Source: Anaspis maculata (lineage: Eukaryota > Arthropoda > Insecta > Coleoptera > Scraptiidae). From it: a stretch of 64,000 nucleotides of DNA. Location of the stretch: the NCBI GenBank assembly GCA_949128115.1, contig OX421968.1, positions 6,138,001 through 6,202,000 of the forward strand. Reading direction: 5' to 3'. The position numbers were made by a program, and so were the translations under genes. Shown one piece after another: positions 1 through 64,000 of the stretch. How positions within the stretch are numbered: position 1 is the stretch's first letter; each line of letters begins with the position of its first letter. The notes below the pieces were generated by a model, which was not told the DNA's origin, searched no databases, and was given only the letters and a program-made list of their open reading frames with translations.

Positions 1-769
1 TCTATTGATAGCTGACACATCGCCTTATCAAGCAGTTTGAAATTTCCAGGGCCGGCCTTGAAAAAAAACCTTCAAAGCTTTTTTCAAAAAAGGACATTCT
101 GCATGCATATTTTTTGAAATTCATTCTCAAATTCAGAAAGTAGCATAAACTAGCAAAACCAAGGAGCGTTTTTTTCCACGGTATCACTGTCATGCCGTCC
201 GGCCTGTCACCATGCATCGCTTTGAAATAAGCCCTCTGGACGTTCAAGAATATAAAGAATGCCGGATCTAGGCTTTTTTCGGGGGTGCAAAATCCAATTT
301 TTCCGCGCCTCCATCGATACGCGACGATGTCACTGAAGATATTCAGGCCGACAGTGTCGATAGCGTGTACCTCTTTGAAGCATTCGAAGTTCTTTTACCT
401 CGAAAGTTCAGTTGTACGGTATTCAACTTTGTGATGACGATTGGTAATCTGGGTGTTGTTCGCTTTACAGCTTCCAATTACATGTGAGGGTATTTCTCTC
501 TGATGGTCATTACAACGTCGGCAAAGGATGGAGCTGTGATGTGAACCATGTACACCGTTTAATTTCGCGTAGTTGACGTTTAGTTTAATATTAGTTTAAT
601 CTGGGCAGTCGGATGTCCAATCGGATGTCGATAATGAGTTTTTCGTAAATAAGAACTTATCTGTCTTCGTGTAAGTTTGGAAGTAAGTGACTCATACGCC
701 TTGATAATAATGATAATAATAATTTCGTCTTTGTTACGGCGAAGTCTAGCCAATGGCTACTCTACTTAA
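1..769. other. No recognisable gene
   Basis: AT-rich sequence with short, unrelated open frames and no domain I recognise. A short TAA/TGA-rich simple stretch (about 700-722) is the only visible repeat. Confidence 0.5.
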
Positions 770-783
770 CCGTGATAATAGTA

Positions 784-935
784 GATATATTATTCAACAA
801 GCGGGTAGTGATTGCTCACTCATGAGGATGCAGTTTGCCGACACTCTCTTTTGCATTTTTCAATAAGACTAGTATTCTACTCGCGGGTAATGGCTATTAC
901 GCATTAGGATGCTTTACGACACTCGCCAAGGCTTG
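784..935. mobile_element. MITE-like repeat, rearranged copy (family 1)
   Basis: Compared with the orderly copy at 35632-35764, this copy has its two halves in a different arrangement. The right half (GCGGGTAGTGATTGC, CATGAGGATGCAG) appears first and inverted. It is followed by a flank that also precedes the 35.6-kb copy (GCATTTTTCAATAAGA) and then by the left half (TAGTATTCTACTCGCGGG). The two halves are themselves imperfect inverted repeats. There is no coding capacity. Inference: a non-autonomous DNA transposon remnant rearranged by inversion or re-insertion. Confidence 0.5.
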
Positions 936-2329
936 ATTGGAGGCAGTCTTTTTGCTTCTTTTCAAAATCACCTATTGTGTTCAGAAGACTGTCATTGACT
1001 CGGTTCAATTTCAGTGCTATGCTATATTCCAGCTGAACTTTTCATTTTGCATTTATCAATGCCAATTCTTGAAATTTACGAGGAGTACAGAGCATGATTA
1101 TTGTCATTACTGGTGTTGCTCGGAAGTCCACTGATTTCTTTGACATTTTTTTTTTAATCATCACGTCTACCTCCTTAGTAACAAGTGCTGGGATTTTGTT
1201 GATTGCAGCAGCTTAAATGGGATACGTTATAGTGTTGAGAATATATCTGTAATCTGTATTGATTAATTAATGTTGATTTTCTGACTACGTTTATTGGTGG
1301 ATAGTTTTCGAACGATCGTCTGGTATATTCAAACATTTTCTATTCAGATAATTTTCATCGAGGCAACAATAACTAAACCACCGGAAAATCGGATAACTCA
1401 AAATAAATGAGAGCATTTCTAATTAGAAAGTGACCGCCTAGTACCTAGACAAAAGCTATTTGTTTTCCGCATTTGAAGCATTATTCACTATTTGAAATAT
1501 TGCATTCAAATATTGAAATAATATTCGACAAACACTGCTAGGAAATTTAATAAAGTTTGAGGATATGCTGCGCAGGAAGTACAAAGTACATATTATGTTT
1601 AGATAACTCCGTATTTCTAGATATTAAATTCTGGTGTATTTAAATTTCCTACGAGACTCAAAAGTACAGTGGCACGGCAACGGCATGCACGGAACAATTT
1701 CCCTGGTGCTCATAGACTTACTTGCATTAGAATATTATAGTGGCACCTCTTCAACAAAAACTGATCTCAGTGTCGTGATTTGGAAAGCTTTAGATTTATT
1801 TAGGACATTTATAGCCAATATGGAACGCACTATCGCGAACATAAAAACGCTTGGATAGCAATATACATACTGATTTAAAAATTCGAAACAATGACACAAA
1901 TGCCGGTGGTATTAAATTTTTGCTTTGATTACGGACTCGGAAGGACACCGAGGGAGGTCCTTTGTAACGGCATCGGTTTGAGCCACACAATTCCAAAATG
2001 TCCGCTACATCGAATCGCATCTGATTTAATTGAAATATTTCGAATAACTATTTCGCAATTATCAAAATTATACAAGGAATTCAAATGTCGCCCAATTGGC
2101 GACGTTCATTATTTGATGAATTCTTTTCGCGTTAACAGAGAATAATAACCGGGCAAAAGGGCTTGCATATATGCAAGCTGCAGCATTTTGTATTGTTCTC
2201 GTCTGTGGCTGTGTAGTGGAAAATAGGTAGTGTAAAATTTATATATTTATAAAAGTCAACGCTTTGGGCGTCGACGTCAAACGATGTGACGTCATTATTC
2301 ACAAATATCCAGAAAGCTTTTATTCAGTG
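936..2329. other. No recognisable gene
   Basis: Short open frames on both strands (for example 1634-1858 + and 1891-2145 +) show no recognisable motif and overlap each other on opposite strands. I see nothing that supports a gene. Confidence 0.5.
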
Positions 2330-2448
2330 TAGTTAAGTGATTCGGTTATTGTTCCATTGATATCAGTACTTCGGAAAAAAAAACTAAAGAAAACGGGTAA
2401 ATGAAACTGGATTTTCCAGTCGAATAGCTCGTAGTCTTGAGAATCGAA

Positions 2449-2658
2449 CTATTGGATCGGAATAATTAAGAGTGACTCATTCACATCCACAGTGGGTGTG
2501 AGTGAGTAAATGAACACTTGGAGCGTAGATAACTGAGAATGACTCATACGTTCCATCCTAGTTCCACGTTATTCGCCGCAACGCTCCAAGTGTTCACTTA
2601 CTCACTCACACCCACTGTGGATGTGAATGACTCACTCTCAATTATTTCGATCCAATAG
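2449..2658. mobile_element. 210-bp foldback (MITE-like)
   Basis: Two ~75-bp arms (2449-2526 and 2580-2658) are near-perfect reverse complements separated by a ~50-bp loop. The arms begin CTATTGGATCG and contain TCCACAGTGGGTGTGAG. The arms differ at only a few positions. There is no coding capacity. Inference: a recently formed or recently inserted foldback MITE. Confidence 0.75.
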
Positions 2659-2678
2659 TATAGACAAAATCGTGTCTA

Positions 2679-2776
2679 AATAACCGGTAGAACCCTAATT
2701 AACATCTTGCGTTCACTGATCTTTCATAAAGGAAGTGCGCTACTGAGCCTCACACCCGTGAAGACATATTCACTTG
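2679..2776 (-). repeat. Dispersed double-hairpin repeat, copy 1
   Basis: Reverse-strand match to 6333-6430 over nearly its whole length. On the minus strand it reads a GTGAATATG block, a hairpin (TCTTCAC..GTGTGAGG), the invariant GAGGCTCAGTAGCGC, a second small stem around CTTCC..GAAAGAT, then TGAACGCAAGATGTTAAT and CTACCGGTTATT. Other copies lie at 13265-13345, 21265-21326 and 25236-25280 (mirrored at 31921-31965). Confidence 0.65.
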
Positions 2777-2899
2777 TGTTTCTTTTTGAATTTGGAGCAT
2801 TGGTAGCGGCGAAACCCTAGAAGAAAAATTCTATATCTTTCTCTTTCTCGCTCATGGTATATGTCACGGTATCTCCTTCACTGTGAATCGCCAACCTTA

Positions 2900-3520
2900 A
2901 AAAACATCAGATCACCTATGCCTATGGTTAGAACATTCCTCAAGATGTTTTGGTCGAAACTGTTGATTTTTGCTTTGAAGCCAGAAAATTTACGAACTGG
3001 AATGGGTAACCTAGCTGGTCCCGTTATGGTGAACATTGTGATGGATGACTTGACGGAATACGCTGTTTATAAAAATTGGATTTTCATAAACATATACCAC
3101 TCTTGTAAGTTTACGTAGACGACATTTTGGCTATTTCAGAAAAAAATTCAAACAGAGTGAAGAACTTTGACAGTTACAGCCAGAAACTTCAGTTTACTTA
3201 CGAAATGAAAAAAAAACTTGCCTTTTCTTTCCTGGACCGTAACGTGGTCAGACAAAAAAACAGATCTTTACTGACGGACTGGTATAGGAAACCTTCATTA
3301 TGTTCCAAAGTACTTAATCAAAAGTCACAACATCCATCGAGTCAAACGGTAGCAGTCACCTCAAATATGATATTTAGATCAATAAGACTTAGTCGTCCAC
3401 ATTTTCACGTAATATCAAGCGTGAGAAAGAAGTTCTGATGGTAAATTAATACAAAATTGATGAAGCTACCCCAGACAATTTGTTGGAAAATTTTAAAAAT
3501 TGAGTATTGTCTAAAGTAAT
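2900..3520 (+). pseudogene. Penelope-like element reverse transcriptase remnant
   Basis: Two adjacent open frames (2861-3118 and 3127-3438) read as consecutive parts of a Penelope-like RT. The first has a block like the family's G-P-V/L-A-N-I motif (GPVMVNIVMDDL). The catalytic YVDD is encoded across the junction near 3112-3130, in the frame of the second part (YVDDILAISEK), so a frameshift separates the parts. The second carries LQFTYE, a FLD block and the hallmark LLTDWYRKP followed by RSIRLSRPHFH. The GIY-YIG endonuclease expected downstream is not visible, and stops follow 3438. It is a truncated, inactive copy. Alternatives are unlikely given WYRKP together with YVDD. Confidence 0.8.
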
Positions 3521-3625
3521 TTATTGAAAATATAGGAAAGTACAGGATGTTTAGATTATTGGAACCTAATTTGGAATGGACCTAGGAACTGGTGGATCTA
3601 GCTATTTAATTACTGATCTCTTATA

Positions 3626-4122
3626 CAGGGTGGCCTATTGAAAACGAAACAGACAGATTTTCGGGCATTCGCCCTAATTTTTTCAAAATAAGCTTGGACA
3701 GGTCTAATTTGTTTTCAAGGGGGACGTTCAACTGCTATTAATTTAACCGTCGAGTTCCACCCTTGTAGTCAGGTAGGTAGCCCCTTCAAAAATTTTAGTT
3801 GTTGAGTGATATATCATTTCAAAGCTGGTTTGATTGTCTTCATAGCGATGTTAATTTTTTTCTTCGATTCGATGCAAATTTTTCAAGATAATACTAATTT
3901 TAGTGTTTTTGAAGGGTTACAGACACTTCTAGAAGGCTGGCTCGAAGTTGCCGAACCCATGATGATCATTGTTGATTATTAAACCTGATAAAAGAAATCA
4001 ATTTCGTTAATAAATTTACAATTTATTGCCTATTACGTCTGTCTGGCAAACATGTTACAGAATAGAAACAAATGAGGTCAAGTGCCCGAAAATTTGTCTG
4101 TTTCGTTTTCGTTGGGCCACCC
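3626..4122. mobile_element. ~497-bp MITE with ~45-bp terminal inverted repeats
   Basis: The left end CAGGGTGGCCTATTGAAAAC and the right end, read on the other strand as GGGTGGCCCAACGAAAACG, form ~45-bp imperfect terminal inverted repeats that continue through AAACAGACA and ATTTTCGGGCA. The interior has no recognisable protein. The superfamily is not certain, as I see no clear target duplication. Confidence 0.7.
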
Positions 4123-6332
4123 ACGACAGTGATTGAAACACATGTTATAGACTCCTTATGTAACAAATTTTATCTTTTACGTAAGATTTTTACACTTTTT
4201 ACTTGCAAGTTTTCCTTTCTATTAATGAATACGTATCTCATAATGTTTTTTTAGGCCTTGATAAAAAAGCATTGCAAGAATGCCTGAACGTTGCTTTTAT
4301 AAATATACAAATTGTATTGACAAAAGTGTCTGTTCCCAAGAATTATACTAATTCTGCAGTATTTTCAGCATTATTCCTGAGAGAGGTCCTCGAATCAGAA
4401 AAACTCTTACTTGGTTCAAATAAGAACAATAGCTATGCCCCTTTTTTGCCGAGAAATTAAACTGCCAAAAAATTACCAATTCCGTATGATATGATAAAAG
4501 CCGTCAATAAAGCTGAATTGACAAAGGAAATTCTCAATTTGCCGCCCGAGATAAATATTTATTTTCCATCTGCCTGTGCAATTATCAATTTCTGATGCTG
4601 TTGACGGTATGAAAGCGCATAATAGATATAATGTTTTGGATATAACTCAACAGTGAACACAATTATTTCATTTGCCAGTCCATATTTAGATATACATTTA
4701 GTAATTTTGGATGAGCTAACTCGTTTGTCCGAAAACCAGAAACCAGAATCATCACGATGAATCCGCAAAATGACAGCCCCGACAGGGGAAATTAAGATCT
4801 TAACTATAGGTACTGAGCCTAGTTTACATCTGACATGAACTATTATGAATTGTATTTCTGTTTCAATTCATTTATCACGAATATAACATTCGAGGTTGAC
4901 GTTGAGCCTAACCAGACTCAAATAAAAAGTGTAGGCTAAATCCTGAGCGGGTTGGGGTTGACATATAAATATGATTTCGAAAATAGGTATAAAGGTGAAA
5001 CGGAATATAAAATATGATTACACGTGGACGATGTACACACTTATTCCCTTCTTTCATAAAAAGCAGCGCAAATAGTGGTTTTCATTTTCGCCTTGTCAAA
5101 GACAGGATTTAAAGCAATGCAAATTCGTAGGTAAAACGCACCTCAATCTTGACATCATGCAAGTCATATGTAATCGCGAAGACAAACGAATTAGCGATAA
5201 TAATGAATTCGACGTTTTACTCTCTGATTATTAGTGGTTAGCTATAAAATCGGTTAATTATAAGCACTGCCATAACATAACACTATGCGGTATCAGATTG
5301 CAATCTCAGGTGGAGAACCGCACCTTTCAGGTAAATTAATTTCGTCGCTGCGAACGCGGCTGAAAGAACCTTAGATGTATTTTTTCTTATAATTAGCTGG
5401 TGTGAATGCGAGCCTTTATCGAGCACAAGATCATTAGATTAATGTGACCCTATCATGCGGGTTAATGTCAGCCGGTGACGTCACGTAGTTCGAGGGTTTT
5501 AAGGGCAAAGGAGTCCGGTTATTGGTCAGGATGGATCACCGGAAGTCTCGCAAGAGTTCGCTCTCGTACAATTACTCATTTGTATTATCAAGGGGTTATT
5601 TTGGGCCTAGTTCATGCCTAACTTACGACTTACGACCAGGAAGAGGTTACACTATTATTTATGATGCATAATCGACCATTTCTTCCAGCGGACAAATCTA
5701 TAAGTTTTTCTAGAAACATTGCTTTTACTCTTATCCAATAGCTATTCTAACTTGCGGATTACGCTAGAGCGCTTTCTTAAAATGCAGTGTTGCATTTTAG
5801 AGTCAAAATACCTATCCCAAATCCCAATTCCATATTGGTTTTGGGTTCTGTTGTGAGGAGCTTGTCAGCATAGACTTGCGCTTTTAAGAAACCTCAAAGA
5901 TAGAAATCGGGCGGCGTGAGATCAAGTTATCTCGCCGGCCAATTAATGTCACCATATTTAGACATATTGAACGTCCAAGAAGTGAGTGAACAATTATTGG
6001 CACGTTAAATCGAACTTGTCAAACTTCCAAAACATGTTTGCGTCATTTGGAATGAATTAGAACGAAAATAGCCCATAGAAGCGGAAGACGTTTATTACAA
6101 GGTAAGCTGAGAAACGAGATATTTTGGAGGTCTTTGGATTGCATCGCAGTGTGCATTGTAGAAAATAGTTTTTTCCCGAGAATTCTCATATGGTAAACAA
6201 TGGCATAGAATGAGCATTCTTCTGCTTTTTAATTTATCATTTATCTCTCTACCTCAATTTATAAGCCAGTATTGGCCACGCGGGAAGTAGGCATATACTG
6301 ACTGGACTGGACTTTGAAATAAATAATTAAAA
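4123..6332. other. No recognisable gene
   Basis: Short frames such as 4203-4460 (+) and 4559-4768 (-) have no recognisable motif. I see no tandem or inverted repeat of note in this stretch. Confidence 0.45.
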
Positions 6333-6430
6333 CAAGCGAATATGCCTCATGGGCATGAGGCTCAGTAGCGCCCTTCCTTTTAGAAGGATTAGTGAACGCA
6401 AGATGTTGATTGGGGTTCTACCGTTATTTG
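6333..6430 (+). repeat. Dispersed double-hairpin repeat, copy 2 (most complete)
   Basis: The core GCCTCATGGGCATGAGGC is an 8-bp perfect palindromic stem with a 2-nt loop. It is followed by TCAGTAGCGC, then a second stem (CCTT..AAGG in CTTCCTTTTAGAAGG), AGTGAACGCAAGATG and GGGGTTCTACCG. It lies directly before a tandem array. There is no coding capacity. Confidence 0.65.
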
Positions 6431-7290
6431 GGCAGAAATTTCAATATGGCGGCCAAAATAACGTCAGATTCATGAAATTTTGCTTAAAAATCAAAATGAT
6501 CGTACTATAGACAAGGGTGAGTTCCAAGTTTCAAGAAAATCGTTACACTAATAAAAGATTTCAATATGGCGACCAAGATGGCGGCAAAATGTTGGAATTT
6601 GGCTGGAGAATAAGAATGATCATACGAAACAAAGGTGAGTTCCAAGCTCCATGAAAATCGTTGAGTCGTAAGAAATTTCAATATGACGGCCAAGATGGCA
6701 GCAGAGCATCATTTGTCCAAAATCGGATGTATTTTGATGAAGTTCACATCGCCTGTGAATTTCACTCAAATCGGACCACTTTCAGAGAAATTCAAAATGG
6801 CGGCCAAGTGACAAAAATCTTTGGTCAACTTTATATGGTGGTCACGTACGCATTCGATTGGCGTTTGCACCACATCGATATCTCTTTTCGTTGAGGCATA
6901 ATTCTCCTAGTTCTGTCACTTTGAAACATGTTCAATGTGGAGAATACAAGATGGCGGCGGGGCATCAATTGTCGAAAATTGGATGTATCTAATTGAAGTT
7001 CACATCGCCTGCAAATTTCACTCGAATCAGACCACTTTCAGAGAAATTCAAAATGGCGGATCAAAGATGGCGGCCAAGTGACAAAAGTCATTGGTCAACT
7101 TTATATGGTGGTCACGTACGCATTCGATTGGCGTTTACACCACATCGATATCTTTCTTCCCCGAGGAGTTATCCCGGGTACGGACGTACGGACAGACGGA
7201 CGGACGGACGGACGGACAAAGTGAAGCTAAAAGCGCCTTTTTCCCATTTTTTGGGAAAGTGGGCTAAAAAAAAAACAGAGCCAATATCCC
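6431..7290 (+). mobile_element. Tandem-array element A, candidate Helitron-like/HINE 3' end
   Basis: Three ~120-bp tandem units (near 6436, 6559 and 6676), each with ATTTCAATATGGCG and GGTGAGTTCCAAG-type blocks, are followed by two longer units (6710-6900 and 6995-7165) sharing TTCACATCGCCTG and GGTCACGTACGCATTCG. Then come a (GGAC)n tract at 7181-7217, a strong hairpin at 7232-7265 (arms around CTTTTTCCCA / TGGGAAAG) and CTAA at 7264-7267. Known Helitron-like non-autonomous elements can carry internal tandem repeats, a tetranucleotide microsatellite and a 3' hairpin followed by CTRR. The assignment here is inference; the 5' end is not defined. Confidence 0.5.
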
Positions 7291-8780
7291 AAAAGTATTC
7301 ATACTTTCGTGGATTGTTGGCGTTAAAGTATTCGAAACCACTCTTATGTCAAGGGCAACAAAACAAGTGTTGACCGGTGTAAGCTTTACACACTACGCAC
7401 TTTCACAACTATCAGTACACTATACATTTGTATAATAATTTATCTTCTTAAGAAGGAGATTAAGGTTGACTCATACATGCCAGAATTAAGGGAAAAATTC
7501 AAATATTTTCTAGCTCACCGAAGCCGAGCGATGTTTCTCAAGTGGATATAGAGCTGTGACTTAGTACCATTTGATGAGATGAGAATGGTACCTTAGTTTC
7601 AAGGGTTCGACATAAGACGAAAGAAAATAACCGTGTGTAGTGAGTAGGTACTAGGTACTGTATTGTGCTGCTCTGGCTAAACACCACATAATCAGAAATT
7701 GTTTTTCGCATTGAATGCACCAAGATCAAACTTATATGGTCAGAAATATCTTTGAATTAGGTACCTATCATTGTTTCAAAATAGTCGGCATTGCGGGACC
7801 TCTCATCGTCATGTTTCTTAGCGTAAGTTTCCATAAATAGCAAAAATTAATTATCCAATAGAAATGGAAATAGAGTCATAACGTACATACCATCTTCAAA
7901 AATTTGATAGAATAAATCGATACAGTAGTTCAAGTTTTACCACAAGTTTTACCGAAATTCAGCAAAATAAATCCATTATACAATCTCTTATCGTTACTAG
8001 TAATTGGAGCTGAGAGTTTATTGAACTGATCTAATCGTACTTTTTGATAAATTTCCATTGAAGCCAGTAGGGCATGATCCAAATGATCATATTATGTGTA
8101 TTAAACCTCTATAAAAACAGGATATATTAACTCATGCGCACCTCCAAAACCAGCTCCACCACTTCCAGCGGGCTCGCTTTGGTTATCTCGTACTCCTAGT
8201 TCTATGGGCAAGGCCTGGGGAGAAGAGTGTTAGTGCTTAGTGCAAATCGAGTAACAAATTAAGTTTGATCATAATTGTTGTACATGACTATGTGAAATTT
8301 CAAAGCTCCCATAGCAACTTATGAATTTATAACAGCAAAACTTAATTGTTCGGCAAACTACTTGGAAGTTGCTGAACCATTTAACGTTTCAAAGCAATTG
8401 CGTGTATGCGTGTTAGGATCGATGTATGAGACCGCAGCACACACTGAACAGAATGAAAAAAGTGCGCCTGAAACGTCTTCTGCGAGTATTCAAAAAAGGC
8501 CCCCGTCTTTAGAAATCGTTCGCTTTCCAACTTGAAACGTGAGTTGGCTGCTGTGTTGGCAACTCCGCGTGAATTTGTTGTGTGATCTTCAGGCCATACC
8601 TGCTCTAAAAGGGTGTAACATGCATATATGCTGTTACAAATTTTGAGGGTATGCCATATTCCCCATGAAAATGGATTCGAAAAATACGATTCGAAATCAA
8701 ATATTTCGTTGAAAAGTTACGGGGTGATGAAGTTGAATTTTTATAATGGATTATCTGGCCAAACTTTTAAACCCTCCAAC
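7291..8780. other. No recognisable gene
   Basis: There are scattered short open frames without motifs. I see no repeat structure beyond simple AT richness. Confidence 0.45.
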
Positions 8781-8783
8781 TGC

Positions 8784-9324
8784 CGAGGAGCTAGTGATGT
8801 GGTGGTCAGCGCGTCCGACTGCCATGCCCAGAGTAGTGGGTGTTCGGATGTCCGTCTCGAAAACAAACTTTTTGATTTAGTTGGTGTACGGTTTCGAATT
8901 CTCGTGCCATGCGAGCTTGACAAGAGAGAGACAGAGTCTTGGAGAAAAATGGCCGGCAGCAGCAGGCACGCTTTGTACACCTCTAATTTTCAATAAAATA
9001 TTCGTTCTACTTCAACAAAAATCAAATCTTTTTTGTACCAGCGCAAAACGAGAAAGGGAAAAGCCCCTCGCATCCCGACAGTTGGAATGCTTACTAAATG
9101 CAAGGCGTGCATGGGCGTGTGTCGCATAGTACGTGAAATGTTAACGACGGTGCTGACCCCATGCGGTATGCGATGTTGGTGGTCGTCAAAAATCCCTATA
9201 CCCTGTGTTGAAACACATGCATAGAGGTTCGACAAAATTTCCGGAAGAGTGAAGTAAGCATTCACCGGCGTCGGTGTTAGGCCTCGTTGCGGAAATAGGC
9301 CGACGTTGATTGAATAAAAGAAAG
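8784..9324 (+). mobile_element. tRNA-derived SINE, copy 1
   Basis: The head (8784-8860) resembles a tRNA with an A-box-like stretch (TGGTGGTCAGCGCGTCCG) and a decayed B box. The body shares long blocks with the minus-strand copy at 19725-20044: AATGCTTRCT, GCAAGGCGTG, GTGTCGCATAGTAC, CCCATGCG, GGTGGTCGT, CCCTAT.CCTGTGTTGAA and GCATTCACCGGCG, ending GTGTTAGGCCTCGTTG and GAATAAAAGAAAG. About 200 bp near 8870-9075 are extra relative to the other copy. The overlapping open frames here are shadows of the repeat. Confidence 0.75.
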
Positions 9325-9355
9325 ATAGTGTTGCGTTTGATCAAAACTGCATGCC

Positions 9356-9878
9356 CAGTAGCGTAGGTAGTGGGGAGGTCTCCCCCCCCCCCTACTTTTT
9401 ACACTCCTGGGGACTTTTCAAATCTTGCATTTTTAGATTCCTTTTTCAATTTAGAAGAAAAATCTTGTAAATTTTTTATTATAGGCTTTGTTTCCGACAT
9501 ATTTTAATCTGAATGTTCGAAAATTATCTAAAAAAACGCAAATTCCAAAAGGCCTGAAAATTACATTTTCTGCAAATTGTTATTTGTTAGCTAAAATAAT
9601 GATTTAATAACTCAAAACGCCTAGAAAATCCATCACAATAAACAAATCATGACTTTTGTCGAGTTTTTAATTTTCAGGTCTTTGAAATTCGTGTTTTCAA
9701 GATATTTTTGAAACATTCATATTGAAACTTCTGGAAAATGAGCCTTCAATAGAAAATTTTTTAGGAGTAGCTTTTCCTTTTAAAATGAAATCTTAAAAAT
9801 GCAAGATTTGAAAACTCTCCAAGGGAGTAAAAAGTAGGGGGAAGTTAAGGGGCGACTTCTACGCTACCTACGCCACTG
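9356..9878. mobile_element. 523-bp foldback with hAT-like ends
   Basis: The ends CAGTAGCGTAGGTAG and, on the other strand, CAGTGGCGTAGGTAG are terminal inverted repeats; long sub-terminal inverted repetition continues inward (TTTTCAAATCTTGCATTTTTA and its reverse complement). Interior blocks (GGCTTTGTTTCC, GAATGTTCGAAA, TTTTAATTTTCAGG) match the element at 49722-50498, so the two are diverged relatives. CAGNGGCG-type ends suggest hAT, but I see no 8-bp target duplication. Confidence 0.6.
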
Positions 9879-12368
9879 AACATTTTTCACAAACCGCGAC
9901 ATTATCATCCCATTAAAAAAATGTTCGTAGGAGACTCTGCATGGTCAAAATTTGACAAGATCGGTGAAACGGTTTAAAAGTTATGCTAGAAAATCTATTT
10001 TAAAAATTCAACCACATCTCTCGCCCTGCAACTTTTTTACGGAACTTTTAGTACATCGATATTATATAATTTTTCAGATCCATTGTTCAAGGGGAATCTA
10101 CCCTCAAAATTTGTAATAGTATTTCTGTTACTACGACACCCTGTAAGTAGGTATAGGTACATTTTTCAAGAATGTCAGTCTAGCTAGACAAGTTTGAGTC
10201 ATCTGGTTCGGCTGGGATTTGAGCATCGACGCATGCTTACGTTGTTGGGTTTTCTCACGTTTTCTTCTCACGAATCAGTCCAAATTGCCGACCATCCCAG
10301 TTAAAATATTCATTCGTTTTCGACTCGTTAGCCCTTAGGTATATCACTACGACCGAAAACAACAGTTCAATTAAAACTGGAAACTGGAAACGACATTAGA
10401 TTAGATTGTCAGGAATGTCAAAAAAAACCTAGTTTGTTAACGGAAACCAGCCAGCAAATTGTTGCACCTGAAATTTCATTATAACGCACGTCATTCTGCA
10501 ATTCATGCGGCTTCACGACGATGATGACTTTATTTTCTGCTCGAGTCACTTCAAGACTTGCTGGGTTGCTGGACTCAAGACGCAACGTACCGGCTTCGCA
10601 GTTTGCATTCAGCTACCGCCTGACCCGTTCGTCGTTCTTTGTGGCGACCGATGTTTTGTTGGGAGGGGGCTTTGTATTATTCGTGAATTCTTACAATGCC
10701 AACCCAAGATTTAATTCAATTTTCATGGTCACAGTATACGTCCAATAAGTGGTGGAAGCACGTCGTCAATCGGTTACGAAGTTCGTGTTCGTATATGAAT
10801 TTTGCTAGCACGCCACTTTCATGTTTCGTAAATAGTAAATATTGACCAATCCTTTGCGTCTTCTGCCTCGTACAGATCATGCGTTCAATCGGTTACGAAG
10901 TTCGTGTTCTTATCCGAATTTCGCGAGCACGCCACTTTCCTATTTCGTAAAAATCGATCAGCCCCTTGCGTATCCTAGCCAGCCGTGCCTATGCACAGCC
11001 CGCAAGGTAACATTCGCTTCGTACAAATACGATAACGCTAGGACCTTGCGTAAAGTGTCGTATCTTCCTTGTCTTTGTCTAGTATAATATATCTGCATCT
11101 TCCCCCTTCGTTGCTGAAATTTTAACAATAATATCAATATTCATCCACGGGCACGACTTTTATACGATCGTTTCCGATTGCAAAGACGAATGACAATACG
11201 CAAGTCTATACAATAGATAATACGTAAGCTTCGTATACGAAATTCGTTAACTAGACGGCGTGCTCCCCGTACTGGTGAAGATTTCTGTACAATATTATGG
11301 TGGACAAAATGTTCCTGGTAAGGGTACTTCTGGGCCAGGCGAATTTGGCTCTTCAAAAAAATCCAAAAAAAGCTTCGACATTGAGCACAGAAAAAAACGA
11401 GTGCTCAATTTCGTGACATAAAATCAAAGTCTCAGTTGCACCTGAATTCAAATAAAATCTAGTATCGTATTTGAATCTGACTTCGCATTTATTTAATCTG
11501 TTTATTTTAATTATCCCATGATCAAATAAATTCCTAATTTCAAGCAGGTTATGCCTTTACGAAACGCAGCTTTGTATCTTTGTATATAATACACTTCATT
11601 TACACGAAAAAAATGAATGCATTATAAAATATGAAAAAATAATTTTACTAGGCCTACAGCCTGCCTGAAGTGAATGAATTCAGTTGATTTTGATTACATG
11701 ATTCACACCGATAATGTTACCGTTTATTTCAAACAATCAAGCAATTGCTACTTTCCCGACCCCCACTAATGGAAGGGAAAGTATTGTGATCGTGCGTAAG
11801 GCTTTCGAATCCAGGCAGCATCCGGTGCATTGCCAAAAGTTGACGATTTCCATTCCGACCACCTTTTTTAGCTTTTTGTTACACACCATTCTGCCTTGAC
11901 AAGTACCTTGTTAATCACAATTCCACACAGCAACAAAATAAATGTGACCGAACTCGAGTTAAGCGGTTTCTGTGTAAGCACGCCGAAGGTATAGAAGACT
12001 CTTAAGGACGGCGTTACCCTGTGGGACATCCTGCGAGCTGACCGAGATACACAACGTGGTAGAGTGAGAGAGACGGAAAGAACACTTTGTACTCGCTAGG
12101 TGACCTTATTCGTGCGCCAAGGAATGTAACAAAAATATAAACCCTTGCAATGTGGCTGACTGGCGAGTGATATAGTTGTTGTATTGCTAAAATTCTATTT
12201 TATTTAAAAGGCAACAAACATACATTCTTGAGAAATTCAAAATTTTACTCGTATCATCTACTCTTCCTAATGTGATTTCAGAAATCTTTGACTGTTTTCA
12301 TCACTTTCCATTCATTGGTTTTGGTGAGAGAGAAGTACAAAGTTTTCGCTGATTTGTAGGTTAGGAAA
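9879..12368. other. No recognisable gene; one short tandem duplication
   Basis: No supported coding sequence. The only structure is the 119-bp duplication at 10767-11005, plus a possible inverted scrap of it near 11225-11265. Confidence 0.45.
10767..11005 (+). repeat. 119-bp tandem duplication
   Basis: CAATCGGTTACGAAGTTCG starts at 10767 and again at 10886. The two units share GCTAGCACGCCACTTTC-like and CCTTGCGT blocks, with substitutions between copies. No function is apparent. Confidence 0.65.
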
Positions 12369-12697
12369 CTACAAACTTAAGGGCGCCGGTCAATTGCTAT
12401 AAAATGCGCTCACGCCTTCGTGATATTATTGTCCAACAAAAATGTATCGTTGAAGTCAATTTGTAAGAAAGAAGGATGGCTCTACTCATCCACTGCAAGC
12501 TTTTCATGTTTTTTATTTTGGCTTTATAATGCAATTTTTTTTTGAAAAAAAAAGCCTGCAGTGGATGAGAAGAGCCATCCTTTTTCTTTCCAAATTGAGT
12601 TCAACGAAAAACTTTTGTTTAAAAAAAGCTGTTACATAGGACGAAGGCGTGAGCGCATTCTATAGCTATTGACCGGCACCATTAATCAAGCTTGTAG
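12369..12697. mobile_element. ~329-bp foldback
   Basis: Arms of ~135-150 bp (ends CTACAAACTTAAGGGCGCC and, reversed, CTACAAGCTTGATTAATGG) share GGCTCTNCTCATCCACTGCA and GAAGGCGTGAGCGCAT blocks around a ~40-bp T-rich loop. It is non-coding. Confidence 0.7.
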
Positions 12698-12885
12698 TTG
12701 GAAAAAAGCGAAAAAAAATCGATAATTTTGAAATTTGGAAAAATCATTTTCGGATTTTGGGAATGCCAATGGGCCAAACCAATCCTTGTAGCTTTCGAAA
12801 GAGACCTGAATGGTAAATTTCTGTCAAGGAATAAGCCTACAGCGATTGATTCTGCAACGCCTTACTTCACCAGTTTATCTTCACC

Positions 12886-13170
12886 CTTAAGGACGGCATT
12901 TCCTAGCATAAAAAATGGCTGAAACAGACTGCGGATTAGCTGCAGAGAGAAAGAGAAACAGATAGATTCTTGTGGCGTGAGTTTCGGCCAAATCTGAGCA
13001 GCTGAAAATGTAACAAGAAAATGAGTTACTCAAATCTGGGCTGGCAAGAGAAGAAAAGACTTTTTGAAAAAAAACAAATTTGAAAAAAAACTGAGTTTTT
13101 CTAATATTAAAATTTTCAAGTACTTATTAATTCTCTAAAGAAAAAACACTAGGAAATGCCGTCCTTAAAG
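12886..13170. mobile_element. ~285-bp foldback with ~21-bp terminal inverted repeats
   Basis: CTTAAGGACGGCATTTCCTAG at the left end is matched by CTAGGAAATGCCGTCCTTAA at the right end. A related CTTAAGGACGGCGTTAC lies at about 12001-12017. The interior is non-coding. Confidence 0.55.
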
Positions 13171-13264
13171 CCAAAGCTCGAGAACGAGGAATACCAACGG
13201 CAATAAGTAGGTATGGTAGTGATATGTAACAGGCTGGTATTGTGTATGGGTGAAGCAATTAAAA

Positions 13265-13345
13265 ACAAGTGAGTATGCCTTCACGTGCGTGAGTCTCAGT
13301 AGCGCATTTTCTTAAAGAGGCATATTATGAATGTAAAGAAATTTG
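13265..13345 (+). repeat. Dispersed double-hairpin repeat, copy 3 (diverged)
   Basis: AAGTGAGTATGCC, the stem TCACG..CGTGA and then GTCTCAGTAGCGCATTTTCTTAA. The right part has diverged. The stem sequence differs from copy 2 but still pairs. Confidence 0.55.
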
Positions 13346-13415
13346 GTTGAAAGAGAAACATCATTCTTTGCCCACTCTCTTCAGTCGAAACTCATTGTGA
13401 TTTTTTGTTATCAAG

Positions 13416-13475
13416 ATGGGGTACTTGTCAATAAACAGATTTGAATGAAAATTCTTTCAATCATCAATATTTTTT
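13416..13475 (+). mobile_element. Partial GGGGTACTTG MITE end
   Basis: ATGGGGTACTTGTCAATAAA, AGATTTGAATG and ATCATCAAT match the left end of the MITE at 17755-18156. Only about 60 bp is present, and it stops where the tandem array begins. Confidence 0.5.
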
Positions 13476-15290
13476 TGTTTGGAGGCGGAAGCTGGAAGCA
13501 GCCACTAGTCAACAGTAGCCTATTCTTTCCCATTTTTAGTCGGCTATCCATATAGCGAAAGAATTAGATCGTTATATCTTCGGGTTTATGTTTTTTATTC
13601 ACCTCTTACTTTGAGGGCAGCGTGTGGGGGCGGCAGCATTCGGAAAAGTAACTATTGCACAGTTGAAGTTGGGGGTTTCCAAATGTGTAAGAAAATATGA
13701 CAAATCAGTGGAAATTATGGAAGTTGCATTTTTGTTTGTTTGGGGGCGGGAGCTGGAGGCGGCGACTAATCAAAAGTGATCTCTCTTCCCATTTTCAGTC
13801 ATCTATACATATAGCGAAAGAATTAGATCGTTAATCTTCAGGTTTATGTTTAACATCTATCTCTTACTTTGGGGGCGGCGTGTGGGAGCGGCAGAGTTTG
13901 GCAAAGAAATTCTTGCACAGTTTGAGCTGGGAGTTCATCTATGTTTGAGGTAACATTAACATCCAAATCAGTGAAAATTGTTTGAAGTTGCACTTTTTTC
14001 TTTTGGGGGCGGAAGCTGGAGGCGGCACCATATCAAAAGTAGCCTATACTTTCCCATTTTCAGTCAGCTATCCATATAGCGGAAGAATTAGATCGTTATG
14101 TCTTTGGGTTTGTCTTTTTCATTCATCTCTTACTTTGAGGGCACCGTGTGGGGGCGGCAGCATTCGGGAAAGTAAATGTTGCACAGTTTGAGTTGCGAGT
14201 TTCCAAATGTGTAAGGAAATATGACAAATCAGTGAAAATTACGAAAGTTGCATTTTTTTGTTTGAGGGGCGGGAGCTGGAGGCGGCGGTTAATCCAAAGT
14301 GGCCTATCTTTTCCCATTTTCAGTAAGCTATCTATTTATATAGCGAAAGAATTAGATCGCTATGTCTTCAGGTTCATGTTTTACATTTATCTCTTGCTTT
14401 GGGGGCGGCGTGTGGGAGCGGCAGAGTTTGGCAAAGAAATTCTTGCACAGTTTGAGTTGACAGTTTCTGAATGTTTGAGGTAACATCAACATCTGAATCA
14501 GTCTAAATTGTTGAAAGTTGCACTTTTTTTTCTTTTGGGGGCGGAAGCTGGAGGCGGCGCCATATCACAAGTAGTCTATCCTTTCCAATTTTCAGTCAGC
14601 TATCTATACAGCAAAAGACTCACATCGTTATGTCTTCGGGTTCATGTTTTTCATTTATCTCTTACTTTGGGGGCGGCGTGTGGGAGCGGCAGCGTTCGGC
14701 TAAGCAAATGTTGCACAATTTGAGTTGGCAGTTTCTAAATGTTTGAGAGAACATCTCAATCAGTAAAATTGTGAAAGTTGCACTATTTGTCGTTTGGGGG
14801 CGGAATCTGGGGGCGGCGACTAACTGAAAGTAGCCTATCCTTTTCCATTTTTAGTCAGCTGTTCATATACCGAAAGAATTAGATCGCTATGTCTTCGGGT
14901 TTATGTTTTTCATTTTGAAGTAATTGGGGGCGGTTTTTAGCAATTTTTTCATATCGGCGGCGCATATTGAAGGCGGAATGTTTCTGGGCTTACGTTTATA
15001 AGTGACAACTATGCATTATTCATAAAATGAGAACACCAGAGCAGTAGGTCTGGGAGAAATTGCAATATCATGTTATTTCAAGTTTATAGGGGGCGGTTTT
15101 CTCTATGTTGGCGGTGCAATATAGACATTAAATATAGCCTAGCCTTCCTTTGGGAGTGGCAGCTATGTAACAGCGAAAAAATTAGAAAGCTATGGCGTCT
15201 AGTTTGGGAGGAGTTCGAGGAACGGACGGACGGACGGAAAAAGCGGTTGCAATAGCGATTTTCATCAAGATGGAAAATGCGCTAAAAATA
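13476..15290 (+). repeat. ~260-bp tandem array with dimeric order, (GGAC)n and terminal hairpin (element B)
   Basis: Six units begin with a GGGGGCGGAAGCTGGAGGCGGC-type motif near 13482, 13735, 13993, 14252, 14523 and 14788, so the period is 253-271 bp. Units alternate between two types. Units 1 and 3 share GCAGCATTCGG and AATATGACAAATCAGTG. Units 2 and 4 share GCAGAGTTTGGCAAAGAAATTC and GTTTGAGGTAACAT. That gives a ~520-bp higher-order period. After 14930 there are degenerate half-units, a (GGAC)n tract (15222-15237), a hairpin (15254-15283, AGCG.ATTTTC / GAAAAT.CGCT) and CTAA at 15282-15285. The end architecture matches element A. Confidence 0.7.
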
Positions 15291-16887
15291 ATGGTCATCT
15301 TCAACCTTTAATGGAAGCCCCGAAGAACAATAGTACATGCATAGCTGTGTTCTATGTATATAGCTAAAATTAAAAAAAAAAGGTTCTATTGCCTGAAACA
15401 TTTCTTTTGGGGTCGGGTGTACATCTCGCATCTTACTATTAATGCCCTAAAACCCGTACGCACATATCATTATTTATACACACGTTTTGAGCGAGTGTGC
15501 TTTCCGTAAACATGTCAAACCAACGACAAGGTATTACACATGCGACATTTAATTTTAATCTAAAATGTTTCATAACAGTTACCGACACACTTAGTTACCT
15601 ACTTGGAGGAAGAAGTTAAATGAATGCGGTGGGTACCACTGAAGCCATTACGGTAGTTACATTCACGTGGTAATATTTCACTTGTCTTATGATGACTTTT
15701 AAAAGTGTTGCTTGTGGAAGCCATTCGAGCAACTATTGAAGTTTCCGGCATTTAGGCAACTCCGTACGGTGGATATGAGGTAATTTAGTCCGTTGGCTTT
15801 GGCTCTGACTCCGTGGCAGACTTCACAAGGTATTACAGTGCCTAACATTTGTAATACAGAGAGGTAATTTGAGAGGTAAACCTCTGATGTGCCAAGCGAC
15901 GCAGACGTATTAATTTAATAAGAGCGTTAGAGGCAGCGTGGAGTTGCGGTCAGCAGTAGCCAGTAACAACATTCTGGTTATATTGATCAAATTCTCAAAT
16001 GCAAAGCCTCACCATCCTTAGATCGGAAAGGAACACGTGTTCCACCAAGTCAGTTTTTAATTCACCGTCAAAGACCGCTAAGTTACTCGAACAACGAACA
16101 ACTGTTAACAGCTGCATTACACACTCTATGATTACACCGAGTGCTTCCATTCTTACTTCCTGCATGCGCTCCAACAGATATAAGATACTACACAGGGGGG
16201 GGGGGGGGGGATTTAAATCTCCTAGCAAGTTTGCTTACGTTGTAGATTAGCCCATTTGCAATTAATCCGGGCATTATGCTTTCAAAGCGGGCGATTGTTC
16301 TGAATGAAGGGCTATATTTCGAACGGTTCTAAGGGGGAGCCTGTGCTGCCCGAAACGACCGCTGTCATGGGCCCATGGATGCCGAAGCAGAAGCTGTGAC
16401 GAGTCGTACAACTAACAGTACTGCCACTACTACCTATATCCACCTAAACTTTGTGAAGTGCACATATTTAGAGCTGGACTCATTTTATCAAAGGAATTTT
16501 AGAAAAATGATTGATTGAGCAAAACTGCTTAAAAAATGCTCTTCCCTTCCCCGATCCAAATTGAGTCACGTGGCCACGCTCAAGCATTCGATATCCTCCC
16601 ACTCAACAGTGTAGGTACAGATAGCTGCAAGGGAAAAAGCTGTGGGATCCTTATTTGTTATCCGATTTTCAAATCTCAATCATTATCGGGGCCCCGATAC
16701 AGGCATAAAACCGATTAGGGGCCCAATTTTGTTGTGAAAGTTTATGACATTGTTATTGAAACAAAAAATAATCATCACGATTTTACAGCTCTGGTCGTTT
16801 TTCGTGCCACTCGCTGTACTGTCGAAGGTGGTGAACTTTTTTTTTTGGTTTATTTTTGCATTCATTAGATGTCGATAGGATTGTTCT
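15291..16887. other. No recognisable gene; poly-G tract
   Basis: Short open frames on both strands show no recognisable domain. A 16-bp run of G lies at 16195-16210. Confidence 0.45.
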
Positions 16888-16896
16888 ATTTGAGAA

Positions 16897-18443
16897 CGCT
16901 GTGTACACGCTAACGTGTACGCAAAATCGAAGATTAGGTGCACGCGAAACGTCATAGTGTGTATTATGACGTCAGCTTTTAGCGTGCACCAACTTATATT
17001 TTTTAGGTACACGCGAAATTATTGTGATGGCGTTTTTCGGGCGGGCTGTCATGTTAACAGCGGGTAATAAATGCGGTAGTCTCCACGATCGGTACCTGAA
17101 GTACCGAAGTACTTGATGAAGTGTGGACAAACGTTCACATCATTTTCTAAGTTTGAGGCAGCTCTTAAAAGCTATATGAAACCAAAAAAACGAAAAGTTA
17201 GTTATAAACGGAAGTAGTCCAGGAATTTTAGACTCGATTTTAGATGCTAAAATCGCAAATGGCGAACAAAAATGAAACCCTGCCGGATTTTTATATATAA
17301 GGTCAGTTAACCATGTAGTTTAACATACTAAAAGTCCTCAAGAATCCGGTGTGACCTCGAGAAGAACTTGAGGATCAGTTTTTCGCGTTTATCTCATGAA
17401 CGATGGCACTTGAGAAAAAATTACTTGGGAAGAAATTGTTGGAAATTTTATTGTCTACAAGAGAGGTCCTTGCATATTTCATCGCCAGTCCACGCCTTCT
17501 CCGCCAAAACACAAGAAAAGTAAAATAGTCCAGATGCTTGATGCTCAAGACTGTATGCATGGACCTTGAGTTTTATGATGGCGGGATGCCACTTTGACCC
17601 ATTCTCTTCTGATTGAAATTTGAAGCCATCAATACAAACTATGCTGACGGCATATTCAGGGTGGAAGGAAAATAAAAAGTTGAACCTGTATCTCAAGAAC
17701 CAAAATAGGTGACTACATGATAATCGTCAAAAATATTTCTAATTCATTCTTAATGGGGTACTTGTCAAGGAGACAGATTTGACCGGAAATACTTTGAATC
17801 ATCAACAAGAGTGATAAATAGTATTTCCTGAAAATTTCCGGAAAATATATCCATTCGTTGAAAAGATTTTTTTTTCGATTTTTTTTTTCAAAAGGTTGGT
17901 AACAGTCGGGAAACTTGAGTGAAATTGTTTCGTCTGTATTTTTCAAATATTGTCAAGCCACTCTAACAGTTTTTTGAGCTTTCAACCCGATAGTGCTGTT
18001 TGTTTAGTTTTTAGTATATTTGTGACGTCACAAATATATTTTTAAAACAGGCACTACGGCCGCAATTTTGGGAATTTAGGAAAAAAAAAATACGGGTACA
18101 ATATTTTTGCCCAGACTTTTGATTAAGCCAATAAAAAAAAATTGGGCAAGTACCCCATTCGGTTTCATAACTTTTAAGAGCTGTCTCAAACTTAGAAAAC
18201 GACGTAAACGTTTGTCCACACTTCATTATCATAGGTAACGATCGTCGAGACTGAGACTACCGCATTTACTACCAGCTGTTGACTTGACAGCCCGCCCGCA
18301 AAACGCCATCACAATAATTTCGCGTGTATTTGAAAATATAAGTTGGGGCACGCTAAAAGCTGACGTCATATACACACTATGACGTTTCGCGTGCACCTAA
18401 TCTTCGAATTTGCGTACACGTTAGCGTGTACCTAGACACAGCG
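16897..18443. mobile_element. 1.55-kb Mutator-like foldback with 9-bp target duplication
   Basis: The termini are CGCTGTGT and ACACAGCG. They are flanked by the direct 9-bp repeat ATTTGAGAA at 16888-16896 and 18444-18452. The arms (~16897-17190 and 18159-18443) are inverted repeats of ~290 bp sharing ACACGCTAACGTGTACGCAA, GGTGCACGCG, CAGCTTTTAGCGTG and GGCGTTTT. A 9-bp duplication and long inverted arms are typical of Mutator-like (MULE) non-autonomous elements and of fly Foldback elements. The region between the arms holds ~560 bp of unique sequence and the MITE at 17755-18156. No transposase frame is visible. Confidence 0.8.
17755..18156. mobile_element. 402-bp MITE with GGGGTACTTG ends (copy 2)
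   Basis: The left end GGGGTACTTGTCAAGGAGAC and right end TTGGGCAAGTACCCC form terminal inverted repeats. The interior has TTGTGACGTCACAAATATA and AAAACAGGCACTACGGC, both also found in the copy at 52550-53297. The right end abuts the right arm of the surrounding foldback within 2-4 bp. It is non-coding. Confidence 0.75.
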
Positions 18444-18452
18444 ATTTGAGAA

Positions 18453-19724
18453 ACCGAGAGAGAAACCAACCATATACTTCTGACACCGTTCCATGTTAGG
18501 AGGTCGGTAACAGCTGATTTTCAAACAGAAGGTAGCCCATTAGGCGCTGGTGCACAACTTTTTCGAAAACTATAATTTCTATAATTACAGTATTGGACAT
18601 GACTCATTTTTTATGGACAGGTATACCATTAGCTAATTTGAGGAAGCCGAGAAATTCCCCCAGCCCAACAGATAGATTAATCAGGTGACAAGAGGAGCCG
18701 CAGCAATCGTTTCTCTAAATGTGTTTGACTGGGAGTCGGCATCTAGATTAATATTTCTGATGACTCATCACGAGCCGAACATTCCACTGCATGTTTTCGA
18801 GACTGCCCAATTTTGAATGTAATTTTCCAAAAATGGTGTATAAATGTGCCCTTGAAAAACTGTATTCGGAACAGTTGAAAGTATTGGCTATATCCACGGC
18901 CATATCTCATCTGTCAGATAATAAAAAATGTCAAATTTCAAAACTTTACTATTCAATTATTCAAAATCTATCCGATGGATTGGAATCAAATTTGGCAGGA
19001 AACAGTACACCAAAAGAGTCAAATTAAGTCTGCAGTTGCAGTTTTCGATTATTTTCCAGTCGGGCGTTAGGAATTTTAAGAATTTATCTTGGTACCTAGT
19101 TGCCACCCGAGAGAGCCTTTCGCCCGTGTTTTGACCAGGGAGACTCGTCTTTGATGGAGGACTCCAGTCAAAAATTCATTTCTGCTCGGGGATCGACTTT
19201 TTCGAAAAATTTCAATTGGTATCGAGAGTAGATTGGACTCACGGTTTTCGAGACTTCCTCTCTGGAAAAACTGCAAAATTTCCAACTTTTTATCCCGTGA
19301 ACAGATTCTCAACATATCCTCTTAAACAAAAGGTAACTGGTTGTTGAACATTTTCCAACAATTTTTTTTCTCAATTTCCTGGAAATTTTCCGGTTGAGAA
19401 TGTAAAACTGGCCTGGGTTTTCGAGACCGGACTCTTAAATGATGGAGCTCGAAGTGAAGCCTCAATTGACGATTTTTACAATAAGATGATTTGGAATAAG
19501 ATATGAGGTTCTCCCGGAAAATTTAAATTTCCCTGAAAATTATTTTCAATCTTTCTAATTCCTACTTCCCACCCAAGGGAAGAAAATTCTCCATAGGTTC
19601 CTGGATACTAGTCGTGAAAGTTTTGGGGTGACACAACCGATTTTCCTTTTTTCTTTGTTGTCTGGAATATCGAAAAAAAATAAAAAATAAGGAGAACGTA
19701 ATTTTCATCTGAGATTTTTTTCTC
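18453..19724. other. No recognisable gene
   Basis: Short open frames (18791-19027 +, 19076-19315 -) have no motif. Phrases such as GTTTTCGAGAC and TCCGGAAAATTT recur loosely and may be decayed repeats. Confidence 0.4.
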
Positions 19725-20044
19725 GTTCATTTACCGTCGGTCTATTTCCACAACGAGGCCTAACACCAACGCCGGTGAATGCTTTCCTTCACCATGCCGG
19801 AAATTGTGCCGAACACCTATGCGTTTCAACACAGGATAGGGATCTCTAACGACCACCAGCATCGCATGGGATCGGCATCATTGTTCAAATTTCAAGTACT
19901 ATGCGACACGCCTTGCATCCAGCAAGCATTCTAACTAAATCTAGCTTGTTTTTGCGAGACGAAAATCCGACATCCGGTGGGAATCGAACCCACGACGCTT
20001 GACTTGGCAGCCGGACGCGCTGACCACCACACCACAAGCTCCTC
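19725..20044 (-). mobile_element. tRNA-derived SINE, copy 2
   Basis: Read on the minus strand, it begins GAGGAGCTTGTGGTG and carries an A-box-like GTGGTGGTCAGCGCG and a good B box (GGGTTCGATTCCC). A body matching 9076-9324 follows. The tail ends in an AC-rich/GAGAAAAAA segment near 19725. The head resembles a tRNA, but the rest shows it is a SINE rather than a tRNA gene. Confidence 0.75.
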
Positions 20045-21262
20045 TTTGGAAAATTCTAAATCCACCGCGTAAATGAAAAACTCTTAACATCTCCCCTTGC
20101 ATCAAATGACTTGCACAAATAAGGTGGAGTTGGTGTGTTACGCTTACGCAAACCCTGTTTATGATTCCTCCCTTCATTACCTAGAATAAATTACCAGTTG
20201 TAACATGGATAAGGGGGTAAAAGGTAAGATAATACTTCTTGTACCTGGAACAATCGCTGATGGCAATCTCCGAGGCATCAACGTATCAGAGTACGTTACT
20301 CTACGTGAGTTCTAAAGTCACAAAAGCCAATGATGATGTAACTTTATAATCTTGTTTATCTTGCGAAATAAATTCATAGCCTTGACTGGTGTACACCTAC
20401 ACCTACAATAACAACTAACTTGAAGATGAATTTGTAGACAACAACCTGCCTGTAAATAGGTACCCACAGTGGTACAACAGACTTGATTATTTTTCAAGCC
20501 TTACCAAACGTAGTGGCGGAAGCTATTGTTGCCGCTTTTTTTTTCCGTGATTATTTTTTTCCTCGTTTCTCGTTCCTCGTTTCCTAACAAAATGCACCTA
20601 AATCTTCCGTATCTCCCGAATGGTTGAACATTATCAAGTTCATTCTTTCGTTAATCGAATCCTAACTATTGCGGTTTGATACCGACGACGTTTAAAGATG
20701 ATCGGTCAAAGATAAACAATCTTTTACAACAATAAAGAATGCATTAATCGCGAGACTCATCTAAAATAGAGAAAACGCACATATACCAACCCTTACATCA
20801 TCATATCTTTCGATCTAATGAAGCTATGTGCCTATTTTTTTTTAAATTGAAGTACATATCCAGACCTTTGTCACAGTGTGACAGCTATTGAGAAACAATG
20901 GTTTATCATTTATTGATTTACTTTATAAACATTTTTGTCGGCTATGGCATCATGATTTTCAGTCAGCGAGGGATTTTTTTTCACAATTTTCTATATACAA
21001 CCAGCGAAGCAAATGGGGCCGAAGTATTGGAGAACTTTTTGATGAAAAAAATTTTGATCTAGGGCTTATGTTCAATTCAATTACTAATTTAGTCACCTTG
21101 TTTTGTAAAAGGCTAGAAAAATTCACCTTATTTTGATATTTTTTTGTATTTATTTGTTATGATGTTTGCTGGAATACAAAGCGGGAACCTTGCTATAAGA
21201 ATGTCATAAGAGCCGAAGGTGTCTGTTCATCATATTCAACGTGAATGGGACAATCCTATAGT
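20045..21262. other. No recognisable gene
   Basis: AT-rich sequence with one 82-codon frame (20888-21136 +) of low complexity and no motif. Confidence 0.45.
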
Positions 21263-21264
21263 GA

Positions 21265-21326
21265 AACAAGCGAATATGCCTCATGGGCATGAGGCTCAGT
21301 AGCGCACTTCATTTTTGAAGGATTTC
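21265..21326 (+). repeat. Dispersed double-hairpin repeat, copy 4 (5' part)
   Basis: The same perfect GCCTCATG..CATGAGGC stem as copy 2, then TCAGTAGCGCACTTC and TTTTTGAAGGAT. The part beginning GTGAACGCAAG is missing and is replaced by a short TTTCCA hexamer run (about 21323-21346). Confidence 0.6.
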
Positions 21327-21346
21327 CATTTCCATTTCCATTTCCA

Positions 21347-22126
21347 CATTTCCAACAATTTGAAACCGTTTTCAAATCGTTCGGACAAAGCCAAGGTTTT
21401 CCAGTAAAATTTTTGCAAGGCTATTATAGCAAGGCAATATTTTGAAATTTCAAATTTTGGATTTTATGCGATACCAGGGTAGTGTATCTTCATTGGTTTA
21501 GAGTGATGTGACCACCAAAATGTCCCGCGTGAATTTTCACCATTCTAAATGGATATTTGACAAATTAATCACAAAGAGGTCCACTCTACGGCAAGGACGA
21601 TAACTGGGGAATGGAGCATAGAAGGGGAAAACTGAACTGATTCCGATGAAACTATTTTTTGGTCCAAGTTTGAGCTCGTTTCAAGCTCTATAATATGATG
21701 TCAACGTGGCTACCCAAATTGTCATTTTCTTTGTTAGACTTTTGATGGCCCTTTCAAGAACCGATTGAAATAATATGATTTGTTTAATTAATAAACAACA
21801 TCAATCCAAGTCGCTCCATGTCGATGTCGAAGCACTGAATTCGCTTGAAGATGAAAGCTGAATGACGGCTTCTGGGAGTCTCTTGCTTGATCTAAGGGAC
21901 GAAGTTCTTGTTGCTGAGATCAGAGGGTTAGGGAAAGCAGAAGTCGGTTCAAGAGATCTTCATTTGTTGCGGTCCTGGAACATATTCTTTTGCATAGATG
22001 TTCGCGGTATCTTCGAAGATCCTTATTGCGTGCTTCCTGTGCTTCTTCCGAAAGTTGCCCAATGGGTAGAACAACCACGGGGATAACTTCTGAAACATGA
22101 ATCAATAATTTGTGAACATAACTAGG
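21347..22126. other. No recognisable gene
   Basis: Short frames on both strands without motifs. The stretch ends at the 3' tail of the minus-strand LINE. Confidence 0.45.
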
Positions 22127-23273
22127 CATACATACATACATTTATTATTCTTCTGTTGCAGTGGTAACACAAATAAGACACGTCAATTATAACTAGTATA
22201 TACAATATACAACAAGATATACACAAAAAATATCTACAGAATTACAGAAACACCTGTATCTGTTTTCCACAAATGTATCAAACACGAATAAACAATCTAA
22301 AAATGACTTTGTCGCGAACCGCCAAGGAACTCCTCAATCTCCGCCAGACTGTAAAAACAATAAGATGACAACAGCGTCTTCAACCTTGACTTGAACTCCC
22401 TAATACTCGTAACATGGCACAACTCAGGAGGTAGTCGACCGAACAGCCTGCACCCTGCGTAAAGAGGTGATTTTTCGTAAAACTTGTGTTTGTGAGCCAA
22501 AGGTCTTAACATTTTTCTCTGTCGTGTGCGATGATCGTGCACATCTCCATTCAAAGTGAATTTCGATTTATTTTCGAAAACATAGCATAACAGCTTCAGA
22601 ACATAAATCGACGTAACCGTTAAAATTTTATGCTTAGCAAAACGTCCTCTACACGTGTCTCCGAAAGGCAAACCGAACATCGTCCGCACAATGCGCTTCT
22701 GCGCCCTCAGAACCCTTTCGACCTCAGTCGACTGTCCCCAGACCACAATGCCGTAGGAGACGACGGACTGGCAAATTGCATAATAAGTCTGAAGGAGGAC
22801 GCCAACAGTAACAGACTTCCTGAGAGTCAGAAGAACGTAATTCGCAGATGCCAACCTCGAACAGACTCCATCCACGTGCCCGCAGAAGCTAAGGTTTCTG
22901 TCGAACACCACCCCCAGTAGCTTACACTTCGCCGATGCACCAAACTCCCCAACATCCACTGATGGCTGTCTATGAACGTTACAAAACTCAACACAAACAC
23001 TTTGTCCACATTTATAATCAAATTATTCAGCCTACACCATTCCCGAAACTGCTCTACCACAGCATCCAGACGCGATCTTACACGCTCAGAGCTGGAGTCC
23101 CTGATCAAAACTGTGACGTCATCAGCATAAACAAATAACAACCCATCCGTCACGTGTTTTGGCAAATCATTCACGAACAAAATAAAAATCAATGGGCCCA
23201 GAACACTGCCTTGAGGAGTGCCCAAGTCCATATTAAATAATTCCGATTTAGCATCGGCAATCTGTATATTGTA
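22127..23273 (-). pseudogene. LINE reverse transcriptase, 3' part, cut by the giant palindrome
   Basis: Minus-strand non-LTR retrotransposon. The frame ending at 22827 (from 23231, open to 23273) carries the RT blocks GTPQGSVLGPLIFILFVNDL and YADDV. A frameshift near 22960 leads into the second frame (22959-22297), which has the post-RT region: KCKLLGVVFD, SVVSYGIVVWGQS and RAQKRIVRTMFGL. That order is typical of CR1/Jockey-type LINEs. The 3' UTR runs to a short ATGT-type tail at 22127-22145. Upstream codons are interrupted at 23273 by the palindromic element and resume at 33928 in the same frame. It is inactive because of the frameshift and the insertion. Confidence 0.85.
23268..23273. repeat. 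6-bp target-site duplication, left
   Basis: ATTGTA immediately outside the left end of the giant palindrome. It is repeated in direct orientation at 33928-33933. Confidence 0.85.
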
Positions 23274-23310
23274 AGTAGGTACGGGGTCAGTTGAGCCAGA
23301 CGTTTCTAGG

Positions 23311-23560
23311 GACTTTTATCTGGTGACTTTTGGTTGGCAACACTGAATCTAGTGACTTTTTTGACAGGTCGTTAAGCATTGGATCTGCATTACCGGCATT
23401 TGACAGGTGGCGCGGGAAATTTGAAAAGTTTTTAGTTTATCTGGTGACTTTTGGTTATTATCACTGAATCTAGTGACTTTTTTGACTGATCGTCAAGCAT
23501 TTATTCTGTATTACCGGCATTTGACATGTGGGGGATTTTAACGTGCGGGAAATTTGAAAA
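23311..23560. repeat. ~120-bp sub-terminal duplication in the palindrome arm
   Basis: TTATCTGGTGACTTTTGGTT, CTGAATCTAGTGACTTTTTT, ATTACCGGCATTTGACA and GGGAAATTTGAAAAGT each occur twice in order, about 120 bp apart. Mirrored at 33641-33890. Repeated sub-terminal motifs are common transposase-binding arrangements; function here is inference. Confidence 0.65.
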
Positions 23561-23849
23561 GTACGTGGAATTTGGATTTGACAGGTTGGGTCACAGATTG
23601 TGTTTGGCAGGAGACATTTGTTAGCTTGAAAGCGCGGGATGTTTGAATTCCCTATACCTACTGAAGCACTCCTCATTGTATCTTAACCCTTGCAAACTCT
23701 CAAGTGGTTTGGTTTCAATAGTTATTTTTGGTATATAAACGCAAGCAAATAGAACCATTTTATTGACAGACCAATATACTGTGCTAGTTACATGGACAAT
23801 AATTACATACAGTTCAGGGTAAGACCTCAACATCATGATTTATTCGTAG

Positions 23850-24790
23850 TTTAATTCACATAACTGCTTACATAGACAATTATATTAAATTCAAAATAAA
23901 GCACAAACAGGTGATCATAAACAAATTTACAGTATTGATTATACATAAAAACATTGATTACTAAAATTACTTGAAATCGAAGTACGTTCGATAAAATTTC
24001 TTAGTTGCTTACATAGACAATTACGTCAAATTGAAATAAGGCACAAACAGGTGATCGTGAACGATTTTTCATAGCTGAGTATACAGGCATCAACTACCTA
24101 TAATCGAAAAACATCTAATACATGTTCTTAGTTGCTTACATAGACAATTACGTGAAACTTAAAATAAGGTACAAACAGGTGAGCATGAATGACTTTTCAT
24201 AGCTAAGTATACAGACATTATTCACTTGAAATCGAAGTACATTTGATACAATTTCCCAGCTGATTACCGCATACCATTACATAAAATTTGAAATAAGGCA
24301 CAAACAGGTGATAATAAACAAATTTACATAGTTGATTATACATAGAAGATATGCACACGAACATAAAATCGAAGTACATTTGACTATTTCTTAGTTGATT
24401 ACATAATATACAATTACATGAAATTCAAAATAGGGCACGAAGAGGTGATCATAAACAAATTTACAGTGTTGAATAATACAAACTTGAATTACTCAAAATC
24501 GAAGTAGGTACATTCAATACAATTTCTTAGTTACTTACATAGGCAATTACGCGAAATTCAAATAAGGCCAAAACAGGTGTTCATGAGCGATTTTTATAGC
24601 TGATTACACAAACATTGAATACTTTAAAATAGGAGTAGGTACTTTTAATACAATTTCTTAGTTGATTATACCATATAAAATTATTTGAAATTTGAATTGA
24701 GGCACAAACAAATTATAATAAACGAATTTATAGGGTTGATCACACAAATATCAATGACCTGTAATCGAGGTACATTTTTAATACAATTTC
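23850..24790. repeat. ~130-bp tandem array in the left arm (about 7 units)
   Basis: Each unit contains AAATAAGGCACAAACAGGTGA (often altered by a base or two), a CAATTACNTGAAATT block and AATCGAAGTACATT, with TTTCTTAGTTGNTTACATA. Markers lie near 23895, 24038, 24170, 24293, 24430, 24560 and 24695. The same array lies reversed at 32411-33351. It is non-coding. Confidence 0.7.
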
Positions 24791-25235
24791 TCAGTACAAA
24801 CATCATTCACCCAAAGTCGAAGTACACTTAACACGACAACTTGATGGTCGGCAGTTCTGATGTGCCGGTCGCGAGGCAAATTGTTGGAATCATCGTCATC
24901 ATTATTGGACACAATTAACTCCTTCATGGAGCCAAAATTGAGTAGCTTGGAATTCTTATAGCTCAGTTTTATTATTTTCACTTTGCAAACGACATCACTT
25001 CTATTCTCGGGTGCTGGGAAGGCGAAGGGCCCACTGTTGGCTCTTAGAGAGAATCGTTGATAGTGTGAATTCAGTAACTGGATCAGGTTGACAGTATAAT
25101 TCTAGTTATTGTAGTTGTGATGAGAACATTCCAGGTGAGTACTACAAAAAAAAAAATCAAAAATTGTATGTTATGTCTAACAGGATATTATAATACAAGT
25201 TTCATAAGACATAGTATTGTTGGGGGGTACGGAAA

Positions 25236-25280
25236 ATGAACGAGTGAATATGCCTCCACGACCGTGAGGCTTATTGTTTG
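25236..25280 (+). repeat. Dispersed double-hairpin repeat, copy 5 (in palindrome arm)
   Basis: CGAGTGAATATGCCTCC, stem CTC.ACG..CGT.GAG, then GCTTATTG. Mirrored at 31921-31965. Only the first hairpin is kept. Confidence 0.5.
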
Positions 25281-26944
25281 TAGGTATATGCATTTCAACT
25301 ACCTGAGAAGTCGCACCCAAAATAACGGCTCTTGCCAACAGGGAATTGGTTGAAGGCCTTTTTTCTTATAATTTATAAGGTTATGACGGTATTACGGGAG
25401 CATAATTATTGAAAATAAAACATGCTAATTGTCGCAAGGCCCTTAAGGTCGTGAGTGGCGTGACAATATCCACCATGTAAACCGTGGTAATAAGTTTGAA
25501 TTTGAACAATCTATACTGTTTATCCGCGTAACCAGTCTTTTTTCCATCAACTGTAGTCATTCCACAGAGTTTTAACAAGAGATTGATTTTTTTTTTCAAT
25601 AAAGTTTGACCATCGAGTCTGTGGGTGATATATTTTTTTTTTTTTGCATAAGCATGAGACATTACATTGAAAAAGATCGATGGAATTGGCTTAGCTTTGC
25701 GTGGGGTAGGTATAATATACAGCGAGCCGCGGCTTTGCAGTCGTTTCCAAAAATCCGGAACTATCGACCAGGGGCCTGTATCGAAATAGAATTTTTTTTG
25801 TCAAAAGAGAGTTAAATTTTTTTCTAAATATAACCCGTACATATAGTAATGTGTTTCCATAAAAATATGTACTTAAATAAATGAATTGTCCGCATAAACA
25901 TAGTGAAAATTAAACTTACACGAAAAACACAAACACGGCACAGCACCAACCCATGAGGCTGCTAGATAACGAATGCAAACGCACCACCACCACCTGTCGA
26001 CTGGGTGGTTGTTCGTAACTTCTTACCTGAAAAGCCCTGAGCTATTAATTTTTTTTACCTGAAAGATCGTGTCTGAACAGGAATTTTTAGTATCATATGC
26101 ACATATTCACGGAGCCAGCAGATAATCAATAATTATTATATAAATAGAAACTTTATTTAAAAATTACTTTGTGCTTATCACATAATGCTCCGACTTGAAA
26201 AATATCAGCGCTGAATTTTGTCAGTCCAGTACGGCAATGTAAAAATAAAAAAATATAAAAGATATAAGTATTTAGGAGCTCAATGTGTTGAAAAGATGTT
26301 TTAATAAAAACTATTAACATATGGACAAATTTACATAAAAATACCTAATGTTTTTCAATGCTCAAAGGTATTAGCCTAAAATGTTAGCGATTATCGATTG
26401 CATTGAGTACACCTGCCTACTGAAATTTTTCAAGTACCTGAGGGTCTAATATAAACGACTCTAGCATGCCAGCATTTTATAAGAATTTTCTACTTGACCG
26501 ACCTTGAATTTTCAATAAATACCCTTTGATTACCAGGTTGAGAAAGAACGAATGAATACGAGAGGTAGCCAGTAGTGTAGGTAGCGCGACCGAAGAAATT
26601 AACAAGAGAGTTTTGCAGCATTGCCCACCCGCTGACGAGTGCTCTTCAAGCTACAAATATCTCCGGATCAAATATGTACCAAGCCATATGCGTAGTATCA
26701 GAATGGTGCATCTTAATACTTAACTCGGCCCTTTCAGGATGTACCTATGGGAGAAGTTTGTGCAAATAAAAATACGCACTAGTTATTGGTTACAGCTTTG
26801 TTCATTTCAGATTTTTAAACAGTTCCATACTCCTATCCTTACCTTAGATATGAAAGATTTTATTGTATCTATCTATGTACTAACAAGACTCTAAGAATTT
26901 TCATTCACATGTTCGAAAATATTTGCAGTCATTTCTTACAATAA

Positions 26945-27529
26945 TTAAAGGGTTTGACTGTCGAAGAGACAAATATGGTTTCGCCAGCTAATGATGTTGG
27001 ATATAAGAATCCAAGCTCGCATAGAAGGTCGAACGCAACCCGTTGACGCCTCTAATATTATTATCCCACTTTCTCGTCGTCTTCCTTCCAATAAAAGTAC
27101 CTCGCCAACATTAGCACTTTTGGAAGTTTTTAAATACACTAACTTATCTGTAACTGCGCCTGGGTCGGTAGGACAGCCATATTCTTCATTTTTTTCAATT
27201 CACTGAAATTCTTTGCCACTTCTTTTGAGGCTGGAACCTAACTTGGAGAGATTTCTATAGGTCCTTATTGGTGCAGATTGACCTTTTGTCGAGAATCCAA
27301 ATCGGTAGCAAGAAGCATCATGGACAAAGTCGTCATCACTCATTTCATCATACATTGTCTCACCGCTGTCCGTCGTTTTCAGATTTTGAGAGAAGGTTAC
27401 TTCTAATTGATAAGATCTCGAGTGTATTGCAGATGTAGATGAACTGGTTCCGCACCTACGACGTTGGAATTTTTTTTGTGTCCATACTTGTTTTGTTGAA
27501 GATATGTTAGCTCGGGACATATTCTTCAA
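26945..27529 (-). pseudogene. Candidate 194-codon reading frame with one in-frame TGA (left arm)
   Basis: The frame starts at 27529 (MKNMSRANISSTKQ) and runs 109 codons to a TGA at 27200-27202. It then continues in the same frame without another stop to 26945 (including VYLKTSKSANVGEVLLLEG). The product is not recognised. The first part is rich in basic residues and serines and has an acidic patch (YDEMSDDDF). The mirror copy (29672-30256) carries the same TGA, so the stop predates, or was spread between, the two arms. It could be a decayed captured gene, a gene with recoded TGA, or chance. Confidence 0.35.
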
Positions 27530-27916
27530 GAAAACTGAGCTATTTTCAATATTTTGTAGGATATATGCGATGGCAAGGCCTTCTTCTCTTTAGTTTCTCG
27601 CACCAAGCGTGCTAACATAGACTTTAAAATACCGAAAACTCGGGCACTTGTTCTAACCTAGGTCTCTCGGAGGACTTTGGTTATAGCGCTTTGAATTTTT
27701 TCGGAAATATTTCTCTTGCTTTCTGCAGCTCTACCTTCTATCGTTATCAAAAGCTCGATCATTTCTGGATATTTTGCTCCCGCTCATTCAAATCTACAGA
27801 TACTCTTCATTTCACGTTTTACTTATCTCAGCATGATGAATAATCTCACCATTATTTTGTCTCCATCGATTGTCCCCTTTCAGTGTCCACTTCAATGTCA
27901 CCTTTGTACTCTTCAA

Positions 27917-28047
27917 TTGTCCCTAACGTGTCCCTAACGTGTCCCTAACGTGTCTCTAACGTGTCCCTAACGTGTCCCTAACGTGTCCCTAACGTGTCTC
28001 TAACGTGTCCCCAACGTGTCCCTAACGTGTACTTTAACGTGTTCCCT
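27917..28047 (+). repeat. 11-bp minisatellite, left arm
   Basis: Tandem units of CCCTAACGTGT with variants TCTCTAACGTG and CCCCAACGTGT. The order of variants is identical in the mirrored copy at 29154-29284. Confidence 0.85.
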
Positions 28048-28268
28048 AACTTGAGTGAAGCGGATCGAACGTGCGGCGATAAAAACGCGCTTGACTAAAA
28101 ATGCGCTTGACTGAAGCCACTCTGGACCCGATCGAAACTCGAGCAGATTGAAAGCTGCGATCGAAACGCAGTCACTGCTAGAGACCAGCGTATACCGACA
28201 AGTCCTAGCGAACAGCCTATAACGTTAACTCCTAGTTGCCGGCCTATGCTGATAGCGACAGCACAAGT

Positions 28269-28459
28269 GATCAGGTTAGGAGTATAGAGACTTAGCGGTT
28301 GAAGCATGACGACTCGGCGGGCAGAGCATGACGACTTAAAAGGCCGACGTATGCAGACTTTGCCAGTGGACAGCGTATAGCGAGAAGTTCTAGTAGTCAT
28401 GCTCTGTCTGCCAAGTCGTCATGCTTTAACCGCTAAGTCTCTATACTCCTAACCTGATC
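28269..28459. repeat. 191-bp hairpin unit H, left
   Basis: Starts GATCAGGTTAGGAGTATAGA and ends with its complement. The stems (28269-28335 and 28394-28459) are ~66 bp and the loop is 58 bp (28336-28393). The second copy (28742-28932) sits at the mirror position but carries its loop in the same orientation, so the loop breaks the overall palindrome. Confidence 0.8.
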
Positions 28460-28741
28460 CTCCTCACCATTATTTTGTCTCCATCGATTGTCCCCTTTCA
28501 GTGTCCACTTCAATGTCACCTTTGTACTCTTCAATTGTCCCTAACGTGTCCCTAACGTGTCCCTAACGTGTCTCTAACGTGTCCCTAACGTGTCTCTAAC
28601 GTGTCCCTAACGTGTCTCTAACGTGTCCCTCACGTGTCCCCTATGTCACTTCTAATGTCCCATATGTTCCATGTGTCTCCTTCAACTGTCTGTTTGTCAA
28701 TTAAATGATTCAATTTGCTTTTGTTTATACCGTGTCACAAT
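28460..28741. repeat. Central spacer with extra minisatellite copy
   Basis: 28462-28640 repeats, in direct orientation, the arm segment from about 27846 onward (CCATTATTTTGTCTCCATCG, then the CCCTAACGTGT minisatellite). 28640-28741 is unique to the centre; part of it (TTTGTCAATTAAATGATTC) resembles, with changes, the arm sequence near 33430-33470. The palindrome is therefore not a simple read-through fold. Confidence 0.7.
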
Positions 28742-28932
28742 GATCAGGTCAGTAGTATAGAGACTTAGCGGTTGAAGCATGACGACTCGGCGGGCAGAGC
28801 ATGACGACTCAAAAGGCCGACGTATGCAGACTTTGCCAGTGGACAGCGTATAGCGAGAAGTTCTAGTAGTCATGCTCTGTCTGCCAAGTCGTCATGCTTT
28901 AACCGCTAAGTCTCTATACTCCTAACCTGATC
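28742..28932. repeat. 191-bp hairpin unit H', right
   Basis: Same unit as 28269-28459 with a few substitutions (for example TCAGTAGTATAG against TTAGGAGTATAG at its left stem). Its 58-bp loop is in the same orientation as in the left unit. Confidence 0.8.
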
Positions 28933-29153
28933 ACTTGTGCTGTCGCTATCAGCATAGGCCGGCAACTAGGAGTTAACGTTATAGGCTGTTCGCTAGGACT
29001 TGTCGGTATACGCTGGTCTCTAGCAGTGACTGCGTTTCGATCGCAGCTTTCAATCTGCTCGAGTTTCGATCGGGTCCAGAGTGGCTTCAGTCAAGCGCAT
29101 TTTTAGTCAAGCGCGTTTTTATCGCCGCACGTTCGATCCGCTTCACTCAAGTT

Positions 29154-29284
29154 AGGGAACACGTTAAAGTACACGTTAGGGACACGTTGGGGACACGTTA
29201 GAGACACGTTAGGGACACGTTAGGGACACGTTAGGGACACGTTAGAGACACGTTAGGGACACGTTAGGGACACGTTAGGGACAA
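29154..29284 (-). repeat. 11-bp minisatellite, right arm
   Basis: Mirror of the left-arm array, reading ACACGTTAGGG on the + strand, with the same variant order. Confidence 0.85.
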
Positions 29285-29671
29285 TTGAAGAGTACAAAGG
29301 TGACATTGAAGTGGACACTGAAAGGGGACAATCGATGGAGACAAAATAATGGTGAGATTATTCATCATGCTGAGATAAGTAAAACGTGAAATGAAGAGTA
29401 TCTGTATATTTGAATGAGCGGGAGCAAAATATCCAGAAATGATCGAGCTTTTGATAACGATAGAAGGTAGAGCTGCAGAAAGCAAGAGAAATATTTCCGA
29501 AAAAATTCAAAGCGCTATAACTAAAGTCCTTCGAGAGACCTAGGTTAGAACAAGTGCCCGAGTTTTCGGTATTTTAAAGTCTATGTTAGCACGCTTGGTG
29601 CGAGAAACTAAAGAGAAGAAGGCCTTGCCATCGCATATATCCTACAAAATATTGAAAATAGCTCAGTTTTC

Positions 29672-30256
29672 TTGAAGAATATGTCCCGAGCTAACATATC
29701 TTCAACAAAACAAGTATGGACACAAAAAAAATTCCAACGTCGTAGGTGCGGAACCAGTTCATCTACATCTGCAATACACTCGAGATCTTATCAATTAGAA
29801 GTAACCTTCTCTCAAAATCTGAAAACGACGGACAGCGGTGAGACAATGTATGATGAAATGAGTGATGACGACTTTGTCCATGATGCTTCTTGCTACCGAT
29901 TTGGATTCTCGACAAAAGGTCAATCTGCACCAATAAGGACCTATAGAAATCTCTCCAAGTTAGGTTCCAGCCTCAAAAGAAGTGGCAAAGAATTTCAGTG
30001 AATTGAAAAAAATGAAGAATATGGCTGTCCTACCGACCCAGGCGCAGTTACAGATAAGTTAGTGTATTTAAAAACTTCCAAAAGTGCTAATGTTGGCGAG
30101 GTACTTTTATTGGAAGGAAGACGACGAGAAAGTGGGATAATAATATTAGAGGCGTCAACGGGTTGCGTTCGACCTTCTATGCGAGCTTGGATTCTTATAT
30201 CCAACATCATTAGCTGGCGAAACCATATTTGTCTCTTCGACAGTCAAACTCTTTAA
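29672..30256 (+). pseudogene. Candidate 194-codon reading frame with one in-frame TGA (right arm)
   Basis: Mirror copy of 26945-27529. The first 109 codons end at a TGA (29999-30001), and the frame stays open for 84 further codons to 30256. An ATG at 30062 could start the second part on its own. The protein sequence is the same as in the left arm and is not recognised. A splice or recoding event could join the parts, but no clear GT..AG pair stands out. Confidence 0.35.
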
Positions 30257-33200
30257 TTATTGTAAGAAATGACTGCAAATATTTTCGAACATGTGAATGA
30301 AAATTCTTAGAGTCTTGTTAGTACATAGATAGATACAATAAAATCTTTCATATCTAAGGTAAGGATAGGAGTATGGAACTGTTTAAAAATCTGAAATGAA
30401 CAAAGCTGTAACCAATAACTAGTGCGTATTTTTATTTGCACAAACTTCTCCCATAGGTACATCCTGAAAGGGCCGAGTTAAGTATTAAGATGCACCATTC
30501 TGATACTACGCATATGGCTTGGTACATATTTGATCCGGAGATATTTGTAGCTTGAAGAGCACTCGTCAGCGGGTGGGCAATGCTGCAAAACTCTCTTGTT
30601 AATTTCTTCGGTCGCGCTACCTACACTACTGGCTACCTCTCGTATTCATTCGTTCTTTCTCAACCTGGTAATCAAAGGGTATTTATTGAAAATTCAAGGT
30701 CGGTCAAGTAGAAAATTCTTATAAAATGCTGGCATGCTAGAGTCGTTTATATTAGACCCTCAGGTACTTGAAAAATTTCAGTAGGCAGGTGTACTCAATG
30801 CAATCGATAATCGCTAACATTTTAGGCTAATACCTTTGAGCATTGAAAAACATTAGGTATTTTTATGTAAATTTGTCCATATGTTAATAGTTTTTATTAA
30901 AACATCTTTTCAACACATTGAGCTCCTAAATACTTATATCTTTTATATTTTTTTATTTTTACATTGCCGTACTGGACTGACAAAATTCAGCGCTGATATT
31001 TTTCAAGTCGGAGCATTATGTGATAAGCACAAAGTAATTTTTAAATAAAGTTTCTATTTATATAATAATTATTGATTATCTGCTGGCTCCGTGAATATGT
31101 GCATATGATACTAAAAATTCCTGTTCAGACACGATCTTTCAGGTAAAAAAAATTAATAGCTCAGGGCTTTTCAGGTAAGAAGTTACGAACAACCACCCAG
31201 TCGACAGGTGGTGGTGGTGCGTTTGCATTCGTTATCTAGCAGCCTCATGGGTTGGTGCTGTGCCGTGTTTGTGTTTTTCGTGTAAGTTTAATTTTCACTA
31301 TGTTTATGCGGACAATTCATTTATTTAAGTACATATTTTTATGGAAACACATTACTATATGTACGGGTTATATTTAGAAAAAAATTTAACTCTCTTTTGA
31401 CAAAAAAAATTCTATTTCGATACAGGCCCCTGGTCGATAGTTCCGGATTTTTGGAAACGACTGCAAAGCCGCGGCTCGCTGTATATTATACCTACCCCAC
31501 GCAAAGCTAAGCCAATTCCATCGATCTTTTTCAATGTAATGTCTCATGCTTATGCAAAAAAAAAAAAATATATCACCCACAGACTCGATGGTCAAACTTT
31601 ATTGAAAAAAAAAATCAATCTCTTGTTAAAACTCTGTGGAATGACTACAGTTGATGGAAAAAAGACTGGTTACGCGGATAAACAGTATAGATTGTTCAAA
31701 TTCAAACTTATTACCACGGTTTACATGGTGGATATTGTCACGCCACTCACGACCTTAAGGGCCTTGCGACAATTAGCATGTTTTATTTTCAATAATTATG
31801 CTCCCGTAATACCGTCATAACCTTATAAATTATAAGAAAAAAGGCCTTCAACCAATTCCCTGTTGGCAAGAGCCGTTATTTTGGGTGCGACTTCTCAGGT
31901 AGTTGAAATGCATATACCTACAAACAATAAGCCTCACGGTCGTGGAGGCATATTCACTCGTTCATTTTCCGTACCCCCCAACAATACTATGTCTTATGAA
32001 ACTTGTATTATAATATCCTGTTAGACATAACATACAATTTTTGATTTTTTTTTTTGTAGTACTCACCTGGAATGTTCTCATCACAACTACAATAACTAGA
32101 ATTATACTGTCAACCTGATCCAGTTACTGAATTCACACTATCAACGATTCTCTCTAAGAGCCAACAGTGGGCCCTTCGCCTTCCCAGCACCCGAGAATAG
32201 AAGTGATGTCGTTTGCAAAGTGAAAATAATAAAACTGAGCTATAAGAATTCCAAGCTACTCAATTTTGGCTCCATGAAGGAGTTAATTGTGTCCAATAAT
32301 GATGACGATGATTCCAACAATTTGCCTCGCGACCGGCACATCAGAACTGCCGACCATCAAGTTGTCGTGTTAAGTGTACTTCGACTTTGGGTGAATGATG
32401 TTTGTACTGAGAAATTGTATTAAAAATGTACCTCGATTACAGGTCATTGATATTTGTGTGATCAACCCTATAAATTCGTTTATTATAATTTGTTTGTGCC
32501 TCAATTCAAATTTCAAATAATTTTATATGGTATAATCAACTAAGAAATTGTATTAAAAGTACCTACTCCTATTTTAAAGTATTCAATGTTTGTGTAATCA
32601 GCTATAAAAATCGCTCATGAACACCTGTTTTGGCCTTATTTGAATTTCGCGTAATTGCCTATGTAAGTAACTAAGAAATTGTATTGAATGTACCTACTTC
32701 GATTTTGAGTAATTCAAGTTTGTATTATTCAACACTGTAAATTTGTTTATGATCACCTCTTCGTGCCCTATTTTGAATTTCATGTAATTGTATATTATGT
32801 AATCAACTAAGAAATAGTCAAATGTACTTCGATTTTATGTTCGTGTGCATATCTTCTATGTATAATCAACTATGTAAATTTGTTTATTATCACCTGTTTG
32901 TGCCTTATTTCAAATTTTATGTAATGGTATGCGGTAATCAGCTGGGAAATTGTATCAAATGTACTTCGATTTCAAGTGAATAATGTCTGTATACTTAGCT
33001 ATGAAAAGTCATTCATGCTCACCTGTTTGTACCTTATTTTAAGTTTCACGTAATTGTCTATGTAAGCAACTAAGAACATGTATTAGATGTTTTTCGATTA
33101 TAGGTAGTTGATGCCTGTATACTCAGCTATGAAAAATCGTTCACGATCACCTGTTTGTGCCTTATTTCAATTTGACGTAATTGTCTATGTAAGCAACTAA

Positions 33201-33927
33201 GAAATTTTATCGAACGTACTTCGATTTCAAGTAATTTTAGTAATCAATGTTTTTATGTATAATCAATACTGTAAATTTGTTTATGATCACCTGTTTGTGC
33301 TTTATTTTGAATTTAATATAATTGTCTATGTAAGCAGTTATGTGAATTAAACTACGAATAAATCATGATGTTGAGGTCTTACCCTGAACTGTATGTAATT
33401 ATTGTCCATGTAACTAGCACAGTATATTGGTCTGTCAATAAAATGGTTCTATTTGCTTGCGTTTATATACCAAAAATAACTATTGAAACCAAACCACTTG
33501 AGAGTTTGCAAGGGTTAAGATACAATGAGGAGTGCTTCAGTAGGTATAGGGAATTCAAACATCCCGCGCTTTCAAGCTAACAAATGTCTCCTGCCAAACA
33601 CAATCTGTGACCCAACCTGTCAAATCCAAATTCCACGTACTTTTCAAATTTCCCGCACGTTAAAATCCCCCACATGTCAAATGCCGGTAATACAGAATAA
33701 ATGCTTGACGATCAGTCAAAAAAGTCACTAGATTCAGTGATAATAACCAAAAGTCACCAGATAAACTAAAAACTTTTCAAATTTCCCGCGCCACCTGTCA
33801 AATGCCGGTAATGCAGATCCAATGCTTAACGACCTGTCAAAAAAGTCACTAGATTCAGTGTTGCCAACCAAAAGTCACCAGATAAAAGTCCCTAGAAACG
33901 TCTGGCTCAACTGACCCCGTACCTACT

Positions 33928-33933
33928 ATTGTA
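33928..33933. repeat. 6-bp target-site duplication, right
   Basis: ATTGTA directly after the right end of the palindrome; identical to 23268-23273. Confidence 0.85.
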
Positions 33934-34025
33934 CCATCCATATAAATGAACGTACAATCTTGCGGTTTCTCCGCAATACGGCTCAAATTTCAAGACTTCA
34001 ATAGGGAGCTCACAAGAAACAGCGG
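33928..34025 (-). pseudogene. LINE reverse transcriptase, displaced upstream fragment
   Basis: On the minus strand this ~98-bp segment stays open in the frame that continues at 23273 once one copy of the 6-bp duplication is discounted. Its peptide (AVSCELPIEVLKF, then ETARLYVHLYG) resembles the stretch between the RT F-D motif and the PQG motif of LINEs, the region after SKAFDxVxHE. The residue expected to be the first catalytic Asp reads as Ser, right beside the end of the next foldback (34026), so the boundary may have disturbed it. No further upstream RT is recognised beyond 35142. Confidence 0.55.
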
Positions 34026-35142
34026 AAAAAGCGCACTTTTTCCGTTCCTGTCATCAAGTCTGCTTTTCTTGCAGGTAAACGCTGTTGACCTTTGGAGTGC
34101 ATACCTACTTTCCAGGGCAAACTCTGCATTGTGGGGTCACGATGACCCTAAAATAAAATGTGAATAAATTGTATAAATTTCTTCTTTTTGTAATGCCATT
34201 GCAAGTTTCACATGTAACTACATATGGTTCCTCCAAATATCAGGCGTACAAGATTCCTAACAAGTCAGACCCATGATGACAGAGTGATCTTTGCAGACAT
34301 GCTTTTTGCACCCACTAATCGGACCTCTTGACTTCATGAGCAGTTTTAAGAGTCTGAGGACGAAACCAGGATAAAACCTTTTTCGACGTTGAAGGCTCAA
34401 CTTGACAATGCTCTGAGGCGCCTCCACTCTGCTGAATACCGCCCCATTGTATTTTTTTACGTAAAAGAAGTGATCGCATTTTGGGGTTACAGTGATTCCC
34501 GAGCCTGTGGTTTCTTTTTGAAAAACGTTAGAGAATCAAAATTTGGGCTAATTATCACACCCGTCTAGCTCGAGGAATACATGGAAGCACTTGGAAAAAT
34601 ATCAGTTATTGTAGGTTTTATAGCGAAAAAACTAGGCGTGGGGTCAACCTGACCCCAACAATGCACTCCGAAGGTTAACAGAATATGAAGAATGAAGTGT
34701 GCTTAAAAGAACCCCCGGTTATATAGAAAACTTCTCGTTCTTGTAGTTCTCAAGATATATGCGTCCAACAAAAAAAGTACAAATTCTTGACATTATAGGC
34801 CGCGATTAAATTTATATTCAAAAGTCGCACTTGACAAGAAAATGTTGAATATTTGCACAATACATGACAATACGGTGATGGTAACGCGAGCTATTTAATA
34901 TTCAGAGTGGGTGGGGCGGGGCGCCTTGCAAATGCGACTTTTGAATAGAAATTTAATCGCGGCGTAATGTTGAGAATTTGTACTATTTTCGGTTGGGCGC
35001 ATCTATCTCAAAAACTACAAGAATGAGAAGTTTTCTGTAACCGGGTTTCCTTTAAGCACACTTTTTTCTACATATTCCGTTGATAGCGTTCACCTGTAAG
35101 AAAAGCAGACTTAATGACAGGAACGGAAAAAGTGCGCTTTTT
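34026..35142. mobile_element. ~1.1-kb foldback
   Basis: Outer arms share AAAAAGCGCACTTTTTCCG, TTCCTGTCAT and TCTGCTTTTCTT. They continue through AGAATATG, GTGTGCTTAAA, GAAAACTTCTC and AGTACAAATTCT to the inner GCGATTAAATTT. The left arm (34026-34840) is longer because it holds the piggyBac-type MITE at 34089-34674. The right arm (34915-35142) is uninterrupted. It is non-coding. Confidence 0.75.
34089..34674. mobile_element. 586-bp piggyBac-type MITE
   Basis: The ends are CCTTTGGAGTGCAT and, reversed, CCTTCGGAGTGCAT. TTGA (34085-34088) and TTAA (34675-34678) flank it, consistent with the TTAA target of piggyBac elements with one mutated copy. Sub-terminal palindromes GGGGTCACGATGACCC (from about 34133) and GGGGTCAACCTGACCCC (from about 34639) lie next to each end. 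It is absent from the other arm of the host foldback. No transposase is visible. Confidence 0.75.
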
Positions 35143-35631
35143 GGAGGTCCCGTATTTAATCCAGTACCGACTTCGACCGCTGATAACGTCCAAGATACAA
35201 ATTTTGACGGCATTGCAATCTAAGCATATTAAAGCCGGTTCAATTTTCTATCAAGAAATGTTTAGGACACCATATCTGACACCATATCCGTCCACGGACA
35301 ATGACAGTATGGCCTCTTGAGTGAGAACCTGCAGTTTGACGACCAGAATTCAGCTGACAACTTCGAGCGATTTGCAGGGTAGACTTCCGAAGGCTCTATT
35401 TCGGTAACCGTTTATTGCACAGTAATGGCTGTGACATCATTTTGTTCAAAATTCATGGCTCTTTAATTTGGTTACATGACATTTTCGTCGTAGAATCACC
35501 GTTTCTACGCCTAGGCTAAACTACGCCTTCTACGGCTGTAACTAATTTTATCCAATCCTAGTGAATAATGCACGCATTATCACGCGCATGCGCATACATG
35601 CCTGCATTTTTCAATAAGAGTGGATAAAGCA
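35143..35631. other. No recognisable gene
   Basis: A 68-codon frame (35114-35320 +) overlaps the foldback end and shows no motif. Nothing else is evident. Confidence 0.45.
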
Positions 35632-35764
35632 TAGTATTCTACTCGCGGGTAATGGCTATTACTCATTCGGATGCTTTACGACACTCGCCAAGGCTTGTGT
35701 CGGCAAACTGCATCCTCATCATGAGTAAGAAGCAATCATCACCCGCTTGTTGAATAATATACTA
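35632..35764. mobile_element. 133-bp MITE-like repeat, orderly copy (family 1)
   Basis: Runs from TAGTATTCTACTCGCGGG to TTGTTGAATAATATACTA. The halves are imperfect inverted repeats (GCGGGTAATGGCTATTACTC against a reversed GCGGGTGATGATTGC). Related copies lie at 784-935, 40468-40601 and 60250-60345. Confidence 0.65.
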
Positions 35765-36269
35765 TTATCTACTACTATTGAATACTACGCACATTAAATA
35801 ATATGTGCTTTTGATTGACTAACGATTATCATTACTCCATCGGTTAGGCTCCGCCCCGTGAGTAATAACTGCGAAGCCACAGGCTAAATCCAATCACAAA
35901 ATCGCAAATTCCCATGAATGCAACATCAAGGAGTCTATGCGCCTACTTGATTTCGCTCTATGTGTCAAATTTATTTTTCGAAGCTGTCAACTTTTCTGTT
36001 ATTGTGTATCGAAATGATTTCTGAAAGTAACTATGTGAAGAAAATGGTACGCCGCGCTACCATAAATTACTACAGGAACGACCAAACTGACATCCCTACC
36101 CTACACCCTCCCGCCAGAAAAAGTACGAAATGGTTTTTAGATCGTTCATGGATTGGCCAAAGCACAACCAAATCAATATTAATTTTCTGACAACATACTT
36201 CCAGAGTGCCCGACCAGGACAGTGGGCGTCTTGAAAAAAGTTAATACCAGTTCCACGTCCAGGTGGAAC

Positions 36270-36273
36270 ATAC
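36270..36273. repeat. 4-bp target-site duplication of the gypsy element, left
   Basis: ATAC before the left LTR; the same four bases follow the right LTR at 40120-40123. Confidence 0.75.
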
Positions 36274-36698
36274 TGTTACGATATTCGGGTTCGCCGATCT
36301 CGGAATTAAATGCGCTGATTTACTTGTAAACAAACTGCACTTTATTAGCTACTACCGACACAACTAAATAACGCACAGAATTATTAATCGCTTAGAAATT
36401 CACAATGTCGCTTAAGGTGTTGACGCCACGATCGCTCGATTCAAACTCTCTCGATGCCAGGTCAAGCTCCTCTCTTATAGTGGCATCGAAGGTTCTGGAT
36501 GCTTCCTGATTATGTTTACAGCACACGAGAATTTCTCTGGTATCTGCGTCGAGAATATACCAGTATTTTCTACGGCACCTCCGCCAGCAGTCTCGACGTG
36601 TCGTGACCTACCGCTGAAGTCTCTCGATGCTTCCCGAATGCAACGCGTAATGCTAGATTTCTCTAGAAAGAGCCGGGATGGTCGCGAGCTTCGTAACA
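36274..36698 (-). repeat. 3' LTR of the gypsy element
   Basis: Runs from TGTTACGATATTCGGG to GCTTCGTAACA on the + strand. The termini are short inverted repeats (TGTTACG / CGTAACA). Confidence 0.9.
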
Positions 36699-36713
36699 CT
36701 GCCCCCCTCTTAA
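36699..36713 (-). promoter_or_regulatory. Polypurine tract
   Basis: On the minus strand AAGAGGGGGGCAG directly precedes the 3' LTR, the expected place for the plus-strand primer of reverse transcription. Confidence 0.75.
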
Positions 36714-38518
36714 GCCTGTTCGTCCCAAATAGGCTGAACATTACTCCCCGCGTAACGTGCGAGACGATCGAGGTGAACAACTTTCATTTTGGTTCTCGGG
36801 GCTCGCTGGATCCGATAAACAACGTCGTTGATTCTCTTGACCACCGTGTAAGGTCCTTCCCAGGCGGGGTGTAACTTCGGTGACCTCCCCTTTCTCCGTT
36901 GAGGATTGTATAACCAGACAAGATCACCAGCTTGAAATTCTGCTGAATTCGCCTTCAGGTCGTAGCGTGTCTTCATCCGGTCGGTGGACAGTCGAATCCG
37001 GTCCCGCACTAATTCATGGACGTCGTGCATCCGCTGTCTTGAGTCGTCGACATACTCCGGAACAGCTTTGGGGTCGTCCTCTGGCGTGCCAAATTGCAAA
37101 TCGCAAGGGAGACGTATCTCCCGACCAAACATAACCCGGGCTGGTGATTCGCCCGTTGTGTCATGAATGGCCGCTCGATATGCCATCAAAAACAATGGCA
37201 AATGACGGTCCCAATCTCGCTGATGTTCGTCAACTACCTTTGACAAATGCTGCTCCATCGTCCTGTTGAATCGCTCCACCATTCCGTCGGACCGTGGATG
37301 AAGAGGCGTAGTCCTTGTTTTCTTGATCCCAAGCAAATCGCAGACACCCTGGAACACGTTGGATTCAAAGTTGCGTCCTTGATCCGAGTGCAACTCCAGT
37401 GGTACACCGAAACGACTGATCAGGTTATCCACCAGCACACCCGCCACTGTGGTAGCCTCTTGGTTTGGTAAGGCGTATGCTTCTGGCCACTTGCTGAAGT
37501 AGTCCATGGCAACCAGGATGTACTTGTTGTCACTCTCTGTTGTCGGGAACGGTCCGGCCACATCAATTGCGATGCGTTCAAAGGGCGCTCCAACATTGTA
37601 GCTCTTCAGTTCCGCTCGGGTACGAGTCCTTGGTCCCTTGCTGGCCGCACAAACTTCACATTTACGGCACCATGCTTCCACGTCGTTCCGGCAGTTCACC
37701 CAATAGAACCGCTCGCGCACCTTGGCCAACGTCTTGTTCACCCCAAAGTGTCCTCCGGTGACGCCGTCGTGCATCTCTTTTAGGACCTCCTCCACTCGTG
37801 TCTTGGGGAGCACCAATTGAACCATCTCCCTCTTTCCATCAGGGCTCTCCCACACTCGCTTCAGCAGACCGTTCTCTATTTTCAGAGATTTCCATTGGGC
37901 CCAGAGAGCTTTAAATTCGGGCCCTTCGTCAGAGATTTCAGCCCACTCTGGTCTGTCCTGACCATTCTCCTTGCGTTCAGCAAGTGCACCAATAGCCGGG
38001 TCTTCACGTTGCTCTTTCCTGAGTTCAGTTGTAGTCCAATTTCTCGGGGTCGCAACAACTATTGCTTTGACGCCAACGTTTCCATTCTGCTGGTCCACTC
38101 TTTTGCAATGCCTGCAATCCTCTTTGCACGGTCTTCGAGAAAGAGCATCTGCATTTCCGTGACTTTTTCCAGGACGAAGTTGACTTCCTCGATCAGCAGC
38201 TTCCGGTTCCAGCGTGAAACGGTCTGCTTGATCTCCTCGATCAGCAGCCCCCCGTTCAAGCATAAAACAGTCTGCTTGATCTCCTCGATCAGCAGCCCCC
38301 CGTTTCAGCATGAAACGGTCTGCTAAAGCGTATCGTCGCCTGCAGTCGCGTTGCAGATGCCCGTCCTTTCCACATTCAAAGCAACGTGGTCTTGCTCCTC
38401 TACGATAGCTTGCTCTCGGTTTGTGACCTTCTCGATCAGCAGTTCCCCGTTCCGCTGTGGAACGGTCTGCTGAACTCCACCATTGCCTGCAATCCCGGCG
38501 CATGTCCCGGTTTCCCAC
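36710..38518 (-). CDS. pol: Gypsy pol remnant: zinc knuckle fused to integrase
   Basis: A 602-codon frame whose first listed codon is GTG; it is open upstream and overlaps gag, so it is probably expressed by frameshifting or was once fused to gag. It has a CCHC knuckle (CFECGKDGHLQRDC, about residues 46-59), three tandem 16-residue units (ADRFMLERGAADRGDQ type, about 66-113), then SHGNADALSRRP, the typical end of gypsy RNase H. An integrase follows with an HHCC zinc finger (about 249-290), the D..D-35-E triad in IAIDVAGPFP (about 318), HSDQGRNFES (about 378) and MVERFNR (about 414), and the C-terminal WEGPYTVVKR. Protease and RT are absent. The integrase looks complete, so it may still be functional; that is inference. 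Confidence 0.9.
   Translation of the reverse strand: MGNRDMRRDCRQWWSSADRSTAERGTADREGHKPRASYRRGARPRCFECGKDGHLQRDCRRRYALADRFMLKRGAADRGDQADCFMLERGAADRGDQADRFTLEPEAADRGSQLRPGKSHGNADALSRRPCKEDCRHCKRVDQQNGNVGVKAIVVATPRNWTTTELRKEQREDPAIGALAERKENGQDRPEWAEISDEGPEFKALWAQWKSLKIENGLLKRVWESPDGKREMVQLVLPKTRVEEVLKEMHDGVTGGHFGVNKTLAKVRERFYWVNCRNDVEAWCRKCEVCAASKGPRTRTRAELKSYNVGAPFERIAIDVAGPFPTTESDNKYILVAMDYFSKWPEAYALPNQEATTVAGVLVDNLISRFGVPLELHSDQGRNFESNVFQGVCDLLGIKKTRTTPLHPRSDGMVERFNRTMEQHLSKVVDEHQRDWDRHLPLFLMAYRAAIHDTTGESPARVMFGREIRLPCDLQFGTPEDDPKAVPEYVDDSRQRMHDVHELVRDRIRLSTDRMKTRYDLKANSAEFQAGDLVWLYNPQRRKGRSPKLHPAWEGPYTVVKRINDVVYRIQRAPRTKMKVVHLDRLARYAGSNVQPIWDEQA
38178..38330 (-). repeat. 48-bp tandem repeat in pol
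   Basis: Three units of about 48 bp on the + strand begin GTCTGCTTGATCTCCTCGAT or a close variant and encode 16-residue repeats. They lie right beside the deletion join between the knuckle region and the RNase H tail. A related, more diverged unit lies upstream in the frame. Confidence 0.75.
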
Positions 38519-39614
38519 ATCCGAAGCAACGTGGCCTGCCCCCTGTCCTTGCTTCCTTATTTTCCAAAGCGATGAGAATCTTCTGGAACATCTCCTGGAC
38601 TGATGGGGACTGTAAATCGCTGGCCTTCCTGACTGTTGGATTCTCGGGTGCTTCCAATGTCGCTTCTCTGATTTTGAAGTGACGTGGAGAATCCTTGGCT
38701 GCTTCGATACGAATCGCGTGGATTAAGGCATCGGTGAGCGTCGCTGGGTTGCTGATTGTGACCATCTGGCGCAACTCGTTGTCCCTCAGTCCATTGATGA
38801 AGGTTTCTTTCGCAATATTAGCCAGCAGACTTGATGGATAGGCTGGATAAGCAAGGTTAACCAGCCTCTGAACGTCGGCCTCGAACTCCTGCAGGCTTTC
38901 TCCGCTCTTCTGTACCCTGGTTCTCAGACGGGTCTGGTGTATCTGCTGCACATGGTTGTCACCATAGCGAAGTTCCAGCACCTTCACCAGTGTTTTGAAA
39001 CACTTCTGTTCGTTCTCAGGTATTGTCTGAAGCAGCTCCAATGCCGGACCCCTGAGAGCAAGAACCAGCGCAGTAGCCTTTTCCTCGTCCGTCCATCCGT
39101 TGGCTTCGGCCGCTGCGTCGAACTGCCTTTTGTAAGTGGACCATGGGCTTTGTCCATCAAAATTCGGCAGCTTCACGCGATGGATCCCGCCCGTGTTCGT
39201 CGCTGAACTGGAAATGGCAGTTCTTCTAACACGTTGTTCCAGTTGCAAGATGTTCGCTTCCATCGCTGCCACCTTCTCATGGACAAATCCTTGGACCGTT
39301 TGTATTTGTTCGTGAACATTATCTAGAATGTCAGCTTTCAACTTCTCTTGTTTTTCCTCTAGATAATGCATTTGACCCTTCAGTACTTCTCTGAGCTCTG
39401 TTTTCTGCTCTTCGAGAACTTTCTTAAATTCTTCCTTCTCCTCAAGCCGTCTGTGCTCTTGGGCTTCCAGAACTTCCTTCCATTCTTCTTTCTCTTCGAG
39501 ACGTTCCTTTTTTTGTTCTTGCATCATCGCCATGATGCTCGCTAAAGCCTTTTCTGTTCCTTTTTGTGTCATGCTTCTGGTCGTCATCAAACGATTTCTC
39601 GAATGTTCCGACAA
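38436..39614 (-). CDS. gag: Gypsy Gag polyprotein
   Basis: 392 codons from an ATG at 39614. Residues about 30-130 are a long charged coiled coil (repeated KERLEEKEEWKEVLE-type heptads). Residues about 145-320 match the retrotransposon Gag capsid fold (LPNFDGQSPWSTYKRQF, LALRGPALELLQ, LELRYGD, ETFINGLRD). A zinc knuckle begins at about residue 358 (CFGCGKPGH) but loses its last cysteine. The + 1 frame continues with RRDC at the right spacing, so a one-base indel seems to have cut the knuckle and split gag from pol. No protease follows. Gag packages element RNA in the cytoplasm. Confidence 0.88.
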   Translation of the reverse strand: MSEHSRNRLMTTRSMTQKGTEKALASIMAMMQEQKKERLEEKEEWKEVLEAQEHRRLEEKEEFKKVLEEQKTELREVLKGQMHYLEEKQEKLKADILDNVHEQIQTVQGFVHEKVAAMEANILQLEQRVRRTAISSSATNTGGIHRVKLPNFDGQSPWSTYKRQFDAAAEANGWTDEEKATALVLALRGPALELLQTIPENEQKCFKTLVKVLELRYGDNHVQQIHQTRLRTRVQKSGESLQEFEADVQRLVNLAYPAYPSSLLANIAKETFINGLRDNELRQMVTISNPATLTDALIHAIRIEAAKDSPRHFKIREATLEAPENPTVRKASDLQSPSVQEMFQKILIALENKEARTGGRPRCFGCGKPGHAPGLQAMVEFSRPFHSGTGNC

Positions 39615-39674
39615 TCGGCGCAGTCACTAATCGATTACCTCGAAATCAGCAGTTGAAATTTCCAAATTCCGAAA

Positions 39675-39694
39675 TATCCTCTTCTGCCACCAGT
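39675..39694 (-). promoter_or_regulatory. Candidate primer-binding site
   Basis: On the minus strand the bases after the 5' LTR read ACTGGTGGCAGAAGAGG. The TGGTGGCAG core is in the usual place for a tRNA 3' end match; the tRNA is not identified. Confidence 0.5.
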
Positions 39695-40119
39695 TGTTAC
39701 GATATTCAGGTTCGCCTATCTCGGAATTAAATGCGCTGATTTACTTGTAAACAAACTGCACTTTATTAGCTACTACCGACACAACTAAATAACGCACAGA
39801 ATTATTAATCGCTTAGAAATTCACAATGTCGCTTAAGGTGTTGACGCCACGATCGCTCGATTCAAACTCTCTCGATGCCAGGTCAAGCTCCTCTCTTATA
39901 GTGGCATCGAAGGTTCTGGATGCTTCCTGATTATGTTTACAGCACACGAGGATTTCTCTGGTATCTGCGTCGAGAATATACGCGTATTTTCTACGGCACC
40001 TCCGCCAGCAGTCTCGACGTGTCGTGACCTACCGCTGAAGTCTCTCGATGCTTCCCGAATGCAACGCGTAATGCTAGATTTCTCTAGAAAGAGCCGGGAT
40101 GGTCGCGAGCTTTGTAACA
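39695..40119 (-). repeat. 5' LTR of the gypsy element
   Basis: Runs from TGTTACGATATTCAGG to GCTTTGTAACA on the + strand. About six substitutions separate it from the other LTR. Confidence 0.9.
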
Positions 40120-40218
40120 ATACGAAGAACATAATCTCACAACACCTAACATCGACAAGAGACAGCGATATAGAGACCGCGCCCTAGGGTTGGGATGGCA
40201 AAAAAATGCGCCTAGTTG

Positions 40219-40348
40219 TACCATATGATCAAAAACCTTCCTCCTCTAGGCAGGCTATGGCCTGGGCCTGGCCAAAATCAGCCTCGTTCGCCTGCTAATG
40301 ACCAGAACACAGCCTGCCTAGAGGAGGAAAGTTTTTGACTATACGGTA
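40219..40348. mobile_element. 130-bp foldback
   Basis: TACCATATGATCAAAAAC and CTTCCTCCTCTAGGCAGGC at the left are matched by GCCTGCCTAGAGGAGGAAAG and GTTTTTGACTATACGGTA at the right. The arms are ~36 bp and the loop is about 60 bp. No coding capacity. Confidence 0.7.
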
Positions 40349-40467
40349 TTAACACATCAAGTCTCCTTCCTCACCCATTGCCTGTTTGACTTTTTTGCAT
40401 TTACAATCTCCGAATTCATTGCGTTGTGCCGGAGGACTAGATAAATTCACTTCTTGAATGGTCGTCA

Positions 40468-40601
40468 TAGTATTCTTACTCTCGTGTGATGGCTAATACT
40501 CATTCGGATAAATTACAACACTCGCCGTCTCGTGTTTGTAAACATATCCTCATGAGTATTAGACATCATTACACGATCATTGAATAATAATATGTATACT
40601 A
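40468..40601. mobile_element. MITE-like repeat (family 1), diverged copy
   Basis: TAGTATTCTTACTCTCGTGTG, ATGGCTAATACTCATTCGG, ACACTCGCC, ATATCCTCATGAGTATTAG and GATCATTGAATAATAATA follow the order of the 35632-35764 copy, with many changes that keep the inverted halves. Confidence 0.6.
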
Positions 40602-41770
40602 TATTCAAGGTTTAGACGATTTTCGATCTATGATGACTGGGCTGTCACTTCTTTCTTAGCAGGACACACGAAATCAAATCAAATACGAGAGCTCATTCAA
40701 ACACTGATAGTGAACCAGGTAAGTGATGATGGTCCGGTGAGTAATGTGCGCGAGCCTACTATGGTTTCAAATTAAATCGTGGTTGAAATGCTGGAGCTTT
40801 AGCTTTATACAAAATTGAAAACAAACATTTTCAATAACTTATTTCGTAACCGTATGCGATTTACTTCACCATTACCGCAGCCTCTGCAATTTACTCCATA
40901 GAATACGTCACGTTATGCGTAAGGACTTTCCGACTTCACTTACTCAGGATCCTGGTTATTGCGATATTCGCGATTACGGTCGTGGTCGTAGGTAAAACTT
41001 AATTTCCTACGATAGGTGCGACGTTTCTATCTGCATTTCAGTTAATTTTTATCAGTTGTTCAGAAATATATCGTTTCCTAAAGCGTCTGAGACTAGAAAT
41101 AGAATGTTTAGTCAAGGCTGGATACGGCACCGAACCAAACCGCACAAGACGAGAACTTTACTCTGACCGACAATCTCAGATTCAGCAGTAAACTACACAC
41201 CAGCTGAATTATACGTGTAATTTCACGGCACACGGCTCAGCTGCGCTATTATTTCTACGTATAAATTCAAAATTATTGTGATAGGTACTAGTTTGGTGTA
41301 TATTGTTCTTTATGAAGACTGAAAGTAATACCGGTGAGGCGCTTTATCTGAAAATGTTTCATGAATGGAATTGCTAATGTGGATATGCTTCGCGGCACGT
41401 GGTCAGAATGCGTAACAGACTAATGGATCATAAAAGTGACAGCACTGACAGCAGGCTCATCCGCTCGTCTCCATCTACTAGATTTATGAAATTAGATCGA
41501 TTCAACATTATCGGCGATTAACGATTAAGATCACGTGTTTTCGGTGCATTTTTATAAAAATTTCGCAATTAAAGCTCATCCGTCCGTGACATCGAAGTTC
41601 TAATAAACTGAAATACGTATATAGTGACTTGCTTTTTACAAATGAATAATCATCAATCACTTACGTGAGAACGATTATCTATAGGCAAAAATCGATATTT
41701 ATGAAAAAAGGATGTTAAGTGACTCTTTCGGGCTTATAAGTTGTGCCCGAGCGAATCGAATTTCGGAAGA
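40602..41770. other. No recognisable gene
   Basis: No open frame of note, no tandem repeat seen. Confidence 0.45.
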
Positions 41771-42139
41771 AGTACCGAGCGTTCATTAATTAAATGGGTC
41801 AAGGGTGCCTGTGACTTTGAAAACATCTGTCGGAACTAGCATCGTTCATTTGATGTCTGTAATTTTTTGGTTATCGTAATTTGTCAAACCAGTCGCAGTT
41901 TTCGTTTTCGGAACATTTTAAATGTTGTTTTCACGGCAGGGCACAAAACCTACATGATCGGGGAGTATTTTTAAACTTGAAGTATTCTCGTGCACTTATG
42001 GCAGGTCCGAGATCAATAAAATGGGACGTAACTTGTCAAAATTTGACAAATTTATTACAAAAGGATTACGCTAGTTTCGACAGACGTTTTTGAATTCACA
42101 GGCACCCTTGACCCATTTAATTTATGAACTCTCGGTACC
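41771..42139. mobile_element. ~369-bp foldback
   Basis: Arms of ~85 bp share AGTACCGAG/GGTACCGAG, TTAAATGGGTCAAGGGTGCC, CTGTGA and CTGTCGGAACTAGC. The interior contains a 70-codon frame without motifs. Confidence 0.65.
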
Positions 42140-42700
42140 TACGAGGTAAACTAGCAACAAATGACGTCTCACCTCAAAATTGTGCCATTTTTTATTTACC
42201 TCGCTATAAACTTTCACAGCTTTCACTTGACAGCTCTTTGCCAATGATTTCAATTCTGTTAAAACTTGAACGTAAAACTGCACCGCAGATTTTAAGCTTT
42301 TAAATTTTTCAGTCATCTCCTTTATATTCACAGGTAGATTAAAAAAAAATACATCTTTGATTTTGCAACGATCATCTTGAGGTACTGATTTTTAAAATGT
42401 TGAAGCTAAAACATCGGACAAAAAAGACCTGAAGCTCAAAAATCCAAAAGTATCTTAAAACAGACATTAAAATCAAGGGGAGCCCAAATATGAGACGCCC
42501 TCGAATGTCATTTTGAGAGGAGAGTTTATTCAAAATCATCAATCTTATTTCGAACGAATCACTTTTTAAATACGCCTCGGCTTTTCATGCTAGTTCATGT
42601 CCAGAATTGTAGGTGAAGGGATCCAATAATTATAACGATATATTCAGGAAGAAGAAAGAGCGTGAAAATGCTCATAACCAACACTACTGGTACTGTGGTC
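42140..42700. other. No recognisable gene; possible LINE 5' UTR at the right end
   Basis: A short minus-strand frame (42122-42331) has no motif. The 5' limit of the LINE that follows cannot be fixed. Confidence 0.4.
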
Positions 42701-42710
42701 ACATGGTACT

Positions 42711-43345
42711 GTGTATGTCGAGCTGTGCGGATCGTTTAAAATGAGCTCTCTGTTTATAAACTATAAATGCTGTAAATTGAAACCGTTTGTGCACTATATC
42801 TGTACGAAGTGTCACGGCGTCTTTCACAAAGTGTGTGCCCAAAAAGTCAAAAGTGAGATACGAATCATCAACGAGAATCAAATAGTATGCCCCGATTGTT
42901 TGGAAGAATACGTAGCGCCAGAATGCCACGATAACACAGAAGTACTTGAGAAGATAATCAGCGAACTATATGAAGGCACTGAAATGAAGGAGAAACACAT
43001 AGAAAGGATAAAGGAGAGCTATGAAACATTCGTAAAAGAGGCAACAGCTCGAGAATATGAAATGGAAGATACCATGAGAATGCAGAAAAGAAGGATAGAA
43101 GAAGCTAAACAAACTATTGCCGAACTGAACAAAAAGTTCGAATCGCTATCTATTCCTGCTGAGTGTAAGAATGGTGGTGTAGGTATTCATGTTAGGAACG
43201 GTATTGATTGTGGTGGTATCGCTAAAATAAGTGATTTATCGATTGAAAAATCTTTTGAATGTGGAGCCATTAAAACTGTATGTAGGAAAACAAATAGGGG
43301 TGAAACTGTGATGGCCGTGTACAGAAGTCCGGGGGGGGGGGGGGT
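42711..43345 (+). pseudogene. LINE ORF1-like region joined to endonuclease start
   Basis: The frame begins with ATGs at 42711 and 42741. It encodes a PHD-like zinc-finger pattern (CCKLKPF, ICTKCHGVFHKVC, VCPDC) and a charged coiled coil of about 90 residues (from EVLEKIISELYEG to AELNKKFESL). It then passes abruptly into the middle of an AP-type endonuclease (GGVGIHVRNG, VYRSPGG). An intact LINE would have a full ORF1 end and endonuclease start here, so an internal deletion is likely. The frame is lost at a 13-base G run (43330-43343), where the endonuclease continues in another frame. Confidence 0.75.
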
Positions 43346-43960
43346 TATGATGTTTTTCTTGAGCGTCTTGACATGGCTTTGGGGTTTCTCACTGAGCGCG
43401 GAGATTGTGTCACTGTCGTTGGGGACTTCAATGTTGATTTTTTGTTGCCCTCAAGGAGGCTGAGTGCCCTCAAAGATATTTTGAATTCTTTCGATCTTGT
43501 TTTGGCTGTTGAAAAGCCCACAAGGATGGGAGCTTGTCTGGACAATGCTTTTTTGCCGAGAGATAGACTTGTGACATGTGAAGTTGATGGTAATGGTTTG
43601 TCCGACCATGCGTCGATTGTTTTAAATTTGTATGATGTGAGCCCAGTAGAAAACAAAACTGTAATTTTCAAAATCACAAGATCTGTTGTCAACATTGATA
43701 GGTTTAGGGAGCTTCTGGTGCATCAGGACTGGGGTGCTGTGCTGGCTTGTGCCGGTGCTGATGAGAAGTGTGAGGTATTTATGGAAGTTGTCGGCAACTT
43801 GTTTAATGCATCGTTTCCCGAGAAAACTTTTAGGGTGGGTAGTGTAGGGAACAAAAATGGAAACACAACTAAACAATGGATCACAGCGGGTATTAGGATT
43901 TCATCTAGGACACTTAAGTTTCTATACTTACAGACTCTAAATGGTGTGCTGAAAACCTAA
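43344..43960 (+). pseudogene. LINE AP-type endonuclease, C-terminal part
   Basis: Open from the G run through 43960. It carries the AP endonuclease hallmarks VVGDFNVDF (catalytic D and N) and GLSDHASI (catalytic DH). The linker to RT follows, and stop codons plus frame changes occur between 43961 and 44156 (AKKMYHNAF, SKTVWKIIGKI), breaking the link to RT. This is the target-nicking domain of CR1/Jockey-type LINEs; here it is split into pieces. Confidence 0.82.
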
Positions 43961-44156
43961 GTTTCTATAAAAAATATAAACGAGTTTATAGAGAAATTCT
44001 TGTGAGGGCAAAGAAAATGTACCATAATGCTTTTTGATTATGAACTCAGCAAATAAGTCTAAAACAGTGTGGAAAATCATAGGGAAGATTAGCACAAAAA
44101 GTAGTGAGAGGATTGAGTTGAAGGATAATGATTAAATCATTAGGTAACCAAAGCGC

Positions 44157-45539
44157 GTGGCGGATGCTTTCAATAGGTATTTCAATTCAGTCGCGGATGG
44201 TTATCCTACAGCTGATAGGGTTAACATGAATCTTGGACATATTGCGCAAACTGAAGGTTCGTTTTTCTTTCACCCCGTAGATGGGGAAGATATTTTGAGT
44301 GTTGTGCGTGGCATGAAATGTTCCGAATCGGCGGGTGAAGATGTAATGACATCAAGCCTGGTGAAGGCATGCATCCATGAATTACTGATACCATTGACTG
44401 ACATGATAAACTGTTCATTAACATCAGGTTGTTTCCCTAAAAATCTGAAGATAGCCAGAATAACACCAGTTCATAAAAAAGGTGATAAATCCAGTCCTGA
44501 TAACTATAGACCAATCGAAGCGATTTTGAGTCCAATTTCAAAAATATTTGAAAAAATTGTTGCAGACCCGATAACCAATTATCTCGTTAGATTCAGTCTT
44601 CTTTTTGACGGTCAGTATGGGTTCCGGAAAGGCAGGTCAACGGCTGATGCACTGTTGCGTTTTGTAAGTAGTATTCATAAGATGATTGACCGGGGTGAAC
44701 AGTGTATTGGAATTTTTTTGGACCTGAGCAAGGCTTTTGATCTAGTAGATCATGAATTACTTTTAAAAAAGCTAGACAGATACGGAGTACGTGGCATTGC
44801 TCAGGAATGGTTCAGGACATATCTACAGGATAGGCGACATTATGTGGTGGTTGAGGGATGTGAGTCAGAGATGCTGACGTTGAACAGGGGAGTGCCACAG
44901 GGCTCTGTACTGGGCCCATTGCTATACATAATATATGTAAATGATTTCGGAGATGAGAATACGGTAATGTTTGCTGATGACACGAATCTCTTGGTATCTT
45001 CGAGCACTCTGCAGTTGGCTGTGGAGAGGGCAAATGGCAGGGTTGCTGATTTCGATGCATGGTTTGCTAATAATGGACTGAAGTTAAATTATAATGAATG
45101 TGAAATTGTGGATTTTAAATGTTCCCAAAGAGCAGCTCCTAGCAGTGCACTGATTAGAGTGGGAGGTAAAAGCATTAAACAGGTTAGAAAAACTAAATTT
45201 TTAGGGATTACCGTAGACGATGGATGTGGGTGGCACAGTCACATTGATAACTTATGTAAACGAGTTGCTCCTGTCTGTTATGCGCTGAGGAAACTGAGAT
45301 CAATTGTAGACGTTGATGTACTGAAATGCTACTATTTCGCATATTTCCACTCACTTGCGTCCTACGGCATTATGGTTTGGGGGGCGTCTGCTGGAGTCCC
45401 GAGAATTTTTAAATTACAAAAAAGAGCTTTGAGAACCATGTTGAGACTGGGGCCTCGTCAAAGTTGTAGAGGGGTGTTTAAGGAGATGCGGATCATGAGG
45501 TGCCCTGTACGTTTGCGTTTCACATACTTTGTCATATAA
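44157..45539 (+). pseudogene. CR1-like LINE reverse transcriptase (core intact)
   Basis: A 460-codon frame with all RT blocks: ARITPVHKKGD, NYRPI, QYGFRKGRSTADAL, FLDLSKAFDLVDHELL (first catalytic Asp), RGVPQGSVLGPLLYIIYVND and FADDTNLL (catalytic DD). The thumb region follows with TKFLGITVDD and ASYGIMVWG. FLDLSKAFD.VDHE is typical of the CR1/L2 group. The frame ends early at 45539 compared with related elements, and decayed codons continue to about 45700 (HYEKSPLY, LPERLRRL-type). The upstream frame is broken, so the element as a whole is dead although the catalytic core is conserved. Confidence 0.9.
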
Positions 45540-45990
45540 AAAGCATTGTAAGGACTTCAATCTTTTAAATAAGTATCACTCCTATGAAACGCGAGGTGTT
45601 TCGGCGTTGGAGTTCCCCACTCATAGGCTAACTCACTACGAGAAGAGTCCCTTGTACTTATAGGCATTAGACTCTATAATAAACTCCCAGAGCGATTAAG
45701 ACGCTTAGGCTTCTATGAATTCAGAACAGAACTAAAGGGAAGACTGTTGGATGCGGCCTACTACAGTTACACCGAAATGATGCACGATTGTATATAAAAA
45801 CTCTATTCTGTTGTTGTTATCGCTGCTGCTTATTTTATCTATATTCTGTGTTTGTTATTGTTATTTATATATTCATTAACTTTTACTTATTTATCTCCAC
45901 AAGATAAACTGGCTACCTGCCTGAACTGACTTGTCCCCATACATTTATATATGTCCAAAATGGGATCAATAAATATATTATTATTATTAT
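45540..45990 (+). mobile_element. LINE 3' end and tail
   Basis: Decayed C-terminal codons, a 3' UTR, then GGGATCAATAAATATATT and an ATT-triplet run ending near 45990. The short-repeat tail and polyadenylation-like AATAAA mark the 3' end of the LINE. Confidence 0.7.
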
Positions 45991-46319
45991 ACTACGAAAA
46001 TCAAAACAGACAAACAAGCCAGGTTAGGTTGATGATTGTTCTGATTTCCAAAAAGTTGGTTACAAATTCAGGTGGATAAGAGGCTGATTTTCCTTGAAAA
46101 ACATGCAGTTGTAACCGGGGCGGTTTCTCTACACCATCGTTACACCATTCGTTTTTAACTCATACTTTATACAAACAAGTAAAATCTTGACGTATTCACT
46201 GTTCAGAATAAATGATTCGTTCGAGAGCAAAGTTTGTTTTTAACTGCGTTCGTCGTGACCCTTAAACAGTCGTGTGACAAGCTTCGTCTTATCAAACTCA
46301 TATAATAACATATCACTTT

Positions 46320-46610
46320 CTTCTTACGGTTTCATTGCTATCAGTGCTTCGAAACAAGAAAACGGGTATCTCAAATTTAAATACCTAGTCGAATAGCTAT
46401 TTTTGTTTTTTGTTGCTAAAAATTTTCGAAAATAATTTTCCAAAAAAATCTCTTCATGTATTGGAAAAAAATGGCTATTGAACTGGCTAATTCAATTGTA
46501 GAAATTTTTTTTTTTTCTGTTTGCATTTGCTTGGAGCATTGGTAGCGCCGAAACCGCCCTGACCGGTATGTCACGGTTTCTCCTTCACTGTGTTGCCTTG
46601 AGCATAAATT
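46320..46610. repeat. Dispersed repeat, copy 2 (without the insertions)
   Basis: Matches the two outer parts of 2330-2895 but has only ~140 bp of AT-rich sequence between them, without the foldback or hairpin repeat. Confidence 0.55.
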
Positions 46611-48085
46611 CCGAATTTAGCTTTAGTGTGACACTGGCACCCCGTCATTTCCGCAATGCCTTTTCAAACTCCATATGATAATGAGTGGTCATCAAATCCC
46701 GATTATGTTTAGGATCATAACGTAATTTTAATATCATAGAGTTAATGAGGTCTGTAACAAGCCTAATGTAATGTAGCAATGAAAAACTTGTTCATCATTT
46801 GTCATTTTATTTTTTTATTTATCAAGTTTGGACTCTCATAATTTGTTCAAGCACCCAAGAAAAAACTGAAAAAAACTGAAAATCAGAAAGAAAGTTAGTT
46901 TTGTTAAACTCTCACTAACTTTTGCCATTTCCCGTACTTCAAAACTACAAACAATTTGAGTTGATCAAGCTCTGCGTGAGAGTGTCAGAGTGGCTTTCTA
47001 TGCAGCAGTAGGTAGACATCATTTTGTCGCCGGTGTATAGAAACTACCTACATATTAGTCCCGGTCTACGCTATTTGATTTCAATAGGTAATAAGCGCGA
47101 AAATAATCGAATTATTGGAATAACAATCGGTCTTTGTGTGTATTCATTACACGCCAAACAACTTTGAACAAACTGTTATTCACGCAGCTTCATGTGCTTC
47201 ACATTTACATTCACCTCGAAATCACAGTAGGTATATGAGACGATATATTATAATGTATTATTGCGTTTAATCAACTAAGTGGGTGAAATTCAAAGCATCG
47301 CGTTTCTCGGAGCAAGCCGGTTGTAAAATGTTTTTTCGATGGAAAAAGGCAACTGTCAAAGAGCTTATTACACAGCCAACTAAGTAACACAAAAACCGCA
47401 GAAAGTCCGTGGCCTAATTAGCTTTTCATTTCTAAGTCGCATACCTTCGCACAAGACAAAATACCTACCCACCTAATTCTCGACATAAAAAGTTGAGAGG
47501 AGAGGTTTAAACTTTTTGAGACGAATTTTCCTTTCATTATCAAATGAACGGAACAGAACTGTTAAAGAAGCAATACTAGTTGAGCGTTCAATATTCAAAA
47601 TCTGGCAAACATCGGGTAGGCAGAGCAGCCGGTTATCGTAATCGACAAGAGTTTTCTAGATTTTGCAACACCAACGTGGGATTCCACCAAAGCTGTGTTA
47701 ATTTAATACACTGTTAACGAACTTTCGTTCGATAAATTCCTGTTTGTTGGCGACAGAAATCCAGGTTTCACAAAACAAAATAGAGGAATGATTTATTTTC
47801 TCAAGATTCTACAAATTTTCCGTGATCAAACAACTAGCATTGGCCACATCTAAGAACAAAATCCATTCAACAGTGTGTTAGCGTTAACACTGTGCGAACT
47901 TTTTGATGGAACCCGGTCAGCTTCACGTTTCGGCATCCTAGGGCCTTGGTTTTTTTTTGAGATATTTCCAAAACTATTGATCTCTTTTCAGATGATCAGT
48001 CAGCACAGCGTAAAAATGCATCTTTGTCCTAATCCGTAGTTGAGATCGACGAACAGACACCGTTATATTATTATGTACCTATAAT
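46611..48085. other. No recognisable gene
   Basis: No open frame above 60 codons, no clear repeat seen. Confidence 0.45.
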
Positions 48086-49554
48086 ATAAACTGCTCAACG
48101 AAAAATAGGGATATTGAAAATTGTTGCTCAAGTTCAAATAGAGATAACTCAAGGAAAAATTACCCAATTTCAAAAAAAATCTACATTGCCTGATAGGACT
48201 ATTCTTTGGCTACAAGGTGGTTTCATTGGTTTAATCATCCATCGCATTTTGCAAGATATACAGGGTGCCAAAGAAAGAGGTGAAAATCGGTGAATTTTCA
48301 AAGTCATCTACCTGCTTCAGAAAAAAATGTCAGTTTTTTCTGAGTTAATTTTTAGAAAGTCTGCGTCAAAATCTGTCGACTAATAGTAATTTTTTTATTC
48401 AGTGTTTTTTTTTTCAAAAATTTTAGAATTTTTTTAAGAAATCGAAAAAATTCGATGTCGATGTTGGCTAATCTGTTTCAGTAGAAGCCATAGATCCAAC
48501 GGCTTCTACTGAAATTTGGTAATAAGGTATGATTCCACTTATGTTTGAGAAATCTATAGCTGTCGAACACATGGGCCTAGAATCGAAATTTGTTTTGAAT
48601 CACAGGACAGAAGGCGCATACCCATATTCTCATAGCAAGGATGTTTCTCAGAGCAAACCCGACTGCGATGAAGGATGGTTTGGACATTTTCAATCAGCAA
48701 ACATTCTTATTGCCTGCTGTCCAAAAGACAAGACAAATATGTCAAAAATTATACTGGTGATGGTTGGGAAGAAATTTATTGCAACAATAAACCTATACAA
48801 TGAAAGAACATCAAACAATCAATAACTTGCATAATCGACTTCTCAAAATCGTAGCATTCTCGAAGGGATTTATTCGAGTACTGAACGATTGAACGATCTT
48901 GCCTTGCAGTGCAGTTGTCTTTTGTCTTTGACTTGAGCCAGGTCTTCTAGCGACACCCGCAGTGTCCATGTTGTACTTCCATAAAAGTCTAGAAATTAGG
49001 CTTTGTGATGTTTCTCTGACCTAACTATCCTGATCTGATAAATCCAACATGTAACAAAGTATTGACGGATACCTCCTTGGGAAGTCACTTGTATCGGTTG
49101 GTTTAATGATTCAATGAGACGGTTTGTGAAGTGAAATCATACTTTACCATCAAATTTCAATAGAAGCCGTTTACAGAATCGACATCAATTTTTATTTGAT
49201 TTCATGAAAAAAAATCGAAACTTTTTGAAAAAAAAACCTGATTAAAAAAAATTCACTATTTAGTTGACAGATTGATGCAGGCTTTCAAAAAATGAACTAA
49301 GAAAAAATCTGACATTTTTTCTAAAACAGGTAGACCACTTCGAAAATTCACTAATTTTCACCTCTTCCCTTGGCACCCTGTATATCTTGCAAAATGCGAT
49401 GTATGATCAAACTAAGGACAGCACCTTGTAGCCAAAGAATAGTTCTATCAGACAGTGTTGATTTTTTTCAAATTGGTCAATTTTTCCTTCAGTTATCTTT
49501 ATTTAAACTTGAGCGACAATTTTCAATATCCTTATTTTTCGTTGAGCAGTTTAT
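48086..49554. mobile_element. 1.47-kb foldback
   Basis: Arms 48086-48540 and 49105-49554 are diverged inverted repeats. They share ATAAACTGCTCAACG at the ends, then CAATTTTCAATATC-type, TTGGCTACAAGG, GCATTTTGCAAGATATACAG and GGTGCCAA blocks. Many small indels show age. Between them is ~565 bp with the frame 48529-48825. Confidence 0.72.
48529..48825 (+). CDS. Unrecognised 98-codon frame in a foldback loop
   Basis: Starts inside the left arm (MIPLMFEKSIAVEHMG) and runs through the spacer. It has one Cys-rich short patch (ACCPKD) and a C-terminal hydrophobic stretch (MSKIILVMVGKKF). No family recognised, no neighbour suggests a role, and it may be chance. Confidence 0.15.
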   Translation: MIPLMFEKSIAVEHMGLESKFVLNHRTEGAYPYSHSKDVSQSKPDCDEGWFGHFQSANILIACCPKDKTNMSKIILVMVGKKFIATINLYNERTSNNQ

Positions 49555-49721
49555 GTCAGAAATGAATAATAACGGAGATATAAGCGTTCAAAGTTGAACT
49601 TGAAAAATCGATTTTTCGTTATAACGTTGGAACTTTTCAACCGATTCTATTCAAATTTGAACCAAAGCTTACTGAAATAACTCAGCATCTAACAATGGTA
49701 ACGCGTTCCATCAATGTTTTT

Positions 49722-50498
49722 CAGGGGCGTGGATAATGGGGTGTGCTCCCACTTTTTCACCCCTATTCACCACCCCCTTGGGTAATTTTGTAAATTGTTC
49801 ATATTTTTGAATTCTACGATGAAAAGTAGGAAAAAAAAGTTACTCATGCAAAATTTTGATTAGAGGCTTTGTTTTCCAGATATTTCAGTTTGAATGTTCG
49901 AAACTTCTGAAAACACCTCAAAATAATAACCACTTTCAAGAGTCCAAAAACAAATTTTTCAGAAAACTTCTCGTTTCTTGGAAAAACTGGTGGTTTATCA
50001 ACTTCAAACACCTAGGGCCGTATTCATATCTCACTTTTAAGCTCAAAGCGCAATCAAAGGACCGCTTTTAGGGGCTATTCATTTATATTTGAGTGTTCAA
50101 AATTACATGATACAATTACATACAGCCGCTCAATTGTAATATGTATTTTTCAAAACTCAAACATAAGCGGGTGACCCCTAAACGGGCACCTCTGAATGCG
50201 CTTTTAGCTTGAAAGCGAGATATGAATACGGCCCCTAGAAGACCCATTTCAATGGGAGATTCATTAGTTATTTTGGATTTTAATTTTCAGGCCTTTGAAA
50301 ATGGTGTTTTCGAGATGTTTTCCGAAATTTCAACCTTACCTATATCGAGAACGAAGCTTCTATCAAAATTGTGCAAGAGTAACTTCAACTTCTAAACTGA
50401 ACGTAGAATCAAAGAATGATAACAGTTCACAAAATTACTTGAGGGGGTAAAAAATAGGGGTAAAAAAGCGGAGGCACCCCTCATTTTTCACGCCCCTG
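49722..50498. mobile_element. hAT-like foldback with CAGGGGCGTG ends
   Basis: CAGGGGCGTG at both ends in inverted orientation. Interior blocks match 9356-9878 (GGCTTTGTTTTCC, GAATGTTCGAAA, TTTTAATTTTCAGGC). A smaller MITE sits in its centre (50012-50238). Confidence 0.65.
50012..50238. mobile_element. ~227-bp MITE with GGGCCGTATTCATA ends
   Basis: CTAGGGCCGTATTCATATCTC at the left and its near complement at the right (GAGATATGAATACGGCCC), with AAGCGC/GCGCTT blocks further in. It lies at the axis of the surrounding foldback. Confidence 0.7.
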
Positions 50499-50670
50499 AG
50501 GAACTTTGATGGGACGCGTTATCATTGTTCGATACCTATCTATTTCTGTAAGCTTTGGTTTGAATTTGAACAAAATCGGTTGAGAAGTTCTAAAGTTATG
50601 ACGAAAAATCGATTAATGAAGTTCAACTTTGAACGCCTATATCTCAGTTATTATTCGTTTCTGTCATATA

Positions 50671-51359
50671 TTTCTTTGAGAAAGCCTACTTCATATGAAA
50701 AAGTTTCTCATCATTTTCTGAAAGGACGCGATTTAAATTTGAAACACCCTGTATAATACAACAAGAAATTCATCATTAATAATCATCACCGTTATCATTT
50801 TCAAGTTGAGAAGGAATGTTGTCTTTTTTGTAATTTTTCCAATTTTGCATCATTACAAAAAAAAAATCATAACTTTCAACACAGATTGTTGACTGATGAA
50901 AATCCTTGATTGGTGGAAATCCAAAAAAAGATGCGTAATGATGCCTAGCCTCGTGCGTAGCAGACACATTGAATCACCTATTGTAAACAACAGCAATCAC
51001 AACTTGAAGGAATTGAGCAACAAATAGATCTTTCCAGTAGTGGAGGAATTCCAAAGATTCTCCAATTCATTCAAAATACACTAACTATAGTGATCAAAGT
51101 GTCGGTCGCGAATCGGTGATGCGTTAGTTATTATGTGGAGAAATGTATTCCATTACCTATTAGCGAAAATGACATTTAAATGTCATCACGCTGTCAAAGT
51201 AGTCAGATTGATTTCATGAATACAGGCCTGTTACTGAGTAAAGCAAGGTTGGAAATAAAAACTAAAAATTGGATAGATGCCTATCGATAATGTTTTGCCT
51301 TATTATTTGCTAGGAAAATTTTCCTCGTTTCACAATGACTTAATAACAATAACACGCGC
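50671..51359. other. No recognisable gene
   Basis: One 63-codon minus-strand frame (50776-50967) with no motif. Confidence 0.45.
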
Positions 51360-54300
51360 CCGCCTAGTAGTCGTTGAGCCAGGGGACTCGAGTGGTTTCC
51401 ACCTTGGGGACTTGACGTGTCATACTTTTTTGGATTCCCCACAACACCAGCATGAAAATAAGCCACAATACGTTTCTGTATCGAGTAGCTTAAGACCGCC
51501 ATTTTGGAAAAACCGCGCCAAATATGTAGTTCTTGTGGTTTGTATTTTTTTTCTCATCAACGGCACCTCCAATGGGAAAAATCAAGCTGAATAAAATTTA
51601 ACAACAAAATTTACTATAAATATCGTTTAGCACCGTTTTCTGACAGGTCTCGTTACACCAAATATGACAGTTCATAGTTTAGCTATGGCAAATTTCTTTA
51701 TTTGACATTTTCGAGTACACCCGGTGACATTTATACAAACCGAACTTCACGTCATTGTCTTTCTAGCGTACTTCACTAGGAATGCTGCTTTTAGCGGCAT
51801 TTTGATGTCCGTCTGTCCGTCTGTCCATCGGTCTAACTGTCCGTCTTATCAATTAATTGCTCCTGAACGAGAAAACCTAGCCATAATCGACTTCTTGTGT
51901 GTAACATGTATTCACCGGAGAATTGATTAAGGAAAAAAATAATTTCTCAAACCGTCGCCATCTTGATCCGCAATGTCAAATTTTCTCAAAAGTGATCCGA
52001 TTTTCATGAAACTTGAAATACACGCATGTTTTATATTCAAAAGTATGATTTCAATGTTTTCTTTTTGATCCGCCGCCATTTTGTCTGCCATGTTGAAATT
52101 GGTAAAACTGGTCCGATTTTGATGAAAATTGGAACCTAGTCGTGTCTCGTGTAGGCATTGATGGTTCTTATGTTAGTTTCACGATTAGCGCCATATTGAC
52201 GTGCCACATGGAAATTAATCTCCAGCTGTCACAAAATCAGTTTATTCAAATATTTCCTGAACAACGGGTTTCCGATGTGACTGGAAAACTTGATGGATGG
52301 AAATCGGTTTTTGTTAGTTCTTTTCTACAAGTAGAAACTTCTCCAGAAAAAATGTACGGAAAATGCTACTAAATTTTCGAAATTTGCAAAAAAATTGAAA
52401 ATTTTTTGATTTTTGTCTTTGAAAATCCGAAAACTAGATAGCAACGTCTATACATCTTCATTCAAGAAAGTCGCATACCAAATTTGAACTTTCTATTTTC
52501 AAAAAAAAGGTACCAAAAATGGTTTTCCAGTGAACATGAAAAAATGAATGGGGTACTTGCCAGTGAAACGGATTTGACTGGAAATACTTTTGATCATCAA
52601 CAAGAGTAATCAAAAGCATTTCCAAAAAATTCCCGGAAAATATATCCATTGGTTAAGAAGATTTTTTTTTCGATTTTTTTTTCAAAGGGAAATGAAAACT
52701 TCACTGAAATTTTTATATCTGTATTTTTCAAATATTGTGATGCCATTCTAACAGTTTTTTGAGTTTTCGACCCAACAGTGCTGTTTGTTTAGTTTTTAGT
52801 ATATTTGTGACGTCACAAATATATTTTTAAAACAGGCACTACGGCCCAATTTTGGGAATTTGAGAGAAAGAAAAAATTTGCGTACAATATTTTCATATAT
52901 GTATAATACAACAAGAGACTAAGTAATTACCGGACATTTTTGAGCTGTAAAATATGAGTGCCTGTTGGTAACTGGAATGATCACAAGCGCGAACCGCGAG
53001 TGGTCATTTCTGTATTATATCTAACAAGCACGAATTATTGAAAGCCAAAAATTTTTCTGTAATTACGAAGTCTCGAGATGTATTTGGCATGACAATTCGA
53101 ACGAAACGATTTTCCATTTTCATCCTCCATAATTGTATTTCCGTACCGGAAATAACACCAGTGCAATTTTCATCTAATCAAAGCCTTATTGGTCAAAATT
53201 GCTGAAATAACCCTTCTTTATTGATTACATTTTTGACAATTGAATTGTCACCCATACTATCGATTGAGCCAATAAAAAAAAATTGGGCAAGTACCCCATT
53301 TGTAGAAACCATTTTTTGTACCTTTTTTTGAAAAATACAATGTTCAAATTAACTATGCGACTTTCTTGAATTAAAATGTATAGGCGTTGCTATCTGGTTT
53401 CCAGATTTTCAAAAAAAAATTCAAGAATTTTCAATTTTTTTTGCAGATTTCGAAAATTTAATAGCATTTCCCGTACATTTTTATTTGAAGGAGTTCCTAC
53501 TTGTAAAAAAGAGCTAACAGAAACCGATTTTTATCAACAAGTTTTTCGTCACATCGGAAACCTCTTGTTCAGAAAATATTTGAATAAATTGATTTTGTGA
53601 CAGCTGGAGATTAATTTTCATGTGGCACGTCAATATGGCGCAAATCGTGAAACTAAGATGAGAACCATCAATGCGTACACAAGACACAACTAGGTTTCAA
53701 TTTTCATCAAAATCGGACCAGTTTTACCAATTTCAACATGGCGGACAAAATGGCGGCGGATCAAAAAGAAAACATTGAAGTCATACTTTTGAATATAAAA
53801 CATGCGTGTATTCTAAGTTTCATGAAAATCGGATCACTTTTGTGAAAATTTGACATTGCGGATCAAGATGGCGACGGTTTGAGAAATCATTTTTTTCCTA
53901 ATTCAATTCTCCGGTGAATACATGTTACACACAAGAAGTCGATTCTCGCTAGGTCTTCTCGTTCAGGAGCAATTAATTGATAAGACGGACAGTTGGACCG
54001 ATGGACGGACGGACAGACGGACATCAAAATGCCGCTAAGAGCAGCATTCCTAGTAAAGTACGCTAGAAAGACAATGACGTGAAGTTCGGTTTGTATAAAT
54101 ATCATCGGGTGTACTTGAAAATGTTAAATGAAGAAATTTGCCATAGCTAAACTATGAACTGTCATATTTGGAGTAACGAGACCTGTCAGAAAACGGTGCT
54201 AAACGATATTTATAGTAAATTTTGTTGCTCAATTTTATTCAGCTTCATTTTTCCCATTAGAGGTGCCGTTGATGAGAAAAAAAAATACAAACCACAAGAA

Positions 54301-54475
54301 CTACATATTTGGCGCGGTTTTTCCAAGATGGCGGTCTTAAGCTACTCGATACAAAAACGTATTATGGCTTATTTTCATGCTGGTGTTGTGGGGAATCCAA
54401 AAAGGTATGACACGTCAAGTCCCCAGGGTGGAAACCAAAATCGTGATTTTTGGCTCCTGGCTCATCGACTATAGA
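51360..54475. mobile_element. 3.1-kb foldback carrying Helitron-like-looking arms (element C)
   Basis: Arms ~51360-52525 and ~53305-54475 are inverted repeats (positions sum to about 105829) of roughly 1.17 kb with modest divergence. Each arm has ~120-bp units with TTTCATGAAAATCGGATCAC and AAGATGGCG-type blocks, a (GGAC)n tract (complement at 51806-51845; 53984-54022) and, beyond it, a hairpin-like segment with GTACGCTAGAAAG. The same order is seen in elements A and B. The inner ends flank the MITE at 52550-53297. Confidence 0.72.
52550..53297. mobile_element. 748-bp MITE with GGGGTACTTG ends (copy 3)
   Basis: Same ends and interior as 17755-18156 (TTGTGACGTCACAAATATA, AAAACAGGCACTACGGC, AGCCAATAAAAAAAAATTGGG). 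An extra ~350 bp near 52895-53260 is absent from the shorter copy. It fills the loop of the surrounding foldback almost exactly. Confidence 0.72.
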
Positions 54476-57400
54476 TGATGCCTATTATAGCGCAAAGCAC
54501 AAGAAATTTTAACCTCTAGATAATAAATGCTGCCAAATTTGAAACACTCCAGCCACTTCAGCGCCGTCTGGCGAGAGAAAATTTGTTATTAGCCCACATT
54601 GTTTATGGTTACGGGTTAAGTGAATTGGCTATTTTTCCGTTGCCCGCCCATCTCTCTAAAAACTGAGGCTAAGTAAAGTGCATATGTTTAGTATTTCTAT
54701 CTAGGTATAACTTCTGAATAGGTCAAAGACAACTGTAACGAACATTTTATTGTAGAAACATTTTGAATAAAAAAATTGGGGCATCACGGCGACTGAATAA
54801 TTCCGTATATTTTAGTGTAGTGGGTGTGTAATGTATAGGGCAGATTGACCATTACAACGCAAACAAAAATATTTTTCCCCTACCTTTCAATGAAATGATC
54901 GCGTGAAGTTTGAATAGCTCTGTACATTTCCGTAAGTAACTGGTTATTTCGTGAGCTATACAATGTAGACACAAAAATCTGTAAGTATTGATGGAAACCG
55001 ATCCGACTGCGTGCTAACCTGAAAACATCAACAGTTGTCTTAAGTCTTCGTGTGCAGGCCAGCATGGCTCGAATGACAAGACACCTAGGCCGTGCGACAT
55101 ATTGAAATAAAACGCGGTAAAAGTGCCGTTACGGCATCCAATATTGTTTAGGCTGACAGTCTCGGCCTATTTAGCAGTTATTAGCGCAGTGTAAGTTAAA
55201 TCCTAATTTGGGTGTGACCTTTTGTAATCCAGGGAATTTGGACCCATGGGCTTTGGCTGTCCGAATTCAACTGTTCGCTGTTATTCTCCCTCCCAGGATT
55301 ACACAGCTTTTCTAACTTGTAATATTGACTGATTGATATTATTTATGTCCGCATTCCCAGATCATTCACTGATATCTTCGTAAATAAGAGAATGGAAACC
55401 AATTTCCAATATTTGTTTGAAACAGAATGTCAAACAAATCATTTTTCCTGCGACCATCTATAAAAGACGAGTATCACACGTCGAAGGAGGCTGAAACGTT
55501 GTCAATATCACGCGTTTGTTCAGATAAAAAAATATCGCACCTAGTTTTGTCTTCCGTATCATAAGTCAGTTGAAATTCCTAGAGCAATCTTAAAAGAAAT
55601 TTGAAAGATTCCATAATAATTATCACCAATCGTAGGTCTCATCACTAAAAACCCACAAAAACGGCGTACATACATGCAATGAAGTAATCGAGAATAAGGT
55701 ATACAGGTTTCCGTTACCTATTCGAGGCTAAGCATGGATATCTGCTTCATCTCTAGAGGTGAAAAGTCGGTTATTGGGAGAAAGTTGCGCATTTTCCTGA
55801 TTGAAAAAAAAAACACGAGGATTTGCAATTTTGGAACAGTGCAAGGAAAGAAGATCAACACCGACACTCCAAATGAATAAAAAACAGAATCGTTATGCCG
55901 CGGATTTATTTCCAAGCTCAGCTGTCAGTGAAGCGCAATTCAATAATTCAGACCTCACACAGTGGTGTATTAGGCCAATTAGTCGCCCTAAGCCCCAAAA
56001 AATTGCGCCCTGCCTTCCCCCCCATCTCATTGTTTTTTTTTTGTTTTACCGAAACTCTTTCAGTGTTTGATATAGCAATTTCTTCTTCATTGTTTGTTTT
56101 AAATTAATTTTGATAACGATGAGACAAAATCGGTACCTACATTGATTGTAAAACTGTCTCTTAAATGTATATTGTTTTATAATAAGAATTAAAGTAACTA
56201 TAGTATTTTTTCATCCCGACCGATAGGTACATGATTTGATTACTTCTTTGAAGAACATAAGTTCCTTTCCCAGAATTTTGCGCCGCAAGCCCGGGCTTCT
56301 TAGGCTACTGCATTACGCCTCTGACCTCACAACACTCTTGGAAAAAATCAAAACAATTGAACATTTGGTCAAAAACATTAACATGTAATACTGAAACTTT
56401 TTTAGTATGCTGATCAGTCATCATACGTCAAAAGCCCATAAAGGTGGAGAGACTGCAGCTCAACTAAATTATAGCGCTGTGAACTGCGGAATCATAATAA
56501 AGCCGGCGGAGTAAGTAACAAGTAGCAGGGCCCTCACGTGAATGGGTCTCGACTCTCGATGGCACATTTCCATGAATTTCCCGTTGAATTAAAATTGGAT
56601 CGTTGTGAAAAGAAAACAATCAGTTTGAGGAAGAGAAATAATACAATAACGTTCTGGAATTTATCATTTCATTAAAACTGACGGTCAATATGGCGAAAAC
56701 TAAAATGCACCATCAAAATCATAGGAAAAATAATATTTGAGTAGGTTTCAAGTTTAATCAGAAACGAAACTTCTAAATTTGAAGAAAAGTTTATGTCGTG
56801 GGTCAAAAATGACCGATAATATATTTTCTGCACATACATACAGTGTGAAACAAACAATCAGAAGCAACATCTTTTAACTTGGCGAAATGAACAAAATCAA
56901 CTCTTCAGTATTCTGTGACTTCCAGTAGTCGAGCTTTAATTAACTGATCAATAATTATTATTTCGGTGAACCGTTTTTGCATTGACTGTATCTACCTGTT
57001 CCTCAAAGCACGGAGAAAATCAAGTACCCAAATGTTTACACATAATCAGGAATTGCCTACTTTTCTGACCGTGTCTTCTAATCAACGCTTAATCTACAAG
57101 AATATGAATATTAGGTACCTACTCTACTTAACAATTAATTGAGCTAATATTAGCTTAAACCCAAGTTTCCTATAGAACGACAAACAAGGGGCGATACACA
57201 ACACACATTCATTTATTAAGTTTAAACCTTAGAGCAATACACTGAGTGTAATGTAACACAATTCAGTGATTTACTCGCTGGACATTATGACAACGTATAA
57301 CAGATGGGATATTTTTGTTATTTTTGCGAGATCAAATTGTGAGGCATTCAAGAGAAAGGCGAAACCCTCTGTGCAAAAAGGCGAAAATATGGAAGAGTGA

Positions 57401-57716
57401 AGTGAGACTGAGCATATGAAATAATCAATTTCAGAGTAATCGTGAGAGTGAAACAATGACAAAACGCAACCAATGTGTGATCGTTTGGTTTGTTGGCTAT
57501 AATAGTAGCACTACTAGAGGCAGTGACATGCTCCAGAAAAAAACAAAAAGGTATTAGACCAGACTTTCCTGCAGTGCACTCGCACATTCATCTTTCTCAG
57601 TCGCTCTCTACTGATGACTGTTCACAGTCGCGTGTCTTGCACCTTTCTTCCTCTAGGTGATTGGATGTTGATCGAAACCACGAACATTGGCGGTTCAGAG
57701 GTTGGAAAAGTTCACA
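54476..57716. other. No recognisable gene
   Basis: Scattered short frames (54880-55065 -, 55801-56070 +, 57348-57587 -) have no motif. No large repeat seen. Confidence 0.4.
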
Positions 57717-58083
57717 TTGACAATTCACCGCACTCCTCAAAACAGTAGGCCGTATAAGTGTATTACCACCAAGATCATTAGTGAAAACACCCCTCCAGAA
57801 TGACCAACCTAAAACATGGAAATAGTTTCCACTTTTTCAGCAAGATTTTCAGTGCTGTTCGGTTAATTGTTCTAACGAATACACCTCTAGATTCAATATA
57901 TTATCGCTCACATATCGACTTACACTCGGATACCGTTGTGAAAATCCTCGATCTAGCGATAATACACCTCACCTACCGGTGTATTACAACTGACAATTCA
58001 CTTCCCTGCAGAGGTGTCACCTCTCCAATACCAGTTGATAACACACCTCCAGCTTTTAGGCGTTTTCACTGTGAATTGTCATG
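57717..58083. mobile_element. Possible MITE
   Basis: TGACAATTCACCGC at the left and GTGAATTGTCATG at the right form short inverted ends. The interior has repeated AATACACCT / AGGTGT-type blocks in both orientations. Weak evidence. Confidence 0.3.
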
Positions 58084-58801
58084 ACGACACCACACAATAA
58101 ACGTGTAGGTTACTTTTATTACAAATGGACTGCAATCGAGCGAAAAAACTAAATAGAATTTGAAATTGAAATTTGTACTCAAAAATCACGGTCTGCCTGC
58201 ATGCAGGTTGTGAGTTCCAATGGAACTAGGAACAGCAAACGCGTTGATGAAATGTTTCGGAAATCTGTACCTATGTTATTACGTACTCGAGAAAATAACA
58301 TACCGACACGGGAAATGCGTTATAACTGAATAACTGCTAAGGGCAATCATAGCTGGCGAGATCAGGCGCCGTGGAGATATGAAAACGATTTTACCCACAA
58401 AACATAATAAACTAATGATATGCTCGTAATTCTCGAACAAAACTTTCTACTCAGTAAACATTGACGCACATTCGGTGACTTTGAAAAATTGATGTTCAGG
58501 CATTATTGTGTCAATTTATAATAATGGGAGCCATGGACGATTTTGCTCACGCCAGAGTGCGCTCTGGTTGGTCGGGACCTTTTTGGGATTCCACCTAGAT
58601 CAACATCAACGTAAACAAAAAAAGTTTTGCCAAATAGAGTCAAGTGTTATTATGATTGTATTCGACTTCTGAAGTGAACTTGACATGGGGTAACGTTAGG
58701 CAAGACTGACTAGAATGACAAGAGCTTGACGCCTGACGGGTGGCTAAGGTAACATATTGGTCACCAGTTCATGTTGCGCCCTCTGCAACGAGCTTGCGAG
58801 A

Positions 58802-58953
58802 ATAGGTATATAGCGCGATGTGACGGAGAAAAAGTGTCAGCCCTGACCGGGACTCGAACCCGAGTCTTCCATTTGCCGGATGGATACTCTGACCACTAAG
58901 CTATCGGGGAGACAACAGTTCCTCCGCCACCTGCCCACATGAGAGCCGCCACA
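58802..58953 (-). repeat. LTR-head-like segment with tRNA-like sequence, inverted copy
   Basis: Reverse complement of 59393-59545 with ~95% visible identity. On the minus strand it starts TGTGGCGGCTCTCATGTGGG and ends near CGTCACATCGCGC. Confidence 0.7.
58840..58910 (-). tRNA. tRNA-like sequence (probable pseudogene), copy 1
   Basis: On the minus strand it has a perfect A box (TAGCTTAGTGG), B box (GGTTCGAGTCC) and an anticodon stem TCCAT/ATGGA with loop CCGGCAA (anticodon GGC if functional). Position 33 is C instead of U, and the acceptor ends pair poorly (TCCCCGA against TCAGGGC). Because it sits within a repeated LTR-like segment, it is more likely a repeat part than a working tRNA gene. 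Confidence 0.5.
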
Positions 58954-59545
58954 GTAGAGGGGGAGTACCTGTAGTAGCATTATGCGCGCACCATCAGCGC
59001 GCGCACCCTACCAGGGCGGTAAGCTATAAAAGCGCCAACGCACTACCACTCGCTCTCTTTGCCTTCTGCATGTTCGCGCTGCGCAGCTACCCCTTACTCC
59101 GGCCGAATAAATCTGCTGTAACCGAATCCGTGTATTCTATTAGGACCCTCACAAACGTGTCCTAAAATGGTGACCCCGAACAAAAGCAGCACGCACGCAA
59201 TATGCAACTCAAACAAACAGGTACAAAGCAAGCAATGAACAATTAAACAGCACCGCCACTTCTCTGCCCTACGTCCACCCACGTCTTATCCGTCGCCCTA
59301 GGTGGGGGCTACTGAACAACGGTCAACGGTCCATAAGTACGGCGAACGCAGGGGTACATACAAGACGAACAACGTCTCTGGAGGGGGAGTACTGTGGCGG
59401 CTCTCATATGGGCATGTGGTGGAGGAACTGTTGTCTCGCCGATAGCTTAGTGGTCAGAGTATCCATCCGGCAAATGGAAGACCCGGGTTCGAGTCCCGGT
59501 CAGGGCAGACACTTCTTCTCCGTCACATCGCGCCATAGGTACATC
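58954..59545 (+). mobile_element. LTR-retrotransposon-like remnant or miniature element
   Basis: In order: a polypurine-like GTAGAGGGGGAGTAC (58954-58968), a U3-like segment with TATAAAAG (59025-59032), AATAAA (59106-59111), a PBS-like TGGTGACCCCGAAC (59168-59181), ~200 bp of non-coding sequence, a second polypurine-like GGAGGGGGAGTAC (59380-59392) and an LTR head TGTGGCGGCTC (59393 on). No gag or pol. This could be a miniature (TRIM-like) element or a rearranged remnant; the LTRs as read do not match end to end. Confidence 0.5.
59436..59507 (+). tRNA. tRNA-like sequence (probable pseudogene), copy 2
   Basis: Same sequence as copy 1 with a few changes, on the + strand: A box TAGCTTAGTGG, anticodon stem TCCAT/ATGGA, B box GGTTCGAGTCC. 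It lies inside the LTR-head-like segment. Both copies share the C at position 33. Confidence 0.5.
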
Positions 59546-59953
59546 CCACTGATAAGTATAGGTATGTTCGATTTCGAAATCGAAATGCAATCAACCCTAC
59601 CCAAACTGCGAGAGGCGAAAGTAAAAAAGAGAGAAAACCTTTTGTCAACCGAAAATCGCGGAATGTAGGAAAATACCAAGTACCTACAGGATTTTCAAAG
59701 ATTGTGGGTCAACCGCAAAGATGGAGATATCAGTAAAAACGTCATGATGGTCTATTTCGATGAATTGGCGGAGAATTGAAAAGTCTTCGACGCTTTGGGC
59801 GAGTTCTTTCATACTGCTAAACACTATAAATATAAAAGAGAATATAGACAATTTGCCAGGCCTCAATTCTACTTGAAGACTGCATTTTAGGCCGGGCTAA
59901 AATTTTCAGAAAATAATCTTGAGAATATCTACAGTGAAAGATAATAGCTATTT
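59546..59953. other. No recognisable gene
   Basis: A 60-codon minus-strand frame (59684-59866) without motif. Confidence 0.4.
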
Positions 59954-60072
59954 ACGATACGAGTGTTAAAAGTGACAGGTATTATTTTGTGAGCGGGGAC
60001 GCTTGCGAAACGAGCATTAGCGAGTAGAGCAACCCCGCGAACAAAATAAGACACTTTTAACGCGTGTATCGT
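59954..60072. repeat. 119-bp hairpin repeat
   Basis: ACGATACGAGTGTTAAAAGTG and TATTTTGTGAGCGGGG at the left pair with CCCCGCGAACAAAATA and CACTTTTAACGCGTGTATCGT at the right. A partial second copy (CTAAAAGTGACGGGTATTATT) begins near 60187. Confidence 0.65.
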
Positions 60073-60249
60073 ACAGGATTTTATCTACAATGGTCTTTGA
60101 AATGTTTGGTACATGTCAGAATTTATTGAAAATATGACAGGAATGCGCAGAATCATCATTTTTTCACGTCGCCCATGACGACGTGCTAAAAGTGACGGGT
60201 ATTATTGAACGCTTGTAGATAATAATAATTTATTTGTAGATTGAAAAAC

Positions 60250-60345
60250 CAATGAGCCAAGGCTTCTTTCGGCAAACTGCATCCTCATGAATAAGAAGCA
60301 ATCATTACCCACTTGTTGAAAATACACTATTAATGGCATTACTCT
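60250..60345. mobile_element. MITE-like repeat (family 1), partial copy
   Basis: AGCCAAGGCTTCTTTCGGC, AAACTGCATCCTCATGA, AAGAAGCAATCATTACCC and TTGTTGAAAATACACTA match the right half of 35632-35764. Confidence 0.6.
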
Positions 60346-60375
60346 GGTATTCTGTGAGACAGATGAGAAAAATAG

Positions 60376-60472
60376 TATATTACATACCGAGACGGAAAAT
60401 ACATCATTACTGCTGAGGGCAAAGGCAGGAATGATGTATTTACCGTCGAGTCGATGTATACTATTTTACCGA
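60376..60472. repeat. 97-bp hairpin repeat
   Basis: ATAGTATATTACATACCGAG and ACGGAAAATACATCATT pair with AATGATGTATTTACCGTCGA and GTATACTATTTT around the loop ACTGCTGAGGGCAAAGGCAGG. A weaker relative (CATACCGACACGGGAAATGC, CTGCTAAGGGCAATCATA) lies at 58298-58352. Confidence 0.6.
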
Positions 60473-60567
60473 CAATCATTATTGCATATTAACTACTATT
60501 AGTTAACAATTAATGAATACTTGTTTAACAAACGATTTAATCAAGTAAACAGCAATAAATTACTTGG

Positions 60568-61017
60568 GTGGCTGTGACTGAAGACATTGACATTACGTAT
60601 AAAAATATAACAACAATTGCAATCAGTGAAAATTTTCGAAATGTTGAAGATTCTTCAGATTTCACGTCTTTGACTTGCAGCAAGCGGCCGGTCGCTATTT
60701 TGCGTCAATACATACAGCTAAGAATGAATGCAGATCTAGGCAGTGACTGTAGGCCACGGCTTTTCCTAAAAAAATTGCCACATTTTTGGGGTTATCGCAA
60801 CCGGAACGAGACACAAGGCACTGTTTTCGGCGCTCGGCTGCTACATTGCTTGCCAACAGATGATGTGATGTCCTGCAACTTGAAAGGTTGGGAGGATGGA
60901 AGTCCAGCGCCGTTGCAGAAGGATATGTCGAGAACTCTTTGGAAGGGCAGGTGCAAATTGCACACCTACTCACGACAGCTCCAGGGGCAATCGCATTCCA
61001 AAACCTTGTGTGTTTAA
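60568..61017 (+). CDS. Unrecognised 149-codon frame
   Basis: The longest frame not assigned to a repeat in the right third of the window; it starts MAVTEDIDITYKNITT. A 123-codon frame overlaps it on the opposite strand (61066-60695), so at most one is likely real. No domain, signal peptide or membrane segment is apparent, and no nearby exon continues it. Could be an exon, a repeat part or chance. Confidence 0.2.
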   Translation: MAVTEDIDITYKNITTIAISENFRNVEDSSDFTSLTCSKRPVAILRQYIQLRMNADLGSDCRPRLFLKKLPHFWGYRNRNETQGTVFGARLLHCLPTDDVMSCNLKGWEDGSPAPLQKDMSRTLWKGRCKLHTYSRQLQGQSHSKTLCV

Positions 61018-61350
61018 TTAAATCATGCACTCCACTATAGTCCTCCAAATTGTTCGCAGGGCACATTGAATAAAACCAGAAAATAACAATATAACCTGAA
61101 ACCTGTCACAAATTTACCTGTCAATTATTGTATAAATGTGTGCGACACGTCAAAGGCACGAGAATCAAAGAAGGCTAGGTTTCTCTCTCCTAGAAGTGGA
61201 ACACAATCATTCATCACTGCCTTGTTTAAAGGCGTATTACTATAGTGATTGTCGGTGAAATATGTTTCTCAAGTTGAAATGAACGAATGAACCGATGACG
61301 TACATTGTTTGCTAAATTGTCGCGATTATAATAATAGATGATAGTGAACC

Positions 61351-61423
61351 GGCCGGTAGCTCAGAAGCTTAACGCAGCACAACACCAACCTAGATGTCCC
61401 AGGATCAAATCCGGCCCGCAGCA
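61351..61423 (+). tRNA. Degenerate tRNA-like sequence (likely SINE head)
   Basis: GGCCGGTAGCTCAGAAGC supplies a good A box, and GGATCAAATCC is a B box with one or two changes. The anticodon arm does not fold well. A SINE head or pseudogene is more likely than a gene. Confidence 0.4.
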
Positions 61424-61614
61424 ACACATTTTTCTGAGCGATATACATCATCGGAATAATGTATTTTTATAATGAATAAAACGAACTTCAGGTCCCACTT
61501 TGGAAGTTGCGAATCATCCACTAGGCCCGCACATCCAATGCCAATTGCCAGAATGATCATTTTCTTCGCGGACGGAAACAGTTTTGCAGTTGATACCACA
61601 GATCCGCGCATCTC

Positions 61615-62713
61615 GTGGAGCGAAATCGGCCTGAAAAGTCGTCGTTTTTTTTATAAGGTGTAACAGCACCAAACCTTAGGTCTTATAGAGAATCAGATTC
61701 CACGTATGTATGGTCATTTTGGGGATGATCTTGTGACAGGGACCTTTTTTATGGGCAAAAAACCTCAAAAATTGGAAATTAGCAGTTCAGCATTCACAAC
61801 GTTATATTTCTGGATCCAGTTGAGCTATCGGTCTGTTCTTTTTTTTTCAATAAAAGTACATTGAAACACCTTTCCAATGGTACATCACTGACTAAAGATT
61901 ATTGTTCACGAACGTGTTTATAGAACAATAAACATTATATTGACCAAAAATGCAGTCCCTTTTTGACCAGTTCCTCTTTCCTCGTAGGAATCTTTAGATA
62001 CAACCTGCGAGGAAAATGAAGCCGAAATATCAGAGAAAATTTTAAAGGAAGTTTCATTGATCTAGGCCGTATAGTTTGTCAGTTATGAATTTTTTTCTGG
62101 CGCATTGAGTTGGAACGTCGCCCGGCGTGTGCTTGCATACAGTAAATCGCCGCATAACAAACAGTGGAACGCGGCACGGCGCGGCGCGGCGATTTACTGT
62201 ATGCAAGCACACGCCGGGCGACGTTCCAACTCAATGCGCCAGAAAAAAATTCATAACTGACAAACTTTCTTTAAAAGTTTCTATATAATTTCGGCCTCAT
62301 TTTCTACGCAGGTCGTATCTAAAAAATCCTACGAGGAAAGAAGTTCTTCGCATGGTCAAAAAGAGACTGCATTTTTGGTCAATATAATGTTTATTGTTCT
62401 ATAAACACGTTCGTGAACAATTATCTTTAGTCGGTGATGTATCATTGGAAAGGTTTTTCCATGTACTTTTATTTAAAAAAAAGAACAGACCGATAGCTCA
62501 ACTGGATCCAGAAATATAACATTGTGAATGCTGAACTGCTCATTTTCAATTTTTGAGGTTTTTTACCCATAAAAAAGGTCCCTACCACAAGATCATCCCC
62601 AAAATGACCATACATACGTGGAATTTAATTCTCTATAAGACCTATAAGGTTTGTTTGGTGCTGTCATACCTTCAAAAAAAAAACGATGACTTTTCAGGCC
62701 GATTTCGCTCCAC
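61615..62713. mobile_element. 1.1-kb palindrome with GC-rich centre
   Basis: Arms of ~530 bp (outer end GTGGAGCGAAATCGGCCTG) are near-complementary, sharing AAAATGACCATACATACGTG, GATAGCTCAACTGGATCCAG and AATATAATGTTTATTGTTC. The innermost ~54 bp pair (GCGCATTGAGTTGGAACGTC and its complement), leaving a ~34-bp loop of GC-rich sequence (62153-62186). No coding sequence. LINE-derived codons follow directly on the right. Confidence 0.78.
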
Positions 62714-63150
62714 TAATCAGTGTTTGCAACTTGTACCTGGGAGGAGACACTGGATCACGTTCTTTTAATCTGTCCAATTTATTCTCAACTTTGGCACTTC
62801 TATTTGAGAAAATATACCTTTTTTATCTACACCTGACTTTTCCGTTGGGATGCTACTGAACGTTGCTAATATTTTTCAATTATTGCCTGACCTGGTTTTA
62901 TTTTTTTAAAGAGTTCCTTCGTCTGCGCGCTTTCAGCAGAAATTAATAATAGTTCCTATTTTGTGTAAACTGCATTGGTATTTTATTTCTTTTATTTTTC
63001 TTTTAGTGTAAATTTTTCAATTCTAATACGTTTAGCAATTTTTCTGTAAAACAGTTTTTCTTTCTAGGAATTTGTTATTTTTGTTGCATTAGTTGAGCAT
63101 TGCTATAAGAATTGTAATTCTGGGAAAGCAATAAAGAATGATTGATTGAT
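62714..63150 (+). pseudogene. LINE C-terminal fragment and 3' end
   Basis: The frame through ~62735-62825 encodes CTWEETLDHVLLICPIYSQL, the Cys/His knuckle-like C-terminal motif of many LINE ORF2 proteins (C..E.ETLDH.L..CP.Y). A 3' UTR leads to AATAAAGAATGATTGATTGA near 63150, a tail-like repeat. The 5' side is cut by the palindrome. Confidence 0.65.
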
Positions 63151-63389
63151 AATAAAACGAGCTAATAAAATGTTGCATAGGACTACCATAACCCAAAGAG
63201 AGTTGAGGAGGAAAACAATTTATTTATTTTACTACATAACGATTAGATATAAATAATAATTAATGTATCAGTTGTTGGTTGATTGTGGATAAACATTGTT
63301 TGTACCTTGTCGAAATTGAGATATCTTCGATAATGTACCAACCAGAGGCGTAATACTATTAATATTTCAGTGTTGTCCATGAGCGAATT

Positions 63390-63670
63390 GCGCATTTGGG
63401 AACAATGTTCACTGATGCACTTACAAGTCGAAGCCGGGCAGTCCAGGCACTACCTTGTCAAGAAGTCATTTAGAATCATAGAGACGTTTTGCAACATTGG
63501 TTTTAATCTTTGAATCTGCCGCAACTGGAGTATGCATCCGTTGTCTGATAATTCAACCACAAGAAATCTTCTTCTGGATTGTGCAGCGGCGTTTTCTGAA
63601 GCTGCCGGCGTTCAGGGCTGATCTCAGGATTATTTGTGGTTTCTTCGACCATTGTCATTCATCATGAAAT
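63390..63670 (+). pseudogene. LINE post-RT fragment, frameshifted
   Basis: LPQLEYASVV (near 63520-63550) and, in another frame, VQRRFLKLPAFRADLRI (near 63585-63635) match the consecutive post-RT blocks of LINEs (LEYAS.VW ... I..VQRRFL). Two stop codons and a frameshift separate them. A fragment with no tail. Confidence 0.6.
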
Positions 63671-64000
63671 GGAAGATCATGATCAACCAAAAATGGAAGA
63701 ATCAGATATTTTCAAATTGAATATTATTGTTGTGTTGTTTACAACAGTTTCCAGCTCTGGATTGTTAGCATAAATTCCATAGAACTGAACGACAATGCCG
63801 TTAGCTCTTCATAATAACAGTTTGGGCATCGCCAGCACGTACCGGCCGCGAATAATTTTGGTTGACTAAAGGTTTTCTACCAATTTGGCCGTCGTCTCTC
63901 GCAGTTTGAGTGCGATTTATTCAATTTCCATTTCGGAATCGGACATACCCTACTTATTAATTGATACGAATTGACATTGAAAAACTTAAATGTCAGTTTT
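63671..64000. other. No recognisable gene
   Basis: Nothing supported at the window's right edge. Confidence 0.45.

What the first reader, a model, noticed from the sequence alone, without database searches (positions are those of the whole stretch)
23268..33933. A 10.65-kb, almost perfect palindrome that behaves as a transposon
Seen: 23274-33927 is an inverted duplication about the axis 28600.5 with ~5.06-kb arms, no net indel and very few mismatches. It is flanked by the direct 6-bp repeat ATTGTA and splits a LINE frame that resumes in phase on the other side. Known: 6-bp duplications with AG..CT ends occur in Polinton/Maverick elements, and 6-bp duplications also in IS3EU and Dada. Inference: a very large non-autonomous foldback element, perhaps a derivative of a Polinton-type or unknown superfamily, mobile despite having no gene I can recognise.
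Basis: partly seen in the sequence, partly recalled or inferred. Interest (0 to 1): 0.92.

Follow-up and report, generated by a model that had tools for sequence, protein, structure and literature searches.

The report
Ten-kilobase palindromic transposon made by fold-back
A 10.65-kb stretch of what looks like an animal genome is an almost perfect mirror image that probably arose when a mobile DNA element folded back on itself, copied its own end, and jumped in; such foldback elements are known, but this one is unusually large and still shows the trace of the folding step.

Summary
The palindrome is real. Arms 23274-28336 and 28865-33927 (5063 bp) match without an indel and with 9 mismatches, around a 528-bp asymmetric centre. 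ATTGTA abuts both ends exactly. The claim that a LINE frame resumes in phase is not confirmed: reverse-transcriptase similarity is detected only on the left flank.
New result: the innermost 68 bp of the arms are not a copy. They belong to a pre-existing hairpin unit (A-loop-A') that occurs twice in the centre. The five innermost mismatches are A-versus-A' differences carried by both units. Outside that stem, arm divergence drops from 5/68 to 4/4995 (Fisher P = 5e-8). This is the signature expected of fold-back priming: A' annealed to A across a loop and the whole terminus was copied back.
Best reading: a non-autonomous foldback-type DNA transposon with two copies of one terminus, inserted with a 6-bp duplication. 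No coding similarity was found. A Polinton origin is possible but untested: 6-bp duplication and AGTAGG end fit, genes and usual repeat length do not. Drosophila Galileo has a 9-kb, nearly all-TIR copy, so the kind is known. The host genome could not be searched.

The parts
23268..23273 (+). left copy of the 6-bp direct repeat ATTGTA (putative target-site duplication)
23274..28268 (+). left arm proper (4995 bp), 4 mismatches to right arm; inferred to be the original (template) copy
23315..23531 (+). two subterminal repeats of 96 bp, 121 bp apart, 88% alike; possible transposase-binding region
   Evidence: D10; role inferred
23888..24746 (+). seven diverged repeats spaced 128-140 bp (outer domain, as in Foldback-type TIRs)
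   Evidence: (D3)
27845..28022 (+). m1: block with the 11-bp minisatellite TGTCCCTAACG, first copy
28269..28336 (+). A1: 68-bp stem, inferred annealing site (innermost part of left arm)
28337..28391 (+). L1: 55-nt loop of hairpin unit 1
28392..28459 (-). A1': partner stem of hairpin unit 1
   Evidence: (I24)
28463..28640 (+). m2: second, direct copy of m1 (98.3%), in the unique centre
   Evidence: (D1)
28641..28741 (+). U: spacer present once, between m2 and hairpin unit 2
28742..28864 (+). A2 (28742-28809) and loop L2 (28810-28864) of hairpin unit 2, direct repeat of unit 1
28865..28932 (-). A2': stem that carries the A'-type variants (identical to A1'), inferred primer of the fold-back copy
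28933..33927 (-). right arm proper (4995 bp), inferred fold-back copy of the left arm
33928..33933 (+). right copy of ATTGTA
22297..23267 (-). LINE reverse-transcriptase remnant on the left flank (target)

Best explanation
It is a non-autonomous, palindromic DNA transposon of the foldback type. Steps: (1) a parent element with the terminus AGTAGGTACGGGG... carried, about 4.6 to 5.7 kb inside that end, two direct copies of a block (minisatellite, spacer, 68-bp hairpin A-loop-A') [the blocks are shown by sequence; that they preceded the palindrome is inferred]. (2) In single-stranded DNA, the distal stem A2' annealed to A1, looping out about 530 nt, and its 3' end primed copying of the strand back to the terminus [inferred; supported by the mismatch step]. 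The rest of the parent, with any genes and its other end, was lost. The product has two copies of one terminus. (3) A transposase or integrase supplied in trans recognised the two identical ends and inserted the molecule here with a 6-bp duplication [inferred from the exact ATTGTA pair]. Whether step 2 came before or after insertion is open; before is preferred because the duplication lies exactly at both arm ends. The enzyme is unknown. Confidence by part: palindrome present in the sequence given, certain; present in the organism, about 0.95; insertion with a 6-bp duplication, about 0.8; fold-back priming at A/A', about 0.75.
For: Arms complementary to the base at both ends, with ATTGTA abutting. 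Four-way comparison of the stems: at the sites of the five innermost mismatches A1 = A2 and A1' = A2', and A2' is identical to A1' over all 68 bp, so these differences are older than the palindrome. Divergence 5/68 in the stem against 4/4995 beyond it, P = 5e-8. Units 1 and 2 are direct repeats (98.3% over 178 bp and 98.0% over 198 bp), while the right arm continues with the context of unit 1. This orders the events and makes the left arm the likely original. All four arm mismatches have G or C on the left and A on the right in arm orientation, which fits one arm being derived, though n = 4. In human inverted duplications the published fold-back signature is alike: a single-copy spacer with short inverted sequences at its boundary (PMC3907307, abstract). 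In yeast ssDNA, inverted repeats 30 kb apart still fold back and only more than 25% heterology suppresses it (PMC10164571, abstract).
Against: Only one copy is known: 24 genome searches did not complete, and the window holds no other at the blastn threshold used. A single 6-bp match can be chance (1/4096) or filler. About 28 extra nucleotides beside the right repeat (reading by eye), and a local inverted ATTGTAC/GTACAAT there, hint at a messy site. The four arm mismatches all lie in the inner 1318 bp (P = 0.005, limit chosen after seeing them), which a single copying event does not predict and gene conversion would. A2 differs from the other three stems at two further sites (28277, 28280 in A1 coordinates), so the centre has also changed on its own.
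Confidence: 0.6

Rival explanations
1. In-situ conversion: an element with ordinary ends sat here already; a break inside it was repaired by copying the left half onto the right as far as the right terminus. Mobility then belongs to the parent, not to the palindrome.
For: Same fold-back signature. For Galileo, template switching and imperfect gap repair during transposition are proposed sources of defective copies, and sequences pass from one TIR to the other (PMC4168063, passages).
Against: No boundary is visible near the right end: no mismatch in the outer 3677 bp. It needs the copy to end cleanly at the old right terminus.
Confidence: 0.2
2. Snap-back derivative of a Polinton-type or other protein-primed, virus-like element: a displaced strand folded back during replication and the element's integrase inserted the palindrome, as a defective satellite of the parent. 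(A special case of the best explanation, counted apart.)
For: 6-bp duplication; terminus AGTAGG close to the (AGT)2 end motif of vertebrate Mavericks (PMC8097293, passages). Snapback genomes are a major class of defective AAV particles (PMC8235507, passages).
Against: No hit to a Pfam family at its cut-off in 25 of 28 ORFs of at least 50 aa in the left arm and centre; no protein relatives of the 3 ORFs searched. 5 kb of arm without recognised genes is unlike the published Maverick TIRs (46-1447 bp). AGTAGG matches the motif at 5 of 6 bases only.
Confidence: 0.12
3. Ordinary long-TIR foldback transposon: arms grew by tandem repeats and stay identical by gene conversion or unequal exchange; no single fold-back event made them.
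For: The layout (flanking domain, tandem-repeat outer domain, inner domain, non-coding middle) is that of Tetris (PMC4079207, passages) and resembles Galileo copy 112 (9021 bp, TIRs 4246/4680 bp, about 140-bp repeats, no transposase segment). The four arm mismatches lie towards the centre.
Against: No indel in 5063 bp including repeats and nine homopolymer runs; the step in divergence falls at the edge of the hairpin stem.
Confidence: 0.18
4. Capture: a linear palindromic DNA was joined into a double-strand break in the LINE by end joining with templated filler; the ATTGTA pair is filler.
For: Extra nucleotides at the right junction and a local inverted ATTGTAC/GTACAAT. Short templated fold-back insertions occur at yeast breaks (PMC11724301, passages).
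Against: Both arms end at the same base of the repeat, and the same hexamer abuts both.
Confidence: 0.05
5. Assembly or library artefact (chimeric fold-back read).
For: Arms are 99.8% alike and the read coverage is unknown.
Against: Such artefacts would be expected to mirror the flanks too (general knowledge); here symmetry ends exactly at the hexamer and the two flanks differ. The 528-bp centre is asymmetric and has its own history.
Confidence: 0.05

Closest known systems
Galileo (P superfamily), Drosophila willistoni copy 112 (PMC4168063, passages)
   Same: 9-kb copy that is nearly all TIR (4246 and 4680 bp), no transposase segment, about 140-bp tandem repeats in the TIRs, flanked by identical target duplications
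   Different: Galileo TSD 7-8 bp, here 6; its TIRs differ in length and carry fragments of other transposons, here no indel between the arms; sequence relation not tested
Tetris, foldback element of Drosophila virilis (PMC4079207, passages)
   Same: three-domain TIR with internal tandem repeats, non-coding middle, no autonomous copy found
   Different: TIRs up to 1735 bp, TSD 8-10 bp; sequence relation not tested
Polinton/Maverick (PMC8097293, passages)
   Same: 6-bp TSD; end AGTAGG next to the published (AGT)2 motif
   Different: no polymerase, integrase or capsid gene found; TIR 5 kb against 46-1447 bp, and 10.65 kb against 12.7-24.6 kb, in intact vertebrate elements
IS3EU/GingerRoot (PMC10045372, passages)
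   Same: 6-bp TSD
   Different: published termini TA..TA (GingerRoot sometimes TG..CA); here AG..CT
Dada (PMC3706591, passages)
   Same: 6-7 bp TSD
   Different: Dada-U6 and Dada-U1 have no terminal inverted repeats, and Dada targets RNA genes; here 5-kb inverted repeats in a probable LINE
Fold-back inverted duplications of human chromosomes (PMC3907307, abstract)
   Same: single-copy spacer bounded by short inverted sequences between two inverted copies
   Different: there a chromosome rearrangement, here confined to a mobile element

Membership tests
Foldback-type elements (structural class) | very long terminal inverted repeats with internal tandem repeats | tested here: met
Foldback-type elements (structural class) | little or no coding middle | tested here: met
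   528-bp centre; the ORFs scanned there have no Pfam hit at its cut-off (28095-28418 -; 28697-28891 -)
Galileo / Tetris (placed in the P and, tentatively, Mutator superfamilies) | TSD of 7-8 bp (Galileo) or 8-10 bp (Tetris) | tested here: not met
   6 bp; published values
Polinton/Maverick | 6-bp TSD | tested here: met
   one site only
Polinton/Maverick | end motif (AG)3 or (AGT)2 (as published for vertebrates) | tested here: inconclusive
   AGTAGG, 5 of 6 to (AGT)2
Polinton/Maverick | protein-primed polymerase B, integrase, protease, ATPase, capsid genes | tested here: not met
   no Pfam hit at its cut-off in 25 of 28 ORFs; a gene-less derivative would not show them
Polinton/Maverick | shared terminal sequence with an autonomous element of the same genome | not tested
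   The genome search unanswered 24 times
IS3EU | TA..TA termini with 6-bp TSD | tested here: not met
   AG..CT; published termini
Dada | insertion in multicopy RNA genes; no terminal inverted repeats in the families described as such | tested here: not met
   (flank is RT)

The most novel reading that the evidence does not exclude
The element is a transposable snapback genome: a defective satellite of a self-replicating (protein-primed, Polinton-like) element, formed when a displaced strand folded back at the A/A' hairpin. Carrying two copies of one terminus, it is replicated and integrated by the parent's enzymes, as snapback particles of viruses are. If transcribed across the centre it would also give a 5-kb double-stranded RNA against its parent.
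Probability: 0.1. Interest if true: 0.75.

Novelty: new variant of a known kind. Interest (0 to 1): 0.45.

Why it matters
In the papers seen here the long, similar arms of foldback transposons are explained in general terms (template switching, gap repair, recombination). Here a 68-bp primer stem with its own older differences stands beside 4995 bp of copied arm, so a single fold-back event can be read from one sequence. The same test (does arm divergence step at an inner hairpin?) can be applied to other foldback elements. If copies exist, they would show whether such palindromes are mobile and which enzyme moves them.

Tried and rejected
Other copies inside the window: none at blastn word 7, E <= 0.01. 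Exact matches to the terminus and the minisatellite in IMG/VR and to the terminus in bacterial/archaeal genomes: 0 stretches each; this says little, since the window looks like an animal genome and only exact matches count. Element ORFs: Pfam on 25 of the 28 ORFs of at least 50 aa in the left arm and centre, best E 0.013, none at its cut-off (not scanned: 24679-24831 +, 26490-26645 -, 26556-26723 +; the mirrored ORFs of the right arm were not scanned again). Protein search with three ORFs: no relative. The three longest arm ORFs are longer than 1000 shuffles give (sum of top three P = 0.01; longest alone P = 0.067) and lie on one strand, so a decayed gene is possible but unnamed. The first idea that mismatches accumulate towards the centre was mostly rejected: of nine mismatches, five are stem differences; the other four still lie in the inner 1318 bp. 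The idea that the 1.1-kb inverted repeat at 51.4-54.5 kb is a relative: a GTTGAGCCAG-like motif near the end is shared, otherwise only weak short matches (best E 0.024). Paper searches listed no paper whose title or abstract start describes a transposon palindrome with a primer-stem signature; beyond the listings I saw passages of nine papers and abstracts of three. The end sequences of Polintons in insects were not found among the papers listed by two searches as far as I looked (passages of one insect survey).

Full report
What is there. The region 23274-33927 is an inverted duplication about 28600.5. The arms (23274-28336, 28865-33927) are 5063 bp, with no indel and 9 mismatches, and 528 bp lie between them. 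Symmetry ends to the base at 23274 and 33927; ATTGTA stands immediately outside both. The ends read AGTAGGTACGGGGTCAGTTGAGCCAGA. Chance cannot give this; the only statistical question is the hexamer (1/4096 for two fixed positions).

Anatomy of the arm. From the end inward: two 96-bp subterminal repeats 121 bp apart (23315-23531), seven diverged repeats spaced 128-140 bp (23888-24746), a stretch without recognised features, and a block with an 11-bp minisatellite (27845-28022). No ORF scanned has a Pfam match at its cut-off (25 of 28 ORFs of at least 50 aa in the left arm and centre), and three ORFs have no relatives among the searched proteins. The top three stop-to-stop ORFs (139, 129, 107 aa) exceed dinucleotide shuffles (P = 0.01; the longest alone P = 0.067). 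A decayed gene may be there.

The centre and the fold-back signature. A unit of 68-bp stem A, 55-nt loop and 68-bp stem A' occurs twice in direct orientation, at 28269-28459 and 28742-28932. Each is preceded by a copy of the minisatellite block (27845-28022 and 28463-28640), with spacers of 246 and 101 bp that do not align well. So the order is m1-X-A1-L1-A1'-m2-U-A2-L2-A2', and then the right arm begins with X', the reverse complement of X. The arm-to-arm comparison pairs A1 with A2'. Its five innermost mismatches are exactly the sites at which A differs from A' in both units (A1 = A2, A1' = A2' there); A2 has two further differences of its own. Beyond the stem, the arms differ at 4 of 4995 positions; inside it at 5 of 68 (Fisher P = 5e-8). 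A stem that keeps its own differences next to an almost error-free copy is what self-priming would leave: A2' anneals to A1 and its 3' end is extended along X, m1 and the rest to the terminus. The switch lies after 28900, where A and A' are identical as far as 28932. Because m2 repeats m1 in direct orientation, the left arm is the likely original. The four remaining mismatches are all G or C on the left and A on the right in arm orientation, too few to weigh much. Against a single clean event, all four lie in the inner 1318 bp (P = 0.005, limit set after the fact).

Published parallels. Human inverted duplications carry a single-copy spacer bounded by short inverted sequences (PMC3907307, abstract). 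In yeast, inverted repeats in long single strands fold back over 30 kb, and only heterology beyond 25% suppresses this (PMC10164571, abstract). With 1-kb spacers they mostly anneal between molecules and give inverted dimers (PMC6103520, abstract). So an inter-molecular anneal between two element copies could give the same product and is not excluded. Snapback genomes are a major class of defective AAV particles (PMC8235507, passages).

The insertion. The left flank is a LINE reverse transcriptase read on the minus strand (RVT_1 E 6.4e-15; tblastn with the RT at 44148-45539). The right flank shows no significant RT similarity (best E 4.2, 1.7). The exact hexamer at both arm ends remains the main evidence for transposition.

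Family. Published 6-bp duplicators were compared from passages: Maverick ends (AG)3 or (AGT)2, TIR 46-1447 bp, 12.7-24.6 kb, in vertebrates; IS3EU TA..TA; Dada-U6 and Dada-U1 without TIR, in RNA genes. AGTAGG is near (AGT)2 but not equal. By architecture it is a foldback element: Tetris has the same domains, and Galileo copy 112 in D. willistoni is 9021 bp with 4246/4680-bp TIRs, about 140-bp repeats and no transposase segment. Their duplications are 7-10 bp, so it is not filed with them. It works like a foldback transposon; its superfamily is unknown.

Limits. The own genome could not be searched in 24 attempts, so mobility, copy number, the autonomous partner and the host are untested. An animal host is inferred only from LINEs, an LTR retrotransposon and general look. 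Read support could not be examined.

Verdict. A real, large, very young-looking palindromic element with a readable fold-back origin: a new variant of a known kind. Interest is moderate, higher if a replicating parent is found.

Noticed in passing
51369-54470: A second inverted-repeat element, arms about 1.14 kb and 92.9% alike (51393-52525 / 53306-54437). Its end AGTCGTTGAGCCAG resembles GTCAGTTGAGCCAG of the palindrome's end; flanked perhaps by TAG on both sides (by eye).
   Followed up: partly
36274-40119: LTR retrotransposon with 425-bp repeats 98.6% identical at its ends; integrase domains (rve, H2C2) and a gag-like ORF with a weak PNMA match, on the minus strand.
   Followed up: partly
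42678-45539: Another LINE, plus strand, with reverse transcriptase (RVT_1 E 6.7e-32 for 44148-45539).
   Followed up: no
13470-14915: Tandem array of a 259-bp unit, 5.5 copies.
   Followed up: no
58809-59537: Two tRNA-Ala(GGC) genes in an inverted repeat of 148 bp, 94.6% alike.
   Followed up: no
33928-33975: Right junction carries ATTGTAC...GTACAAT, a short inverted repeat, and about 28 bases that seem foreign to the LINE (by eye); unexplained.
   Followed up: partly
24778-27589: The four longest arm ORFs (139, 129, 107, 84 aa) are all on the minus strand of the left arm, two of them (27200-27589, 26945-27199) in one frame separated by a single stop; possibly a decayed gene pointing outward.
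   Followed up: partly
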